DNA of 64,000 nucleotides from an uncultured Eubacteriaceae bacterium (GTDB taxonomy: Bacteria > Bacillota > Clostridia > Lachnospirales > CAG-274), in NCBI GenBank assembly GCA_947167715.1, contig CAMVJD010000005.1:1-64000 (forward strand), given 5' to 3'. The notes beneath the pieces are model-generated. The model ran no database searches. It was not told the DNA's origin and worked only from the letters and a program-made list of their open reading frames with translations. The position numbers were made by a program, and so were the translations under genes. Shown here in pieces: positions 1-64,000 of the stretch. Within the stretch, counting starts at the first letter, position 1. Each line of letters begins with the position of its first letter.

Positions 1-294
1 ATGAGGTCTATAGGTCTATCTTTTGCGGAGCCGACGGGAAAGCGGGATACAAAAGGTTTTTTGAGATACTGCTTGGCAAAAAAGAAAATGCGGCAGTTTT
101 ATTTCACTACACACAGGAAAAGGCTGGAGGCCTATTTCGGCGGCCTTGGGCTGATATATGCGTTTAATGTTGTGCTGGTCGTAGGCAACGGCAACAGAAA
201 TGCGGTAAAAAGTGCCGATGGTATTATGGAAAGGCTTTTAAGAAAGGTGGTAATACCTAACGAACAGGCGCTTAGATGTATGCTAAGATCGTAA
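1..294 (+). other. Unassigned start of window; possible gene 3' end
   Basis: This stretch lies ahead of the nucleosidase gene and I cannot identify it. A frame opening at base 1 runs 97 codons to a stop at 294. A second frame enters from outside the window and stops at 165-167. Neither translation resembles a family I know, and the first half of one and the second half of the other look about equally protein-like. It may be the frameshifted end of a gene that starts before the window. Confidence 0.2.
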
Positions 295-330
295 ATTTGT
301 TATAGAATAATAACTTGGGAGAAAGAAAAT

Positions 331-1158
331 ATGAAAAAGATAAATATTGCCGTAATTACTATGATAATTCTTGTTATAGCCTTTTTATCGGTTGGCTGTA
401 CACAAGAGGGAAACTCCGGTGCCAACAATACCGAGCAGGCAGCCGAGGTACAGACTGCAAAAGAGACGATAGGCATAATAGGAGCCATGGACGAGGAGGT
501 TGCTATATTAAAGCAGGCCGCAAATATTGAAAAAACCGAAAAAATTGCCGATATGGAATTTTGCGTCGGTACATTGGGCGAAAAAAACGTAGTGATCGTA
601 CAGTGCGGAATGGGCAAGGTAAATGCGGGAATATGTGCGCATACGCTTATAAATGACTTTGCCTGCACAAGTATAATAAATACGGGTGTTGCGGGCTCGC
701 TTGACAACAGGCTGAATATTGGCGATATCGTTGTTTCGGAGGATGCCGTTCAGCATGATTTTACGGTTGAGGCTATAGGCTTTAAAAAGGGCGAAATACC
801 ATATACGGGACTGTATGCTTTCCCCGCAGATGAAACTATGCGAGCATCGGCTGTTGAAGCCGTAAAAAAATCTGCGCCCGAAATACAGGTCTATGAGGGA
901 CGTATCTGCTCGGGTGATCAGTTTATCTCAACAAGGGAGCAAAAGGATGCAATAGTATCAAACTTTGGCGGGTTATGCTGTGAAATGGAGGGTGCGGCAG
1001 TTGCACAGGCATGTTACCTTAACAATACTCCGTTTGTTGTAATACGCGCCATTTCGGATAAATCCGATGGCTCGCAGAGCATGGAGTATGAAACCTTTAA
1101 GGCAGAGTCGGCAAAACGCTGTGCAATGGCAGTTCAGTATATGGTGGAGAATATGTAA
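331..1158 (+). CDS. Lipoprotein-type 5'-methylthioadenosine/S-adenosylhomocysteine nucleosidase
   Basis: The product has 275 residues. From about residue 47 (motif IGIIGAMDEEV) it matches the MTA/SAH nucleosidase fold, with the substrate-binding segments GVAGSLD, CEMEGAAVAQ and the catalytic-acid motif AISDKSDG near the C-terminus. These enzymes hydrolyse the adenine-ribose bond of methylthioadenosine and S-adenosylhomocysteine. The unusual part is the first 23 residues: a charged start, a hydrophobic core and a lipobox ending SVGC, followed by a Gly/Asn/Gln-rich linker. The enzyme is therefore predicted to be exported and lipid-anchored, while most homologues are cytosolic. The start at 331 follows a GGAGAAAG ribosome binding site. 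A GH3-like gene follows 63 bp downstream on the same strand. Confidence 0.88.
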   Translation: MKKINIAVITMIILVIAFLSVGCTQEGNSGANNTEQAAEVQTAKETIGIIGAMDEEVAILKQAANIEKTEKIADMEFCVGTLGEKNVVIVQCGMGKVNAGICAHTLINDFACTSIINTGVAGSLDNRLNIGDIVVSEDAVQHDFTVEAIGFKKGEIPYTGLYAFPADETMRASAVEAVKKSAPEIQVYEGRICSGDQFISTREQKDAIVSNFGGLCCEMEGAAVAQACYLNNTPFVVIRAISDKSDGSQSMEYETFKAESAKRCAMAVQYMVENM

Positions 1159-1221
1159 AATAAAGCGGGATATATTGACCGTGAAATATTGAGAGACTGT
1201 TTGCTGTTGAAAGGAAAAAGA

Positions 1222-2937
1222 ATGGACGAAAAAATAAAAGCAATAAATAAAAAAATATGGGACGGAATGATGCAGGCTGCTTATGATAAACTTCGCTTAT
1301 TCGATACTGCATCTGTAAATGCCGAAAATACCCAAAAAGAGTTTTTAAAAAACTTGCTTAAGGATAACGAAAATACCGAATACGGAAAAAAGTACGGCTT
1401 TTCCGATATTCATAATGCAGATGAATACAGAAAAAAAGTGCCGCTTACTGTTTACGATGATTATGAGGAATATATCAAGCGTATGGTATCGGGCGGCGAA
1501 AACGGACTTATAACGGCCTATCCCGTAGTGTATTATGCAAGTACATCGGGTACATCGGGCGAGCCTAAAAAAATACCCGTAACGGATAGGGGAATGAATA
1601 CCTTTCAGGGCTTTACGGGTAATGTAATGCGTTCTGTTATTGATGAATTTTATAAAAACACAAAAAACACCGTTATGCCCTACGGGTTTATGATGGTGCC
1701 GATGAGCGCCGCAAAAAAGCCGCTTGAAAACGGAGTGAACTTTGGCGCCATATCTGCGGCGTGTGTCAGGGAGGAAAGCATACAAAAACTGCCGTATGTT
1801 TTGACCACGCCTGCTGCCGTTTTAAAATGCACCGACAGAGCCAACCATAAATATCTGCACACAAGGTTTGGTATAGCAAACCGAGAGGTCACGATCTTTT
1901 CGGCACCGTATATACCCGCCCTGCTTGATATGATGACATACATAAAAGATGAATGGGAAATGCTTGTTTCCGACATACGAAAAGGAACAATAGACAGCGC
2001 TGCGGCTATGCCCGAAGAACTGCGTGCAGAGCTTGAAGCGCAGATCAAGCCCGACCCCGAACGTGCCGACGAGCTTGAGCGTGAATTTAAAAAGGGCTTT
2101 GACCAAACGATAATGAAGCGCATATGGCCCAATTTATCCGCTATATGTGCAATATGGGCAGGAAATTTCAGCTCCTATGTAAATAAGCTTAGGGAGTATT
2201 CGGGGCGCACCGTTCCGTATTATACAATGTCTTATGCCTCATCCGAGGGTGTTTTCGGCTTTGCAAGGCATCCCTTTGATACATCCTACTGTATGGTTCC
2301 GCAAAGCTGTTTTTATGAATTTATACCCGTTGACGGAAAAAATGCCGAGGATGTACAGGATACCCTGTTAATGGAAGAATTGCAGGAGGGCAAGGAGTAC
2401 GAGCTTGTCATTACAAATCAATCGGGTCTTTACCGCTACCGTATGGGCGATGTTGTAAGGGTAACGGGATTTTACAATGAGACCCCGATGATAGAATTCA
2501 GGTACAGAAAAAAGAATATCGTATCCGTGGCGGGCGAAAAATTTACCGAAGCCCATCTTCTCTCGGCTGTGCGGGAGTTTGAAAGACGGAGCGGTGTTTC
2601 AATAATTGATTTTTGTATGTATCCCGATACAAGCACAGCCCCGGGAAGATACGTTGTATTGCTTGAACCCGACGGAGTGATAGCCGAAAGCAAAAAAGAA
2701 GAATACACCAAAATAATTGCCGAGGAGCTTGTAAGGGCAAGCTCGTCTTATGCGCATTATGTGGAGATCGGCAATATGGGCAAGCCCGTATTGAAATTTT
2801 TACAGCCGCAGACGTTCAGATTACACCGCGAGCTTAAAATGTATAAGGCGGGAATATCCGAAAATCAGCTGAAGCCCGTTCGTGTGCTTGATACGCCCGA
2901 ATTGGTGAGGTTTTTTACGGCACTTGAAGAAAAATAA
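1222..2937 (+). CDS. GH3-family acyl-acid-adenylating enzyme
   Basis: This 571-residue protein belongs to the GH3 branch of the ANL adenylating superfamily. The nucleotide-binding motif is STSGTSGEPKKIP (about residues 107-119). The central region has SYASSEG, and the conserved YRYRMGDVVRVTGF and EKFTEAHL segments lie before the C-terminal lobe. Plant GH3 proteins join hormones to amino acids; bacterial members are abundant but their substrates are mostly unknown, so none is proposed. ATG 1222 is preferred over the in-frame codon at 1189 because AAGGAAAAAG lies just upstream. It may share a transcript with the nucleosidase upstream and the lipoprotein remnant downstream. Confidence 0.82.
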   Translation: MDEKIKAINKKIWDGMMQAAYDKLRLFDTASVNAENTQKEFLKNLLKDNENTEYGKKYGFSDIHNADEYRKKVPLTVYDDYEEYIKRMVSGGENGLITAYPVVYYASTSGTSGEPKKIPVTDRGMNTFQGFTGNVMRSVIDEFYKNTKNTVMPYGFMMVPMSAAKKPLENGVNFGAISAACVREESIQKLPYVLTTPAAVLKCTDRANHKYLHTRFGIANREVTIFSAPYIPALLDMMTYIKDEWEMLVSDIRKGTIDSAAAMPEELRAELEAQIKPDPERADELEREFKKGFDQTIMKRIWPNLSAICAIWAGNFSSYVNKLREYSGRTVPYYTMSYASSEGVFGFARHPFDTSYCMVPQSCFYEFIPVDGKNAEDVQDTLLMEELQEGKEYELVITNQSGLYRYRMGDVVRVTGFYNETPMIEFRYRKKNIVSVAGEKFTEAHLLSAVREFERRSGVSIIDFCMYPDTSTAPGRYVVLLEPDGVIAESKKEEYTKIIAEELVRASSSYAHYVEIGNMGKPVLKFLQPQTFRLHRELKMYKAGISENQLKPVRVLDTPELVRFFTALEEK

Positions 2938-2973
2938 TGCATTTTTATGGGTGCGGATTTTACCATAAAAACG

Positions 2974-4067
2974 ATGAAAGGTAAGTGTGAATGTAAAAAA
3001 ATAATTTCATTATTGCTTTGCCTTGCTCTTGTTTCGGGCTGTGCGAATACAAACAATAAAAATGAAGCAACAAATGATACGATAAAAATTGCGGTTTTTG
3101 AAAACAGCGGTTTACAGCAGGAGTGTTTCAGAAAAGGCATAGAACGGGCGTACAACGATGTTAAGGAAGAATACAAAAACAGCGGATATACGATAGAGTG
3201 TGATTTTTACGGCAGCGGAGCGACATACGAAAATGTCTCCGACATCACGGCCGAGCTTGTAAAAGATCCCACGCTTACTGCGATCATAGGTTCCGAAGCG
3301 GTCGTGGTATGTGAAAATCAAGCTGTTGCGGCACAGAAAAACGAAAAGATATTGGTCGTTCCCGGTTGGATCGACGATAGAATTATGACTGCCGAAAATG
3401 ACATGATATTTTCTGTTACAAACAGTAATGACGATATGGCAGCGGCCATAAAAAGAGTGGCTGACGAACTGCCTGAAAAAAATTGGGCGGTATGTGCATC
3501 AGAGGATATTATTTGCACAAGTGAAGCACAGTATTTCAGAAAAAAAGATGTAAAAAATGTTCTTGACTACTGTGATATAGATGATCTTGGTATTTATTAT
3601 GACAGTGTAAAGGAACGATGGGAGAGTCTTGGTATAGATGGGATCGTGCTTTTGCCCTTTGATGATGAGGGTTATGAATATCTGTGTAAATTAAATGAGG
3701 ATATGCCCGATCTGTATGTTGTGGCCGATTATAGTATGGAGGTCCCGATGGACTGCGAAGGATATGAGGGCGTACTAAAAAACTTTTATGTTACATCGGG
3801 CTTTTATATTGACAAAGAAGATAAGGATATTACTGAAAAAACGATTTTGCGGCCAAATGGGAAACCCACGGTTACAATACATTCAGAGTGTTGGCTGATA
3901 CCGCCGTTAAAAGCAAAACAACGGATCCGAAGCGAATTGCAGCTATACTTCATACGGATGGCTACAAGGGTATCGGCGAAACTTTTGAATTTGAAAAAAA
4001 ACGGGTTGCCTATAACGAAAAAATACAGTTTTACCAAAATGGACACAATGGAAGAATGCTTAATTGA
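2974..4067 (+). pseudogene. Periplasmic-binding-type lipoprotein, frameshifted
   Basis: A lipoprotein signal (lipobox LVSGC) opens a type 1 periplasmic-binding fold resembling ABC substrate-binding proteins of the branched-chain amino acid group. The segments AIIGSEAVV and GIDGIVLLPF lie where this fold usually has them. Near 3836-3849, at a run of six A bases, the sensible translation moves to another frame. The shifted frame carries a good binding-protein C-terminus (GYNTFRVLADTAV, GYKGIGETFEFE) and stops at 4065-4067, while the original frame runs on as unrelated sequence to 4089. This is either a true pseudogene or a one-base error at the homopolymer. The start is uncertain: ATG 2974 gives a compact signal peptide, and ATG 2947 is also open. 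Confidence 0.6.
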
Positions 4068-4091
4068 TCCAAATCGGGAAGGAACATAAAA

Positions 4092-4491
4092 ATGAAGGAT
4101 TTATTTATCCGTTCTCCTGCCGATGGTTATGTTATTTCTATTTTGCAAAAAGGCCGTGTCGTAAAAGAAGGGGATGTTTTTGCATTGATCGCTGCCGACA
4201 GCACAGAATTTGGCAGAGAGCGCGTTCTTTGCTTTTTGCCTACGGAAAGCAAAAACGGTATAAAATCAGGCTGTGAGGTGCAGATAGTGCTTGAATATGC
4301 TTGAAGATGACAAGACATATTTGCCTATTATAATAAATTTTGATGAAAATCCCAATTACAAAAGCGGTTTATCATGGTCGATCGCCTCAAGTGCCGGCAT
4401 TGAACCTAAGGTGGGTACAAAATGCAAATGCTCCGTTATTATCGGAGAAAAAAGACCCTATGATTGGCTGCTCGGAGGTGACATAAGTTGA
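4092..4491 (+). pseudogene. Remnant of HlyD-type NHLM bacteriocin secretion protein
   Basis: Two pieces of one protein lie in different frames. The first (4092-4304) holds a lipoyl-like motif, IRSPADGYVISI, and a following VPAE-like strand region typical of membrane-fusion adaptors. The second (about 4302-4491) matches the end of NHLM-type adaptors: a GLSWS motif, a T-x-C segment and a C-terminal EKRPYDWLLGG block. The adaptor normally spans the envelope beside a peptidase-containing ABC exporter. The N-terminal half and an internal part are missing, so it cannot work. Its stop overlaps the TTG start of the C39 remnant, the usual operon arrangement. Confidence 0.6.
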
Positions 4492-4640
4492 CAATAAAGA
4501 ACGTGCCTATTGTGCTGCAAATGGAAAATGCGGAATGCGGCGCGGCATCTTTGGCAATGATAATGCGTTATTACGGTCACTATGGCGTTCCGCTTGAGCA
4601 GCTGCGTCTTGATTGCCTTGTTTCAAGAAATGGCGTTGAC
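4488..4640 (+). pseudogene. Truncated C39 peptidase domain of a bacteriocin ABC exporter
   Basis: About 50 residues are recognisable, starting at a TTG with a strong GGAGGT ribosome binding site. They match the N-terminal C39 peptidase of peptide exporters: the motif [20 protein letters not shown] includes the catalytic cysteine, followed by [13 protein letters not shown] and LVSRNG. In intact exporters this domain cuts leader peptides after a double glycine. Here everything after about base 4635 (catalytic His, membrane domain, ATPase) is replaced by unrelated sequence in another frame, so a deletion has joined the exporter to a downstream gene. The VPLEQLR form and the adjacent adaptor favour the NHLM exporter group. 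Confidence 0.75.
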
Positions 4641-5160
4641 CGGCAAGATGGGTCAAACAAGCGACGGCTACACCATAGGCGATATGTACTGTGATGAGAT
4701 ACAGCAGGGCTCGGATGCGGCACAGACCTTCCGCATAGGCTATGAGCCTAACGGTATACTTTACCTTACCTGGAATCAGATAGACAGCAAAATAGAAGTT
4801 AATGAAAAAGATGAGGAAGTTCCTATAACAAAACGCAGTATTTATATGCGTACTTTTGACCCGCATTACAAGTCGGAAACCTATACCGATGAAGAAACGG
4901 GCGAAACAAAGTATATTTATACGGGTATGTGGGGTGCGGCAACGGTGTTTGATGTGCCTTCGGACAACAATATGATGTACAGCGAGCAGACCTTCCTTGC
5001 ACCCGATAAAGATACCGCAATGTGTGCGTTCAGACGTTTTAACTGGGTAGAAACGGAGAACGGCGTAAAAGAAGATAAAAATGCCTACCTTGTGATACAC
5101 AGATACCATATTGTAAGTGCACTTGAATTTACGGATGTTTACAGCGATGTTGAAAGATGA
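4638..5160 (+). pseudogene. C-terminal fragment of a surface-type protein
   Basis: About 174 codons remain, reading from [19 protein letters not shown] to VYSDVER and a stop at 5158-5160. No family is recognised. The composition is rich in Tyr, Asp, Glu and Thr with alternating beta-strand patterns, and resembles the beta-rich middle of the large SLH protein at 18082-26031, although I cannot align them by eye. The 5' side is fused to the C39 remnant. A small ORF with its own ribosome binding site follows 48 bp later. This layout recalls the SLH protein and its downstream peptide gene. Confidence 0.45.
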
Positions 5161-5208
5161 TTTTTTGAAAAATTATAAACACCGTACAAATATTAAGGAG
5201 TGATAAAA

Positions 5209-5322
5209 ATGAGTGATAAAATCAATAAGAATGATAAACCGATTTGCGAAGAAGTCAGCGATCGGGATTTAGATCTTTTCATCCGCAGTTGCACTTATTT
5301 AGTGCGACTGCGGGCTTTTTGA
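5209..5322 (+). CDS. Small leader-like ORF, probably truncated peptide precursor
   Basis: The ORF has 37 codons with a good ribosome binding site (AAGGAGTGATAAAA). The first 24 residues (MSDKINKNDKPICEEVSDRD onward) are charged and end in a pattern like the leader helix of double-glycine or NHLM precursors. No GG or plausible core peptide follows. Instead the reading frame runs into a Rho-independent terminator hairpin. It is best read as a leader whose core was deleted, but that is inference from composition and position beside exporter fragments. Confidence 0.35.
   Translation: MSDKINKNDKPICEEVSDRDLDLFIRSCTYLVRLRAF
5283..5320 (+). terminator. Rho-independent terminator
   Basis: The arms CCGCAGTTGCAC and GTGCGACTGCGG pair (one mismatch), with a 7-base loop, and a T run follows. 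It lies inside the end of the small leader-like ORF and closes the decayed peptide locus. Confidence 0.75.
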
Positions 5323-5358
5323 ATATGCAGACTATAAGAATAAATGGGGATAAGAAAA

Positions 5359-7305
5359 ATGAAGAAGAAAATTATGGCAATTTTACTGTGTGCGGCTCTT
5401 TTATTGCAGGGAAGCAGCGTATATGCCGCGGTAAAAACGGACATAAGCGTTTCGTCCGCTATAGGCAGCGCAAATATCACAGCACTTACGCAAAACGACC
5501 AATACAAGACCTATGACACCTTTTATGCGCTTGACGATACCTCGGTAAACCGTATGACAAGCGAGCATTTTCAGATAATCTGGGGCAACGGCGAGCAGTC
5601 GGACAAAATGACCTACGATCATGTCAAGGGCAACCTTATAAACCTTGAAAATATACGCAGCTTTTATGTTGACGAACTGGGTATGAAGGATATAGGCATA
5701 TCTCAAAATCCGGAAATAACCGAGAAACGCAAGACCAACATTTATGTTTCTGATACGGGGCTTGCAAAATTCGAGGACGATTGGGCGTATATGGCAGTAG
5801 ACGGCGACAGCTTTGCCTATCTTTTTGTCGCACCCGATGCTATGCGTGTAGATGAGCCAAGCTGGGTACTCCCGCATGAATTGGCTCACGCTTTTACATA
5901 TCATCAGGGCGGCACTATCCCGTATGCGTGGTATGAATCTACCGCCAACTGGTTTCGCGACCAATATCTCGGCAGCGAATATTATGCCTACGGCGGCAGG
6001 ACTTACGGCCCGACATCCGACTTTTTTACGCCGTATGTGCGCTACTCGGACAGGTATGTGCCGCACATGCTGCAATGGTATGACACATGGCCGATATTTA
6101 CATATATAAGCGAAAATCCCGACAATATCGAGGGGCTGGGGATGCCGCTTATGCACAAGATACTTGAATACAATGCTCCGTCAAACGCCTCCATGTTTGA
6201 TACGATAGAAACTCTTTCGGGTGTCCCGAAAAAGGAATTTCTGGCAGGCTTTACACGCAGAATGGCAACATACGATTTTTCAAGACAGCAATATTATCTT
6301 CAAAGTCTTGAAACAGTCACAAACGACCTTAAATACTACGATAATGTCGATTTAAAAAGCGAAATGTATACCACACTTAATGCTGCCGACAGCGAGGGCT
6401 ATTGTGCCGTGCCCGAAAACAAGGCACCAATGGCAGCGGGCTTTAATGTGGTACCGCTTGATGTTGACCTCTCAAAAGCAAAGCTGACTGCGGATATAGT
6501 GAATACAAGCACCGAACAGGGGGCAGACCTCCGCGCAAGCCTTGTGACCGCAACGGCAAGCAATGTTACAAGATATTCAAATATCGTAAAGGGCAGCGGC
6601 ACGGCGGAGATAACAATGAACGGCGACGAAACAAAGGCGTTTCTTGTGGTCTGCGCCACACCCGACACCATTAAAAATTACGAGGTGGATTGGAACAGCT
6701 CTGCCGGGGACACGGATACACGCTATACCTATAAGGCAAAAATAAGCACCTCCGATGAAAGCAATACGCATCTTCTTTCCGCAGATGCGGGCATGTGGAG
6801 CGCAGGCGATATTTTAGGCTCTCCCGGTTACTTTACAGTGACCGACAACGCAACAAGTAAAGAGGGTCAGATAAAAATAAATTCGGGTAATATAGAATTT
6901 TACGTTAATGACGGTGCTGAAATAACAATAGGCTATAAATGCGGCTCCACATCGGGCAGCAAAAGTGCGGCGGTAGTCCTGAACGGCAAAACCTCTTTGT
7001 ATGTAAACGCAGGCGATCCCGAGCAGACTTTTACGGTAGGCGGACTTTCGGAGGGTACATATAATATCACCGCAAAGCAAAACGGCGGCAGCTCTGCGCA
7101 GATAACCTATATAAATGTCTATTATCCCATAAACGGCGATGTAAACAAGGACGGCTATGTGGATAAAGCAGATGCCAAAATGCTGCTTGACCACATCACG
7201 GGCATAAGCACGATAACAGACGGCACAGCGCTTTATAATGCCGACTGCGACGGCATTGAGGGCATTGATCTAAAAGATGCGATATATATTTTAAAGACAG
7301 AGTAA
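5359..7305 (+). CDS. Secreted DUF6055-type metalloprotease with dockerin
   Basis: This 648-residue secreted protein has a signal peptide ending near SSVYA (residue about 24). The catalytic region resembles DUF6055 proteins and carries the zinc motif HELAH (within VLPHELAHAFTYH, about residue 178), followed by YESTANWFRDQ, which may supply the third ligand. A beta-sandwich region with carbohydrate-binding-module character covers about residues 470-590. The last 60 residues form a type I dockerin with two calcium F-hand repeats, GDVNKDGYVDKADAKMLLD and NADCDGIEGIDLKDAIYIL. Dockerins plug enzymes into cohesin scaffolds, so this enzyme may join a cellulosome-like complex. No cohesin protein is in the window. 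ATG 5359 follows a GGGATAAG site and gives a clean signal peptide. Confidence 0.75.
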   Translation: MKKKIMAILLCAALLLQGSSVYAAVKTDISVSSAIGSANITALTQNDQYKTYDTFYALDDTSVNRMTSEHFQIIWGNGEQSDKMTYDHVKGNLINLENIRSFYVDELGMKDIGISQNPEITEKRKTNIYVSDTGLAKFEDDWAYMAVDGDSFAYLFVAPDAMRVDEPSWVLPHELAHAFTYHQGGTIPYAWYESTANWFRDQYLGSEYYAYGGRTYGPTSDFFTPYVRYSDRYVPHMLQWYDTWPIFTYISENPDNIEGLGMPLMHKILEYNAPSNASMFDTIETLSGVPKKEFLAGFTRRMATYDFSRQQYYLQSLETVTNDLKYYDNVDLKSEMYTTLNAADSEGYCAVPENKAPMAAGFNVVPLDVDLSKAKLTADIVNTSTEQGADLRASLVTATASNVTRYSNIVKGSGTAEITMNGDETKAFLVVCATPDTIKNYEVDWNSSAGDTDTRYTYKAKISTSDESNTHLLSADAGMWSAGDILGSPGYFTVTDNATSKEGQIKINSGNIEFYVNDGAEITIGYKCGSTSGSKSAAVVLNGKTSLYVNAGDPEQTFTVGGLSEGTYNITAKQNGGSSAQITYINVYYPINGDVNKDGYVDKADAKMLLDHITGISTITDGTALYNADCDGIEGIDLKDAIYILKTE

Positions 7306-7408
7306 TTGTGTTATACTATGTATGCGGTATGCTATGTAATGAAGCAGTGGTGTGGATTTGGGCAGGCTTAAAGAAACAAATTTATGAATTACAGGAAAGA
7401 GGGATAAT

Positions 7409-8222
7409 ATGGCTGAATACGGATTAAAGGACAGAGTAGCGCTGATAACGGGTACAAATAACCCGCAGGGTATCGGAGCGGCGACAGCGCTTGCTTTTGC
7501 ACGCGAGGGAGCAAAGGTGGTTTTGGTATACAAAAAAAATTATCAGACCCTTTGACGAGAATAAGACGGATAGAAACGGCGTGGACAGGTATTATGCCGC
7601 CAATGCGGGAAATGCAGAGGCAGTTGAAAGACGCCTTAAGGAGCTGAATGCCGACTATATTGTTTTGGAGAGCGATATTTCAAACGAGGATGCTGTAAAG
7701 GAGATCTATCGTACAGCCATAAAACAATACGGAAAAATCGATATTTTGGTAAATAATGCGGCAACAGACGATGAAAACGGCTTTGACACGATTGAAAAAA
7801 TCACAAAGGAAGTTATTGATGATACCTTTGCGGTCAATGTTCGGGGGAGTATTCTTATGACAAGAGAATTTATCGATCACCGCGGAGATTACGGAAGAAT
7901 TATCAATATATCCACGGATGCCGCCCAGATCTTTGCGGGACAAATCACCTATGGGGCAAGCAAGGCGACCTTGGAAGCTCTTACCCGAAGCATTGCTCTT
8001 GAAGTGGCAAAATACGGTATAACCGTGAACTGCGTTGCACCGGGTCCGACCCAAACCGGCTGGATAGATGCGGAATTTGAGAAGGTTGTCGTTCCGCTTA
8101 TACCAATGGGGGAATTGATACGGCCCGAGAATATTGCCGACACCATTTTGTTTTTGGCAAGCGAGCGGGCGCGAATGCTCACCGGACAAGTGATAAAAGT
8201 GTCCGGCGGGCACGCCATTTAA
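7409..8222 (+). pseudogene. Short-chain dehydrogenase/reductase, frameshifted
   Basis: An SDR-family oxidoreductase with a Rossmann fold. The first 50 codons from ATG 7409 carry the cofactor motif TGTNNPQGIG and FAREGAKVVLVY, then end at a TGA just after a poly-A run near 7530. The rest continues in another frame from about 7530: LVNNAATDD (NNAG-type motif), the Ser-Tyr-Lys active site as INISTDA and YGASKA, and the C-terminal FLASERARMLTGQ. Restoring one base at the A run would rebuild a normal SDR of about 270 residues. It is either recently inactivated or a homopolymer sequencing error. It ends at a bidirectional terminator. Confidence 0.75.
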
Positions 8223-8278
8223 TTAAGAAAGCGGCAGCAAATGTTAATAATGCAGTACCGTATGACCTGCTGTTATAA

Positions 8279-8316
8279 GCGGCAGAGCGTTATTTATAAG
8301 ATAAACGCTCTGCCGC
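8279..8316. terminator. Bidirectional terminator
   Basis: GCGGCAGAGCGT pairs with ACGCTCTGCCGC around an A/T-rich centre. It lies between the SDR (plus) and the NSS transporter (minus), the right place to end both. Confidence 0.75.
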
Positions 8317-8393
8317 ATTTCTTTATCACATAGTCGAAATCAACGTACTGCAATACACTTTTTGAATTGGATATTATAATAAAATTCTGCTGT

Positions 8394-9764
8394 TTATTTG
8401 GATAAAAAACCGCTTATAAATATTATAACGATAAGCACGGGCAGCACAAAATTATAATAGTATTTCAGCCCTTTACTCATTTTGATGCCCTTGCCCTTAT
8501 TTACCTCTTTAATGTAATTATCAAAGCCCCAGCCAAATTTTGTGGTGCAGAAAAGCACATAAACAAGTGAGCCCAGGGGCAAAAGCAGGCTGCTTACAAT
8601 AAAGTCCTCGGAGTCGAGGATATCTCTTTTGCCTATTATATGTACATTTTTTAATACGTTATAGCCAAGCACGCAGGGCAGGCTTGCTATAAGCATAAAC
8701 ACAAGGTTTATCGCAACCGATCTCTTTCTGCTGATACCAAGGTTATCCATAAGGTTTGCAACAAGGTTTTCAAACACAGCCGTGACCGTGGAAAAGCTTG
8801 CAAATGTCATAAACAAAAAGAATAGCGCGCCCCATATCCTGCCGCCGCGCATATTTATAAAAACCTTCGGCAGGGTGATAAAAATAAGTGATGGTCCCTG
8901 GTCGGGCTGTACCCCATAGCTAAAGCAAGCAGGGAAAATTATTAGTCCCGAAAGCAGTGCAACAAAGGTGTCAAGCGCACATATTTTTACGGATTCACTT
9001 AAAAGAGTGTATTCATCCGACATATAGCTGCCCAATATCTCGATAGACGCAATACCTATGCTAAGCGTAAAAAACGCCTGGCTCATCGCGGCGGTCACCA
9101 CGTTTAAAAGCCCCGCCTCCCTTGCCCTTTCCCAATCGGGCAAAAGATAAAACTTAATGCCCTCGGCGGAGTTTTTAAGTGTCAGGCTGTTAAATGCCAG
9201 CACAATTATTAGCAGCAAAAGACCGCTCATCATAAATTTATTTACACGTTCAAGTCCCTTTTGAACGCCAAAACTTAAAACTGCAAAGCCAAGTATCACT
9301 ACTATTGCCATATATGCGCTCATTTCAAGCGGCGAATCGAGCATATCCCCGAAAATAAGGGGTATTGGGTCTGATTTTGCGTTTTGCAGTCCCGAAAAGG
9401 TGCCTGCCGAAAACTTACAGAAATACGCAAGCATCCAGCCTGCGACCGTTGTATAGTACATCATTAAAAGATAACAGCCTATAATGCAAAACCAGCCGTG
9501 TATATGCCATTTTTGCCCGGGCTTTTCAAGTGCCTTATAGCTTTTTACCGCGCTTTGGCGGCTTGCGCGGCCTATTGCAAGCTCCATTGTCATTGCGGGA
9601 AGCCCCATAAGCACCAAAAACAAAAGATAGAAAAGCACAAATACAGCACCGCCGCATTTTCCCGTAACGTAGGGAAATTTCCATACATTTCCTATACCTA
9701 TGGCACAGCCTGAGCTTACAAGTATAAAGCCAAGCCGCGAGCCAAAACCTTCGCGTTTGTTCAT
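8394..9764 (-). CDS. Sodium-dependent (NSS/SLC6-type) transporter
   Basis: This 456-residue integral membrane protein has about 11-12 hydrophobic segments. The first helix carries the NSS signature around the sodium and substrate site (GCAIGIGNVWKFPYVTGK, about residues 20-37), followed by PAMTMELAIGRAS in helix 2. Bacterial members import amino acids or related amines with sodium; the substrate cannot be read from sequence. The ATG at 9764 follows GGAAAT at a normal distance and is chosen over an upstream in-frame codon. A paralogue lies at 42224-43597, with the more usual GSAVGLGNIWRFPY motif. The gene is a single unit between terminators. Confidence 0.9.
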   Translation of the reverse strand: MNKREGFGSRLGFILVSSGCAIGIGNVWKFPYVTGKCGGAVFVLFYLLFLVLMGLPAMTMELAIGRASRQSAVKSYKALEKPGQKWHIHGWFCIIGCYLLMMYYTTVAGWMLAYFCKFSAGTFSGLQNAKSDPIPLIFGDMLDSPLEMSAYMAIVVILGFAVLSFGVQKGLERVNKFMMSGLLLLIIVLAFNSLTLKNSAEGIKFYLLPDWERAREAGLLNVVTAAMSQAFFTLSIGIASIEILGSYMSDEYTLLSESVKICALDTFVALLSGLIIFPACFSYGVQPDQGPSLIFITLPKVFINMRGGRIWGALFFLFMTFASFSTVTAVFENLVANLMDNLGISRKRSVAINLVFMLIASLPCVLGYNVLKNVHIIGKRDILDSEDFIVSSLLLPLGSLVYVLFCTTKFGWGFDNYIKEVNKGKGIKMSKGLKYYYNFVLPVLIVIIFISGFLSK

Positions 9765-9843
9765 ATTGATATTTCCTTTCGTATAATTAACCGACAAAGT
9801 CGTACTATAAAAGTTTGTATATCGCCGTTAAGCTATTACACTT

Positions 9844-10587
9844 TTAAAAATCCAGTTCTTTCTTTCGGAACAGCAGGTACGATAACAGCAGCGATACAAC
9901 ACAGACTTTTACAAGAGTCCATAAAAAGGTAAATATCGCAGGACCGCCGACAAGCTGAAGATCCACATTGGCACAGCTAATGGCGCCGGTAAATAAATGT
10001 CTGTCCGGATGCATAAATTTTATCACAGGCAGTTTTGTCAATATCCCTCCCGTGTTTTGTCCCGAAAAGATCATTAATACATCCGCTGCTGTTGCAAATG
10101 CTACATTTTTAGTCCAAAACAGAATTATCATAGACATTGTGGCATAGCCCAGCGATTTTATTGCGGCAGCGAAAATTTCACCGTACAGGAAGGTCGCTTG
10201 TGCACCTGTCATCTTTACGCCCACTATCAGGCCGGCAAATGTGACGAATAAAGCATACACTCCGAAGGAAATTAATGTAATGATCACACAGTCGGTAAAC
10301 TTGCAAATTAAAATTTTCAGCCGCGAAATGCCTCGGCCTATCAGACATTGCATGGAATTGGATGTAAACTCATCCGCGTACACACTGATATATATTACAA
10401 TGCCCAGTATGGTATCCACGGTATTAAGGCCCATTACCTGATTCGACACAAAATTAAATCCGTCGCAGGTGCCGCCCTTTGTATGTATGGCCCAAATCAG
10501 CGATATTATACAAGTAATTCCCAGAAAAAGCAGATAGGACCATTTTCTCAGTATTCTTTTTACATCGGCAAATATAAGATTTCTCAA
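9844..10587 (-). CDS. ABC transporter permease (ABC-2 type), second subunit
   Basis: This 247-residue protein has about six hydrophobic segments. It resembles the permeases of lantibiotic-immunity or bacitracin-type ABC systems and its N-terminus (LIFADVKRILRKWSY) is similar to that of the adjacent permease at 10584-11315, so the pair are paralogues. The two genes overlap by 4 bp (ATGA), which implies translational coupling. With the ATPase at 11312-12157 it forms a transporter with two different permeases. The substrate is unknown. It ends the operon that begins with the M13 peptidase. Confidence 0.75.
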   Translation of the reverse strand: MRNLIFADVKRILRKWSYLLFLGITCIISLIWAIHTKGGTCDGFNFVSNQVMGLNTVDTILGIVIYISVYADEFTSNSMQCLIGRGISRLKILICKFTDCVIITLISFGVYALFVTFAGLIVGVKMTGAQATFLYGEIFAAAIKSLGYATMSMIILFWTKNVAFATAADVLMIFSGQNTGGILTKLPVIKFMHPDRHLFTGAISCANVDLQLVGGPAIFTFLWTLVKVCVVSLLLSYLLFRKKELDF

Positions 10588-11315
10588 AAGTCAAACTCCT
10601 TTCTCCTGAAAAAAATTATCGTGATCACCAGTGCGGCGATGATATAGCCTGCGGCAGGTATAAGCTGCCATGCAAAGCCGCCTACTTCTATCCCCGTATA
10701 AGCCCAATCCAGCAAACCGTCAAAGGTATAATCGTATATGGAAAGTCCGGCAAAAAATTCTATTACCTTGAAAATAAATTTAAACATTACCGTAAAAGCC
10801 AAACACGAAATAACACCCAGCGCCGTAAAATTGCTTAAATACATTATCATAGCCGAAAAGGCAATATATCCCAAATGTCTTACCCATCTCAGACAGATAA
10901 AAATTATCAGATTTATTTTTTGAGAAGAGCTTAAAATTACAGATGTATTGTCGGATAAGCGATACAATATCCATACTGTGATAGCAATATATATCGCAGC
11001 CAACACTATTGCGGCATCCAGCAGCTTGGTCGCTATCAGCTTATCTCTTGTAATACCGTGACCCAATATACACTGCATTGATTTGGATGACAATTCGTGT
11101 GCAAATACGGCATAAAACACCGGAAACACTACAAACAAAGCCAGGGGAGCGCCATCGAATGCGGCCTGCACCCCGCTTATAAAGCCTATCGAGCCGTTGT
11201 TGATGACCCCCTCGTCTATCTTAAAATCTATATAAAACATAGCAATGAAAAGCCCGATATAGATGAGCCACATTCTGGATATACGCCTTATATCCGCTCT
11301 TAACAGATCTCTCAT
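10584..11315 (-). CDS. ABC transporter permease (ABC-2 type), first subunit
   Basis: This 243-residue membrane protein begins with LLRADIRRISRMWLIYIGLF and has about six membrane segments. A middle motif, MQCILGHGITRDKLIATKLL, mirrors MQCLIGRGISRLKILICKF in the neighbour, showing common origin. Each gene junction in this cluster is a 4-bp overlap with the ATPase upstream and the second permease downstream, so the three products are probably made in step. ABC-2 exporters of this shape often confer resistance to peptides or export small molecules; no substrate can be assigned here. Confidence 0.75.
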   Translation of the reverse strand: MRDLLRADIRRISRMWLIYIGLFIAMFYIDFKIDEGVINNGSIGFISGVQAAFDGAPLALFVVFPVFYAVFAHELSSKSMQCILGHGITRDKLIATKLLDAAIVLAAIYIAITVWILYRLSDNTSVILSSSQKINLIIFICLRWVRHLGYIAFSAMIMYLSNFTALGVISCLAFTVMFKFIFKVIEFFAGLSIYDYTFDGLLDWAYTGIEVGGFAWQLIPAAGYIIAALVITIIFFRRKEFDF

Positions 11316-12157
11316 TCCGCACTTCCTCCGATAAGTTCAAAATAGTAATCCTCCAAGGTGACCTTCTCCTTGCTCTCCTTAAGGATATTTATCCCATTTT
11401 CGGAGAGGACCCTTCTCGCCTTTTCCACATCGTCCAGCGAGACCGTAAGCTCCACCTCCGGACGTTTTACGGAAAGCTCCTCCTGCGTTATCTCCTTTGC
11501 AATTATGCCCTCGTGAACAATGCCGAAGCGGTCTGCCGTATTCTCCAATTCTCCGAGAATATGGCTTGATACTATTACCGTCATACCGAATTCGTCGCGG
11601 AAACGCTTTATCATATGACGTATATCGGCAATACCCTGCGGGTCAAGTCCGTTGGTGGGCTCGTCAAGGATAAGTATTTCGGGGTTTCCGAGTATGGCAT
11701 TTCCTATGCCCAAACGCTGCTTCATACCAAGAGAATATCCTTTGGCCTTTTGCTTTTCCTTTCCGTTGGTAAGACCGACAATTTCCAGCACACGATTCAC
11801 TTCTTCCTTAAGCTTGCGTCCCGACAAGCCCTTTGCCGCCGCATAATACTCCAGATTCGCTTTTCCGGAAAGATATCCATAAAAATTTGAACCTACAAAA
11901 AAACCGATCTTCGACCTGTTCGCAAATAATTCCTTTCGGTTTTTTGAGCCGCATATCGAAACCGTTCCCGTTGTAAACTCCGAAAGCCCCAATATCATTT
12001 TAAAGATAGTTGTTTTGCCTGCACCGTTTTTGCCTATCAGACCGTATATATCGCCCTTGTTTACCTGCATTGTGACGCCCTTTAACACGGCATGCTTTCC
12101 GTAGCTTTTTTGTATATTTTCCAGCCTGATAGCTGCATTTTCTTCAGTTGTTCCCAT
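11312..12157 (-). CDS. ABC transporter ATP-binding protein
   Basis: The product has 281 residues. Walker A is GLIGKNGAGKTT (about residues 36-47), the ABC signature is YSLGMKQRLGIG, and Walker B with the D-loop is ILILDEPTNGLDPQG. The C-terminal extension is the 60-residue domain common in bacitracin (BcrA) and lantibiotic-immunity ATPases. It powers the two permeases encoded immediately downstream and starts 12 bp after the M13 peptidase stop, so all four genes look like one operon. Confidence 0.9.
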   Translation of the reverse strand: MGTTEENAAIRLENIQKSYGKHAVLKGVTMQVNKGDIYGLIGKNGAGKTTIFKMILGLSEFTTGTVSICGSKNRKELFANRSKIGFFVGSNFYGYLSGKANLEYYAAAKGLSGRKLKEEVNRVLEIVGLTNGKEKQKAKGYSLGMKQRLGIGNAILGNPEILILDEPTNGLDPQGIADIRHMIKRFRDEFGMTVIVSSHILGELENTADRFGIVHEGIIAKEITQEELSVKRPEVELTVSLDDVEKARRVLSENGINILKESKEKVTLEDYYFELIGGSAE

Positions 12158-12169
12158 TATTTTTCTCCT

Positions 12170-14269
12170 TTACCATACATTCACTCTTGACTCCGGTGCC
12201 AGATACATTCCGTCTCCCGGCTTTATATCGTAAGTTTTGATAAACTCGTCAAATTGTTGAAGCGTAATATTTATCCTGTGAAACGCCAAAGGATGCTCGT
12301 CTGTTTTTATGAACATCAATTCCGTCTGCTCGGTCGTCTGCTCTGCCCATAATGCCGCATACGCCCTGAAAAATGCATCATAATCAAAATCGGGCATATC
12401 CTTTGCCATATATAACAGGGCTTTTATACCGCCCATATCGGCAATAGCCTCATCCTTTACGTTTTCTCCGTTCACCTTTTGCTGACCCGGTATCGGTCTT
12501 GCAAGAGCAAAATAGCCTGCTACCTTCGCCGCTCTCTCGTCCAGATGCGCCCTGTCCTCCAAAGTCATCCAATCCGTCTGATCGCCGTTGTTGTCATACG
12601 CACATCCGTTTGAATCAAACTTTGAGCCGTGTGAATCAAAGCCGTGCGACATTTCGTGTCCTATTATCGAGCCGATACTGCCTGCCAGCTGTTCAAACGA
12701 CATATCATCGTCAAACAGTACATCCGATATTGCTAACCAGCCTGCCGTGATATAAATTGCATTTTGATTGGGATAATAGACACAGTTTGCCTCGGTCGTA
12801 GCAAAAACCCCCGTATTATATATATCCCAGAAGTTTCTGTCCCATTTGGGATCACCGCTTTTTTCGGCTATGTGCGCGTTCATAACAAGCTTTGCCTGTG
12901 CAACCGCATCGACCAGCGTACCGCCCTCTTCGTAAGATTTAACATCGGCGTCGGAATAATCGGCGGTATTATCGGGTCTTACAACCTTGACAGCCATATT
13001 ATCCAGCTTTTCTATTGCGGCAGCCTTTGTTTCCTCCGACAGCCACTCCTCTTCACCGATCATTTTCTTATATGATACTATTAAGCTATCTGCCAAAGTC
13101 TTTATCTCGTCTACCCTTTCATCGTCCGGAAAATATTTTTCAAGGTACAGCGTACTCACAGCAGGAGAAAAGCCCGTCATAGGGAGCAATTCCAAAAAGA
13201 TATCTTCATCATCAAAATCGCTGCTTTCCAATATCTTTTCAAAGGCTTCTCTGTCAAGATAGTATTTTATTTCGTTTATGGTCTGTACTATAAAAAATGA
13301 TTTGATATCATCAAGATGCGCTTCATCGTATATCGACGAAAGTGAGCTAAGGTATTGACAGTCTACATTAAAGCTGTCGCATTTATCATAGCCCCTGCTG
13401 TCAAGTATCTCAAAAAGAGGGTAGTCTCCTGCATAGCCTGACAATCCCGTTCTGTTGTTTTGAACTATGTTAAACATCTCGGCCGCGCCGTACAGATCCT
13501 CACATACATTTCTTGCAAGAAAGGTCTCTATTTTGTAATTGCCTTTCAATACGGCTTTGATATCCTTGTCGGAATAGCCCAATCTGTTCAAAAAGTAATA
13601 TATTTGCTCGTCCGACCTTTCTTTTGCTTGTAGGGCCATTGCATCAAAGCTTATATAGGCCTCCTTGGAGCCCAATGAAAATGTCGGGGCCTTAAGTGCA
13701 AGCGTGCTTCTGTCGGGATACTGAAGCTGTGCCTCTACATCCTTTGGCATAAGAAAGCCAAGTCCAAACGGGTTTTTCTCCAAGCTTCCCTGAAATTTTG
13801 TAAGCTCGTCTACAGAGGATATCTCTTCAATATACGAAACATACTTTTTAAGCGGCTCCACGCCCAGCTTGTTCCTTTCGTCCCAATCAAGCGCCAACGC
13901 TTTAAAAGCCCTGAACTTTTCCGCATTTGCTCCCTCAATGGTCTTGTCATCCGACAGTTCCTTAATTCTTTTACCTATCAGCTCTGCGGTGGCATAGCGT
14001 AAATTTTTTTCCGGCAAGCTGTTTTCCGGAAGTGAGGATATCATATAGTCACGGTTGACAGCCGCCGCAAAATCATCCTGCAGGCGTATATCGTCCTCTG
14101 CCTTTACCGCCCCGATTATATCGGAATCCACCCATTTGCCGCCGCCGGGTGTACCCGACAGGTCTGTACTTCCGCCGTCGTTTTCACAGCCAGTCGAAAT
14201 AAGCATAAGCGAAGCTGCCAATATCGCTGCTGTGGCTTTTTTGATACTTTTAAAATTTTTTCCTTTCAT
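12170..14269 (-). CDS. M13 (neprilysin-type) metallopeptidase lipoprotein
   Basis: This roughly 699-residue protein begins with a signal peptide and lipobox (LISTGC), so the enzyme should sit on the outer face of the membrane. The catalytic half holds IIGHEMSHGFD with the HExxH zinc motif and DEAIADMGG with the third ligand, both diagnostic of M13/PepO endopeptidases. The usual NAYY substrate motif is replaced by NCVYY. M13 enzymes cut short peptides, and this one is first in an operon with a peptide-type ABC transporter, so processing or detoxifying an external peptide is plausible. ATG 14269 is chosen because AAAGGAA lies six bases upstream, whereas ATG 14275 overlaps that site. Confidence 0.88.
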   Translation of the reverse strand: MKGKNFKSIKKATAAILAASLMLISTGCENDGGSTDLSGTPGGGKWVDSDIIGAVKAEDDIRLQDDFAAAVNRDYMISSLPENSLPEKNLRYATAELIGKRIKELSDDKTIEGANAEKFRAFKALALDWDERNKLGVEPLKKYVSYIEEISSVDELTKFQGSLEKNPFGLGFLMPKDVEAQLQYPDRSTLALKAPTFSLGSKEAYISFDAMALQAKERSDEQIYYFLNRLGYSDKDIKAVLKGNYKIETFLARNVCEDLYGAAEMFNIVQNNRTGLSGYAGDYPLFEILDSRGYDKCDSFNVDCQYLSSLSSIYDEAHLDDIKSFFIVQTINEIKYYLDREAFEKILESSDFDDEDIFLELLPMTGFSPAVSTLYLEKYFPDDERVDEIKTLADSLIVSYKKMIGEEEWLSEETKAAAIEKLDNMAVKVVRPDNTADYSDADVKSYEEGGTLVDAVAQAKLVMNAHIAEKSGDPKWDRNFWDIYNTGVFATTEANCVYYPNQNAIYITAGWLAISDVLFDDDMSFEQLAGSIGSIIGHEMSHGFDSHGSKFDSNGCAYDNNGDQTDWMTLEDRAHLDERAAKVAGYFALARPIPGQQKVNGENVKDEAIADMGGIKALLYMAKDMPDFDYDAFFRAYAALWAEQTTEQTELMFIKTDEHPLAFHRINITLQQFDEFIKTYDIKPGDGMYLAPESRVNVW

Positions 14270-14523
14270 AACCATTCCTTTTTCCTTGTCCTATGGATAA
14301 AATAACAAAATACCCACAAAGGGTATAAATATCTATAATTATACTCCTAAAAAGCAAATTTTGCAAGAGCTAATGTTTTTTTGAGACTCTTTATCCGATG
14401 TCGCAATATGTCAGTTTATAATTTAGATGTATAATATAATAAAAAAACTGTACATTGCTTTATTAACGGTCATATAACTTTTAATATTCAATTATTTTTT
14501 CTGTCTTATAAGTAGGAAAAAGG

Positions 14524-15032
14524 ATGAAATCCAAATTAAGAAGAATTGTAATGCAGACTGCTGCCATATCAACTGCGGCGGTCATAAAAAATCTTACCGT
14601 AGAGGGCACCGTGACGTCGGGCCGGGAATATGCTGCGGGTCTTGTGGGCTTTTCGGAAGCGACTGCCGACGGACAGACAAATACCATTGAGAACTGTACG
14701 GTAAGCGCTGCCGTTACCAATCCCGCAACAAGCGGCAACTGTCATATGGGCGGTCTTGTGGCATATGCGTGGAGTGTGCTGAATATTGAAAAGAGCAGAA
14801 ACTGCAATGTCGATATTAAGGGCTGTGTATTTGACGGCAAAATGCTTACCACAAACGGCACAACACACTGTTTCGGGCAGACCGACCTGTGATACGGTGA
14901 TAGCAATTATGGCAAAAACTCATTTCGGCTGCGGTGTGGGGCTTGATGATATTGTTTTCACCAAAATACCCCTTTTGGGTGATGCAGACCTTGACGGCGA
15001 GGTCACCGATAAGGATGCGGCGCTTGTGCTTA
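14524..15032 (+). pseudogene. Broken GLUG-repeat/dockerin surface protein
   Basis: A signal-like start (MKSKLRRIVMQTAA) almost identical in style to that of the SLH protein at 18082 is fused directly to repeats of GLUG type (NLTVEGTVTSG, YAAGLVGFSEA, GGLVAYAW). The frame closes at 14890. A second frame then gives GLDDIVF and one dockerin F-hand (GDADLDGEVTDKDAALVLK). The second F-hand is missing because the palindromic repeat starting at 15033 begins there. The gene has therefore suffered an internal deletion, a frameshift and an end replacement. GLUG repeats occur in surface adhesins and dockerins tether to scaffolds; no product should be functional. Confidence 0.65.
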
Positions 15033-15323
15033 AACAAACTAAGGAAGTCCCCCGCTTCTAAAGCGGGGGTGCTTACTTAAAATTCAGTGGGTCAGCACTT
15101 TTGCTGCGCAAAAGCCAGGCAAAGCCTGTCCGCATCTATCTTTGCGGTGCAATGTCCAAGCTCCCACTGAATTTGGAATTGCTTGCAATTCCGTTGGTTA
15201 TGAGTTATGGCGTAACACGCCAAAGGCGTGTATAGCCTACAGAGGATGAGCCTGTACGCGCTTGTCGCGCGTTTCGACTTCTGTAGCAGAAATTTATTTC
15301 TGCGGAATACGAATATCATTGAC
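15033..15323. repeat. Palindrome-cluster repeat, long copy (E1)
   Basis: A chain of separate hairpins: CCCCCGCTT/AAGCGGGGG, AAATTCAGTGGG/CCCACTGAATTT, GGAATTGC/GCAATTCC and GCAGAAAT/ATTTCTGC. The same chain with the same outer ends occurs at 29013-29167. This copy is 136 bp longer, through two inserts of further hairpins at about 15095-15154 and 15211-15286. The inserts contain a 29-base module (15248-15276) found twice at 58.7 kb and a 20-base module (15129-15148) found at 39.9 kb. The outermost hairpin resembles ends of IS200/IS605-type elements, but no transposase gene is present. Confidence 0.7.
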
Positions 15324-15726
15324 CACCGTAATATCTGCGGAAGAAGACAGGGACAGAACACGGCGAATATACAGAGATTGGCAGAGTATGGAAGATAATT
15401 CCTCGCAAAAAGAGATTTACCGCATAAGAAACTACAAAGAAATCTATAAATATCAGCGTGCGGAGGCAGTTCTCAACCATTACAAGCTGACCGACCCCGT
15501 TTTGCTTGATTTGCGTGAAAGAAATCAACGTGTTCGGCTGCATAATGAAAATATGGAAGAATATAAAAAGAAGCTGCAAGATGCACAAGACGATTTACGT
15601 CAATATGAAATATTGTACGAAAATCTACGGTATATTGCGGGAGAAAAGCCCGAAATTGAGAAAGATACTCCCAAAATCAAGGAAGAACGTACAACAAGGC
15701 GGTCATATAACTGTTGGGACAGATAA
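15324..15726 (+). pseudogene. Coiled-coil protein fragment, possibly mobilization-related
   Basis: An open frame with no start of its own runs from the edge of the repeat to a stop at 15724-15726. It translates to a charged helical segment (YKEIYKYQRAEAVLNHYKLT, then a coiled coil to YENLRYIAGEKPE). Similar helical tails occur on relaxases and related mobilization proteins, but I cannot name the family. It is probably the 3' end of a gene truncated by the event that placed the repeat here. Confidence 0.35.
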
Positions 15727-15745
15727 AAAATCTCCCGAAATTTCC

Positions 15746-15774
15746 TTGCAATATTCAAATATATGGGGTATAAT
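15746..15774 (+). promoter_or_regulatory. Sigma-A-type promoter for the repeat array and TA genes
   Basis: TTGCAA and TATAAT are separated by exactly 17 bp. Transcription would start near 15781, the first base of the 73-bp tandem repeats, so the array would be transcribed as the leader of the toxin-antitoxin message. Confidence 0.6.
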
Positions 15775-15780
15775 ATAAAT

Positions 15781-16072
15781 GGTAAGAGAATAAAAAACTT
15801 GTTTTTTAGGCTCGCCCCATTTAGTGCCGTAAAATCACAGATTTTGCGGTAGTGGTAAGAGAATAAAAAACCTGTTTTTTAGGCTCGCCCCATTTAGTGC
15901 CGTAAAATCACAGATTTTGCGGCAGTGGTAAGAGAATAAAAAACTTGTTTTTTAGGCTCGCCCCATTTAGCGCCGTAAAATCACAGATTTTGCGGCAGTG
16001 GTAAGAGAATAAAAAAACTGTTTTTTAGTCTCGCCCCATTTAGTGCCGTAAAATCACAGATTTTGCGGCAGC
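15781..16072 (+). repeat. Four tandem 73-bp repeats with paired hairpins
   Basis: The copies start at 15781, 15854, 15927 and 16000, an exact 73-bp period with no spacers and only a few substitutions. Each unit has two inverted repeats: TAAAAAACTTGTTTTTTA (varied at the loop in copies 2 and 4) and GCCGTAAAATC/GATTTTGCGGC, which forms an 11-bp RNA stem if one U-G pair is allowed. In copy 1 the final base also keeps a G-U pair. Conserved period and pairing suggest that the RNA structure matters. The array sits between a good promoter and the toxin-antitoxin genes. It is not a CRISPR array. Confidence 0.9.
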
Positions 16073-16118
16073 AGAAAACTTGATGCGATTATAAGACAAT
16101 TATACAGAGGTGAGAAAA

Positions 16119-16289
16119 ATGGCAGTACAAACAATAAAAACCACACCTTTAAAACCACGTTCAAAAGCTGAAATGAGCGAAGAAGAATTTAATAAAATGT
16201 TGACTATAGGCTTGGCACAGGCAAAAGCGGGAATAGGCAGACCGCTTGACGAAGCTATGACTATCTTGGAAGAAAGTATCGGTCAATGA
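16119..16289 (+). CDS. Putative antitoxin of a RelE/ParE pair
   Basis: This 56-residue protein (MAVQTIKTTPLKPRSKAEMS onward) has the size and position of a type II antitoxin: a basic start and an amphipathic, acidic C-terminal half (GRPLDEAMTILEE) suited to wrapping a toxin. A GAGGTGAG ribosome binding site precedes it. Its TGA overlaps the toxin ATG by 4 bp, the standard coupling of such pairs. The exact antitoxin family is not certain. It lies 46 bp after the 73-bp repeat array. Confidence 0.65.
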   Translation: MAVQTIKTTPLKPRSKAEMSEEEFNKMLTIGLAQAKAGIGRPLDEAMTILEESIGQ

Positions 16290-16621
16290 AAAGTTATAAA
16301 ATAAAAGTTACCGATTATGCCTTGCACCAAATGCAGGAAATCGTTGACTACATATCAATAGAATTGTTATCGCCCGATACCGCAAGAAGATGGATGAAAA
16401 GATTAAACAAAGCCTTATCTTCCTTATCGCAAATGCCCGACATAACACCGCCTGTTGATGAAGAACCTTTTCATAGCGAGGGTGTGCGGAAAATTTTGCA
16501 CGAAAATTATTATGCCTATTATTATATTAACGAAGATACCAACACCGTATGGATAATTGCTGTTGTTTATACAGGTATGGATCAGGCGGAACAGTTAAAG
16601 CAAATACCACCGCATAAATGA
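16286..16621 (+). CDS. RelE/ParE-superfamily toxin
   Basis: This 111-residue protein has the RelE/ParE fold pattern: an N-terminal strand (YKIKVTDYA), a two-helix hairpin (LHQMQEIVDYISIEL and TARRWMKRLNKALSSLSQMP), then a beta-sheet with VRKILHENYYAYYYINED and VWIIAVVYTGMD. RelE members cut mRNA on the ribosome and ParE members poison gyrase; this sequence alone does not separate them. Translation is coupled to the upstream antitoxin and a terminator follows 9 bp after the stop. Confidence 0.8.
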   Translation: MKSYKIKVTDYALHQMQEIVDYISIELLSPDTARRWMKRLNKALSSLSQMPDITPPVDEEPFHSEGVRKILHENYYAYYYINEDTNTVWIIAVVYTGMDQAEQLKQIPPHK

Positions 16622-16630
16622 TACACTATC

Positions 16631-16672
16631 CCCTGCATAGCAGATGTAATTCTGTTATGCAGGAGATTTTTT
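16631..16672 (+). terminator. Terminator of the toxin-antitoxin operon
   Basis: CCTGCATAGCAG and CTGTTATGCAGG form a long stem followed by GATTTTTTATTTT. Confidence 0.75.
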
Positions 16673-16789
16673 ATTTTGTCCCAAAATCTCGGTGCAAAAA
16701 AGTTTTATGCCTTTTTATGTGTAACTGTATTGTAAAATGGATACGATATTAAAACATCCCGAAATATCGGGGCGAAAGGGGCTAAAAAT

Positions 16790-17479
16790 ATGAATGAACA
16801 TTACATCGGCTATGCAAGGGTATCGTCTGCACAGCAAAACGAGGACAGGCAGATAATAGCCTTAACGGAATACGGTGTGCCAAAATCGGCTATTTACACG
16901 GATAAGCAAAGCGGCAGAGATTTTGAACGAACCAATTACAAACGTATGCTTAAAAAGCTGAAAAAGGGCGATGTTTTAGTTATCAAAAGCATTGACAGGC
17001 TCGGCAGGAGTTACAAGGATGTTATAAAGCAATGGCAGTATATAACGCAGGAAAAGGGTGCAGATATAATCGTGCTTGATATGCCGATTTTGAACACAAG
17101 TTTGAATAAGGACTTGATAGGAACGCTTATCTCGGACATCGTTCTCCAATTATTAAGCTATGTAGCGGAAAATGAGCGATTGAATATCCGTCAGCGACAG
17201 GCGGAGGGTATTGCGGCAGCAAAGGCAAGGGGCGTAAAATTCGGCAGACCTGTTATTTTCTCAACAGATGAATATATAGATGTGTTTATCAAATACAAAA
17301 ACAAGGAGATCGGGCGTTTGGAAACTATGGAAGTTATCGGCTGTCAAAAGACCACATTTTACAGAATGATGCACGAATTGGAAAAAAGCGGCAAACTGCC
17401 CAAAAAGTCCGATATTGTATGCTTTAAAGGAAAAATTTTTATCTGTACATACCCCACAACTTTATATCTAACATTATAA
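16790..17479 (+). CDS. Serine recombinase (resolvase/invertase type)
   Basis: This 229-residue protein starts YIGYARVSSAQQNEDRQ, with the catalytic serine in ARVSS, and has the arginine-containing segments DRLGRSYKD and ENERLNIRQRQAEGIAAAK. A helix-turn-helix DNA-binding region follows (TMEVIGCQKTTFYRMMHE), as in small resolvases and invertases. The last 30 residues (DIVCFKGKIFICTYPTTLYL) look unlike the family and probably read through degraded sequence. Its partner transposon is not visible; it sits among remnants and may be left from a deleted element. The ribosome binding site is GAAAGGGG. Confidence 0.85.
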   Translation: MNEHYIGYARVSSAQQNEDRQIIALTEYGVPKSAIYTDKQSGRDFERTNYKRMLKKLKKGDVLVIKSIDRLGRSYKDVIKQWQYITQEKGADIIVLDMPILNTSLNKDLIGTLISDIVLQLLSYVAENERLNIRQRQAEGIAAAKARGVKFGRPVIFSTDEYIDVFIKYKNKEIGRLETMEVIGCQKTTFYRMMHELEKSGKLPKKSDIVCFKGKIFICTYPTTLYLTL

Positions 17480-17583
17480 GAAATTTTTGTGTAATAGTCA
17501 ATAGAACAGAGTGAAGTTTTGCCCATAAAACCGCACTCCGAAATCCTATACAAAATAAAAACAGGGTTTCAAAGGAGGCTGTT

Positions 17584-17791
17584 ATGCAAAATATGTTGGA
17601 AGTATATACGGTATCATTTTTTGGACATAGACGAGTGGAACACTTTTGTCTTGCGGAAAATATAAGCGATTTGACGGTGTTTTGGGTCGAGAATAATTCG
17701 GGCGGTGTAAGCACATATGTATATGACTATGAAATATGCAGAAAGAGAAAAGGCGGGAATGGTAAATCTTGTTGATAAAGTGGGTAAATAA
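17584..17791 (+). pseudogene. Remnant of SLOG/DUF1273-type protein
   Basis: The start (YTVSFFGHRRVEH) is the typical opening of SLOG-family proteins common in clostridial mobile elements. The centre, some 80-100 residues, is deleted. The C-terminal end appears in two frames: NNSGGVSTYVYDYE, then after a one-base shift MKYAEREKAGMVNLVDKVGK and a stop at 17789-17791, which is the normal family ending. The product would be inactive. It supports the view that 14.5-18 kb is debris from past mobile elements. Confidence 0.6.
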
Positions 17792-17975
17792 AATGATTAT
17801 TTTTCATTGACAAATTGCAAAATTTTTGTTAAAATTAAACCATAGTAATATTTCGGAAATGTTTTTGTAATATGCCTGCAAAAATGCAGAAAAAGGAGGG
17901 CTGACAGGTTATGAAATAGGCAGTATTCATAAATGATCGTCATAACTATACCCTTTTCATAATCAAAATAATGTA

Positions 17976-18031
17976 AAGCACACCCTAACGGATAAAATTT
18001 AAACGACAGTTTCCCTTGGGTGTGCTTTTTT
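17976..18031 (+). terminator. Terminator or attenuator hairpin before the SLH protein gene
   Basis: AAGCACACCC pairs with GGGTGTGCTT around a 32-base loop and is followed by TTTTTTG. It lies 51 bp upstream of the SLH protein start, where it could stop upstream transcription or attenuate the large gene. Confidence 0.55.
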
Positions 18032-18081
18032 GTCTTAAAAAACATTTACCGTAGTAAAAATCAACGAAAGGAGCTGAAAAT

Positions 18082-21000
18082 ATGAAAAGCAAGCTGAAAA
18101 GAGTAATAAGCGCGGCGATGGCTGCCGTTATGCTTATGTCTTCGGTATCGTTTGTGTATGCCGAAGAGCCGTCGGGCGCATCTTGTTTTGACTTTGAGTA
18201 TGCAAACTATGATGTGAACGAGAATGACGGAGAATTGAAAATAAAGGTAAAACGTTACGGAAGTGCGGCTAAAAGTGCGGATGTGGCGATAAAGGCGGCG
18301 GATTTTCTTTCGACCTACGGCAAGGATTACGAGATACTTGATGACGAGGGAAATGTGCTGACAAAGGTAAGCGGCGTTAAGCCCGACCCAAGCGAATTTG
18401 TTTATGACGAAAGCGTTTCGGGTTCGGGATTATATGTGATGCCCGATGAAACGGTTTCGGGCGGTGCGCTTGATGTATACGAGAGTGAGCCCGTTGACCC
18501 GTCCGAGCCTTTGGACGAAAGCGAGTTTGGCGGTTCGCCCCTTATGGCGGCACAGGCGCAGTATCTCGACCTGCCCAAAGCAAAGGATGAGGAAGAAGTT
18601 ACATCGAGCGACCTGCAAAGATCCGTTTCCGAAATGTACAAATATTTCGGCGAAGCGGAGGGCGCAGAGGGCGTTGTTCACTTTAAGGCAGGCGAGACCG
18701 AAAAGGAAATTACCGTTGTTGTTAAGGACAACGACATTGCGGAAAGCGACAAGGTGTTTATGCTGGCTGTTTTGGGTGCAGACGGGGAGAACGTTGAGAT
18801 GAAAGCCAACGCCACAACGTATGTTTCCATTATAGACGACGAGGAACACGAGGAGACTTCCGTTTCGATAGATACAAAGGTCATTACCTTAACGCAGGAT
18901 AAGCCGAGTGCCGAAATAACGGTAAGGCGAACAAGCGGTTTGCAGTATTTTACGTCGGTCTATGTTTCAACGGTGGATATAGATGACTGCCGCGGTGCTT
19001 ACGAGGAATTTGTGGGCAAAACGGTCGCATTTGTACCCGGTGAGAGCGAAAAGACCGTGACCGTAACTGCAAAAGACTTTGACAAAGCAGCAAAATTCGG
19101 CGTTAAATTGGAGGGCTATGATGATGTTCGCATAGGTACTTCCCTTGCGACTGTTTATATAAACGAAGCCCCCGAAGATACGACTATACATAACCCCGTG
19201 GAAAGCAATATTTCGGCATATTCCGCAGATGAGGAAGATGCTCCGGTTGAGGCTTATGCAATCAGCGAATATCTCAGCGAATATCTTGGTAATTACTCTA
19301 CACCTGTATATAACTATTACTTCTGGAATCACGATAAACGCGATGACGGTATGTGGGATCAGGAATGGAGAGGACGGTCGGGTTATAGTTACAGCTATAA
19401 TTCGCTTAAAATCTACCAAAAGGGCGAAGACAATTTTGAGAACTATCACACACGGGATTCCCTTGATATGATGGGTGTTTACAAAGTAGCCGCAGATATG
19501 TATAAACAAAACGGAAACGGTTACGGAAGATTGGAAACGGATACCGACTGGACATGGGCAGGCTGCATAGACGGACGCGATACCTATTCACAAAGCTGGT
19601 ACAGAGAAGAACTTACACTTTCACACAACATCAGAAATTTATATATAAAAATCGGTGTGGTAAACCACTCAAACGATAACGAATCCACTATTTATGCAAA
19701 AAATCTTGACCGCGTGTGGACAAAGTACACATTTGAAAGACGCAATGCCGACCAAAAAGTTCAGCGTCAGCTTTATGACTTTACAACGGGTACTGTTTCG
19801 CAGACCTATTTTGACGGCGAGACAAAAAAGACCGTTATGCTCAACGGCTTGGACATCAAGACCACTTGGGGAAGCGATGTTGCGGGATATTACGCAAACA
19901 CGGGCAGTCAGGTAGTATTTACTGCACCAGACAGCGTAAAAAAATACGGTTATATACTTGATAAGGTGTATTTTTACAACAGCGCAGGCAATAAGGTAGT
20001 AACAAAGACCGCAGACGGCAACGGTGAATTAAGGATAACGCCGAATCAGGCTTTTACCGCAGAACTTTATAATGCGGGTGTTTTATCAAATATGAACGGT
20101 CAGACGGGTACTATTTATGTAAAGCCGTCATATAAAATAAAATATGTTTGGACAGCTTTTTGGAATGAAAGCAACTTTATAAATTTAGATAAAAATTATG
20201 CCGGTGCAACGGTAGATAATGGTTATACAAATTATACATGGGTACGAGTACCTCAGTACAGTGTGTTGCGTATACAGTATTCACCAAATTCAAACGAAGT
20301 TCCGACAGGTGTAAAATACGGAACCAGATCAAGTGATTGGGCGGCTGCAGTTCCTAATTGGTACGGACCATATTATTATAAAGCAGGAGAACAGATATAC
20401 AGTACACTTCCGAGTCAACAAAAAGAATCTATAGATATTTCGGATTTTACAAAGGCAGAATTCGTTGTGTCTGAAAATTATACATATTTTTGGGGTACAA
20501 CAAAAGCACAAAACCTTTACCTCGGCTATGCTCCGCAGTTAAGGAGTTCGATGAAGTCAAATCTCGGTACTCTTGAAGGACTTGTTATAGATGCGGACGA
20601 TACTTCGGCAACTCCGAGACATACCGATGCAAACGGTTCAATGACCATACCGAATGTATCTATGGGCAATACTTACAGTTTCCGTGCGCTTGCACCAAGC
20701 GGCTACTATGCAAAGTGGGCTGATATGACGGGCGACACAAACGATGACGGATATTCATTCGGTACGGGTGATGAGCCGAAAACACCGAGGAACTGGGATA
20801 CAACGGGCAGGCTTAATAATGCGCGCACGCTGATAGGCGACAGAATACATATAAATCTTGAAAGAGACAATACAAGATACCATTATTATTTTGCCAAGTC
20901 CGTATTGGATACACCAATTAAAGTAAAGGGTAAGTTACAGCGCAGAAAGGCAAGCATATTACAGCTTTCCACCACCAGACGTGAAAGCGAGATAAAAGAT

Positions 21001-24000
21001 CTTTCGCCCGTAAGCGGCGTGTTTGTGAATATTGCGGGCAGTGCCGCAATGACGAAAGAAGACGGCAGTTATGTTGTCGAGCTTTCCGCAAATGAGCCGT
21101 GGGGCGCAGTAAGTGCGGCATATACGGTTGACGGCATTGAGTATGTCAGCGAAGCGAATATACAGCAGCCTAACGATTTTGTTGTGCCTGCCCTGCCTGT
21201 GTTTGAGGTTGCACTCAACAGCGTTAAGGCAAACTATGAGAACAGCAAATACGGTATTGCAAACGGCAGCAGTATTATAACAACTTATGATTCTCCTCTT
21301 ACTATCGAAATGACGATACAGGGCACATCGACTGTAAAGCCAAAAGATGCCAAGTTCAGCATTTACGATATGGACGGCAATTATTTAAGAGATGCCGACA
21401 GCAGTCTTTTTAAGGTATCAAAGCAGGAATTCAACACAACAAACAGCACCAAGTTTACCGTAAGATTTAACCCCAAGGCGGCAGTAAACAACGGTGAGGA
21501 GCTTTATGTTCGGTTTACCGACAGCAACGGCAAGCAGTACAGCGCACTTTCAACGGGCTACAAATTTGCAAGCGAGCTTACGCTTGACAAGATAGTATTC
21601 CCCGCAATAGGCAGCTCTACACTTGAAAATGCAGCAAACAGTGATATTACGGAGGATATTATAGGTAATCCTTTGGGCAACTTTTTGATAGGTCAGCTTC
21701 CGGGCGTAGACCTTGATAAGGCAACAAACGACTATCTTTCACCGGGTGCGGAAAAATGGATGAATGCCAACCCCGGCGCACCGCTTGACAGCCAATATCA
21801 ATGGACTGCCACAACATTTAACTGGGGCTTTAAAAAGTCTTTCGGCGGCGATTGGAAATACGACAGCAAGAAGAAAGACAAAGATAAGGATAAAGACAAA
21901 GGCAACGACGGCGAAGACAAAGATAAAGGTAAAGAAGGCGAAGATAAAACCGAAAAGGAAGAAACCAAAGAGTATGACGGCTTTGAGATAATCGAAAAAG
22001 CCGAAGAAGACGGCGAAAAGGTATCAAAAGACAAAGGTTCCGGCTACAGTACAAAGAGCAGCTTTAACTGGAGCTTAACACCGTTTGTGTCGTTCCGCCT
22101 TTCGCTTACACAAAGACCCGTAAAGGAAAACGGCAAAACATCGTTCAAGCCTTATTTTGAAGATCTTACCTTTGTTGTGGGGCTGAAATTTGATGTGAGT
22201 ACAAACAACACCATTTCTACACCTATCGGTATAGATGTTATAATCAATGCAAGACTTAACGGTACAGTCTCGGCTGTTTACCACATGTACAGCGATTATG
22301 AGGAAGATTGGGAAATAGATGGTGCAACGCCTTACACATCTTCCGATTTCGGAATATTCAAAAAATTCGGACCCGACAGTGCCGTAAGGCGCGAGGCTTA
22401 TATATTCCTCGACCCCATTGTATCGGTCGAAATAGGTATAAGCATAAAGATAGCCGAATTGAAAGGTAAAGCAAAATTCACTTTTGATATGGATTTCCAG
22501 TTTACCGATGAGGAAGACGAAGTCGGCGATATGGTCATAAACTACTACGGCGATATGAAGATAGACCTTGGCTGGTCTGTGGAAGTTTTCGGCATCACGG
22601 TTTATGAAAAGACTTATGACAATGTAAAAACTGTTGAATTGTTCAAACAGGGTACAAACGGTCATATCAATTTTGACACAGCCGATGATATGATAAAGGC
22701 ACTGTCTGTTGAAGAAATGTCAATGGGCGGTGACGAACCTATCGGCAATGAACCTGTTTCGAGAGCATACCTTAAAAACAGGGGCGGCTGGAACACGGGA
22801 AGTGAAATTCAGCTTTTCAGTGCAGATACCACTACCGAAAAGGTGTTGCAGCAAGGCAGCGCAGGCGGCAACAATGTCAAGATGATAAAGATAAACGATA
22901 AGGAAATGCTTATGCTGTTTATCGACGATGTTCCCACAAGAAACAATATCAATAAACGTGCGCTTTACTATACTATAGGCGACGGCACGAATTGGTCACA
23001 GCCCGTTATAGTGAACGACGACGGCACACCGGATGATTATGCGACTGTAACGGATCTCGGTGACGGAAGAATATTTGTTGCATGGTCCTCGGCGGAAAGA
23101 GCCTTTGACAATGGAACAAAACTTGAAGATATGCTTAAAACGCTTAACATTCAGGCGGCATTCTTCGACAAAAACACAAAGACTTTCGGCGAGGTTGAGA
23201 CTCTTACGAAAACCACAACAGAGGACTACACAGCCGATATTTACCCCAATGCGGTTTACGACAAGGCGACCGACAGACTTATGCTTTATTACACAAAGAC
23301 AGAGTATGACGACCTTGACACCGTGGACAGCATTTCAAAGGCATATTCGGTAAATGCTTATCTTACCTACGAAAACGGCAAATGGAGCAATGACGGTTCA
23401 GTTTATACCGATGAAGAATTAAGCTCCAACCGTATGAAACAGGTTGCAGCAGCAAACAATATGACACTTGATGAATACAAGCAGTATTACCGCGACAACT
23501 GGTACGGTCAGAAATTCCTTGACCTTAGATTGAGCGATACCGCAGCACTTACAAGAGTTGCGGATGCATCTGCAGTATACTATGACGGTCAGGCAATATT
23601 TGCATGGACAACAGACTGGGACAACGACCTTAATACAACATTCGACAGAGATGTATTTATTCAGGTATACGATTTTGCAAGCAAGGAATTCAAGCACATT
23701 ACAAGAATTACCGATTCTATGGAAACGGCGGAAGTGACCGACGGCGATTCGGACATAACAAAGTACGGCACAAGCGGTTACTTTAATCCTGTTCTCGGAC
23801 GTTCCGCAAACAACACATATCTCTTCTTCGGTTCTATCGGCGAAGAGGACGAACAGGGCAAAATAAACTATGTAAACCTCAGTGATGTTGTATCGAAAGA
23901 AAAGCTTACAAAAATAACAGACGGCGGCGTAAACTATTATGTACCGAACCAAAACGCAATAAGCACCGTTATGGACAGCAAAAATGTTATGGACTTTGAT

Positions 24001-26031
24001 GTCAGCGTTGATACAAACGGCAAGATATATCTGTTCTATACGGATTCTGTAAACGGCGCTTTGCAGATTATGACGGCAATGCTTGACGATTCGGACAGCG
24101 CAGCAGATGAAAAGGCTTCACATTGGACAGAAGCAATACAGCTTACCGATGTACCCGAAAACATCTATTATATGGGTCTGGGCGCGGCCGTTATAGATGA
24201 TATGGTCTATATAGGCGCAGGCAAGGCAAATTATGATGATGAAGCGGACAAGAGCCTTGTACTTTTGAAGCATGTTCCGACATCGGATGTTGTGATCGAT
24301 GATATTTCCGTTGATAAAAAGAATTTCAAGGCAGGCGATATTATCGAAGTTTCGGCACTTATGAGAAACAAGGATATGCTGCCCGAAACAAAACCCGTAA
24401 ATGTAGTATTTACGGTAAACGGAAAGAAAGTTGATACACAAACGGTAGAATATACCGTTCCCGGCGGTTTCTCATCACAGGTAACTGCGCAGATAGAGAT
24501 ACCCGAAAACCCCGTTGATATTACATTCGGAGCATATGTTGACGGCAACGGCGATGTTAAGGAGATAACCGTTGAAAACAGTGCAAACTTGGTCGTTGAC
24601 GAGCAGCAGCTTGAATATGTGGATTCGGGAAGCTATATTTACAAGTCAACAATAACAAATGTGGGCGGTAAGACTTCCGAACCGGCAAGTATTTCCGCAG
24701 TATATGGCAATACCGAAGTTGAAACATTTGATGTTCCTGCACTTTCGGGCGGCGAATCAACATTTGTCGAAATGCCGATAGAAATAGATGCAGACGAGTT
24801 TGGCAAAGAACGCGACACAACATCTATGACGGTAGGAATGATATATAATGACGAAACTATCGCAGAAAAGACGGCTTATGTAAATAACCCGTACTACTGG
24901 GATGTAGTCGATACTATTGCAAAGGTAGATGCAATAGGCTTTGAAGAAAGCTACACGATACAAAAGGGCGAAAGCCTTGATATCCAGCCCGTTATCAGCG
25001 GTGTTGACAAGGAAACGCTTAAAGTATGGTGGGATGAAACAAGCGACGGCATACCCGTTGAAATAGACGGCTCGAATATCATTTACGGCGATGTTGCAGG
25101 TACGGCTACTATCACGGGACACCTTGTACCTTATGCAGATGAATTTGATTTTGCTGCGGACGGTACGGCAGAAAAAGTAGATTGGCTTGACAGACTGCCC
25201 GAAAGCAGTATCGTTAAGGTATCGGCGGTTGTAAATGTTGTTGACGAAACTGAAAGCACAACGGAGATAACTACCGAAGAAAGTACCGAAGCAACAACGG
25301 AAAACACAAGCGAAACGACCACGACCGAAACACGCAGAAGTTCCGGCGGCGGTGGCGGCGGTTCAAGCAGCAGCTTGGCAAAGCAGACCACGACCGAAGC
25401 CGACACGGAAGAAACAACGGCAGATGTTGTTGAAAACGAAACGGTCGATGTTATCGAGGATAACACCGAAGCGGCAACGACTTCCGCAAGGTTTACAGAC
25501 AGCGCGGGTCACTGGGCAGAAGATGTTATCGAAAAGGCTGCGGCAGACGGTATTGTAAGCGGTTATGACGATAATACTTTCAGACCGAACAACAGCATCA
25601 CAAGAGCCGAGTTTGTGGCGATGCTTTACAACAGCGGCCTTGCAAGCACGGAATACCCAGAAATGTTAAGAGAATTTGTAGACGTTGATTATTCCGAATG
25701 GTATGCAAAATATCTTATGTGGGCTGTGGGCAACGGCATTATAACAGGCTATGATGACAACACCTTCCGTGGAAATGATGTTATCACAAGACAGGAAATG
25801 GCAGTTGTTGTAAGCAAGTTTATTGCTTTTGCAGACAAAGACCTTGAAAGCTATGTTGATATAACATTTACCGATGAAGCGGACATCGCACAATGGGCAA
25901 AGCCTTATGTTGACGATATAAGCAAAAAGGCGGTCGTTAAGGGCGATAACTACGGCAATTTCAACCCCGAAAAGGAATTGACAAGAGCCGAAACTGCTGT
26001 TATAATAACAAATATAAAGACGAACGAATAA
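18082..26031 (+). CDS. Giant SLH-anchored surface protein with Calx-beta domains
   Basis: This 2,649-residue secreted protein has a signal peptide of about 27 residues ending SFVYA. Two Calx-beta-like domains follow (about 35-255 and 257-363; signatures KAGETEKEITVVVKDND and VSIIDDEE). The middle is beta-rich. A charged spacer of Lys/Asp/Glu lies near 1262-1298. Residues about 1590-2056 carry propeller-like repeats (GDGRIFVAWSSAE, AIFAWTTDWDND, TYLFFGSIGEED). Two CARDB-like domains cover about 2070-2300, and a Thr/Glu linker with RRSSGGGGGGSSSS leads to three SLH domains (about 2471-2649; GHWAEDVIEKAAADGI and two more). SLH domains bind pyruvylated cell-wall polymer, so the protein is displayed on the surface. 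A peptide gene starts 20 bp after its stop. Confidence 0.88.
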   Translation: MKSKLKRVISAAMAAVMLMSSVSFVYAEEPSGASCFDFEYANYDVNENDGELKIKVKRYGSAAKSADVAIKAADFLSTYGKDYEILDDEGNVLTKVSGVKPDPSEFVYDESVSGSGLYVMPDETVSGGALDVYESEPVDPSEPLDESEFGGSPLMAAQAQYLDLPKAKDEEEVTSSDLQRSVSEMYKYFGEAEGAEGVVHFKAGETEKEITVVVKDNDIAESDKVFMLAVLGADGENVEMKANATTYVSIIDDEEHEETSVSIDTKVITLTQDKPSAEITVRRTSGLQYFTSVYVSTVDIDDCRGAYEEFVGKTVAFVPGESEKTVTVTAKDFDKAAKFGVKLEGYDDVRIGTSLATVYINEAPEDTTIHNPVESNISAYSADEEDAPVEAYAISEYLSEYLGNYSTPVYNYYFWNHDKRDDGMWDQEWRGRSGYSYSYNSLKIYQKGEDNFENYHTRDSLDMMGVYKVAADMYKQNGNGYGRLETDTDWTWAGCIDGRDTYSQSWYREELTLSHNIRNLYIKIGVVNHSNDNESTIYAKNLDRVWTKYTFERRNADQKVQRQLYDFTTGTVSQTYFDGETKKTVMLNGLDIKTTWGSDVAGYYANTGSQVVFTAPDSVKKYGYILDKVYFYNSAGNKVVTKTADGNGELRITPNQAFTAELYNAGVLSNMNGQTGTIYVKPSYKIKYVWTAFWNESNFINLDKNYAGATVDNGYTNYTWVRVPQYSVLRIQYSPNSNEVPTGVKYGTRSSDWAAAVPNWYGPYYYKAGEQIYSTLPSQQKESIDISDFTKAEFVVSENYTYFWGTTKAQNLYLGYAPQLRSSMKSNLGTLEGLVIDADDTSATPRHTDANGSMTIPNVSMGNTYSFRALAPSGYYAKWADMTGDTNDDGYSFGTGDEPKTPRNWDTTGRLNNARTLIGDRIHINLERDNTRYHYYFAKSVLDTPIKVKGKLQRRKASILQLSTTRRESEIKDLSPVSGVFVNIAGSAAMTKEDGSYVVELSANEPWGAVSAAYTVDGIEYVSEANIQQPNDFVVPALPVFEVALNSVKANYENSKYGIANGSSIITTYDSPLTIEMTIQGTSTVKPKDAKFSIYDMDGNYLRDADSSLFKVSKQEFNTTNSTKFTVRFNPKAAVNNGEELYVRFTDSNGKQYSALSTGYKFASELTLDKIVFPAIGSSTLENAANSDITEDIIGNPLGNFLIGQLPGVDLDKATNDYLSPGAEKWMNANPGAPLDSQYQWTATTFNWGFKKSFGGDWKYDSKKKDKDKDKDKGNDGEDKDKGKEGEDKTEKEETKEYDGFEIIEKAEEDGEKVSKDKGSGYSTKSSFNWSLTPFVSFRLSLTQRPVKENGKTSFKPYFEDLTFVVGLKFDVSTNNTISTPIGIDVIINARLNGTVSAVYHMYSDYEEDWEIDGATPYTSSDFGIFKKFGPDSAVRREAYIFLDPIVSVEIGISIKIAELKGKAKFTFDMDFQFTDEEDEVGDMVINYYGDMKIDLGWSVEVFGITVYEKTYDNVKTVELFKQGTNGHINFDTADDMIKALSVEEMSMGGDEPIGNEPVSRAYLKNRGGWNTGSEIQLFSADTTTEKVLQQGSAGGNNVKMIKINDKEMLMLFIDDVPTRNNINKRALYYTIGDGTNWSQPVIVNDDGTPDDYATVTDLGDGRIFVAWSSAERAFDNGTKLEDMLKTLNIQAAFFDKNTKTFGEVETLTKTTTEDYTADIYPNAVYDKATDRLMLYYTKTEYDDLDTVDSISKAYSVNAYLTYENGKWSNDGSVYTDEELSSNRMKQVAAANNMTLDEYKQYYRDNWYGQKFLDLRLSDTAALTRVADASAVYYDGQAIFAWTTDWDNDLNTTFDRDVFIQVYDFASKEFKHITRITDSMETAEVTDGDSDITKYGTSGYFNPVLGRSANNTYLFFGSIGEEDEQGKINYVNLSDVVSKEKLTKITDGGVNYYVPNQNAISTVMDSKNVMDFDVSVDTNGKIYLFYTDSVNGALQIMTAMLDDSDSAADEKASHWTEAIQLTDVPENIYYMGLGAAVIDDMVYIGAGKANYDDEADKSLVLLKHVPTSDVVIDDISVDKKNFKAGDIIEVSALMRNKDMLPETKPVNVVFTVNGKKVDTQTVEYTVPGGFSSQVTAQIEIPENPVDITFGAYVDGNGDVKEITVENSANLVVDEQQLEYVDSGSYIYKSTITNVGGKTSEPASISAVYGNTEVETFDVPALSGGESTFVEMPIEIDADEFGKERDTTSMTVGMIYNDETIAEKTAYVNNPYYWDVVDTIAKVDAIGFEESYTIQKGESLDIQPVISGVDKETLKVWWDETSDGIPVEIDGSNIIYGDVAGTATITGHLVPYADEFDFAADGTAEKVDWLDRLPESSIVKVSAVVNVVDETESTTEITTEESTEATTENTSETTTTETRRSSGGGGGGSSSSLAKQTTTEADTEETTADVVENETVDVIEDNTEAATTSARFTDSAGHWAEDVIEKAAADGIVSGYDDNTFRPNNSITRAEFVAMLYNSGLASTEYPEMLREFVDVDYSEWYAKYLMWAVGNGIITGYDDNTFRGNDVITRQEMAVVVSKFIAFADKDLESYVDITFTDEADIAQWAKPYVDDISKKAVVKGDNYGNFNPEKELTRAETAVIITNIKTNE

Positions 26032-26051
26032 AAAACGAAAGGAGTGCTTTT

Positions 26052-26240
26052 ATGATGAATGATAATCTTGATAAGATCAAACAGGAAGATATGGAAAAGG
26101 TGACGGGAGGTTCAGGCGGGCCGTGCACATGTTCTGTCAATGAAGTACTATACGAACCGACACACGATATTAAAACTGATGGTAGCATCAAAAATGTGCC
26201 CTATGAGCCTACACACGACCTCGACAAGCAGTCAAAATAA
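26052..26240 (+). CDS. Small peptide with double-glycine leader, candidate RiPP precursor
   Basis: The ORF has 62 codons with a strong ribosome binding site (GAAAGGAG). The first 20 residues (MMNDNLDKIKQEDMEKVTGG) are a textbook double-glycine leader, the kind cut by C39 peptidase exporters after GG. The predicted core is 42 residues: SGGPCTCSVNEVL, then YEPTHDIKTDG, and a second near copy YEPTHDLDKQ. Two cysteines two residues apart and the duplicated YEPTHD block suggest modification or metal binding, but no modifying enzyme is adjacent. It lies 20 bp after the giant SLH protein, ahead of a terminator, so the two are probably co-transcribed. It could instead be a bacteriocin-like peptide or signal. 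Confidence 0.6.
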   Translation: MMNDNLDKIKQEDMEKVTGGSGGPCTCSVNEVLYEPTHDIKTDGSIKNVPYEPTHDLDKQSK

Positions 26241-26276
26241 AAGAATACTCTATAATGAAAAACGCTGTATAGCGTA

Positions 26277-26308
26277 AAAACGGGGCGGTCATTGCGACCG
26301 CCCCGTTT
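26277..26308 (+). terminator. Strong terminator after the SLH-peptide operon
   Basis: AAACGGGGCGGTC and GACCGCCCCGTTT pair perfectly around a 4-base loop. Confidence 0.85.
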
Positions 26309-26514
26309 GGTTGCATTATTTGAAAATGCTCTTTGTAGCGGCATACCGCTTTTATTCCAATTTTAAAAGCTAATAGCTGAATAAAAACTAATCGCTATAT
26401 GCTATTTTCAAATAGTACCATTCGGAATTATTCTCCATTTGAATTTTGTTGCTATTTTTGCGTAGCATCTGTGTAGCAAATGGGGTATTCCTACATTTTG
26501 CTAAATTCCAATGC
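26309..26514. other. Non-coding stretch with tyrosine-recombinase-like arm repeats
   Basis: No gene is visible here. The stretch holds short direct repeats (GTAGCATCTGTGTAGCAAATG near 26462-26482, and further TAGCA/TGCTA words) of the kind found beside attachment sites of tyrosine recombinases. They differ from the GGTGTCA repeats of the element to the right, so they may belong to another, lost element that used the same site. Confidence 0.35.
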
Positions 26515-26569
26515 CGCATAGACAGCGGGTTTCAAACCTTTCATTGTTCGATAGGCTTCATCGTCGGGA
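26515..26569 (-). other. Left attachment site with displaced lysS 3' end
   Basis: Read on the minus strand, 26541-26564 encodes PTMKPIEQ with a stop at 26541-26543, the same last eight residues as LysS, but with several synonymous changes. Similarity continues past the stop to CGCATA at 26515-26520 and matches 37669-37725 at the other end of the element, roughly 70% by eye. This is the expected outcome of integration into the lysS 3' end: one end completes lysS and the other keeps the displaced copy. Confidence 0.75.
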
Positions 26570-26708
26570 TTACCCTTTTGGATTTTCCATAACTCCTTAA
26601 AACCCTACAAATCTCAATTTTATCAAGGTTTGCAAACTCTGTTTATTTATATAATTCTTTATAAATCTACATAAAATCTAAAAATTCTGTGTCGAAATTG
26701 GTGTCAGA

Positions 26709-27932
26709 TCATATCACCAATATCTTATTATCGAGGTCGGAAAAAACAGCTTTCTTTTTATCGAGTGTAACTTCGGAATAAATATTAAGCGTTGTTTGAG
26801 CATCCGAGTGACCCATAATTTCTTGTATAACTTTTATGTTAGATTCGTTTTCGCAAAAACGTGTACAAAATGTGTGACGAAGATTGTGCGCCGTAAAATC
26901 TCTCACAAATGCGGGAGGTCTGTTTTCAGCTTTTGCATTTTCTGCTTCGTTAATATTGCAACATTCAACTATTCGTTTGAGTGCCCTTGTTACATTATGC
27001 TGCGAAGTGACATTTCCGTCTCTCGTCATAAATATAAAACCGAAGCATCCGTCAACGATAGTCATATTAAAACCGGTTTCTTCTTGTTGCTTTCTTTCAT
27101 CCAGCAATGCTTTTTTCACAACGGTAAGCATCGGGATTTCTCTGACACCCGCATTTGTTTTGGGTGTTGTTATATGAAATTCTGCCTTGCCGTTGTCTTG
27201 TACTCTGTAAACCAAATTATGGTCAACAGAAATGATATTGTTATCAAAATCGCAGTCTGACCAACGCAGACCACACAGCTCGGAAATTCTCATTCCCGTT
27301 CCAAGCAATACAACAAGCATATTATACCAACATTTGTACATATTGGAATTTGACACAAAGTTAAGCACTTTTGTTTGTTCCTCAATAGTCAGCGCGTGTC
27401 TTTTCGGGTTCTGCCAATGCCGCGACTGTTTTATTTCTTTAATCAAACCATCAGTTGGATTTTTGCGGATAATGTCATCACGAACAGCACGAGTAAAAAC
27501 AGGATGAAGTATACTGTGTATAGATTCAAGGCTATGCGGCTTGAAATTACATTCATCCAGCATGTGTTTGTAAAATTTAAGCATATCCGAATACTTAAAT
27601 GAGCTTATAGGACGTGTACCTATTGTAGGGCGAACATACTTGCCATACAGATATTTATAATTGCTTCTTGTTGATTGCTTTAGTTCAGTTTTACCCGCAA
27701 TATACTCATCATAAATATCGTTCAGTGTTATACCTTTTGTATCTGTTCGTATTCCGTCTTCAATATCTTTTTGTATTGATTTTTCTTTTTCTCTTAATTC
27801 CTGCAGGGAGTGTGCATATATTGTGCGGCGTTTTCCGTTTTCATCTGTATAGCGGTACTGATATCTTCCGTCTGTTCTGAAACTTTCGCCGTCTTTAAGC
27901 ACTCTGCCTTTTGGATCTTTTCTTTTTTTCAT
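26709..27932 (-). CDS. int: Tn916-type tyrosine integrase
   Basis: The product has 407 residues. The N-terminal arm-binding domain (KGRVLKDGESFRTDGRYQYR) is typical of Tn916-family integrases, followed by a core-binding helical domain (SFKYSDMLKFYKHML). The catalytic domain shows the first arginine in GTGMRISELCGLRW, then HNLRHTFCTRF (His-x-x-Arg) and the final GHSDAQTTLNIYSEV with the nucleophilic tyrosine. All catalytic residues are present, so the enzyme should be active. It inserts and removes the element at the lysS 3' end. The stop lies 140 bp from the left attachment site, as is usual for this family, with xis just upstream. Confidence 0.93.
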   Translation of the reverse strand: MKKRKDPKGRVLKDGESFRTDGRYQYRYTDENGKRRTIYAHSLQELREKEKSIQKDIEDGIRTDTKGITLNDIYDEYIAGKTELKQSTRSNYKYLYGKYVRPTIGTRPISSFKYSDMLKFYKHMLDECNFKPHSLESIHSILHPVFTRAVRDDIIRKNPTDGLIKEIKQSRHWQNPKRHALTIEEQTKVLNFVSNSNMYKCWYNMLVVLLGTGMRISELCGLRWSDCDFDNNIISVDHNLVYRVQDNGKAEFHITTPKTNAGVREIPMLTVVKKALLDERKQQEETGFNMTIVDGCFGFIFMTRDGNVTSQHNVTRALKRIVECCNINEAENAKAENRPPAFVRDFTAHNLRHTFCTRFCENESNIKVIQEIMGHSDAQTTLNIYSEVTLDKKKAVFSDLDNKILVI

Positions 27933-28024
27933 AGTATGTACCCTCCTATTTTTTTAATAAGTAGGGCAATACATAAGTACAATATTATTGTAAACTATTT
28001 CCCTACAAAAATCAAGATTTATAT

Positions 28025-28231
28025 TCAGATCACAGAGATTTTTTCAATATAATCATCAAAAATCCTGCGTTTTATCAATCTTTTCGTTCCTACCCATAAA
28101 ACAAATGGGCAATTTCTTTCATTTGATAATTCTCTTAATTTGTTTATGCCAATGTTGGAATACTTGGCGGCTTCTTCCAAGGTTAAATTTGCTTTGTTCC
28201 AAAATGGTATTTCAATAATATCTTTTGACAT
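28025..28231 (-). CDS. xis: Tn916-type excisionase
   Basis: This 68-residue protein (IPFWNKANLTLEEAAKYSNI, GINKLRELS, KRLIKRRIFDDYIEK) matches the small winged-helix excisionases of the Tn916 family, which bend the element's ends to favour excision. It lies 92 bp upstream of int on the same strand in the standard order. The ribosome binding site is AGGAGGGAC. Confidence 0.85.
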   Translation of the reverse strand: MSKDIIEIPFWNKANLTLEEAAKYSNIGINKLRELSNERNCPFVLWVGTKRLIKRRIFDDYIEKISVI

Positions 28232-29012
28232 AAAATGTCCCTCCTGACTTGTGAAATAAAAGTATTTGATATAATTAGGTTAAAGAAACCAAAGCGAGAA
28301 CGTGATTCTCCCACGGACTGTTTTTATCGAACTTCATTATAAAACAGTGCCGCACCCTTTTGTTTTCGTCAGGCTTGCAACGCTGCAGGTCTCCTTGCCC
28401 ATACGCCGATAACAGAAACGATCTATTACTTTTTTCGAAATGTTTATCGCTCGTACCTTTGTGATAGTTTTATGGAAGTCCCTCATCACTTTTTACCCGA
28501 TAGGGCAGGTAGTCTTGGCGCACTTTGTAACAGCAATGTATAGGCAATTTGTTACTTTGGTTACTGCGGTTTCCCACTATTCGGTTTTCAAAGTAAAGGC
28601 TAAAATTTACCCTTACACTATATGTCTAAAAAAGGGTTTTTTGCGGAGTGTGTTTTTTATAAAAAACGAAAAAGTTAATAAAATGTTTACACTTTTTCGT
28701 AATATTGTGTATAAAAATTTCCCCCTTATTCACCCTTCTACTATACGTCCAAAAAGTGGCATTTTGCGGAGTGGTTTTTGGGAAAATTCTAATATCCTGA
28801 TTAAAAAACTTAAAAATGTTTTCCGTAAATTAACCCTTACACTATACGCCAAAAAATGGGTGTTTTGCGGAGTGATTTTTTAGAAATTTACAGATAAATA
28901 TTATTTGAGATAGATAAATAAAAAAAGCCGGCAAGTCCATAATTGCCCTGTCAGCCTGATAAATACGCTATTGAAATTAGTTACATCTTATTCGTTTTAA
29001 AAGGTCTGATTT
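28232..29012. other. Long non-coding region of the element with degenerate repeats
   Basis: No convincing gene was found on either strand. A 147-codon plus-strand frame at 28440-28883 is compositionally odd and is not called. Three diverged copies of a roughly 36-bp word ending in TTTTGCGGAGTG lie at 28615-28650, 28738-28773 and 28839-28874. Each begins with ACTATA and has a run of A bases before the G-rich part. The region may hold the origin of transfer or a regulatory RNA, but nothing shows which. Confidence 0.45.
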
Positions 29013-29167
29013 AACAAACTAAGGAAGTCCCCCGCTTCTAAAGCGGGGGTGCTTACTTAAAATTCAGTGGGAGTCCAAGCTCCCACTGAATTTGGAATTG
29101 CTTGCAATTCCGTTGGTTATGAGTATGTAGCAGAAATTTATTTCTGCGGAATACGAATATCATTGAC
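29013..29167. repeat. Palindrome-cluster repeat, short copy (E2)
   Basis: This is the compact form of the repeat at 15033-15323 with the same four hairpins in the same order and identical outer ends (AACAAACTAAGG ... ATATCATTGAC). It lacks both inserts of the long copy. It sits inside the mobilizable element, while the long copy sits in chromosomal debris, so the repeat has moved or been copied. Confidence 0.75.
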
Positions 29168-29437
29168 TTCTTTGCAAGCATTGAATTTGGGCAGCCACTT
29201 TCGATTTTTTAATGTTCAAAAGCATTTGAAAATGAAAAAGCCGAAAGTGGACAGCCGCCATTCTCACTTGTTTGGGAGACCCTAATACCCCTGTGTTTAC
29301 CTGCGGCAAAATTTTAGATGCTGATTTGAATGTGATATAATGAATTTTTGCGATTGGTACTTGAATTAAAAATGTATTTATCTTATAATTATATCAGAAA
29401 ATATTTGTACAGAAGAATGAAACGGGAAGGTAATTTT
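29168..29437 (+). promoter_or_regulatory. Upstream region of the nuclease/methyltransferase operon
   Basis: No gene. A short inverted repeat CCACTTTCG (29195-29203) and CGAAAGTGG (29242-29250) lies here, and a TATAAT at 29336-29341 could be the -10 element for the downstream operon, although no good -35 box is visible. Confidence 0.35.
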
Positions 29438-30484
29438 ATGGCTAATGAAATTTCTAATTTTGATATAGAAAAAATATATACGGATATTTCGGAGATAATC
29501 GTATCGACAAAAAAATCCGTAATGTATTCAGTAAATACATCTGTAATAAAAATGTATTGGGAAATAGGAAAGACTTTATCTGCAAATATTGTTCCCGGAA
29601 ATAAGGCGGATTACGGAAAAAACATCATAGGAGAGATTGGCAGCAGATTATCTGCTGAATATGGCAAGAATTTTGGGCGTTCTGCCATTTCAAGAATGAT
29701 GAATTTTTATAATGAATTCCCCGAGTATGAGATTGTTGCGACACTGTCGCAACAATTAACGTGGTCGCATTTTGTTGAGTTGCTGCCTATTCAAGATGAA
29801 TTAAAAAGAAACTTCTATGCTACAATGTCAAGAAAAGAAAATTGGTCGGTCAGAACATTAAGAGAGCGTAAAAAATCAATGCTTTATGAACGCACAGCTA
29901 TATCCAAAAAACCGGGTGAAACCATTGCAAACGAAATAGCCGAGCTGCGCGATGAAAATAAAATGAGCCTTGATATGTTTTATCGTGACCCATATATGCT
30001 TGATTTCTTGGGATTGAAAGACTCTTACAGCGAAAAAGATTTGGAAAATGCCATATTGGCAGAATTGGAGAAGTTTATACTTGAAATGGGTTCGGACTTC
30101 GCTTTTCTTGCAAGACAAAAGCATATCGTTATAGATGGCAAGGACTATTATATGGACTTGCTTTTTTATCATCGTTCTTTGAGACGATTAGTGCTTATAG
30201 AATTAAAACTCGGAGAATTTGAGCCGCAGGATAAAGGACAGACGGAATTGTATTTGAGGTGGCTTGAGAAATACGAAAAAGCGGAATATGAGGAGTCTCC
30301 CGTAGCGCTGATATTATGTGCCGAAAAATCACAAGAAACTGTAGAACTGTTAGAACTTGACAAAGGAAGTATCCACGTTGCACAGTATCTTACAAAAATG
30401 CCGCCAAAAGCATTGTTGGAACAAAAATTGTCATTGGCTATCGCAAATGCAAAATCGATGCTGGAGCAAAGAGAACAGAACTAA
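29438..30484 (+). CDS. YhcG/DUF1016 PD-(D/E)xK nuclease-domain protein
   Basis: The product has 348 residues. The N-terminal domain (IVSTKKSVMYSVNTSVIKMYW, YGKNIIGEIGSRLS, SHFVELLPIQDE) is the YhcG_N domain and the C-terminal half is the nuclease-like YhcG_C. The catalytic pattern D-x(n)-E-x-K appears as YYMDLLFYHRSLRRLVLIELK, consistent with a working PD-(D/E)xK site. Members are frequent in defence islands and mobile elements, but their role is not settled. It starts at ATG 29438 behind GGGAAGG and ends 26 bp before the MmeI-like gene, so the pair are probably one operon. Confidence 0.85.
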   Translation: MANEISNFDIEKIYTDISEIIVSTKKSVMYSVNTSVIKMYWEIGKTLSANIVPGNKADYGKNIIGEIGSRLSAEYGKNFGRSAISRMMNFYNEFPEYEIVATLSQQLTWSHFVELLPIQDELKRNFYATMSRKENWSVRTLRERKKSMLYERTAISKKPGETIANEIAELRDENKMSLDMFYRDPYMLDFLGLKDSYSEKDLENAILAELEKFILEMGSDFAFLARQKHIVIDGKDYYMDLLFYHRSLRRLVLIELKLGEFEPQDKGQTELYLRWLEKYEKAEYEESPVALILCAEKSQETVELLELDKGSIHVAQYLTKMPPKALLEQKLSLAIANAKSMLEQREQN

Positions 30485-30510
30485 AGGTTGAAATTTTGGG
30501 AGGTGGAGTT

Positions 30511-33285
30511 ATGAACGAAAAGGAACAGAAAAAGGCAGCTAAGGACTTTGCCCAAAGGTGGCAGGGTAAAGGATATGAAAAAGGACAATCTCAGCAATTT
30601 TGGATAGATTTACTTGTAAATGTTTATGGTGTGGAAGATATTGCCGGATTTATCAGTTTTGAAGATCAGGTTCATTTAGACCATACCTCTTTTATAGACG
30701 GCTATATTAAATCCACCCGTGTTATGATAGAGCAAAAGTCTATCGGTAAAGATCTGCGAAAGCCTATCAAGCAATCCGACGGTTCATTGCTGACTCCATT
30801 CCAGCAGGCGAAGCGTTACGTTACCGAACTGCCGCTGTCACAACACCCTCGATGGATAATAACTTGTAATTTTGAGGAATTTCTTGTCTACGATATGGAA
30901 AAGCCGAACGGTGAACCCGAGCAAATATTTCTCAAAGACCTTGCCAAAGATTTTTATCGACTGCAATTTCTTGTTGAAACAGGCAGTGAAATGCTTAAAA
31001 AGGAAATGGAAATTTCTTTGAAGGCGGGCGAACTTGTTGGAAAGCTGTATGATGCAATATTAAAGCAATACAAGAACCCCGAAAGCCCCGAAACACTTAA
31101 AAGCCTTAATATGCTTTGTGTAAGACTTGTATTCTGCTTATATGCGGAAGATTCCGAAATATTTGGTAAGCACAGAATGTTCGGGCAGTATCTTTCGCAT
31201 TTTCAACCCAAAGATGTCCGCAAAGCTTTGATAGAACTGTTTCAAGTCCTCGACACTAAACCCGAAGACCGTGATCCTTATATGGATGATGACCTTGCGG
31301 CTTTTCCTTATGTGAACGGCGGTTTGTTTGCCGATGAAAACATTGAGATACCTCGATTTACCGATGAAATTGTCGGTTTGCTTATAAACGGTGCAAGTGA
31401 GAACTTTGATTGGGCAGACATAAGCCCTACTATCTTTGGTGCAGTATTTGAAAGCACGCTGAATCCCGAAACAAGACGTTCGGGCGGTATGCACTATACT
31501 TCTATCGAAAATATTCACAAAGTTATTGATCCGCTGTTTCTTGATGATTTAAAGACGGAATTTGCGGAAATTTGTGAAACAAAGGTCGATAAAACAAGAA
31601 AAGCGAAGTTAGAACAATTTCGTGATAAACTTGCTTCGCTTACATTCCTCGACCCTGCCTGCGGTTCGGGAAACTTTCTCACGGAAACTTACATCAGCCT
31701 GCGCCGTCTTGAAAATAAGGCTTTAGAAGCCATACACGGCGGTCAGATGATACTTGGCGGAGTTATTCCCATAAAAGTTGGCATCGGTCAATTTTACGGA
31801 ATAGAAATAAACGACTTTGCCGTAACTGTCGCAAAGACCGCACTTTGGATAGCCGAAAGCCAAATGATGCACGAAACCGAAGAAATAATCCATGCAGACC
31901 TTGATTTTCTTCCGCTGAAAAGTTATGCCAATATCGTTGAAGGTAATTCGCTTCGTATAGATTGGGAGAGTGTTGTGCCAACAGATAGGCTGTCTTATAT
32001 TATGGGGAATCCACCGTTTGTAGGATATTCTCTGCAAAGCAAAGATCAGAAAGAGGATATGCTGTCAATTTATGTTAATGAAAAAGGTAAGCCTTATAAA
32101 ACAGCGGGCAAAATAGATTATGTGTCCGCTTGGTATTTTAAGGCTGCACAGCTTATGGTCGGAACAAATATCCGTACTGCTTTTGTTTCCACAAACAGCA
32201 TAACGCAAGGCGAGCATGTCGCAGGTGTTTGGAAACCATTATATGAGCGTTTCGGAATACATATTGACTTTGCACATCGTACATTCCGTTGGGATAGCGA
32301 AGCAAGCATGAAAGCCCATGTGCATTGTGTTATTGTGGGGTTTAGTATTGCCGAAAATAAAGCAGATAGACGACTTTTTGATAATGGTACAGATAAAGTT
32401 GTCAAAAACATTAATCCATTTTTAATTGAAGCACCTAATGTTTTTATAGAAAGCCGCAGTATTCCTATTTGTAAAGTTCCCGAAATGGTTTATGGGAACA
32501 AGCCGACAGATGGTGGATTCCTTTTCCTCACACCTGATGAAAGAGATCAAATACTTACCAAAGAACCTAAAATCCAAAAATATATAAAACAGATATATGG
32601 AGCTACTGAATATATTAACAACAAATTGAGATACTGTATATGGCTTGTAAACGCTTCTCCCTCTGATATTAGAAGTTCTGAATTTTTATCAGAAAGAATT
32701 GCTGGAGTAAAAAAATTTAGACTGAACAGTACGAAAGAAGCTACTAAACGAAGTGCAGATACACCTACACTTTTCCAAGAAATCAGACAGCCAAATACTA
32801 CATATATACTTATTCCACGTCATTCATCAGAAACGAGGCGATATATTCCATTTGGCTTTGTATCGCCTGAAATTATAGTAAATGATGCTGTACAAATCAT
32901 TCCTAATGCTGATTTTTACCATTTTGGAATACTTATGTCTAATGTTCACATGGCGTGGACAAGAGTGGTTTGTGGAAGAATAAAAAGCGATTACCGTTAC
33001 TCAAAAGACATTGTATACAATAATTTCCCTTGGTGTACACCCACTGACGAGCAAAAAGCTAAAATAGAGCAAACCGCACAAATGATACTTGATGCAAGGG
33101 CGAAATATCCCGATTGTTCACTTGCCGATCTCTATGATGAAACAACTATGCCGCCCGAACTTCGCAAGGCACATCAGCAAAACGATAAAGCCGTTATGCA
33201 AGCCTACGGATTTTGGGGCAAACTCAACACCGAGAGCGAGTGCGTGGCTGAACTTATGAGGATGTATCAAAAACTGACGGAATAA
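30511..33285 (+). CDS. MmeI-like single-chain restriction-modification enzyme (type IIG/IIL)
   Basis: This 924-residue protein matches MmeI-type enzymes, which are about 920 residues, in length and order. The N-terminal nuclease domain has a D-x10-E-x-K pattern (DGYIKSTRVMIEQK, about residues 58-71). A helical spacer is followed by a gamma-class adenine methyltransferase with SAM motif FLDPACGSGNF (about 379) and catalytic NPPF (about 499). The last 300 residues form the target-recognition and C-terminal domains. Such enzymes cut DNA lacking their own adenine mark and modify one strand of the site; the target sequence cannot be predicted. ATG 30511 follows GGGAGGTGGAG. Confidence 0.85.
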   Translation: MNEKEQKKAAKDFAQRWQGKGYEKGQSQQFWIDLLVNVYGVEDIAGFISFEDQVHLDHTSFIDGYIKSTRVMIEQKSIGKDLRKPIKQSDGSLLTPFQQAKRYVTELPLSQHPRWIITCNFEEFLVYDMEKPNGEPEQIFLKDLAKDFYRLQFLVETGSEMLKKEMEISLKAGELVGKLYDAILKQYKNPESPETLKSLNMLCVRLVFCLYAEDSEIFGKHRMFGQYLSHFQPKDVRKALIELFQVLDTKPEDRDPYMDDDLAAFPYVNGGLFADENIEIPRFTDEIVGLLINGASENFDWADISPTIFGAVFESTLNPETRRSGGMHYTSIENIHKVIDPLFLDDLKTEFAEICETKVDKTRKAKLEQFRDKLASLTFLDPACGSGNFLTETYISLRRLENKALEAIHGGQMILGGVIPIKVGIGQFYGIEINDFAVTVAKTALWIAESQMMHETEEIIHADLDFLPLKSYANIVEGNSLRIDWESVVPTDRLSYIMGNPPFVGYSLQSKDQKEDMLSIYVNEKGKPYKTAGKIDYVSAWYFKAAQLMVGTNIRTAFVSTNSITQGEHVAGVWKPLYERFGIHIDFAHRTFRWDSEASMKAHVHCVIVGFSIAENKADRRLFDNGTDKVVKNINPFLIEAPNVFIESRSIPICKVPEMVYGNKPTDGGFLFLTPDERDQILTKEPKIQKYIKQIYGATEYINNKLRYCIWLVNASPSDIRSSEFLSERIAGVKKFRLNSTKEATKRSADTPTLFQEIRQPNTTYILIPRHSSETRRYIPFGFVSPEIIVNDAVQIIPNADFYHFGILMSNVHMAWTRVVCGRIKSDYRYSKDIVYNNFPWCTPTDEQKAKIEQTAQMILDARAKYPDCSLADLYDETTMPPELRKAHQQNDKAVMQAYGFWGKLNTESECVAELMRMYQKLTE

Positions 33286-33379
33286 TCATTGTACAAAAAC
33301 TTCACTAAAATTGCACGAAGATTTCATTGTCAAACATTAAAATATCAGATATGATTTATAAAAAAGGAGAATGTTCATT

Positions 33380-33625
33380 ATGTACAATAATCAATTTAAC
33401 AATCAATTTTTTAACCCGCAGTATGTAAATCCGTATTATTATCAACAAATTGAACAGCAGATGGCTCAACATCAGTTTGAACAAACCAAAGAAGTGATAA
33501 ATGTTATGAAAGCGGTCAAAGATCTTTGTGAAGCAAGCAAAAAGTTGGATCCTCAACATCAGCAAATTGCTTTTAATATGGCACTCACAGTAATGGCGAA
33601 AGAGTTTGGATGGAGTAATGGATAA
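33380..33625 (+). CDS. Small Gln/Asn-rich protein of unknown function
   Basis: This 81-residue protein starts with an Asn/Gln/Tyr-rich segment (MYNNQFNNQFFNPQYVNPYY) and then has a charged helical part (TKEVINVMKAVKDLCEASKK, QIAFNMALTVMAKEFGW). I do not recognise a family. ATG 33380 is chosen over ATG 33371 because AAGGAGA ends just before 33371. It follows the restriction gene on the same strand, 94 bp later, and ends at a terminator shared with the convergent HTH gene. Confidence 0.6.
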   Translation: MYNNQFNNQFFNPQYVNPYYYQQIEQQMAQHQFEQTKEVINVMKAVKDLCEASKKLDPQHQQIAFNMALTVMAKEFGWSNG

Positions 33626-33696
33626 TATACAACCGTAAAAAACATATAAAGTAAGATATTGTACGATTTCCGAGAAACCGTTACGATGTCAAAAAA

Positions 33697-33742
33697 TCAA
33701 GTGTATTGTCATAGCATACCTAAGACAACACACTTGATTTCA
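33697..33742. terminator. Bidirectional terminator
   Basis: AAATCAAGTGT and ACACTTGATTT pair around TTGTC/GACAA. It lies between the convergent small-protein and HTH genes. Confidence 0.7.
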
Positions 33743-33744
33743 TC

Positions 33745-34794
33745 TTAACATGTTGAATATTCTATTATATCCTGCACATTATCTATATCAAAGTAATTTA
33801 ACAAACGTATCAGATAATGTCCATCAGGTGTTGTTTCTCCCGCTTCCCATTTTTGATAAGTTCTTACAGATGTGTCTATTGCATCGGCAACTTCTTTTTG
33901 TGTGTAATTTAACTTTTTTCGATACTCTTTTAATACTGAGTTATTAAATTTCATCATTTTAGGACCGGAATATATATGATACCATTCATAATTTTCGCTA
34001 TAAGGATCTATAATATGAATGATTGAATTTGGTGTGATTTCGATATATAATGTTCCCCTTTTGGATTTTTCACAATTACAACTGATATTTTTAATGTTTT
34101 GCGCTTTAATGCCGATCCACTTCATAATAGGCTGACCATTACTATCGCATGGAAATACACCTTCGAATTCAATAACATTACGATACCGATAGAATAATTC
34201 ATGTCGCATGTTTTCGCTTACTTCATATATTATTGGCTTCAATCTCGATTTTTCTAACAAATCATTATATGCAGTAATGAATCGTTCGGGGAAGTAATCA
34301 TCACAATTCTGTTTCACGCACAAGTGTAAATAATCACACCAATGAAAAAACATAGATTTGTCAGTTCTGTCACATTGTTGGATATAGTAATTGAATATTT
34401 GTGATAAATCAAGCTTTAGTTGATAAAAAGCAAACTCCAATTCCGAATATACATCATCAATTTTCATTTTCGAATCTTTTTTAATATCATAATAGGCAGA
34501 TAGTATTTCGCTCAAATTGCCGAGATTATTAGATTCATCTTCAGGCTTATACCCTACATAAAAGAAAAAAGGAATTCTTTTTATAAAGCATTCGACTGAC
34601 AATGGTGAATAAAAACTATCTGAATCCAAAAGGCAAGAATATGTAGGGTGATCATCAATTTTTTTATCGCATAAAAGAAAAATTTCATTACCAACTACAT
34701 CATGCAATTCAAGATACTTAATTAGTTTATCGGTATCATAATACTTCTCGTCAACATATTCATAAATGAAATCTTTTTGTTCATTACTGATCAT
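33745..34794 (-). CDS. Large unknown domain with C-terminal XRE-type HTH
   Basis: The product has 349 residues. The last 65 form a Cro/C1-type helix-turn-helix (LKEYRKKLNYTQKEVADAID, TSVRTYQKWEAGETTP). The first 280 residues do not match a family I know; they include an early FLLCDKKID segment and long helices. The HTH at the C-terminus rather than the N-terminus is uncommon for a simple repressor. It could regulate the element or the restriction cargo, or be a defence protein in its own right. A well-formed promoter lies just upstream, with transcription starting about 20 bases before ATG 34794. Confidence 0.6.
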   Translation of the reverse strand: MISNEQKDFIYEYVDEKYYDTDKLIKYLELHDVVGNEIFLLCDKKIDDHPTYSCLLDSDSFYSPLSVECFIKRIPFFFYVGYKPEDESNNLGNLSEILSAYYDIKKDSKMKIDDVYSELEFAFYQLKLDLSQIFNYYIQQCDRTDKSMFFHWCDYLHLCVKQNCDDYFPERFITAYNDLLEKSRLKPIIYEVSENMRHELFYRYRNVIEFEGVFPCDSNGQPIMKWIGIKAQNIKNISCNCEKSKRGTLYIEITPNSIIHIIDPYSENYEWYHIYSGPKMMKFNNSVLKEYRKKLNYTQKEVADAIDTSVRTYQKWEAGETTPDGHYLIRLLNYFDIDNVQDIIEYSTC

Positions 34795-34821
34795 ATTGTT
34801 GCACCGTCCTTTCATGTTTTT

Positions 34822-34850
34822 ATTATAACACGAAGAATTTGGGTAATCAA
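34822..34850 (-). promoter_or_regulatory. Promoter of the HTH gene
   Basis: Read on the minus strand: TTGATT, 17 bp, TATAAT. The predicted transcript start is near 34815, giving a leader of about 20 bases. Confidence 0.65.
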
Positions 34851-35001
34851 GACGTCAATTTGTTCGTAAAGATAAGTGCCATTTTGATTTATAATTGCTA
34901 ATTTTTTGTTTTTTTATTTTTTACCATTCGGAAAATGATTTATTTTACGTATTTTAAAAATTTTCAATAATTATAAAAGAAATCCAACAATACACATAAT
35001 A

Positions 35002-36585
35002 TCACCTTGAATCATCGCGATATGACGAGCAGCTGTATTCTTCCTCGTCGATTTCGTTCTCCTCTTCCGCAAGTCCCATACTTTTAAGATTTTCAAGTAT
35101 AAGCCTGCATTTTTGCAGTTCTTCCTTATATTTTTTCTGTTGTTCTTCCAATTCGGCTTTCTTTTGCTCGTTGGCTTTGATATTAGCTTTTACGCTTGCG
35201 GTATCCTTGAATTTTACGCTTGCTTTTACTGCGTTTATAGTATCGACAACACGTTTATAATCCTCCACATCCTGTCGGTGATCCAGCATAAATATCTCTT
35301 TATCGGCATCGGATCTTATACTCTTATATTCCGCATAAATAGGCTTCAACCGCCAATAATTACGCACAGCGTTGATATAATTTCGCTCATCATTTAATCT
35401 TTCTGAAATGATTTCCATATCACGGCTGTTATCGTTGACTTGTTCTTCAAGTTCTTCGATTTTTGCCTTTAATTCATCAATACCGTCTATGCCCATTTCC
35501 GAAAGTGCATTTATCATACGGATCTGAACATTGATGTTATGAACAGCGGCATATTTGTTGTATTCAGCATTTTTTATCAAATTTTCAACTTTTGTTTGAT
35601 TTGCCGTGCTTTTGAGATGTTCATATTCGGCACGATTCGCAAAGTACAGTTTCAGCATATCTTCCGAATATTCCGTACCAAGCCGTTCAACGCGAATAAA
35701 CTTCTTTGCCGTCGGAATTTTCATTGCAAGATGTGTGCCTGTTTTTATTTCTATACCCTCATTTTTCAGCAAGTGTAAAAATTCATCATAGCTGTTTGAA
35801 TTTTTTAAGGCATATCGTATCGTGTCTTTCAGTTTTGACCTGTTAGACATACGTTTTTTCTTGTTGTAATATACAGATATAGACTGATTTCTTATCTTTT
35901 CTCCGCTTATACGCTTTTTTATTGCTTCTTCCGAATACGCCGTTCCCAAAGAGTTCATTTGCATAAAACGTGCATCCTCCATACATTTGAAAGTATAAAA
36001 ATTATCGTGTTTCACTTCATAATAAAACGATTTCATTATACCGATAAATTCATCAAAAGTATGTGCCCGTTCTATCGCGGCATCGATAGAAGCCTGCAAA
36101 CGCATTTTTTGAAGCTTGCTGTCGGGCGGTATTATCTCCAATCCGTTTTCACGGCATAGATCATCGCTGATATTACGCAAGGTTTCAAGACTTTTCTTTG
36201 TAGCATACAGCTTTTTGTAGTCGGTAAAATTTACCGCATTGACCAAAATGTGATTATGCACTTGACCATTATCAATATGCACAGCCAACACATACTGATG
36301 ATTGGGATATAAGCGATGCATCAGTTTTCGACCGATTTCCATAGCCTGTTCGGGCGATATTTTATCATCGGGTGTAAATGACTGCACGATATGATGTGCC
36401 TTTATACAGCCGATTTTCGTTCCCATATTGTAAATGTATTCAAAATCCTTTTCGGCGCGGGCAGGCGTGCAGTAAAATCCCTCAACATAGACCTGATTTG
36501 AGGTTTTTTCGGGCGAAATAATGTAGTTAATGCTCGTCTGCAAGTGGGTCCGGTCTTTTATCGGCATAATCTTTGTATAAGCCAT
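35002..36585 (-). CDS. MOBP-type relaxase
   Basis: This 527-residue relaxase/mobilization nuclease has the N-terminal pattern YIISPEKT, with the metal-binding histidine motif HIDNGQVHNHILVNAVNF (HxDNxxxHNH) at about residues 100-118. Upstream, KAHHIVQSFTPDD matches the second conserved motif. It nicks the element at its origin of transfer and leads the strand into a recipient. The C-terminal half is a long coiled coil (ELKAKIEELEEQVN, KKAELEEQQKKYKEELQKC). ATG 36585 with AAGGAGAG upstream is the start, so the gene overlaps the end of mobC by 59 bp. Confidence 0.88.
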   Translation of the reverse strand: MAYTKIMPIKDRTHLQTSINYIISPEKTSNQVYVEGFYCTPARAEKDFEYIYNMGTKIGCIKAHHIVQSFTPDDKISPEQAMEIGRKLMHRLYPNHQYVLAVHIDNGQVHNHILVNAVNFTDYKKLYATKKSLETLRNISDDLCRENGLEIIPPDSKLQKMRLQASIDAAIERAHTFDEFIGIMKSFYYEVKHDNFYTFKCMEDARFMQMNSLGTAYSEEAIKKRISGEKIRNQSISVYYNKKKRMSNRSKLKDTIRYALKNSNSYDEFLHLLKNEGIEIKTGTHLAMKIPTAKKFIRVERLGTEYSEDMLKLYFANRAEYEHLKSTANQTKVENLIKNAEYNKYAAVHNINVQIRMINALSEMGIDGIDELKAKIEELEEQVNDNSRDMEIISERLNDERNYINAVRNYWRLKPIYAEYKSIRSDADKEIFMLDHRQDVEDYKRVVDTINAVKASVKFKDTASVKANIKANEQKKAELEEQQKKYKEELQKCRLILENLKSMGLAEEENEIDEEEYSCSSYRDDSR

Positions 36586-36931
36586 CAAACTCTCCTTTCT
36601 TTGCAGCTTCAAGCAAATCAAGTTTTTTCTGCACAAATTCAGTTAATTCCATTATATCCTGTTTCATTTCGGCAAACAGACGATTTCGAGTTCCGCATTG
36701 TTGAGCAACACGCTCGATTTGCCTGATATTTACCATAATTCTGCTTAACTCGCCCAATATGCCAAGTAAAGGTGCTGTGTTGATTTTAACAATTTTACGC
36801 CCGTTGACTGCCGCAGTCACCATATCGACAAGAGTCTTGTAACCGCCTTTTTCTTTCATTTTGTAAAGTGCATCCCGTTCTTCTTCTGAAAATCTTAAAT
36901 TTAATCTTTCGTTTCTTTTTCTGTTTTCCAT
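36527..36931 (-). CDS. mobC: MobC-like mobilization accessory protein
   Basis: The product has 134 residues. A ribbon-helix-helix start (NERLNLRFSEEERDALYK) and the MobC region (LLGILGELSRIMVNIRQIER) identify it as the relaxosome partner that helps open the origin of transfer. The 3' end overlaps the relaxase start by 59 bp, so the two are translationally linked. Confidence 0.8.
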   Translation of the reverse strand: MENRKRNERLNLRFSEEERDALYKMKEKGGYKTLVDMVTAAVNGRKIVKINTAPLLGILGELSRIMVNIRQIERVAQQCGTRNRLFAEMKQDIMELTEFVQKKLDLLEAAKKGEFDGLYKDYADKRPDPLADEH

Positions 36932-36950
36932 AAATATCTCCTTTCAACGC

Positions 36951-37463
36951 TTATCTTTGATTGTTTTCATATTCTGCAATTTCTTTGAAAAATGCTAAAG
37001 TTTCGGCAAGCGTCCTCTTTTTAGGCTTTGGCAGTTCTTTCGGCTTTGGAGGTTCAGGTTCGATTATTGTACCATCGGGTAATAAGAATGTAAAACCATC
37101 CATATTGTCAAGAACCAATGGTCCTCTTTTTGCTTTTCGGATAATACTATCGTGTTCTTTGTTGCCGTTGTCTATATCTTCACATAAATCGTTTATCAGC
37201 TTTTTGGTAAGCGACAAATCTTTTTCCTTTTCGGTATATTTTAGGATAAACTCCTTATCATCATTGATTTTAGCGTATTTTTCCGGAATATACCTTGTGC
37301 CTGTCCTTTCCATCCATTGCTTGGCAATATCATAAGCTTGGTGTGGAAAGTAAGTTTCATAGTCAAGAATACGCAGTAAAAAAACAGCTTTCGTCTTTTC
37401 GTGTTCAAGCGAATCAAGCTGTTCCTTTAATTTTGGTGTTATTAAATTTTCGATGTTAAACAT
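36951..37463 (-). CDS. Unknown protein of the mobilization operon
   Basis: This 170-residue protein has a charged helical N-terminus (LEHEKTKAVFLLRILDYETY) and a proline-rich middle (EPEPPKPKELPKPKKR), then an Ala/Glu helix (TLAETLAFFKEIAEYE). No family is recognised. It is first in the operon with mobC and the relaxase, which suggests a role in mobilization, but no motif shows it. ATG 37463 follows GAGGAGATA. Confidence 0.55.
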   Translation of the reverse strand: MFNIENLITPKLKEQLDSLEHEKTKAVFLLRILDYETYFPHQAYDIAKQWMERTGTRYIPEKYAKINDDKEFILKYTEKEKDLSLTKKLINDLCEDIDNGNKEHDSIIRKAKRGPLVLDNMDGFTFLLPDGTIIEPEPPKPKELPKPKKRTLAETLAFFKEIAEYENNQR

Positions 37464-37513
37464 AATATATCTCCTCTCATATAAGTGTTTAAGGGTCTGT
37501 TTTGAGACGAAAA

Positions 37514-37540
37514 AAAGAACCAAGCACTAAAACTCGGTTC
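37514..37540. other. Hairpin before the mobilization operon
   Basis: AAGAACC and GGTTCTT pair around a 13-base loop. It could be a terminator or part of an origin of transfer; the position upstream of the mobilization genes permits both. Confidence 0.35.
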
Positions 37541-37612
37541 TTCTTATAAAAATATTTAATTGATGTACTCAATGTATAACCCTACATAACTCTATGTGTT
37601 GAAAAATCTGAA

Positions 37613-37725
37613 ATGGTGTCAAATTGGTGTCAAAACCGATTTTTCTTAAATTTCCAAATTCTGTAACACGCATAAACAGAGGGCTTTAAGCACTTTTACT
37701 GCTCAATCGGTTTCATTGTCGGGAA
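37613..37725. other. Right attachment site and arm repeats of the element
   Basis: Two tandem GGTGTCA words lie at 37614-37632, matching one near 26699-26706. The core-like region 37669-37725 contains the lysS stop and last codons and matches the left copy. The intact lysS ends here. Confidence 0.65.
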
Positions 37726-39186
37726 CAGTAAAACATCGCGGATGGTGCTTGCATCCGTGAACAACATTACCAATCTGTCGATACCCATACCCATACCGCC
37801 TGTCGGGGGCATACCGTATTCAAGAGCAAGCATAAAGTCCTCGTCAATAAGCTCGGCCTCGTCGTCGCCCTGTGCACGCAAAGCTGCCTGATGCTCGAAG
37901 CGCTGACGCTGGTCGATAGGGTCGTTAAGCTCGCTGTAGGCGTTGGCAAATTCGCGGCCTACTATGAACAGCTCAAAACGCTCGGTATAATCGGGCTTGT
38001 CGGGCTTTCTTTTGGTAAGGGGAGATATCTCAACGGGGTGGTCGATAATAAAGGTAGGCTGGATAAGCTTTTCTTCAACATATTCCTCAAAGAAAAGATT
38101 AAGTATCTCACCCTTGCCGTGACGCTTTTCGTAGTGTATCTCATGCTCGTCGGCAAGCGCACGCGCCTGCTCAAGCGTTTCTACCTTGTCAAAATCCACA
38201 TTAGCGTATTTCTTGACTGCATCCACCATGGAAAGTCTTTCAAAGGGCTTTGTAAAGTCAAGCTCTATGCCCTGATAGTTGATAACTCTTGTGCCCGCTA
38301 CCTTGTCGGCTACCTCCTTGATGATACCCTCGGTAATGTCCATCATACCGTGGTAATCGGTGTATGCCTGATAAAGCTCCATAAGTGTAAATTCGGGGTT
38401 GTGCTTGGTGTCCATACCCTCGTTTCTGAATACACGGCCTATTTCGTATACCCTTTCAAGGCCGCCTACGATAAGGCGCTTTAAGGGAAGCTCAAGGGCT
38501 ATACGCATATACATATCCAGATCAAGCGTATTGTGGTGTGTGATAAACGGTCTTGCCGCAGCACCGCCCGCAATGGTCTGGAGCATAGGTGTTTCAACTT
38601 CAAGGAAATCAAGGTTGTCAAGGTAATTTCTTACCGTCTTTATTACCTTGCTGCGGATAATAAAGTTATCCTTTACCTCGGGATTCATAAACAGGTCTAC
38701 ATAACGCTGACGGTAACGAAGATCCTGATCCTTAAGGCCGTGGAACTTTTCGGGAAGCACCTGAAGACACTTGCTTAAAAGCTTTATCTCGCTTACCTTG
38801 ATTGAAATTTCTTCTTTTTGAGTTTTGAATACCTCGCCCTTTACCCAGATTATATCGCCTACATCGTATTTCTTTTTGAAAAGTGTGTTGTAGACCTCTT
38901 CGCCGATATTGTCACGGGTAACATATATCTGGATAGAGCCGTCCCTGTCCTGGAGGCCGCAAAAGCTTGCCTTGCCCATTACACGCTTGCTCATCATACG
39001 GCCTGCCGCCGTAACGGTCTGACCCTCGAGAGAGTCAAAATTTTCCTTTATTTCTTTACTGTGGTGGCTTACATCAGCCTTTACTATTTTAAATGGGTCC
39101 ATACCCTGTGCCTGCAGCTCGGCAAGCTTGTCGCGCTTACCCTGCAAAAGCTCGTTCAGGGCCTTTACGTTTGTTTCTTCTGCCAT
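37696..39186 (-). CDS. lysS: Lysyl-tRNA synthetase, class II
   Basis: This 496-residue enzyme charges tRNA-Lys. The N-terminal OB-fold anticodon-binding domain covers about 55-170. Class II motif 2 is [17 protein letters not shown] and motif 3 is [16 protein letters not shown] near the C-terminus. Residues for ATP and lysine binding are present. It ends with FPTMKPIEQ, and these last codons are where the mobilizable element inserted. It lies 18 bp downstream of greA on the same strand, the classic greA-lysS operon. Confidence 0.97.
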
Positions 39187-39204
39187 TTTTCTGCTCCTTA
39201 AATT

Positions 39205-39681
39205 TTACTCTATGCCAAGTATTTTGTATGTTATTGTACCGTCGGGCGCTTCAACATTTACTATATCGTTTAAAACGTGACCGATAAGCGCAAGACCCAA
39301 GGGAGATTCGTTTGATATCCTGCCGTTTGCGGGGTCGGATTCGGCAGAGCCTACGATAGTGTAGGTGACCTCGTCCTGGAATTCCTCGTCAAAGAGCACA
39401 ACGGTGTTGCCAAGGCTAACATGGCCGCTGTTAAGCTCATCCTCGGTGATGACCTCGGCATTGCGCAGCATATTGTCAAGCTGTACAATTCTTGCCTCTA
39501 TCTCGGCCTGCTCCTCCTTGGCTGCATCATACTCTGCGTTTTCGGAAAGGTCGCCCTGGCTTCTTGCCTCTTTGATCTTCTGTGCAACTTCCTTACGTCT
39601 TACGACCTTAAGATGTTCAAGCTCATCCTGCGCCTTTTGATAACCTTCACTTGTTAAAATTATTTTCTTTTCGTCAGCCAC
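39205..39681 (-). CDS. greA: Transcription elongation factor GreA
   Basis: The product has 158 residues. An N-terminal coiled-coil stalk (EGYQKAQDELEHLKVVRRKE, AEYDAAKEEQAEIEARI) carries the acidic tip residues, followed by the C-terminal FKBP-like domain (YTIVGSAESDP, ESPLGLALIGH). It enters the RNA polymerase secondary channel and rescues stalled complexes by transcript cleavage. The length and both domains are normal. It is co-transcribed with lysS from a consensus promoter at 39733-39761. Confidence 0.95.
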   Translation of the reverse strand: MADEKKIILTSEGYQKAQDELEHLKVVRRKEVAQKIKEARSQGDLSENAEYDAAKEEQAEIEARIVQLDNMLRNAEVITEDELNSGHVSLGNTVVLFDEEFQDEVTYTIVGSAESDPANGRISNESPLGLALIGHVLNDIVNVEAPDGTITYKILGIE

Positions 39682-39732
39682 GATAAATTACTCCTTATTT
39701 ATAAATTTGTGTGAAATTTTCATACAAAGATT

Positions 39733-39761
39733 ATTATACCTCAATCACGGTAAAATGTCAA
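39733..39761 (-). promoter_or_regulatory. Promoter of greA-lysS
   Basis: On the minus strand: TTGACA, 17 bp, TATAAT, a full sigma-A consensus, about 50 bp upstream of greA. Confidence 0.8.
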
Positions 39762-39882
39762 TAATATGAAAGTTTTTGAGTTTCCTTGTTTTTAGCGTGA
39801 TTTTTGCTTGAAATGCGGTAAATAGCGGCGTAACGGTAAATAATTTTTTTGTGATGTAAGATTTTTTAAATTTTTATTTGAC

Positions 39883-40036
39883 GGAATAGAGATATCGGCA
39901 AGCCCCGCAAATGATCTTCCTTTAGATCGGATATACATTCAACCGCAAAGATAGATGCGGACAATTGCGCAGCAATTGGCTTTTGGCTATGCCAAAAGTT
40001 GTGAGCTCACAGGAAGAAACATTTGCGTTTTTGCCG
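39883..40036. repeat. Palindromic repeat D, long copy
   Basis: A large imperfect palindrome: CGGCAA, CCGCAAAT and CTTCCT on the left pair with AGGAAG, ATTTGCG and TTGCCG on the right. The same element is at 56751-56836. This copy has a 68-bp insert (about 39937-40004) at its centre, which contains ACCGCAAAGATAGATGCGGA, the reverse complement of 15129-15148. It lies between greA and the secreted-protein gene, with no coding potential. Confidence 0.75.
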
Positions 40037-40094
40037 CGTAAGATAATTCCTGCGGTGCGTTTTACATAGTGCAAATAAAAAGAAAACTTACGCT

Positions 40095-40928
40095 TTAATG
40101 CGTGAATATCCACTCCTTGACCGTATATATCTTCATATTGAGAAGATCTACGGGCGAAACGGAGATATATCCCACGGAATCGGACAAAAGGGTGTTCCAG
40201 GGGAAGGGCTCGTAAACGCTTTGAAACTTGCGTGTGCTGCAGATATCAAGCCCTGCCGCGCGAAATATCAGCTCGGGCTCGGAATAATAGTAGGAATAGG
40301 ACATAGAATAATCACGCATAAAAGAGGGATAATCGGTGTCTTTCAGCGTTTCATAATACTTGTCACCGCAGATATACAGACATATATCAAGGCGGTCTCC
40401 GTATTCGTTGTCGGCCTTATATCTTTTATCAACGTAATTTTTTAGTGTTTCGTACAGCTTGGTCGTTTTTGCCTCGTTGGTGTCGGAGGCCTTTAAAAAA
40501 ATATGGATATAATCTATTTGCATATCCATAGGCTCGGGCATTGCAAAATATTCGCTGTCTATAATGCCGTCAAGGTTTTTCAGAAAGCTTAAGGTTTCGA
40601 CCGTTGAGCGATAGGATGCCAGGGAGTATTTGTTCGGCTCGTATCGCAGTGTACTCGGGTCGGTTATAAAATCCACGTCAAAATCAAAGCCATATTCCTT
40701 GTTGTAACAGCTGAACGACAGGCTCGGAAGCTGTGACCAAGAACGGTCGTCGCGTGAACGTATCGTGCAGCCGGGAAAGTTTTCGCTTATATATTGTTCG
40801 GGAAAAACGGCGTTGTAGGCCTCGGTCTCCTTTTGTCTTGCCTCGTCTGCATACCTGTCGATGACCGTTATGCCTATGCCTGTTGATAAAAAAACAATAA
40901 GCAGAAGAAAAATGTATGTTTTTTTCAT
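40095..40928 (-). CDS. Secreted or membrane-anchored protein of unknown function
   Basis: This 277-residue protein has a single N-terminal hydrophobic segment (IFLLLIVFLSTGIGITVI) that may be an uncleaved anchor or signal. The rest is soluble, rich in Tyr, Asp and Ser, with no motif I recognise. A promoter of type TTGACA, 18 bp, TATACT (41009-40980, minus strand) lies 52 bp upstream, so it is its own unit, divergent from mnmA. Confidence 0.6.
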   Translation of the reverse strand: MKKTYIFLLLIVFLSTGIGITVIDRYADEARQKETEAYNAVFPEQYISENFPGCTIRSRDDRSWSQLPSLSFSCYNKEYGFDFDVDFITDPSTLRYEPNKYSLASYRSTVETLSFLKNLDGIIDSEYFAMPEPMDMQIDYIHIFLKASDTNEAKTTKLYETLKNYVDKRYKADNEYGDRLDICLYICGDKYYETLKDTDYPSFMRDYSMSYSYYYSEPELIFRAAGLDICSTRKFQSVYEPFPWNTLLSDSVGYISVSPVDLLNMKIYTVKEWIFTH

Positions 40929-40979
40929 ATTTTTGCTCCGCTTGTTTTGCTCTGTTTATTATAGTAATGATTTTTATAC

Positions 40980-41009
40980 AGTATAGCATAATTAGTAAAT
41001 ATATGTCAA
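40980..41009 (-). promoter_or_regulatory. Promoter of the unknown secreted-protein gene
   Basis: Minus strand: TTGACA, 18 bp, TATACT. Confidence 0.65.
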
Positions 41010-41048
41010 AATGAATTTTTTCGGAAAGCCCTTTTTTGTTTTTTATAA

Positions 41049-41077
41049 TTGACCTTTGTTATTTTAAATGTTATAAT
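41049..41077 (+). promoter_or_regulatory. Promoter of mnmA
   Basis: TTGACC, 17 bp, TATAAT, about 45 bp upstream of the start codon. Confidence 0.75.
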
Positions 41078-41121
41078 ATTAACATTGTATATTTGCATAA
41101 CTATGGGAAAGGAGAAAGCCT

Positions 41122-42207
41122 ATGGCAAAAAAAGCAGTAATTGCTATGAGCGGCGGTGTTGACAGCTCGGTATCGGCGTATTTGATGGTCAAGCGCGGAT
41201 ATGAGTGCATAGGCGCCACGATGAAGCTTTACAATAACGAGGATATAGGCGAAAAAAAGACAAATACCTGCTGTTCGCTGGATGATGTTGCCGATGCGCG
41301 CAGCGTTGCAAACCGTCTTGATATGCCGTATTATGTTTTAAATTTTACCGACCGTTTCAAGGAAGAGGTAATAGACCGCTTTATTGCCGCATATGAGTCG
41401 GGGTGTACACCCAATCCGTGCATAGACTGCAACAGATATATGAAATTTGACAAGCTTTTCAGGCGTATGCAGGAGCTTGAAATGGATTATATAGTTACGG
41501 GGCATTATGTGCGTACAGACCGCGCCGAAAATGGCAGATATCTTTTAAAAAAGGCTGTTGACGAAAGCAAGGATCAAAGCTATGTGCTTTATATGCTTAC
41601 GCAGGAGCAGCTTGCGCATGCGATATTTCCGCTTGGAGAACTGGAAAAGACCGAGGTGCGCCGCATAGCCGAGGAAAACGGCTTTGTAAATGCAAAAAAG
41701 CACGACAGTCAGGATATTTGCTTTGTGCCAAACGGCTGCTATGCCGAGTTTATAGAAAGGCAAACGGGCAAGACCTATCCCGAGGGCGATTTTATAGGCA
41801 CAGACGGCAAAATTTACGGTAAGCATAAGGGCATAATACGCTATACCATAGGCCAGCGCAAGGGGCTTGGCATATCGGCCGACAGACCGCTTTATGTTTG
41901 TGATATAAACACAAGTACAAATACGGTCACTCTTGGGGACAACGCAGACCTTATGTATGACGAGCTTATTGCGGACAATGTAAATTTGATAAGTGTGGAG
42001 AAAATAGACTCGCCTGTGCGCATTAAGGCAAAAATACGCTATAATCAAAAGGAACAGCCTGCGCTTGCATGGCAGGAGGAAAACGGAGAGCTGCATATAA
42101 AATTTGACGAGCCGCAGCGGGCGATAACAAAGGGACAGGCAGCCGTGCTTTATGACGGTGATGTGGTCGTGGGCGGCGGCACCATAAGGGAATTGATTAA
42201 AAAATGA
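41122..42207 (+). CDS. mnmA: tRNA-specific 2-thiouridylase MnmA
   Basis: This 361-residue enzyme puts sulfur at position 2 of wobble uridine in tRNA for Lys, Glu and Gln. The PP-loop ATP motif is AMSGGVDSSVSAY (about residues 8-20). The catalytic cysteines lie in CNRYMKFD (first) and DSQDICFVPNG (second). The C-terminal region has the family's beta-barrel domains (KGIIRYTIGQRKGLGISA). Length and motifs are typical. The NSS transporter gene follows 16 bp later on the same strand. Confidence 0.96.
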   Translation: MAKKAVIAMSGGVDSSVSAYLMVKRGYECIGATMKLYNNEDIGEKKTNTCCSLDDVADARSVANRLDMPYYVLNFTDRFKEEVIDRFIAAYESGCTPNPCIDCNRYMKFDKLFRRMQELEMDYIVTGHYVRTDRAENGRYLLKKAVDESKDQSYVLYMLTQEQLAHAIFPLGELEKTEVRRIAEENGFVNAKKHDSQDICFVPNGCYAEFIERQTGKTYPEGDFIGTDGKIYGKHKGIIRYTIGQRKGLGISADRPLYVCDINTSTNTVTLGDNADLMYDELIADNVNLISVEKIDSPVRIKAKIRYNQKEQPALAWQEENGELHIKFDEPQRAITKGQAAVLYDGDVVVGGGTIRELIKK

Positions 42208-42223
42208 AAGCAGGTAAATAATT

Positions 42224-43597
42224 TTGGAAAAAAGAAATTCATTTTCGGGTACACTGGGTTTTATCCTTGCAGCTGCGGGCAGTGCTGTGGGTCTTGGCAA
42301 CATATGGCGCTTTCCGTATCTTGCGGCAAAGGACGGCGGCGGCCTTTTTCTTGTAATATATCTTGTGCTGGCGCTGACATTTGGCTTTACAATGCTTATT
42401 GCCGAGGTGGCTATAGGCCGTATGACAAAGCAAAGCTGTCTGACCGCCTATACAAAGCTTAATAAAAAAGCAGGCTGGATAGGCGTTTTTGACTGTATCG
42501 TGCCGTTTATGATACTGCCCTATTATTGTATAATCGGCGGCTGGCTTTTGAAATACTGTATTATATTTTTAACGGGTCAATGTGAGGCCGCTGCTGCGGA
42601 CGGCTATTTTGGCAGCTTTATTTCGGGCTATGCACAGCCTATAATTTTTGATGTGATATTTTTGCTTGCGACAGCCGTTATAGTTTATCTTGGCGTAGAA
42701 AAGGGTATCGAAGCTTTTTCAAAGGTGCTTATGCCAATACTTTTAACTGCGGTCATAGGCATAGCTTTGTTTTCGGTCTGTCTTAAGGATGTGGACGGAA
42801 GAAACGGCCTTGACGGCTTGAAAATATATATTGTGCCAAGTGTTGAGGGCATGAAGGCAAAGGATATTTTTATTGTTGTGCTGGATGCCATGGGACAGCT
42901 TTTTTACAGTATAAGCGTGGCCATGGGTATAATGGTTACCTACGGCTCGTATTTAAAGGATGACAACAACCTTGTAAAGGCCGTGAACAGAATAGAAGTA
43001 TTTGATACGCTTGTTGCATTTTTGGCGGGCGTTATGATAATACCTGCAGTATATGTGTTTTTGGGCAAGGACGGTATGACCGCAGGCCCCGGGCTTATGT
43101 TTATCGCACTGCCAAAGGTATTTTTGGCTATGGGCAAAACAGGCGCCTTTGTCGGTGCGGCGTTTTTTGTAATGGTGCTTTTTGCGGCACTTACAAGCTC
43201 GGTATCTATAATGGAGGCCGTAGTTGCAAGCCTGATAGACAGGTTTAAAATATCACGGGCAAAGGCGGCTGTGACCGAAACCGCCGCGGCACTTGTAATT
43301 GGTATATTTATATGTCTGGGATATAATGCGCTTTATTTTGAACTGCCGCTGCCAAACGGCTCGACTGCGCAGATATTGGATATTTTTGACTATATCAGCA
43401 ATAATATCCTGATGCCTATAGTTGAGATAGGTACCTGTATTTTGATAGGCTGGGTGATAAGCCCCGAAGCAATTATAAAAGAGGCTACCAAAAACGGCGA
43501 AAAATTTGGAAGAAAAGCGCTTTTTGTGCTTATGATAAAATATATTGCCCCTGTAATGCTTGTAACATTGCTGCTTGGGGCACTCGGCGTGTTTTAA
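42224..43597 (+). CDS. Sodium-dependent (NSS/SLC6-type) transporter
   Basis: This 457-residue membrane protein has about 11-12 helices. The NSS signature is GSAVGLGNIWRFPYLAAKDGG (helix 1), then LIAEVAIGRMTK (helix 2). It is a paralogue of the gene at 8394-9764. It should move an amino acid or related compound with sodium; the substrate is not readable. The start appears to be TTG 42224, just after mnmA, with a weak AGCAGGTAA site. The gene probably shares the mnmA transcript and ends at the hairpin at 43616-43637. Confidence 0.9.
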   Translation: MEKRNSFSGTLGFILAAAGSAVGLGNIWRFPYLAAKDGGGLFLVIYLVLALTFGFTMLIAEVAIGRMTKQSCLTAYTKLNKKAGWIGVFDCIVPFMILPYYCIIGGWLLKYCIIFLTGQCEAAAADGYFGSFISGYAQPIIFDVIFLLATAVIVYLGVEKGIEAFSKVLMPILLTAVIGIALFSVCLKDVDGRNGLDGLKIYIVPSVEGMKAKDIFIVVLDAMGQLFYSISVAMGIMVTYGSYLKDDNNLVKAVNRIEVFDTLVAFLAGVMIIPAVYVFLGKDGMTAGPGLMFIALPKVFLAMGKTGAFVGAAFFVMVLFAALTSSVSIMEAVVASLIDRFKISRAKAAVTETAAALVIGIFICLGYNALYFELPLPNGSTAQILDIFDYISNNILMPIVEIGTCILIGWVISPEAIIKEATKNGEKFGRKALFVLMIKYIAPVMLVTLLLGALGVF

Positions 43598-43615
43598 AAA
43601 CTGCGGACAGCAAAA

Positions 43616-43637
43616 GAGCAGGGGAGATCCCCTGCTC
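43616..43637. terminator. Hairpin between convergent genes
   Basis: GAGCAGGGGA and TCCCCTGCTC pair perfectly with a 2-base loop, between the NSS transporter (plus) and the small gene at 43647 (minus). The flanking T run is weak. Confidence 0.55.
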
Positions 43638-43646
43638 GATCGTGGT

Positions 43647-43907
43647 TTATTTGCCAAACAGGCCTTTTATTTTGTCAATAATACTGCCGTCGGACATAAG
43701 TGTTTTGAGCATTGCGTCAAGGTCCTTGCCGGAAAGATTGTTTTTAACGGCATCAATTACCTTGTTTACCAGTTCGTCCGGAAGATCGACGCCCAATACC
43801 GCTTCTACGGCCTTAACGGGGTCCTGTGCGAATGCGGCCTTGCTTCCGTCATCCTGTGATAGTTTGATAATAGCATCCTTAACAGCGTTTACATCAATAT
43901 TAGCCAT
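43647..43907 (-). CDS. Small protein resembling NHLP/Nif11-type leader domains
   Basis: This 86-residue acidic helical protein (VNAVKDAIIKLSQDDGSKAAF, DPVKAVEAVLGVDLPDELVN, KIKGLFGK) has the DP-x-K-A-(L/V)-x-x-x-LGVDLPDE pattern seen in nitrile-hydratase-like leader peptides, but no GG cut site or core peptide follows. It may be a free-standing leader-fold protein. It has its own promoter (TTGACA, 17 bp, TATACT on the minus strand at 43979-44007), so it is probably expressed. Its function is unknown. Confidence 0.5.
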   Translation of the reverse strand: MANIDVNAVKDAIIKLSQDDGSKAAFAQDPVKAVEAVLGVDLPDELVNKVIDAVKNNLSGKDLDAMLKTLMSDGSIIDKIKGLFGK

Positions 43908-43978
43908 AATTTTTGCTCCTTTCCGAAAATGCGGTGATAAAACGCATAATCAAAATACATCTCTTTTTTTATGGCTAT

Positions 43979-44007
43979 AGTATACCATAAATACAAAAAA
44001 ATGTCAA
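43979..44007 (-). promoter_or_regulatory. Promoter of the small leader-like gene
   Basis: Minus strand: TTGACA, 17 bp, TATACT, about 70 bp upstream of the start. Confidence 0.7.
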
Positions 44008-44063
44008 ATGCGCGGCGGTTATGAAAAAAATAAATATAACAGATAAAACAAAGGGGGGAGTAT

Positions 44064-45539
44064 ATGGCAAAAGCTATAATGCTGCAAGGCACGATGTCAA
44101 ATGTAGGCAAAAGTGTTTTAACGGCGGCGCTGTGCCGTATTTTTGCCAAGGACGGCTACAGGACGGCACCGTTTAAATCGCAGAATATGGCCCTGAACTC
44201 TTTTATAACAAGGGAGGGGCTGGAAATCGGACGCGCGCAGGCTATGCAGGCGGAGGCTGCGGGGGTCGAACCCGTTGCCGCTATGAATCCCGTGCTTTTA
44301 AAGCCCACTACCGATGTGGGGTCGCAGGTCATAGTTATGGGCGAGGTTTACGGCAATATGACTGCAAGGGAGTATTTTAAGTATAAAAAAAGCCTTGTTC
44401 CCACTATAAGGGCTGCATATGAAAGCCTTTCAAGGGACAATGACATAATAGTTATAGAGGGCGCGGGCAGCCCTGCCGAGATAAATTTAAAGGCCGATGA
44501 CATAGTAAATATGGGTATGGCAAAAATGGCAAATGCCCCCGTGCTGCTTATAGGCGATATAGACAGGGGCGGCGTTTTTGCGCAGCTGCTTGGTACGGTG
44601 GATCTGCTTGAAGCGGACGAAAAACAGATGGTAAAGGGTCTGGTGGTAAATAAATTTCGCGGGGATATTTCGCTTTTAAGCTCGGGAACGGATATACTGG
44701 AGCAGCGCTCGGGAAAGCCCGTTTTGGGGGTGATACCCTATACGCATTTTGATATAGACGACGAGGACAGCCTTAGCGAGCGCTTTGACAAAAGGTCGGA
44801 AAGCCTTATAGATATTGCCGTGATAAGGCTGCCGCATATATCAAATTTTACGGACCTTACTGCGCTTGAATGTATAGGCGGCGCGGGCGTGCGCTATGTT
44901 TCGCGTGCGGCGGAGCTTGGCGAGCCCGATATGATAATTTTGCCGGGCACAAAAAACACCCTTTATGATATGAGGATAATACGCGAAAACGGGATAGAAG
45001 CAAAAATAAAACGTCTGGCTGCAAAAGGGACCCCCGTGTTTGGGATCTGCGGTGGATATCAGCTTTTGGGAGAAGAGATATCCGACCCGTTTGATACCGA
45101 GGGCGGCGGAAAAGCGGCGGGCATGGGACTGCTGCCCGTTAAGACCGTTTTTTCGCAAAGCAAGACCAGAACGCAGATAAGCGGTGTTTTTGAAAATATA
45201 GACGGCATTTTTGCCCCGCTTAAGGGACAGCGCTTCAAGGGCTACGAAATACATATGGGACAGACCGAAGGCAGCCTGCTGCGGCTTGAAAACGGCAAGA
45301 CCGACGGCTGCTGTGCGGGAAATGTTTACGGCTGCTATATACACGGCATTTTTGATGAAAGCGGCATCGCAAAAACCATAGTCCGTGCCCTTGCCGACAA
45401 AAAGGGCGTAAATATTAACGATACAAAGCCCTTTGATATGCGTGCCTATAAAGAGGCACAGTATGATATTCTTGCCGATGCCGTGCGAAAAAATATGGAT
45501 ATGGATAAAATTTATAAAATAATAGAAGAGGGTATTTAA
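44064..45539 (+). CDS. cobQ: Cobyric acid synthase
   Basis: This 491-residue enzyme amidates cobyrinic acid diamide at four positions during B12 synthesis. The N-terminal dethiobiotin-synthetase-like ATP domain starts MLQGTMSNVGKSVLTAALCR and includes FKSQNMALNS. The C-terminal class I glutaminase domain has the nucleophile in GTPVFGICGGYQLLG (about residue 333) and the His in CYIHGIFDE. It is directly followed by cobO (stop and start share bases), so they form an operon. Upstream B12 genes are not in the window. Confidence 0.95.
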   Translation: MAKAIMLQGTMSNVGKSVLTAALCRIFAKDGYRTAPFKSQNMALNSFITREGLEIGRAQAMQAEAAGVEPVAAMNPVLLKPTTDVGSQVIVMGEVYGNMTAREYFKYKKSLVPTIRAAYESLSRDNDIIVIEGAGSPAEINLKADDIVNMGMAKMANAPVLLIGDIDRGGVFAQLLGTVDLLEADEKQMVKGLVVNKFRGDISLLSSGTDILEQRSGKPVLGVIPYTHFDIDDEDSLSERFDKRSESLIDIAVIRLPHISNFTDLTALECIGGAGVRYVSRAAELGEPDMIILPGTKNTLYDMRIIRENGIEAKIKRLAAKGTPVFGICGGYQLLGEEISDPFDTEGGGKAAGMGLLPVKTVFSQSKTRTQISGVFENIDGIFAPLKGQRFKGYEIHMGQTEGSLLRLENGKTDGCCAGNVYGCYIHGIFDESGIAKTIVRALADKKGVNINDTKPFDMRAYKEAQYDILADAVRKNMDMDKIYKIIEEGI

Positions 45540-46061
45540 ATGGAAAGCGGGCTTATACATATTTATTGCGGTGACGGAAAGGGAAAGACGACCGCGGCTG
45601 TCGGGCTTGCGCTGCGCTGTGCGGGTGCAGGCGGCATGGTGCTGATATGTCAGTTTTTAAAGGACGGCTCGAGCGGCGAGATAGGTTTACTTGAAAAAAC
45701 GGAGAATATAACAGTTATGCCCGCCCCCGAAAATGTAAAATTCAGCTTTAAAATGTCGGGGGAGGAAAAAACTGCTGCCGCAGCCTATTATACAAAGCGC
45801 TTTGATGCGGCCGTAAAAGCGGCGCAGGGCTATGATATGCTGGTTTTTGACGAGATATTGTATGCCGTTGATTCGGGTTTTGTACCGCTTGAAAATGTAC
45901 TTTTGTTTTTAAAAAACAAGCCTGCTGCGGCCGAGGTGGTGATGACAGGCCGCGCCCCCGCCCCGGAGCTTTGCGCTGCGGCCGATTATATAACCGAAAT
46001 GAAAAAAATAAAGCATCCGTTTGACAGGGGGATAAAAGCAAGAAAACGTATTGAATTTTAA
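45540..46061 (+). CDS. cobO: Cob(I)alamin adenosyltransferase, CobO/BtuR type
   Basis: This 173-residue enzyme attaches the adenosyl group to reduced corrinoid. The P-loop is CGDGKGKTTAAVGLALR (about residues 9-25), and DMLVFDEILYAVDSG and VMTGRAPAPELC match conserved segments of the CobA/CobO family. Length is normal. It starts right at the cobQ stop and is the last gene of this pair, ending at a terminator shared with yyaC. Confidence 0.93.
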   Translation: MESGLIHIYCGDGKGKTTAAVGLALRCAGAGGMVLICQFLKDGSSGEIGLLEKTENITVMPAPENVKFSFKMSGEEKTAAAAYYTKRFDAAVKAAQGYDMLVFDEILYAVDSGFVPLENVLLFLKNKPAAAEVVMTGRAPAPELCAAADYITEMKKIKHPFDRGIKARKRIEF

Positions 46062-46097
46062 GTGCGCTTTAAAGTAAATTCCGGGCGCCGTTAAGCG

Positions 46098-46134
46098 AAA
46101 AGACTCATTCCTATAAAGGTTTGAGTCTTTTTTT
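46098..46134. terminator. Bidirectional terminator
   Basis: AAAGACTCA pairs with TGAGTCTTT, followed by T on one side and preceded by A on the other, between convergent cobO and yyaC. Confidence 0.7.
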
Positions 46135-46654
46135 ATACCCTTTCTTTGGCTGTTGCCGCGGCACAAAGTGCCCTTGCCATGGCATTGCCCATAAGGGCTA
46201 TTTTTTCGGCGGGCACGTTCATAAGCCTTGTAAAGCTGTCCGTGCCAAACTCGGTCACTATGCCCGTAACGGCAATGTTTCCCACGGGCAGCAGGGCCTT
46301 GTTTACGCCTGCGCCCGCCTTTAGCTTTTCGGTGGAAAGTGAGGCATAGCCGACATGCTCTTTTCGGCCAAGGCAGGCATCTACAGCCACAATAAACGGG
46401 TGCTTATGCTCGCGGTATATGCGTACCGCGGCGGCGGTTAGGTTGGTGGCGTTTACGGTGTCGCCAATGCAGCCGTATACACAAAGTCCGCGCTTTTTCA
46501 GCTGTGTGCCGATATACGGACCAAGGCTGTCGCCCGTTATTTTGTCCGTGCCTATGCATAAAAAAACAATATCTTCTTTTGCCGCGATATTTTCAAACTG
46601 CATTTTAAAACGCAGATAAAAATCGGGCGCAAGGGTGTTGTAGTAAAAGGTCAT
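46133..46654 (-). CDS. yyaC: YyaC-type spore protease-like protein
   Basis: This 173-residue protein resembles YyaC, a relative of the germination protease GPR found in spore formers. It shows FLCIGTDKITGDSLGPYIG, GDTVNATNL, VAVDACLGR and IAVTGIVTEFG, the glycine- and aspartate-rich motifs of the family. It is likely to act in spores or in the forespore, which supports a sporulating host. The gene stands alone on the minus strand. Confidence 0.85.
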   Translation of the reverse strand: MTFYYNTLAPDFYLRFKMQFENIAAKEDIVFLCIGTDKITGDSLGPYIGTQLKKRGLCVYGCIGDTVNATNLTAAAVRIYREHKHPFIVAVDACLGRKEHVGYASLSTEKLKAGAGVNKALLPVGNIAVTGIVTEFGTDSFTRLMNVPAEKIALMGNAMARALCAAATAKERV

Positions 46655-46871
46655 TTTTGGCCTCCGACAGTAAAATTTAATTTACCGCATAAACATATTT
46701 TTAGTTTATTATTGCTTAAAAACAAAATTTTATGTACCCAAAACCAAATTTGCGTAAATATTTGTTTATAAAAACTTGGTATCTCTCGACAGTGATTGGC
46801 ATATAATTCAAAACCCGTGTGGTATAGTTTGTCCTGTACCGGTAACATAAGATAAATAAGGAGATGCAGTT

Positions 46872-47993
46872 ATGAACGAAAACGAGCGGACGATACTTCC
46901 GTCCAACATTAAGCAGGTAGGCACGCTTTCAAATGAGAAGCGGGTATATGTGGAGGATTATGCCTCGACGTATTTGCAGCAGTATGCCAATGCGGATAAC
47001 TGCCGTGAAAAGGCGGCCTTTCTTATCGGCCAGGAAATAACGGTAGACGGCAGCAAGGCACTTTTTATCAGCGGCGTAGTGCAGGGCAAATACAGCGTGC
47101 AAAAAAACGGCGTGGTGCAGCTTACGGAAAAAAGCCGGCAATACGCAAAAAAACAAATAGATATATATTTTAAGGGACTTGATATAGTCGGTTGGGCGTA
47201 TATACAGCCCGGCTACGAGGACAGCATAAAGGACGGCATACGCGAGTATCACGAGGAAAACTGTGACCGCGGGCTGGAGGTCATGCTTTTGATAGACCCG
47301 CTGGAGAAGATAAACAGCTTTTTTGTGTATGACGGCGAGGAATTCAAGGCGCTTAAGGGGTACATAATCTACTATGAAAAAAACGAGGGTATGCATGAGT
47401 ATATGCTTGAAAACAAATTAAAGCCTGCGAATGACGATTACCGGCTTATAAGCGACTTTGAGCCGGAGGAGGAGCCTATAGCCGAGCAGGCCTTTGAGTC
47501 AACAAGAGCTTCGTCCCCGTCATTGCGGGAGGCCCGTATAAAGCGTAAAACCGAAAAAAAGGCCGCGGGGCTTATGAGTACATTAAGCTTTGTAATGCTT
47601 ATGGTATGCTTTGTTATGGGCGCCGGGCTGGTGCAAAATGACAAACGCATAAACGAGCTGGAAATGAATGTGGCAACACTTAAAAACGAATTTGCGGCGG
47701 ATAATGTGCAAAGCGTGTTTGCGGCGGATGCCGTGGCCGCGGAGCAGACCGAGCAAACGACCCTTGAAGCAACCTCGCAAACTACGCTTGAACAGACCAC
47801 GGCTGCGGAAAACCTGACGACCAAAGCGCCCGAATTAAGCAAGTACCGCGTTGAAAAGGGAGATACCCTGTCGCGCATCAGCGAAAAGGTTTATGGTACC
47901 ATCGGTATGATAGAGGATATTATGCGGCTTAACGGTATGGAAGATGCCGACGATCTGACAGAGGGAACGCAGCTTGTGCTGCCCGAAGAATGA
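46872..47993 (+). CDS. Membrane-anchored LysM-domain protein
   Basis: The product has 373 residues. About 190 N-terminal residues resemble cytoplasmic or regulatory domains without clear motifs. A single membrane helix follows (STLSFVMLMVCFVMGAGLVQ, about 235-255), then a Thr/Glu-rich stalk, then a C-terminal LysM domain (YRVEKGDTLSRISEKVYGT, about 327-371) that binds peptidoglycan. The ribosome binding site is AAGGAGATG. Sensor-kinase gene MDIKRE follows 14 bp later, so the pair may be linked in envelope sensing. Confidence 0.8.
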   Translation: MNENERTILPSNIKQVGTLSNEKRVYVEDYASTYLQQYANADNCREKAAFLIGQEITVDGSKALFISGVVQGKYSVQKNGVVQLTEKSRQYAKKQIDIYFKGLDIVGWAYIQPGYEDSIKDGIREYHEENCDRGLEVMLLIDPLEKINSFFVYDGEEFKALKGYIIYYEKNEGMHEYMLENKLKPANDDYRLISDFEPEEEPIAEQAFESTRASSPSLREARIKRKTEKKAAGLMSTLSFVMLMVCFVMGAGLVQNDKRINELEMNVATLKNEFAADNVQSVFAADAVAAEQTEQTTLEATSQTTLEQTTAAENLTTKAPELSKYRVEKGDTLSRISEKVYGTIGMIEDIMRLNGMEDADDLTEGTQLVLPEE

Positions 47994-48007
47994 AAGGAGC
48001 GCTTAAT

Positions 48008-48622
48008 ATGGATATCAAGCGCGAGGCGGCCGCAGCGCTTGCGCACGAGGTCAAAAACCCGCTTAGTCTGATAAAAATGAATGTGGAGCAGATAAGGGAC
48101 AGTATAGACCGCGAATTTGAAGAAAACTTTAATATAATAGAACGTGAGATAGAAAAAATAAACCGGCTTGTGACCGGCTTGGGACAAAATATGGTGCCAA
48201 TAGGCATAAAGGGGCTGATAAACGGCATAATTACAGAGTATGATATATCGCTTAAGGACAAAAATATTGATTTCTCGGTCACGGGCGGCGAGGGAATATA
48301 TGTGACGGGAAATACGGACAAGCTGAATATTTTGTTTTTTAACCTTATTAAAAACAGCGTGGAGGCGATAGATAAAAAAGGCGAAATAAATATTGATATA
48401 AGTGAAGCGGATGACCTTGTTATCATTGATATAAGCGATACGGGAGGCGGAATAAGCGAAAAAATAATGGATAAGATAGGTCAGCCGTATAACACGGGCA
48501 AGGAAGGAGGCACAGGCCTTGGACTTGCTATTTGTACAAGCATTGTTAATGAGCATAAGGGAAGTATGGCGTTTAAAAATACCGAAAAAGGCTGCAAGGC
48601 AGAGGTAAAATTAAAAAAATAA
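48008..48622 (+). CDS. Sensor histidine kinase without input domain
   Basis: This 204-residue protein has a kinase core only. The phosphoacceptor His lies in the H-box ALAHEVKNPLSLIKMNV (about residue 15), with N-box LFFNLIKNSVEAI and G-boxes DISDTGGGISEK and GGTGLGLAIC. It lacks transmembrane, PAS or other sensor domains, as do some sporulation kinases, and must take its signal from a partner. The LysM protein directly upstream is a candidate partner. No response regulator is adjacent. Start ATG 48008 with AAGGAGCG. Confidence 0.85.
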   Translation: MDIKREAAAALAHEVKNPLSLIKMNVEQIRDSIDREFEENFNIIEREIEKINRLVTGLGQNMVPIGIKGLINGIITEYDISLKDKNIDFSVTGGEGIYVTGNTDKLNILFFNLIKNSVEAIDKKGEINIDISEADDLVIIDISDTGGGISEKIMDKIGQPYNTGKEGGTGLGLAICTSIVNEHKGSMAFKNTEKGCKAEVKLKK

Positions 48623-48721
48623 AAATATAAACGGCTTTTGTGCGGACAAACAGGGACAAAAAAGCGCGCAAACGGTACTTTGTACGGCTTGCGCAGCTGT
48701 TTGTAAAGGTTTGTTTCGGCT

Positions 48722-49372
48722 TTATTCGTTTTCTTTAACAATTTTAACTATTCGGCTGGTACCCAGTCTGTCCGCGCCGAGATTTAAAAATTCCTCGGCA
48801 TCGGCTACGGATCTGATACCGCCTGCCGCCTTTATCCTTTTGGTTTTTATATTTTCGGCAAACAGGGCAATATCGTGGGGTGTGGCGCCGCCCGTGGAAA
48901 AGCCCGTGCTGGTCTTTATAAAATCCGCATCGCTTTGCTCGACTATTTTGCACATATTGACCTTTTCGTCATCGGTCAAAAGGCAGGTCTCTATAATGAC
49001 CTTTAAAATTTTATCGCCGCAGGCCTGTTTTACAAGGTTTATCTCCTTTAAAACGGTGGCGTATTTTGCGGCCTTTACATCGCCTATATTGATGACCATA
49101 TCAATTTCGTCCGCACCGTCCTTTACGGCCTGCTCCGCCTCATAAGCCTTAACAGCGGCTGTGCTGTTGCCGTGCGGAAAGCCTATGACAGTACAAATTT
49201 TTACCCTGCCGCCCGAGTACTCTGCCGCCTGTTTTACAAAGCAGGGCGGTATGCACACGCTTGCGGTTTGATATTTTATGCCGTCGTCACAGATATCGCG
49301 TATCTCGTCCCAGGTCGCCGCGGGAGAGAGCAGAGTGTGATCGACCCTTGAAAGTATGTTTTTAATATCCAT
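48722..49372 (-). CDS. deoC: Deoxyribose-phosphate aldolase
   Basis: This 216-residue enzyme splits 2-deoxyribose-5-phosphate into glyceraldehyde-3-phosphate and acetaldehyde. The Schiff-base lysine is in the segment around ADFIKTSTGFSTGGAT (about residue 150), with DEIDMVINIGDVK and KVIIETCLL matching the family. The last residues include GADRLGTSRIVKIV. Length is normal. ATG 49372 gives the usual start; longer in-frame codons overlap the upstream ATPase gene. Confidence 0.95.
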   Translation of the reverse strand: MDIKNILSRVDHTLLSPAATWDEIRDICDDGIKYQTASVCIPPCFVKQAAEYSGGRVKICTVIGFPHGNSTAAVKAYEAEQAVKDGADEIDMVINIGDVKAAKYATVLKEINLVKQACGDKILKVIIETCLLTDDEKVNMCKIVEQSDADFIKTSTGFSTGGATPHDIALFAENIKTKRIKAAGGIRSVADAEEFLNLGADRLGTSRIVKIVKENE

Positions 49373-49376
49373 AATG

Positions 49377-50633
49377 TTAATTCCTTTTCTTTTTCTCTTC
49401 CCACATAAGGTTTTCGACAAACTGCTTTGCCGTTCTGCCCGACATACCCTTTTGGTTTAATTCCCAGCGCAGTGCCGCCTGCTTTATCTCCTCGTCGGAG
49501 AGGGTTATGCCGTTTCGCTTGGCAAGGCCTATCGCAATTTTTACATATTCCTGCGGTGTAGGCTTGGAGTAGGTTATGGTTATGCCGAAACGGTCGGAAA
49601 GCGACAGCTTTTCGTTAAGCGTATCGGCGGTATGGATATCCGCAACCGTGCTGTCGGTGTTGCGGTCGCTCCATTTTTCCTGAATAATGTGTCTGCGGTT
49701 GCTTGTTGCATAAAACAGCACATTGTCGGGCTTGCCCTCGCTGCCGCCCTCAAGCAGCGATTTCATATACTTATACTGTATTTCGTTCTCGTCAAAGGAC
49801 AGGTCGTCTATATAGACAATAAATTTTCTGCCCCTGGGTCTTAAAAGCTTTAAAATATCGGGCAGCTCGGCTATCTGCTCCTTGGTTATCTCGACAAGTC
49901 TTAAGCCTTGGTCACAGTAGGCGTTTACAAGCGCCTTTACAGAGGATGATTTGCCCGTGCCCCTTGCCCCCACAAGCAAAATATTATTTGCGGGGAAGCC
50001 CTGTAAAAAGGCCTCGGTATTGTCGCGCAGCTCGCTTATCTGGGCAGTGTAGCCGATAAGGTCGTCAAAGGTTATGGGGTCGGGATGCTCTACGCCCACA
50101 AGGGCTTTTTTGTCGCTTCTGTACTTAAATACGCGGTAAATTGAAATATCGCCGCAGCCGTTTTTCCTGTGAAAGTCTACGATCCTGTTGATATCAAGCG
50201 TTTCCGACGAAAGGCCTATTTTGGGGTTGACGGGGGTATAGTCCATTAAAAGCTTCATCGCATCCATCATAAAGCGGCTGTCGGGCAGCTGTGTCAAATC
50301 GGTCTCCGCAAGCTCCGTAAGGGCGGCTATATCGGCCTGTGCCAGCCTGCCAAGCGAGATATAGCGGCCGAACTGTGCATTGTTTTCGCAGAAAAGCGTA
50401 AAAACATTCTCGTCCGAGATAATAAGGTGATTTATATAGTTTTTAAATAAATTTCCGCTGAATCCCTTTTCCTCGGCCTGCTTTACCAAAAACGCCGTAA
50501 GGTCGGCAAGTGCGTTAAGGTTGTCCTCGTCCGTTAAAACGCGCTTTAAAATTTTGATTATTTTGTCGTTTGCTATATTTTTGTAAATTGTAAGTGAATT
50601 TATGCTGTCAAGCAATCTGTTAAAGTCCTGCAT
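49377..50633 (-). CDS. DUF815-family AAA ATPase
   Basis: This 418-residue protein belongs to the DUF815/AAA ATPases. Walker A is NILLVGARGTGKSSSVKALV (about residue 217) and Walker B is FIVYIDDLSFDENE. The C-terminal lid has the arginine-containing LSDRFGITITYSKP. Family members are predicted ATPases without a settled role. The gene is upstream of deoC by 4 bp and may share its transcript. Confidence 0.88.
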   Translation of the reverse strand: MQDFNRLLDSINSLTIYKNIANDKIIKILKRVLTDEDNLNALADLTAFLVKQAEEKGFSGNLFKNYINHLIISDENVFTLFCENNAQFGRYISLGRLAQADIAALTELAETDLTQLPDSRFMMDAMKLLMDYTPVNPKIGLSSETLDINRIVDFHRKNGCGDISIYRVFKYRSDKKALVGVEHPDPITFDDLIGYTAQISELRDNTEAFLQGFPANNILLVGARGTGKSSSVKALVNAYCDQGLRLVEITKEQIAELPDILKLLRPRGRKFIVYIDDLSFDENEIQYKYMKSLLEGGSEGKPDNVLFYATSNRRHIIQEKWSDRNTDSTVADIHTADTLNEKLSLSDRFGITITYSKPTPQEYVKIAIGLAKRNGITLSDEEIKQAALRWELNQKGMSGRTAKQFVENLMWEEKKKRN

Positions 50634-50648
50634 ATTACTCTCCCTGTT

Positions 50649-51941
50649 TTATGCTTCAAACGAAGCGTTGTTAAAAAAATCGCTGTCCTTGTATTCCCCG
50701 AAGTTTTCAATATCTGCGTTTTCGTCAAATTCCTCGGGATCAAAGGTCTTGTATTCGTCATCGTAGTAATCAAAATCCCTGCTCTGTGACAGCGCCTCCA
50801 TAAAATCGGCGTAGTCTATGCAACTTTCCGTGTCGATTTTTGTAAACTCGGCCTTTTTTGCCTTTTCGCTTGTCTGAACGGCTTTCATATCGACAGCGCT
50901 TTTGTCGTTTGCTTTTGCGGTGTAATCGGCCTCGGAGGTCTGTATGCCGCTTTCTTCGGTAATGTCGTTTACTATGGAGATATCAAAGGTGTCCATAAAT
51001 GCCTTGTATTCGGGCGTTGCCAAAAGCTCGTTATAGCTGTCGGCGGTCTCGGCTATCTGCGCGGGGGTTATCTTGAACATCTGTGCGATATCGGCAAGAT
51101 AAGCGGCTTCATTGCCCGCAAATGCCGCATTGAGTGCAAACGAATCCGTAAGATATTCGTTTACAAGATCTGCTGTTGCGGCCTTGTTTTTCTTTAAGTA
51201 TGAGGCAAAGTTTTTGCTTAACAAAGTAAATTCTTTTGATGTAAGCTCAAAGCGCGTGCCGTTTTTTATTTTTGAAACACAGCCCGAGTCAAAGCCCTTT
51301 AAAAGGTCCTTTGCGCTGTTGTAATACTTGCGGCTCAGCTCCGAGGCAAGGGTAGACGGAAGATCTGCATTTTTTTGTGTGTCAAGTGAAGCGCGGAGGA
51401 ACTTTTTGTCGCCGAAAAGCTCGTCAAGCTCTTCAAGGCGGTCGTTAAGGTCGGAAATATCGCCGTCCTCCACAAGTGCGGTAAACGCGCCCATGGTGTA
51501 GGCAAAACGCTTGTCGTAATATGCGGTGTTTCCGCGGCTGTATACCTTGCCGCAGTTTAATGTAATACCGTTAAGTCCGGCAAATACCGCCATATCCGAC
51601 CAACCCTTGTCGTAGTCTGTGATGCCCGACATAGACAGAGTTATCTCGCATTTTTTGTTTTCGTCCAAAAGAAAACGCATCTCGCCGATAAAATCGGAAG
51701 AGTCAAAGTCCTCGTCCTCGATCTCAAGCTCGTCCTCGCTGTCTAATTTTTTTGCAATATCCACGGAAGCATCAAAAAGCACCTCCGGGTCGATGGTGTA
51801 GGTAAGGTCGGCATTTATTATCTCTATGCCTTTTTTGTCTATATTAAGGCTTTTTTCAAAATGCTCCTGCTCCAGCTTTGAGCAGCCCGCAGAAGAAAAC
51901 ATAAGTACAGCACTCAACGCTGCGGCAATATATCTTTTCAT
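50649..51941 (-). CDS. Lipoprotein of unknown function
   Basis: This 430-residue protein has a lipobox signal (ALSAVLMFSSAGC) and is predicted to be anchored to the outer membrane face of the cell membrane. The mature part is acidic and rich in Asp, Glu, Ser and Ala, with no motif recognised. It is the third gene of a minus-strand cluster with the DUF815 ATPase and a kinase. Confidence 0.65.
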   Translation of the reverse strand: MKRYIAAALSAVLMFSSAGCSKLEQEHFEKSLNIDKKGIEIINADLTYTIDPEVLFDASVDIAKKLDSEDELEIEDEDFDSSDFIGEMRFLLDENKKCEITLSMSGITDYDKGWSDMAVFAGLNGITLNCGKVYSRGNTAYYDKRFAYTMGAFTALVEDGDISDLNDRLEELDELFGDKKFLRASLDTQKNADLPSTLASELSRKYYNSAKDLLKGFDSGCVSKIKNGTRFELTSKEFTLLSKNFASYLKKNKAATADLVNEYLTDSFALNAAFAGNEAAYLADIAQMFKITPAQIAETADSYNELLATPEYKAFMDTFDISIVNDITEESGIQTSEADYTAKANDKSAVDMKAVQTSEKAKKAEFTKIDTESCIDYADFMEALSQSRDFDYYDDEYKTFDPEEFDENADIENFGEYKDSDFFNNASFEA

Positions 51942-51954
51942 AAAATTACTTCCT

Positions 51955-52584
51955 TTATTTATCCTTGAATTTATAATTTACATAGTCACGGATCATCTCG
52001 ACACAATGGTCCTTGGGGATCCTGCCCGTATTAAGTGTCATATCGTAGTTTGTTGGCAGCATCCAGTCACCGCCCTCGCAGAAATACGAATAGTAAAGGG
52101 CGCGGGTGCGGTCGGTCTTGGTTATTATGCGGTGCGCCTCGGCCTCGCTGACACCTAATTTTTCAACGGTGGATGCAACGCAGTTTTCACGCGGCGCTTC
52201 TATATAAACGCTTACAACATTGTCAAAATTGCGCAGTATATAGCTGCCGCACTTGCCCACTATAACGCAGGACTGGTTTTCGGCAAGCTGACGGATTATA
52301 TGCGCCTGAATGTTAAAAATATTTACATCCGACACAAAATCGCGGCAATTCGGCTCTACCATAGTGGTGCGTGGCATACCCCTTAATGCCGCCGTTATCT
52401 TGCCAAAGGACAGTTTTTCGTCTGCCTGCAAAAACAGGTCCTTGTTTATGCCGCTGTATTCGCTTGCCATATCCAGGATCTGCTTTTCATAGCAGGGTAT
52501 GCCGAATACCTCGCCAAGCTTAACGCCTATCTCGTGTCCGCCGCTGCCGTAGCCGCGTGCAATAGTGATAACAAAATTCCTCAT
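51955..52584 (-). CDS. Cytidylate kinase-like protein
   Basis: The product has 209 residues. The P-loop region is FVITIARGYGSGGHEIGVKL (about residues 4-23), the pattern of the cytidylate-kinase-like family (PF13189), in which the Walker A lysine is replaced by a small or polar residue. Other segments include RQLAENQSCVIVGKCGSYIL and an arginine-rich DRTRALYYSYF. These proteins are probably nucleotide or small-molecule kinases of unknown substrate. Start ATG 52584 behind AGAGGGG. Confidence 0.8.
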   Translation of the reverse strand: MRNFVITIARGYGSGGHEIGVKLGEVFGIPCYEKQILDMASEYSGINKDLFLQADEKLSFGKITAALRGMPRTTMVEPNCRDFVSDVNIFNIQAHIIRQLAENQSCVIVGKCGSYILRNFDNVVSVYIEAPRENCVASTVEKLGVSEAEAHRIITKTDRTRALYYSYFCEGGDWMLPTNYDMTLNTGRIPKDHCVEMIRDYVNYKFKDK

Positions 52585-52624
52585 AAAAAACCCCTCTTTC
52601 ATAAAAATTTTATAATCCTGATTT

Positions 52625-52906
52625 TTATAAACCCATTATAAACATTTCGTAGGCATCCGCCCAATCCTCGATAGGGAATGTGGCGCCGCCGTTTGAGCTT
52701 TTCAGCATCTCACCCCAAAGCCGTTCGTTAAGCACCAGCAGCTCGCCCATATCTATGGGGCAGCCGTTTTCGGTGGCTATGCGGCAAAATTCCTCCATTG
52801 GCTCCGCCGCGTTTTGCGTGGCGATAAGCTCTGCACGCAGCTTCTTATCCTTAAAGGCCAAAGAACGCAGCTTTCCGAGCATTTCGTTTATATCGTCCAT
52901 ATACAT
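52625..52906 (-). CDS. Nif11-like small protein
   Basis: This 93-residue helical protein resembles the Nif11 domain: LGKLRSLAFKDKKLRAEL, EEFCRIATENGCPIDMGELL. Nif11 domains often act as leaders of RiPP precursors, but here no GG site or separate core is present and the domain fills the whole protein. Function is unknown. The ATG codons at 52906 and 52900 cannot be separated. It lies upstream of the cytidylate kinase-like gene, same strand. Confidence 0.5.
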   Translation of the reverse strand: MYMDDINEMLGKLRSLAFKDKKLRAELIATQNAAEPMEEFCRIATENGCPIDMGELLVLNERLWGEMLKSSNGGATFPIEDWADAYEMFIMGL

Positions 52907-52924
52907 CACTCGTTTCGTTTAATA

Positions 52925-53094
52925 TTTATTAGCCTTGCAAATACTTTTATCGCTTACTGTAATTTTATCATAAAATGCACAGAGTTACAAGAGGCAGCAA
53001 GGAAAAAAATAGATGTATATGTTTTTTTTGCAGCCCATAAAAGACAATGGTTTGCTATAGGCAAAACTTATAATTGGCAATTGGTTTTAGGTAT
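52925..53094. other. Intergenic stretch without a visible gene
   Basis: Between divergent genes, with no convincing ORF; the metY promoter follows at 53095. Confidence 0.4.
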
Positions 53095-53123
53095 TTGCTT
53101 TTTGCAAAAAATGGTGCTATACT
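53095..53123 (+). promoter_or_regulatory. Promoter of the metY leader
   Basis: TTGCTT, 17 bp, TATACT, giving a transcript start near 53130 and a leader of about 210 bases before metY. Confidence 0.65.
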
Positions 53124-53202
53124 GTTTACAACAAGAAAACATACCAACCAAGTAGGGAAATAGGATGATCTCTCGCGGATGGTAAAAAGGAGGAACAGCC
53201 AT

Positions 53203-53262
53203 ATGAATTTTAGAAAATATACGAAAGTGAGTTTTGCAAAGGACCGAATGTGTCAATGCTAA
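53203..53262 (+). CDS. Short leader ORF ending in Met/Cys codons
   Basis: A 19-codon ORF with a very strong ribosome binding site (AAAAAGGAGGAACAGCC) reads MNFRKYTKVSFAKDRMCQC and ends 81 bp before metY. Met, Cys and Cys lie within the last four residues. Leader peptides rich in the regulated amino acid are a known attenuation device, and the downstream gene makes homocysteine from sulfide. No S-box or terminator hairpin was seen, so a translation- or Rho-based mechanism is more likely. The peptide may also be chance. Confidence 0.45.
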   Translation: MNFRKYTKVSFAKDRMCQC

Positions 53263-53343
53263 ATCAATAAATAAAGAGTGAGTGAAACCAATATAAAATA
53301 ATAAGACTATAAAATAAACCCAGCAAAGAAAGGAAATAAAAAA

Positions 53344-54654
53344 ATGAGCGAAAAAATAAAAAGAGAAAACAGAAATTTAAAATTTGAGACCTTACAGTTA
53401 CATGTCGGACAGGAAAATCCCGATCCCGTTACGGATGCAAGAGCGGTGCCCATTTATCAGACATCATCCTATGTGTTCAGAAATTCGGAGCACGCAGCGG
53501 CACGCTTCGGTCTTGCGGATGCGGGCAACATTTACGGCAGACTTACAAACCCCACAGAGGATGTATTTGAAAAAAGAATAGCGGCTCTTGAGGGCGGTGT
53601 TGCCGCACTTGCGGTAGCCTCGGGTGCAGCGGCGCTTACATACACCTTCCAGAACCTTGCGCAGTCGGGCGACCATATCGTAGCCGCAAAAAATATTTAC
53701 GGCGGCACATACAACCTTTTGGCGCATACACTTCCCCAGTACGGCATAACCGCAACCTTTGTAGACCCCGAAAACACAGACGAGATAAAGGCGGCTATAA
53801 AGGAAAACACAAAGGCTGTATTTATCGAGACCCTTGGCAACCCCAATTCGGATGTTGTGGATATAGAGACTATAGCAAAAATAGCACACGAAAATAAGAT
53901 CCCCCTTGTTATAGATAATACCTTTGCCACACCTTATCTTGTAAGGCCTATCGAATACGGCGCAGACATAGTTGTACATTCCGCAACAAAGTTTATAGGC
54001 GGCCACGGCACGACTATCGGCGGTGTTATCGTTGACAGCGGCAAGTTTGACTGGGAGGCATCGGGCAAGTTTGCAAGCCTTGTAGACCCCAACCCCAGCT
54101 ATCACGGCGTAAGCTTTACCAAGGCAGTAGGCCCTGCGGCTTTCGTTACAAAAATTCGTGCTATACTTCTGCGCGACACGGGCGCGACCCTTTCGCCATT
54201 CCACGCATTCTTCTTCCTTCAGGGCCTTGAAACACTGTCCTTAAGGGTAGAAAGACACGTTTACAACGCATTAAAGGTAGTGGAATATCTTTCAAAGCAT
54301 CCTCAGGTGGAAAAGGTAAATCATCCCTCCGTATCGAAGGATCCCAAGCAGCAGGAGCTTTATAAAAAGTATTTCCCAAACGGCGGCGGCTCTATCTTTA
54401 CCTTTGAGATAAAGGGCGATGCCGAAAAGGCAAAGAAATTTATCGACAATCTTGAAATATTCTCGCTGCTTGCAAATGTTGCCGATGTTAAGAGCCTTGT
54501 TATACATCCCGCATCTACAACACATTCGCAGCTTAGCGACGAGGAGCTTCTTGACCAGGGTATTAAGCCCAATACAATAAGACTTTCCATTGGTACAGAG
54601 AATATCGACGATATTATTCAGGACCTTGAAGAGGCATTTAAAACAGTAGAGTAA
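53344..54654 (+). CDS. metY: O-acetylhomoserine aminocarboxypropyltransferase
   Basis: This 436-residue PLP enzyme makes homocysteine from O-acetylhomoserine and sulfide. It begins FETLQLHVGQENPDPVTDAR and has SSYVFRNSEHAAARF, LAVASGAAALTY, LVIDNTFATPYLVRP and the PLP-lysine segment VVHSATKFIGGHGTTIGG (about residues 210-227). The C-terminal region has HPASTTHSQLS. Length and all motifs match MetY. The start follows AAAGGAAA. A promoter and a leader ORF lie upstream and a strong terminator follows. Confidence 0.93.
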   Translation: MSEKIKRENRNLKFETLQLHVGQENPDPVTDARAVPIYQTSSYVFRNSEHAAARFGLADAGNIYGRLTNPTEDVFEKRIAALEGGVAALAVASGAAALTYTFQNLAQSGDHIVAAKNIYGGTYNLLAHTLPQYGITATFVDPENTDEIKAAIKENTKAVFIETLGNPNSDVVDIETIAKIAHENKIPLVIDNTFATPYLVRPIEYGADIVVHSATKFIGGHGTTIGGVIVDSGKFDWEASGKFASLVDPNPSYHGVSFTKAVGPAAFVTKIRAILLRDTGATLSPFHAFFFLQGLETLSLRVERHVYNALKVVEYLSKHPQVEKVNHPSVSKDPKQQELYKKYFPNGGGSIFTFEIKGDAEKAKKFIDNLEIFSLLANVADVKSLVIHPASTTHSQLSDEELLDQGIKPNTIRLSIGTENIDDIIQDLEEAFKTVE

Positions 54655-54663
54655 AAATATATC

Positions 54664-54696
54664 GGGCTGACGCATTTTGTGTCAGCCCTGTTTTTT
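54664..54696 (+). terminator. Terminator of metY
   Basis: GGGCTGAC and GTCAGCCC pair around a 9-base loop and are followed by TGTTTTTT. Confidence 0.85.
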
Positions 54697-54795
54697 GTTA
54701 TTATGCCCCCTATTTAGTTGTTTTATTTAAAACAAACACTAATCGGTTGTTGTTATTTACAAAAAACGACATGGTTTTTCGGCAATAATACCAAG

Positions 54796-54824
54796 TTGAA
54801 AAATAACGTAAAATAAAGTATAAT
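54796..54824 (+). promoter_or_regulatory. Promoter of the DUF4364 gene
   Basis: TTGAAA, 17 bp, TATAAT, about 55 bp upstream of the start codon. Confidence 0.7.
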
Positions 54825-54878
54825 ATTTTTACTGTCTGTTTGACGGACGGTCAAGTATATGTGTTATGAGGTTTAAAA

Positions 54879-55466
54879 ATGCAAAAAAAATTGCCGGTAG
54901 AGAATAAATTGCTTATTCTTTTTTTATTATATCAAATGGATACACCGATGACTGTTACACAAATGGCGGAATTTGCGGTGGATAAAGAATATATGGATTA
55001 TTTTACTTTTCAGCAGCATTTGCATGACCTTTGCGATGAAAAATTGATAGATGAAAAGTACGAAAACGACCAGAACAGATATTTTATAACTGCGGACGGC
55101 GAGCAGGTATTAAGCTATTTTTCGGGGCAGATACCAAACGAAAAGCATGTTGCCGTTTTGGATTATACCGCCAAAAATAAGGGCAGCATAAAAAAGGATA
55201 TGAGCGTCCTTGCTAACTATTTTTACAACAAGGAAAATGATTATACAGTAAAATGCGGCATTTACGAAGAAAACAAGACGCTTATGGAAATTAATGTTAC
55301 CGTGCCTACAAAAGAGGATGCAAAGCTTTTAAAGAAAAACTGGAAGGATAATATCCCTTATCTGTACGGAAGCATACTGCATATGCTTTTGATGCAGCCC
55401 GAGGGGATAGAGGCAAAATCGCTGGAAATAGCCGAGGCTTTGGCTAAAAAGAAAAAAAGAAAATAA
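54879..55466 (+). CDS. DUF4364 family protein, winged-helix type
   Basis: This 195-residue protein matches the DUF4364 pattern of clostridial proteins: an N-terminal winged-helix-like region (NKLLILFLLYQMDTPMTVTQ, YFTFQQHLHDLCDEKLI) and a C-terminal domain ending in a Lys/Arg tail (ALAKKKKRK). It may be a transcription regulator, but no target is known. A lipoprotein gene follows 35 bp downstream and could be in the same transcript. Confidence 0.8.
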   Translation: MQKKLPVENKLLILFLLYQMDTPMTVTQMAEFAVDKEYMDYFTFQQHLHDLCDEKLIDEKYENDQNRYFITADGEQVLSYFSGQIPNEKHVAVLDYTAKNKGSIKKDMSVLANYFYNKENDYTVKCGIYEENKTLMEINVTVPTKEDAKLLKKNWKDNIPYLYGSILHMLLMQPEGIEAKSLEIAEALAKKKKRK

Positions 55467-55501
55467 ACTTTTTCGGTGAGACATTTTTAGGAGGCGAAAA
55501 T

Positions 55502-56659
55502 ATGAAGAATAAAATTTTGATCGCGATGCTGCTGATGCTTTCTTTGACAGCCTGCGGCGGCGCGGAGGAAAGCAAGATAAACACAGCCGATGTACCAACG
55601 GGTGTTGCGGAAGAAACGCCGTATGAAAAAACGGCGGATACTGCGGCGGGCATACCGAGTCCGCAGATGACCGATGCCGACCTGTTTGACAATAAAATAC
55701 AGATAGACGGCAAGATATATACATTTCCCATGACCGTAAACGAATTTGCGGCAGCCTCCGGATTCGAGCTTTCCGAACCGGACGAGATGCAGGAGCCTTA
55801 TGCAAAAAATGTAAGGGCAGCTTTCAAGCCGGGCGGCGATCGTGCGTTTTCTTTGGCCTTTATATGCGAAAACCCGACGGACGGCGAGCTTTCCAAAAAG
55901 GACTGCACTATACGCTGTATGTATCTTTCGTTTGACGAGCATACAAACAGGGTGTTTCTTCCGGGCGGCTTTGGCACGGATATGACAAAGGAGGCCTTTG
56001 CGGCAAAATTTGGCGATGGCAGGGAATATGACGGCAGTCTGAACACCCATTATTATCAGGAGCCCGTAAAAGAAAACGAATATGACGTTTATTCGGGCAC
56101 CGGCAGAGAGATATCTTTCTATATTTCAAATGACAGATTAAAGGAATATACCGCCTCGTTTACACTTGACAAGCCGGAGCAAAGGGTCAGAAACTACAGC
56201 GTTAACGGACGCGGTGTGCAGACGGATATCAAAGCAAAATGCAGCTTTGTGCTTCCGGAAAAATACTTTGTAAAACCGTTTGCGGATATATCATCCGTTT
56301 CGGAAGTGGGCGGAGAATATACAAACGGCGAAATTGCCGGCGATCTGTCGCTTGTAATTTCCGACGGGCTTTATATTGACGAATATGAGGATGAAAAGGC
56401 TGTCGAAAAAGCGTATAAAAACGAAAAAATTGCGCATAAAGCAAGCTCCGACGATAAAACGATATATTTTATTGCCTATGATAACAGCAGCTATAATTTT
56501 TACGGCACGGCTGTCGTATATGACAAAAATGCCAAAATTGCTGCTAATGTACCCGTAAGCTTCTATACGGAAGACGAAAATTACGATAAGGCGGAAAAGG
56601 ATATGCTCAACTATACGGCGGCATTGCTTTCGACCATGACCATTGAAAAAACCGAATAA
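55502..56659 (+). CDS. Lipoprotein of unknown function
   Basis: This 385-residue protein has a lipobox (LMLSLTACGG), so it should be lipid-anchored outside the membrane. The mature part contains two similar beta-rich lobes with no motif recognised. The ribosome binding site is AGGAGGCG. It is followed by a terminator at 56675. Confidence 0.65.
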   Translation: MKNKILIAMLLMLSLTACGGAEESKINTADVPTGVAEETPYEKTADTAAGIPSPQMTDADLFDNKIQIDGKIYTFPMTVNEFAAASGFELSEPDEMQEPYAKNVRAAFKPGGDRAFSLAFICENPTDGELSKKDCTIRCMYLSFDEHTNRVFLPGGFGTDMTKEAFAAKFGDGREYDGSLNTHYYQEPVKENEYDVYSGTGREISFYISNDRLKEYTASFTLDKPEQRVRNYSVNGRGVQTDIKAKCSFVLPEKYFVKPFADISSVSEVGGEYTNGEIAGDLSLVISDGLYIDEYEDEKAVEKAYKNEKIAHKASSDDKTIYFIAYDNSSYNFYGTAVVYDKNAKIAANVPVSFYTEDENYDKAEKDMLNYTAALLSTMTIEKTE

Positions 56660-56674
56660 ATCCAGGCAATTTAA

Positions 56675-56710
56675 AATCTCCCGCATATGATCCGGCGGGG
56701 GATTTTTTTT
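56675..56710 (+). terminator. Terminator after the lipoprotein gene
   Basis: AATCTCCCGC and GCGGGGGATT pair (one G-T) and are followed by a run of T. Confidence 0.8.
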
Positions 56711-56750
56711 CGTGTTTTTTCAAAATTTGGACTTTTCCTGTTTTTTTGTC

Positions 56751-56836
56751 GGAATAGAAATATCGGCAAGCCCCGCAAATAATCTTCCTTTAGAGCGGAT
56801 ATACGCTCACAGGAAGAAACATTTGCGTGTTTGCCG
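56751..56836. repeat. Palindromic repeat D, short copy
   Basis: The same palindrome as at 39883-40036 but without the central 68-bp insert. It runs directly into GAGATTCCGGCAGGAATTTC (56837-56856), a variant of the module found twice at 58.7-58.85 kb. No coding potential; it lies between the lipoprotein terminator and the ireB promoter. Confidence 0.75.
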
Positions 56837-56920
56837 AGATTCCGGCAGGAATTTCGCAGGCATACACATTTCTGAAAAATGTAGGCTGAAAATGGGAAAA
56901 GTCAAATTTTTTAAAAAAAC

Positions 56921-56949
56921 TTGCATTTTATATTTATGTGTGATATTAT
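56921..56949 (+). promoter_or_regulatory. Promoter of the ireB operon
   Basis: TTGCAT, 17 bp, TATTAT, about 70 bp upstream of the start codon. Confidence 0.65.
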
Positions 56950-57016
56950 TAAAATAGTATTTTGTGTTCGGATATAATCGAATATGCTTTTTATAAGCAA
57001 AGAAGGAGTGATCTGT

Positions 57017-57328
57017 ATGGATAAGAAATTAAACGAAACACAGGTAATGCCCGGCCTTAATGCCGCAATGAAAAAGGATAAGCGTCATGCACGCAGGATA
57101 ATGCTTGCACAGGGCCCCGTATACGAGGTAATAGCGGAGGTTTGCGATGCACTTATAGAAAAGGGCTATAACCCCATAAATCAGATAGTGGGCTATATTC
57201 TTTCGGGCGATCCGACATATATAACAAGCTATAAAAACGCGCGCACCATTATGTCAAAGCTGGAGCGTGACGAGCTGTTGGAGGAATTTGTAAATTATTA
57301 TCTTGAAAACAACGATCTGGCGGAGTGA
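57017..57328 (+). CDS. ireB: IreB-family regulatory phosphoprotein
   Basis: The product has 103 residues. The conserved body [32 protein letters not shown] matches IreB (formerly DUF965), a phosphoprotein target of Ser/Thr kinases. The N-terminus ([20 protein letters not shown]) differs from the usual MDETMRF-type start. It is followed by ruvX with only 2 bp between, and by the DUF1292 gene, the conserved order in Bacillota. Confidence 0.88.
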
Positions 57329-57330
57329 TC

Positions 57331-57765
57331 ATGCGTATACTCGGTTTGGATTTCGGAGAAAAAACGATAGGCGCGGCAGTAAGCGACCCCTTTGGCTGGA
57401 CAGCACAGGGGCTTGAGATAATACGGCGCAAGGAGGAGAACAACCTTGTTGCAAGCATTGCCCGCCTTAAAGAAATATGCACAGAATACACGGTCGAGCT
57501 TATTGTGCTTGGCTGTCCCAAAAATATGAACAATACCGAGGGCCCGCGTGTTGAAAAGACAATGCAGTTCAAGCGCAGGCTTGAAAAGGAGTTAAAACTG
57601 CCCGTGGAGCTGTGGGACGAGCGCTTGTCCACGGTCGGTGCGGAAAGAACGCTTTTGGAGGCGGATATTTCGCGCGCAAAGCGCAAAAAGGTGATAGACA
57701 AGCAGGCGGCTGTCTTTATTTTACAAGGCTGGCTTGACTGCAACGCAAATAAGTTTAAAAATTAA
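57331..57765 (+). CDS. ruvX: Holliday junction resolvase-like protein RuvX
   Basis: This 144-residue RNase H-like protein of the YqgF/RuvX family has [20 protein letters not shown] (catalytic Asp), [26 protein letters not shown] and [14 protein letters not shown] with the later acidic residues. It acts in processing of pre-16S rRNA or recombination intermediates. ATG 57331 is taken; GTG 57325 would overlap the ireB stop. Confidence 0.92.
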
Positions 57766-57781
57766 GGAGTTATTTTATCAA

Positions 57782-58105
57782 ATGAACGATGACAAGCTGA
57801 ACATTGACGAGCTTAATTTATTTGAGGGTCAGGATGAGACCTACGAACTGGTGACAATGACAGATGATGACGGCACCGAGACCGATTTTTTTGTGGTGGA
57901 CGGCATTGACTATAAAGACACAAAGTATCTTTTGCTTGTAAAAGCAGAGGATTTTGACAAGGACGAGCCCGAGGCCTTTATCTTTAAAGAGGTTGAAACG
58001 GACGGTGAAAACTGCACCTACGAGCCCGTTGAGGACGATGAGGAATACAACAAAATACTTGTGCTTTTGCAGGACGAGGACGCAGAGTACGAGATGAAGT
58101 TTTAA
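57782..58105 (+). CDS. DUF1292 family protein
   Basis: This 107-residue acidic protein (FEGQDETYELVTMTDDDGT, FVVDGIDYKDTKYLLLV) matches DUF1292, the usual third gene after ireB-ruvX. It starts at ATG 57782 behind AAGGAG. Function is unknown. Confidence 0.88.
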   Translation: MNDDKLNIDELNLFEGQDETYELVTMTDDDGTETDFFVVDGIDYKDTKYLLLVKAEDFDKDEPEAFIFKEVETDGENCTYEPVEDDEEYNKILVLLQDEDAEYEMKF

Positions 58106-58210
58106 AGCGCGGACTACATAAGGATATTTTATGCTGCAAGGGGATGTCAAAAAAATGACATAATTCGACCCCTTTATTTCCGTGCGTGCATTTACAAAGA
58201 GGTGATAGAT

Positions 58211-58624
58211 ATGATGTTATATGAATATCACTTTGATTGGGCATTTTTGATAGGCTTGTTTCTTGTATGCGGAGTACTTGCGGCAAGAGGTATATGGATG
58301 CTGAAACGCGCAAAAAAGGCCGCAGGCAGGTTTTTTCAGGCAGCATCGCTCGGTTTTATAGTCTTGTTTTTTTGCGGCGCCTTTCTTACGGTCACATTAA
58401 GCCATATCTCAATAAAGACACAGCTAAAAAGCGGGCAATACAAAACGGTCAGCGGCAATATCCGATATAAAGAGGGTGCGCCCGCCTCAAAAAAATTTAC
58501 GGTGGACGGCATTTATTTTTTTGAACACCGCCTTGACTACAGAAAAATAAAAAACGGACAATATATAACCGTAGCTTACATCCCCGGCACACATTCAAAT
58601 ACAATACTTTTTATTAAAGGATAA
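58211..58624 (+). CDS. Small membrane protein of unknown function
   Basis: This 137-residue protein has two hydrophobic segments (FLIGLFLVCGVLAARGIW and GFIVLFFCGAFLTVTL) and a C-terminal soluble part with beta character. It resembles small DUF3592-type proteins in shape but the match is not secure. ATG 58211 follows AGAGGTGATAG. Confidence 0.55.
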   Translation: MMLYEYHFDWAFLIGLFLVCGVLAARGIWMLKRAKKAAGRFFQAASLGFIVLFFCGAFLTVTLSHISIKTQLKSGQYKTVSGNIRYKEGAPASKKFTVDGIYFFEHRLDYRKIKNGQYITVAYIPGTHSNTILFIKG

Positions 58625-58632
58625 TATAAAAC

Positions 58633-58948
58633 TAAGGAAACACTGATCTATAGGATACCAAAAATAATTTTACACATATAGCCGAAACGCGCGACAAGCG
58701 CGTACAGGCTCAACATCTACCGCCGAAATTCCGGTAGGGATTTCGGCATAATGCTTAACGGCTCTGATTGCTATTTTCCGCTATAGCCGAAACGCGCGAC
58801 AAGCGCGTACAGGCTCAACTGCTGCCGGCGAAATTCCGGTAGGGATTTCGCCATGATTCAAGCGGAAGAATACGCATGGTCGCCTACAAATGTGCCGCCT
58901 CCGGCTAAAATTATTTTTGCTTTTTTGAATTAAATCAGTGTTTCCCTA
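58633..58948. mobile_element. Miniature inverted-repeat element (MITE-like), about 316 bp
   Basis: The terminal inverted repeats TAAGGAAACACTGAT (58633-58647) and ATCAGTGTTTCCCTA (58934-58948) continue imperfectly inward as AAAAATAATTTTA and TAAAATTATTTTT. No ORF is present. Inside, a 38-bp unit with CGAAACGCGCGACAAGCGCG (58677-58714 and 58782-58819) alternates with GAAATTCCGGTAGGGATTTC (58725-58744 and 58829-58848), a period of about 104 bp. It ends 22 bp before the RNase J start. Confidence 0.7.
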
Positions 58949-58970
58949 ACACAGAAAAGGAGTGAATGTC

Positions 58971-60713
58971 TTGGCATTTAGTATTAAAAAACCACAATTA
59001 AAAACAAAAAAGGCGGCGGCACCGCGCGTACCTGCGGCACCAAAGCCCAAATTAAAGGTAATACCCCTTGGAGGCTTACACGAGATAGGCAAAAACATAA
59101 CCGCATTTGAGTATGAGGACGAAATTATAATAGTCGATTGCGGCGTTGCCTTTCCCGAGGATGATATGCCGGGTATCGACCTTGTTATCCCCGATTTTTC
59201 GTATCTTGTAAAAAACAAGGACAAGATACTGGGCGTTGTGCTTACCCACGGTCACGAGGACCATATCGGCTCACTGCCCTATTTTTTCAGGGAGATAAAC
59301 GTACCCGTATACGGTACAAGGCTTACCATCGGTCTTGTGGAAACGAAATTAAAGGAACACAATTTATTGAACACGGTCGAGAGAGTAAACGTAAACGCAG
59401 GCGAAACGATAACTCTCGGCAAAAATTTCAAGGTAGAGTTTATACGCTCCACCCACAGCATAGCGGATTCGGTGGCCTTGGCGATATTTACCCCCGCAGG
59501 TCTTGTGGTACATTCGGGCGACTTTAAAATTGACCACACCCCTATCCAGGGCGATCCCATCGACCTGCAGCGTTTTGCGGAGCTTGGCAAAAAAGGCGTT
59601 TTGCTTTTTATGTGCGAAAGCACCAATGTTGAATTGCCCGGCTACACCATGAGCGAAAGCAATGTAGGCGCAATATTTAAAAAGATTTTTGACGAAAGCG
59701 AAAACCAGCGTATTATGGTAGCCACCTTCTCGTCAAATATCGACAGAATACAGCAAATAGTATACTGCGCAGCTGCACACAAAAGAAAGGTCTGTGTTAT
59801 AGGCCGCAGTATGTCAAATGTCGTAAAGACCGCAATAGAGCTTGGATATCTTAAAATTGACGAAAATATGCTTATTGATGTCACCGAGCTTAACAAATAT
59901 ACCGACAGCCAGCTTGTTATTATAACCACCGGCAGTCAGGGCGAGACCATGTCGGCGCTGTCCCGCGTTGCAAGCGGTGACCACCGTCAGGTCGAGATAC
60001 GCCCCGGCGACAAGGTAATAATCAGCGCTACACCCATTCCCGGCAACGAGAAAAACGTGTACCGCGTTATAAATGAGCTGCTTAAAAAGGGTGCGGACGT
60101 AATTTACGACGGCCTTATGGACGTACACGTTTCGGGGCACGCAAGGCAGGAGGAAATTAAGCTTTTGCATGCGCTTTTAAAGCCTAAATACGTTATGCCC
60201 GTTCACGGCGAATATAAAATGCTTATCCGTCACAGACAGCTTGTTACGGATATGGGTATGCCCAAGGAAAATGTATTTGTTATGGCAAACGGCGATGTGC
60301 TTGAAATAAACAAGCAGGGCGGCAAAATTTTACCCGCCGCCGTTCAAAGCGGTCAGGTATTTGTGGACGGCCTTGGCGTAGGCGATGTCGGAAACATAGT
60401 TTTGCGCGACAGAAAGCACCTTTCGCAGGACGGCCTTATGATAGTTGTTGTGGCTATGGAAAAATACAGCGGCAATATTTTAAGCGGCCCCGATATCATC
60501 AGCCGCGGCTTTGTATATGTACGCGAGTCCGAGCAGCTTATGGTCGAGGCGCGCGAGGTGGTAAGCGAGGCACTTGACGGTCTTGACAGCAGAAACATCA
60601 ACGACTGGAGCTATATTAAGACAGTCATCAAGGATACCCTGCGCGACTTCCTTTGGAAAAAGACCAAGCGCAGCCCTATGATACTGCCGATAATAACGGA
60701 GATCAATTTATAA
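58971..60713 (+). CDS. rnj: Ribonuclease J
   Basis: This 580-residue metallo-beta-lactamase/beta-CASP nuclease degrades and matures RNA with both exo- and endonuclease activity. Motifs: THGHEDHIGSLPYFF (HxHxDH zinc site, about residue 87), VHSGDFKIDHTP, the beta-CASP region and SGHARQEEIKLLHALLKPKY. A Lys/Pro/Ala-rich extension (residues 6-30) precedes the catalytic domain. The TTG at 58971 is the best start: AAAAGGAG lies 8 bases upstream. An earlier GTG at 58962 overlaps that site. The MITE lies just upstream. Confidence 0.93.
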   Translation: MAFSIKKPQLKTKKAAAPRVPAAPKPKLKVIPLGGLHEIGKNITAFEYEDEIIIVDCGVAFPEDDMPGIDLVIPDFSYLVKNKDKILGVVLTHGHEDHIGSLPYFFREINVPVYGTRLTIGLVETKLKEHNLLNTVERVNVNAGETITLGKNFKVEFIRSTHSIADSVALAIFTPAGLVVHSGDFKIDHTPIQGDPIDLQRFAELGKKGVLLFMCESTNVELPGYTMSESNVGAIFKKIFDESENQRIMVATFSSNIDRIQQIVYCAAAHKRKVCVIGRSMSNVVKTAIELGYLKIDENMLIDVTELNKYTDSQLVIITTGSQGETMSALSRVASGDHRQVEIRPGDKVIISATPIPGNEKNVYRVINELLKKGADVIYDGLMDVHVSGHARQEEIKLLHALLKPKYVMPVHGEYKMLIRHRQLVTDMGMPKENVFVMANGDVLEINKQGGKILPAAVQSGQVFVDGLGVGDVGNIVLRDRKHLSQDGLMIVVVAMEKYSGNILSGPDIISRGFVYVRESEQLMVEAREVVSEALDGLDSRNINDWSYIKTVIKDTLRDFLWKKTKRSPMILPIITEINL

Positions 60714-60823
60714 AGAATTATGTTCATTTATCAAAGGACATATCTACTGATGGGGTATGGCTTACAAAGTCCGTACCGGTAAAATATCTTGAGAAACTAT
60801 CGTGATTTTTTCGAGGTGATATT

Positions 60824-61174
60824 ATGGATAAATTAGAAGAACTTGCAAAAGATATGGGGCGGCAGGTATCCTTGCTTATAAAGGACACGGACCGCTACAA
60901 GGAATATCAGAAGGCAAAGGCGGCGATATATGCCGACAAGCACCTTTTAAACAAGCTAAACGCCTTTCTTGCAAAGCACGTTCAGTTTTTGTACGATATG
61001 AAAAACGGCACGGCCACCTTTGCACAGGAGCGTTATATGTCGCAGGAATTTCATAAATTGATGCTCAACAAAAATGTCAATATTTATTTTGAATCGGGTC
61101 TTTATTTTGTTGAGACATTGGCCGAATTTTATACCTTAAGCGTCAAGGACCTTGACATAGACCTGGGCTTTTAA
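60824..61174 (+). CDS. ylbF: YlbF-family protein
   Basis: This 116-residue helical protein matches YlbF/YmcA (DUF964): DMGRQVSLLIKDTDRYKEYQ and AKAAIYADKHLLNKLNAFLA. In Bacillus these proteins work with RNase Y in mRNA processing and affect sporulation and biofilm. The neighbouring rnj gene fits an RNA-decay context. A hydrolase gene starts 2 bp after the stop. Confidence 0.8.
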   Translation: MDKLEELAKDMGRQVSLLIKDTDRYKEYQKAKAAIYADKHLLNKLNAFLAKHVQFLYDMKNGTATFAQERYMSQEFHKLMLNKNVNIYFESGLYFVETLAEFYTLSVKDLDIDLGF

Positions 61175-61176
61175 AA

Positions 61177-61893
61177 ATGTCGGTACATAACGGAAAAATA
61201 CGCTCGGGCAGCGCCGATATATATTACGAGCTTTATGCAAACGACAAGCCAAAGACCCTTGTTTTGCTGCACGGCAACGCCGAAAGCGGAAAAAGCTTTA
61301 CCAAGCATATACCCATTTTAAGCGAGCATTATAATATTCTTGCAATAGACAGCCGCGGCCACGGCCAGTCAAGCGTGGGCGACGGGGAGCTTAGCCTTAA
61401 CAAAATGGCCGACGACCTTGAAAACGTGCTTAATGCCCTTAAGCTTGATAAGGTTGATATTCTGGGCTTCAGCGACGGGGCAAATATAGCTATGCTTTTT
61501 GCGCCCAAAAACAACGATAAAATAAACAAACTGGTGCTGGTCGGCGGCAATCTTGACTACTCGGGCTTTAATTTAAGCACAAAGGTTTTGATTGCAATAG
61601 GCTATTTTTTGTCGTGGGTAAACCTTAAGATAGACAAAAACAATAAAATACAAAATGCCTATTACTACCTTATGTTTAAGGAGCCCCACATAAAACAGGG
61701 CGATATAAACAAAATACAGGCGAAAACGCTGGTCATGGCGGGCAACAAGGATATGGTAAAGCCGTCACATACCCGCCTTATAGCAAACAGCATAAAAAAC
61801 GGCATTTTAAAGCTGTACGACGGCGACCACTTCTTTATTTATAAGCAGCCCGAGAAGTTTTGCGAATATGTTATTGATTTTTTAAACAGCTGA
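61177..61893 (+). CDS. Alpha/beta hydrolase
   Basis: The product has 238 residues. It has LVLLHGNAESGKSF (oxyanion-hole HG), the nucleophile elbow LGFSDGANIAML (about residue 97), and acid and His sites in MAGNKDMVKPSH and YDGDHFFIYKQ. The fold and triad are clear, the substrate is not. It is translated right after ylbF. Confidence 0.85.
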   Translation: MSVHNGKIRSGSADIYYELYANDKPKTLVLLHGNAESGKSFTKHIPILSEHYNILAIDSRGHGQSSVGDGELSLNKMADDLENVLNALKLDKVDILGFSDGANIAMLFAPKNNDKINKLVLVGGNLDYSGFNLSTKVLIAIGYFLSWVNLKIDKNNKIQNAYYYLMFKEPHIKQGDINKIQAKTLVMAGNKDMVKPSHTRLIANSIKNGILKLYDGDHFFIYKQPEKFCEYVIDFLNS

Positions 61894-61916
61894 AAAGAAT
61901 ATATTTTTGACAGTTT

Positions 61917-61944
61917 AAGCCGTCCCGATAAGGGGCGGCTTTTT
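61917..61944 (+). terminator. Terminator after the hydrolase gene
   Basis: AAGCCGTCCC and GGGGCGGCTT pair with a GATAA loop and are followed by TTTTG. Confidence 0.75.
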
Positions 61945-62130
61945 GTGTAAATTGAAATAAAAGTGAAATACGGAAATTATTGCATAAAATATAATATTGT
62001 GATATAATTAGAATAGTGTCTTTACAGGTAAAGATAAAAGACGTGCCTGTAAGGATAAAAATGTTGAATATGATATAATATAAGGGACAAAAATACGCTT
62101 ATAGGTGTGTATTTTTGTATAGGTGAAAAT

Positions 62131-63333
62131 ATGTTTAAATTTATAAAAGATGAAAATTTAAAACGCAGTCTTTATTTACTTATTGTGGTGCTTATATCCA
62201 TTACATTTTATAGGGCAACGGAGAATTTGCATATACCGGAGTTTTTCCCGGTAGTATTCAGGGTGCTGTCTCCGTTTATTATAGGCATTATTTTCGCTTA
62301 TATTTTAAATGCGCCCGTAAGGTTTCTTGAAAACAAGGTATTTAAAAAAATATTTAAGCCCAAAAAGGGCAATGACGAAAAAACGCTTAAGGCTAACGAG
62401 CGCAAGCGCGCAATGGCGCGCAACGGCGCAATAATAACCGCTATGGTGCTGGTTGTGGGTATTGTTATATGGATGATAGCATACATTGTGCCCGAAATTA
62501 TTTTAAGTGTGCAGAAAATACTTGATTTTCTTAAAAATCTGGACTATATAAATATCCGCTTTTATATTGCAAGACTTGGTGCAAAATATAATATCCGTTT
62601 TACCGAGCATGATTACGAAAAGCTGTTTTCTGCTTTTACGGATGTTTTAAATTCCCTTATGGACGGACTTAAATATCTGCCGGATATGGTGCAGTCGGTG
62701 GTCGGCTATACCATAGATTTTGCAAAGACCTTTGTAAATGGAATAATCGGCATATTTGTGGCGTTTTATATTCTTTCGGATAAGGAAAACGTACTTAAAA
62801 AATGCGATACCTTCGCATATGTTATCTTGCCGCGCAAGGGCGTAAGGACGTTAAGGGATTTTGCTTATGCGCTGAATAATTCGTTTGAAAGCTTTTTTGT
62901 GGGCAAGCTTATGGACTCTGTTATAATTGGTCTTATATTCTTTGCGGGCGCTGTTATATTGGACCTTCCGTATCCGCTGTTATTAAGCCTTGTTATTGGC
63001 GTTACAAATATGATACCCTATTTCGGTCCGTTTATCGGTGCGGTACCCGTGGCAATACTGGTGCTTTTTGTAAGCCCCGTAAAATGCCTGTGGGTAATAA
63101 TATTTATAGTGGTGCTTCAGCAGTTTGACGGCGTTATACTGGGCCCCAAGATCCTTGGCGATTCTATCGGCGTAAAGCCGCTTGCGGTAATTTTTGCCAT
63201 TATTGTCGGCGGCGCGGTAGCGGGACCTTTGGGTATGTTTTTCGGTGTCCCCATTTTTGCCGTTATTATACGAAGCATATTGGAATTTGGCGAAATGCGC
63301 AAAAATAAAACAGGGGGTGCGGCAAATGGATAA
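62131..63333 (+). CDS. AI-2E family transporter
   Basis: This 400-residue membrane protein has about seven hydrophobic segments and matches the AI-2E/TqsA-PerM family: FIIGIIFAYILNAPVRFLEN, GIIGIFVAFYILSDKE, IGVTNMIPYFGPFIGAVP and LGPKILGDSIGVKPL. Members export quorum-signal or other small molecules, or act as Na+/H+ antiporters. ATG 62131 follows AGGTGAAAA. The CPBP gene start overlaps its stop. Confidence 0.88.
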   Translation: MFKFIKDENLKRSLYLLIVVLISITFYRATENLHIPEFFPVVFRVLSPFIIGIIFAYILNAPVRFLENKVFKKIFKPKKGNDEKTLKANERKRAMARNGAIITAMVLVVGIVIWMIAYIVPEIILSVQKILDFLKNLDYINIRFYIARLGAKYNIRFTEHDYEKLFSAFTDVLNSLMDGLKYLPDMVQSVVGYTIDFAKTFVNGIIGIFVAFYILSDKENVLKKCDTFAYVILPRKGVRTLRDFAYALNNSFESFFVGKLMDSVIIGLIFFAGAVILDLPYPLLLSLVIGVTNMIPYFGPFIGAVPVAILVLFVSPVKCLWVIIFIVVLQQFDGVILGPKILGDSIGVKPLAVIFAIIVGGAVAGPLGMFFGVPIFAVIIRSILEFGEMRKNKTGGAANG

Positions 63334-64000
63334 ACCCTCAAGCTCAAATGCTTTTATGCTGGGCTTTCTTATATATTCGGGGTGTTTGCCGTTTTTTGTA
63401 CTGTTTTTGCATATTTTGGGTGTTGTGGACACTCAGGATGCCGATTTTCAAAAATATATCACACTTTTTCAGCATTTGCTTATTTTTGCGGTGCCTGTGG
63501 CCTTTTATTGTATCGTTACCAAAAACAGGCTGCGCGATATAGTGCCGCATCAGCCGCTGTCTTTTAAAAATACGGTCCTTATTGTTTTTATAGCGCTGTT
63601 TACAATACCGCTTATGATGTGGGTAGGCGTAATAACGGATTTTTTTGTGGAGGATACCATAAGCGATTCTATAAACGATATGATGCAAAATTATTCTATG
63701 GGCTATCTTACCGTGGCAATTGCCGTTATGCCCGGCGTTTTTGAGGAGCTTGTATTTAGGGGTATGATAATGTCGGGCTATAAGCGCACCGGGCTTATAA
63801 GGTCCTCGGTGGCGGCAGCCTTTTTGTTTGGTGTAATGCATTTAAGCCTGACACAGCTTTTTTATGCTATGGCTGCGGGCGTGATATTCGGTATATTGGT
63901 GCATTACAGCAATTCGATATATTCGTCGATGCTGGCACATTTTGTTATAAACGGCGTTCAGGCAGTCTGGTCAAAGCTGGCCTTTGTCTACGGCAGCGAC
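63326..64000 (+). CDS. CPBP intramembrane metalloprotease (incomplete at window end)
   Basis: At least 225 residues are visible and the frame is open at the window edge. Several membrane helices and the CPBP (Abi) motifs FEELVFRGMIMSGYKR (EExxxR), FLFGVMHLS and AHFVINGVQA place the active site within the membrane. CPBP proteins process prenylated or peptide substrates; some confer bacteriocin immunity. The start overlaps the AI-2E gene stop by 8 bases, so both are one operon. Confidence 0.85.
   Translation, partial: MDKPSSSNAFMLGFLIYSGCLPFFVLFLHILGVVDTQDADFQKYITLFQHLLIFAVPVAFYCIVTKNRLRDIVPHQPLSFKNTVLIVFIALFTIPLMMWVGVITDFFVEDTISDSINDMMQNYSMGYLTVAIAVMPGVFEELVFRGMIMSGYKRTGLIRSSVAAAFLFGVMHLSLTQLFYAMAAGVIFGILVHYSNSIYSSMLAHFVINGVQAVWSKLAFVYGSD

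Follow-up and report, generated by a model that had tools for sequence, protein, structure and literature searches.

Giant SLH-domain surface proteins and double-glycine leader peptides encoded side by side in gut Clostridia: a possible partnership

Relation to described systems

Double-glycine (GG) peptides that are exported by C39 peptidase-containing ABC exporters (PCATs) are commonly interpreted as bacteriocins or as signalling molecules. The peptide described here shares with such peptides, including bacteriocins and ComC-type pheromones, the leader consensus and the precursor size, whereas no immunity or two-component genes are seen, the cores are hydrophilic and the gene of a giant SLH protein is linked. 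The NHLP/NHLM export system (TIGR03794, TIGR03796 and TIGR03797; Haft et al. 2010, PMC2887384) is similar in having a PCAT with a second ABC subunit, a pair of which on another contig (C33) of the same genome exceeds both ABC cut-offs, and the loci of relatives add an HlyD-like adaptor. It differs from the present case in three respects: the precursors here are without a nitrile-hydratase or Nif11 leader, the exporters encoded within the giant loci do not reach the curated cut-offs in the case tested (G012), and it is a giant surface protein that regularly adjoins the precursor. The MAM protein of Faecalibacterium is also a GG-leader product of a gut clostridium, for which PCAT export to the cell envelope is proposed (PMC12184118), but MAM is longer than 100 residues and is proposed to form a lattice by itself, whereas here a peptide of 21 to 42 residues goes with a large protein that has its own SLH anchor. 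The PLL/PHL propeller lectins of Photorhabdus resemble the predicted fold of the central domain of the giant, which, unlike these lectins, is embedded in an SLH protein of 2,649 residues; the fold-level identity is about 12%.

The components (SLH protein, propeller, GG peptide, PCAT) are all of known kinds, and a search of open-access papers gave no description of their combination. This agrees with the sequence-only reading, made earlier from the letters of the DNA, which knew of no described SLH/GG-peptide pairing.

The gene pair and its decayed neighbour

The window is the whole stretch of DNA that was analysed, 64,000 nucleotides of a contig from an uncultured Eubacteriaceae bacterium. The features of the giant gene and the peptide gene are as follows.

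17807-17835, + strand: promoter-like site 5' of the giant gene, TTGACA-17-TAAAAT, 11 of 12 (consensus scan only)
18082-26031, + strand: giant surface protein, 2,649 aa, with signal peptide, Calx-beta, propeller, CARDB-like region and three SLH domains
22816-24459, + strand: beta-propeller of the giant with a lectin-like fold, spanning about aa 1579-2126 (from the AlphaFold2 model; structural match to PLL/PHL lectins at Z 29)
25489-25998, + strand: the three SLH domains of the giant (PF00395: 25489-25614, 25675-25803, 25864-25998)
25978-26006, + strand: perfect extended -10 promoter-like site, TTGACA-17-TATAAT, in the 3' end of the giant gene (consensus match)
26052-26240, + strand: 62-aa precursor peptide with a GG leader (26052-26111) and a core (26112-26237)
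26151-26168, + strand: YEPTHD copy 1
26202-26219, + strand: YEPTHD copy 2, with 4 synonymous differences from copy 1
about 26278-26308, + strand: 13-bp G+C-rich hairpin, terminator-like (folding; overlapping scan match at 26293-26315)

Both open reading frames of the sequence-only reading, a 2,649-aa SLH protein and a 62-aa peptide whose ATG is 20 bp downstream, are present at these positions. The N-terminus of the giant is signal-peptide-like by eye, and Pfam detects Calx-beta repeats (E 1e-14) and three C-terminal SLH domains (E 8e-38), which place it among the SLH-anchored surface proteins. The AlphaFold2 model of residues 1340-2160 (26 sequences) is a beta-propeller with a mean pLDDT of 75, and its top structural matches are the PLL/PHL lectins (Z 29, 2.6 Å over 310 residues), whereas a sequence search of the propeller domain against PDB chains gives no match at E 0.1. 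A sialidase, ranked first by Foldseek, was set aside, as the PLL/PHL fold match is closer. The central domain is lectin-like by predicted fold, and its sugar binding is putative. In viral contigs, no relative of the giant is found.

The peptide gene has a ribosome-binding site, AGGAG, just 5' of its ATG. The 20-aa leader, MMNDNLDKIKQEDMEKVTGG, ends in VTGG and has I at -12, D at -8, M at -7, V at -4 and G at -2 and -1. The consensus of PCAT substrate leaders has a hydrophobic residue at -12, an acidic residue at -8, L or M at -7, V at -4 and GG (PMC12184118), so that the leader is close to this consensus and is of the C39/PCAT GG type, as had been claimed. With the NHLP (TIGR03793) and Nif11 (TIGR03798) leader models there is no match at E 0.5. 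The 42-aa core has a CTC motif and two YEPTHD motifs. This duplication, also pointed out earlier, is real: the two 18-bp copies differ at 4 bases, all of them synonymous, and YEPTHD is absent elsewhere in 48 genomes of the family, which argues that the peptide is translated and that the motif is selected. The codon usage of the 62-aa gene is uninformative. Matches of the peptide to a viral protease in Pfam (E 0.054) and to TIGR04149 (E 0.029) were rejected as sub-threshold, and none of the cores of 26 peptides of this kind reaches a Pfam or NCBIfam family.

The terminator that the sequence-only reading saw after the peptide is the 13-bp hairpin. Its two-gene operon is retained as tandem genes followed by this hairpin, not as an obligate operon, given the promoter-like site at 25978-26006. 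This site is located within the last codons of the giant gene and ends 45 bp before the ATG of the peptide, which may therefore also be transcribed alone; the consensus match is partly set by the SLH codons. The same extended -10 site is present in G012, a genome of a relative, and is missing from the 16 further upstream regions that were scanned and from ten control gene ends. Judged from these motifs, transcription of the giant and the peptide may be partly separate.

The window also contains a decayed copy of the whole locus, exporter remnants included, at 2974-5322.

2974-4041, + strand: gene of a substrate-binding lipoprotein from the exporter locus, decayed, with a frame break near 3813-3858 (tblastn; Pfam Peripla_BP_6 partial)
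4098-4482, + strand: HlyD-like adaptor remnant, frame broken
4489-4670, + strand: C39 exporter (PCAT) remnant, first ~55 residues (PF03412, E 1e-7)
4636-5154, + strand: second giant gene fragment, fused to the PCAT remnant and 73% identical to the giant on contig C6 of the same genome (G000:C6)
5209-5322, + strand: remnant of a second gene for a peptide, resembling a leader that has lost the GG (translation, by eye)

The joining of the PCAT and giant fragments indicates that a large internal deletion took most of the exporter and of the giant. The lineage therefore formerly had the whole locus, at a distance of about 13 kb from the pair that survives, and the pair looks like an orphan because that locus decayed. 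The earlier statement that no exporter adjoins the pair consequently holds for intact genes and not for remnants, which are found at about 4098-4670.

Recurrence of the pairing and its exporters

A peptide homologue beside a giant SLH gene, on which the sequence-only reading had staked its claim, is found in the same genus: 27 bp separate the closest homologue (G004:C40) from the end of another giant SLH gene on its upstream side, and a second GG peptide follows. As a single-sequence query against the genome contigs, the peptide finds no homologue, and the survey was therefore run through the giant. The giants share the central domain, and its profile (A1) found relatives in the family, the order and the class; the members of this giant family have Calx-beta, the lectin-like propeller and usually three SLH domains. 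A GG-leader ORF was defined as having a start codon, a ribosome-binding site, a length of 30-120 aa and the pattern [LM]..[VI][STAVK]GG, at most 600 bp downstream. Such an ORF is directly downstream of 24 of the 43 giants and of 2 of 284 other genes (p 1.5e-22, a value that overstates the evidence, because GTG/TTG starts and V or K at -3 were admitted to the rule only once the first peptides were known, and because related loci are not independent). Both non-giant cases, counted against the pairing in this p-value, are within giant loci, one being a gene that separates giant from peptide (G492), the other an apparent frameshifted giant end (G502). The stronger point is that the pairing recurs in several families of the class, with an intergenic distance that varies among the loci; the G012 peptide has a GTG start. 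Related proteins of 1,600-1,800 aa, whose central domain matches only weakly, serve as negative controls and have no GG peptide.

Several observations count against a functional pairing. A GG ORF directly downstream is missing in 19 of the 43 giants, so that a giant can exist without a peptide, and G002:C28 has kept two such peptides although no giant is there. The 3' flank is not assembled for any ortholog of the window giant, and its nearest complete relative (G010:C45) has no peptide. Of the contigs with window-type giants, those of G005, G021, G004:C11 and G063 end within the giant gene.

The mature cores of the 26 peptides have mostly 20-24 residues, about 21 being typical, and the window core is longer, with 42. 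They are hydrophilic (median GRAVY -0.9; median net charge 0). The core types, assigned by eye, track the giant clades, with 8 changes versus 16.2 when shuffled; the exception is that the window and G004:C40 have a common leader type and different giant clades. The likeness, seen by eye, of KNVPYEPTHDLD in the window to NVPRVPEHKIDD of class-level peptides is suggestive only.

Exporter genes belong to the locus or adjoin it in G007, G008, G012, G015, G022, G044, G054, G718, G581, G744 and G400. In G008, G012, G015 and G054, the giant and the peptide share a locus with an HlyD-like adaptor, a C39-ABC protein (PCAT) and a second ABC subunit, and a substrate-binding lipoprotein is also encoded in the first three and not seen in the G054 stretch. 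Variants of the locus with an NRPS and an Lgt-like protein are found in G002, G006, G007, G022 and G044 (identified by model in G006 and G007, elsewhere by similarity of the protein start). In class-level relatives (G718:C21, G581:C8, G744 and G400), the exporter pair is directly 5' of giant and peptide. A C39 exporter is present in 17 of the 20 giant-bearing genomes of the family versus 6 of the 28 others (p 2e-5, from a manual sorting of the genomes in which two count by virtue of truncated giants). Two of the giant-bearing genomes, G010 and G041, have neither a C39 exporter nor a peptide beside their giants. In G003, also with a giant and no C39 exporter, the contig ends too soon to show a peptide, and in G009 the C39 exporter is at another locus beside a Nif11-like precursor (by eye), with no peptide at the giant.

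The genome of the window has one complete PCAT/ABC pair, on contig C33 (G000:C33), in agreement with the earlier expectation that an exporter elsewhere in the genome could serve the peptide. Both subunits are above the NCBIfam cut-offs (ABC1 886 versus 853.3 bits; ABC2 715.5 versus 709.4 bits), and the C39 residues are present by eye. The C39 domain of this PCAT is close to LahT150, a protease that accepts diverse leaders (PMC6363468). For the HlyD partner (TIGR03794), the genome has no match over the cut-off; beside the C33 pair only model positions 1-45 are matched, and the lack of an intact partner there counts against the use of this exporter. The sequence-only reading had missed the C33 pair, the decayed locus in the window and the exporter within the same locus in many relatives.

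A surface partnership and its alternatives

A functional link between giant and peptide is well supported, because the pairing is conserved, peptide and exporter are absent together and the types of core and giant co-vary. That the C39-exported peptide and the co-encoded giant lectin-like surface protein form a functional unit is, with middling confidence, the best explanation. A C39 peptidase-containing ABC exporter would cleave the precursor after Gly-Gly and secrete it; in this genome, where the local exporter genes are decayed, that exporter would be the NHLP-type pair on C33. The mature peptide, with 42 aa in this case and about 21 aa in the majority of relatives, would then reach and be retained at the cell surface, where the giant stands, and may bind to it, acting as a small ligand or subunit of its surface assembly rather than as a killing agent. 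Display on the giant or release through it, which the sequence-only reading had proposed, is likewise putative. Only tentatively can this be extended to a class-wide module of gut Clostridia, in which a C39-exported peptide of ~21 residues would be the dedicated ligand or subunit of a giant S-layer-anchored, lectin-like propeller protein, docking on it and controlling its binding targets. The pairing suggests a partnership of surface protein and secreted peptide that is so far undescribed. With a giant lectin-like surface protein as the most regular neighbour, a third use of PCAT-exported peptides is suggested, in which they serve the bacterium's own surface. If this is true, uncultured gut Clostridia have a surface apparatus that goes unrecognised in annotation, and a giant gene upstream could serve to assign some of the orphan GG peptides.

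The main rival is that the peptide is a diffusible, pheromone-like signal, the giant being merely co-regulated, and that the substrate-binding lipoprotein of the exporter locus senses the peptide or a related molecule. The short, hydrophilic cores and the Peripla_BP_6 lipoprotein that accompanies the exporter in several loci are consistent with this; nevertheless, no kinase or regulator is seen adjoining the pair, the giant and not the lipoprotein is the most regular neighbour, and giant and peptide are kept in loci without the lipoprotein, so that a signal appears rather doubtful. It is unlikely that the peptide is itself a structural or assembly factor of the envelope, with incidental adjacency to the giant: the GG-leader protein MAM, whose export to the envelope by a PCAT has been proposed (PMC12184118), is a precedent, but its length of more than 100 residues contrasts with cores of about 21, and the peptides adjoin giants far more often than chance would give.

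A class II bacteriocin, for which the giant would give target-cell contact or protection, is similarly improbable. In its favour, the leaders score on the ComC, Bacteriocin_IIc and TIGR01847 models, weakly and below the cut-offs. All matches of the window peptide to bacteriocin families are sub-threshold, so that it does not classify as a class II bacteriocin. Its 3' side has the hairpin and then an integrase on the opposite strand, with no immunity gene beside the precursor, and across the loci the cores are hydrophilic and near-neutral, with types that are conserved within giant clades. The many giants without a peptide, and the peptides surviving without a giant at G002:C28, would fit neighbours by descent or hitch-hiking that have no common function. 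This is very unlikely in view of the strong enrichment in several families at varying intergenic distance and of the joint absence of peptide and exporter.

Where names were available, the relatives are assemblies of uncultured Clostridia or Bacillota, several of them labelled as ruminal or duodenal, from sheep, goat and roe deer.

Giant and peptide gene content across loci

Three giants of the same family as the SLH surface protein of the window are found in the 5.5-Mb single-contig genome G564:C1 (L207, L212 and L217), and a GG peptide lies directly downstream of two of these three, the third giant being without one. At G002:C28, a locus of the type seen around another giant of the window's own genome (contig G000:C6), the giant is absent, yet the two flanking peptides are both retained, and the space between them is occupied by a serine-recombinase-like gene. 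In one locus sub-type (L088, L092, L098, L100, L107 and L108) the gene set is extended by an NRPS and an Lgt-like protein, and the peptide core SL[KR]D.H.R is conserved.

L172 11727-13577 (G002:C28): G000:C6-type giant locus without the giant
L100 12359-13802 (G006:C79): tandem array of six short GG-leader peptides, exporter genes alongside
L163 9300-10001 (G049:C97): tandem array of four short GG-leader peptides, exporter genes alongside

Second-class GG-leader peptides

GG-leader peptides also come in a second class, whose members are 74-92 aa long and carry a zinc-ribbon-like tail (CPKCGG...GQxCxCGYSWTFG). The PCAT/ABC pair of the type encoded on contig C33 of the window's genome adjoins such peptides in L165, L166 and L169.

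L174 8937-9439 (G000:C8): second-class peptide of the window's own genome
L165, L166, L169, L172, L175, L177-L180: further loci with second-class peptides

Other genes in the window

An apparent mobile element (26709-37523) begins directly 3' of the peptide gene and precedes lysS; it contains a Tn916-type integrase, an excisionase, a DUF1016 nuclease, a DNA methylase-like protein and a relaxase-like protein, and no clear att repeat was found for it. The 653-aa protein encoded at 5344-7305 appears, by eye, to be secreted and to have a dockerin-like C-terminus (NGDVNKDGYVDKADA).
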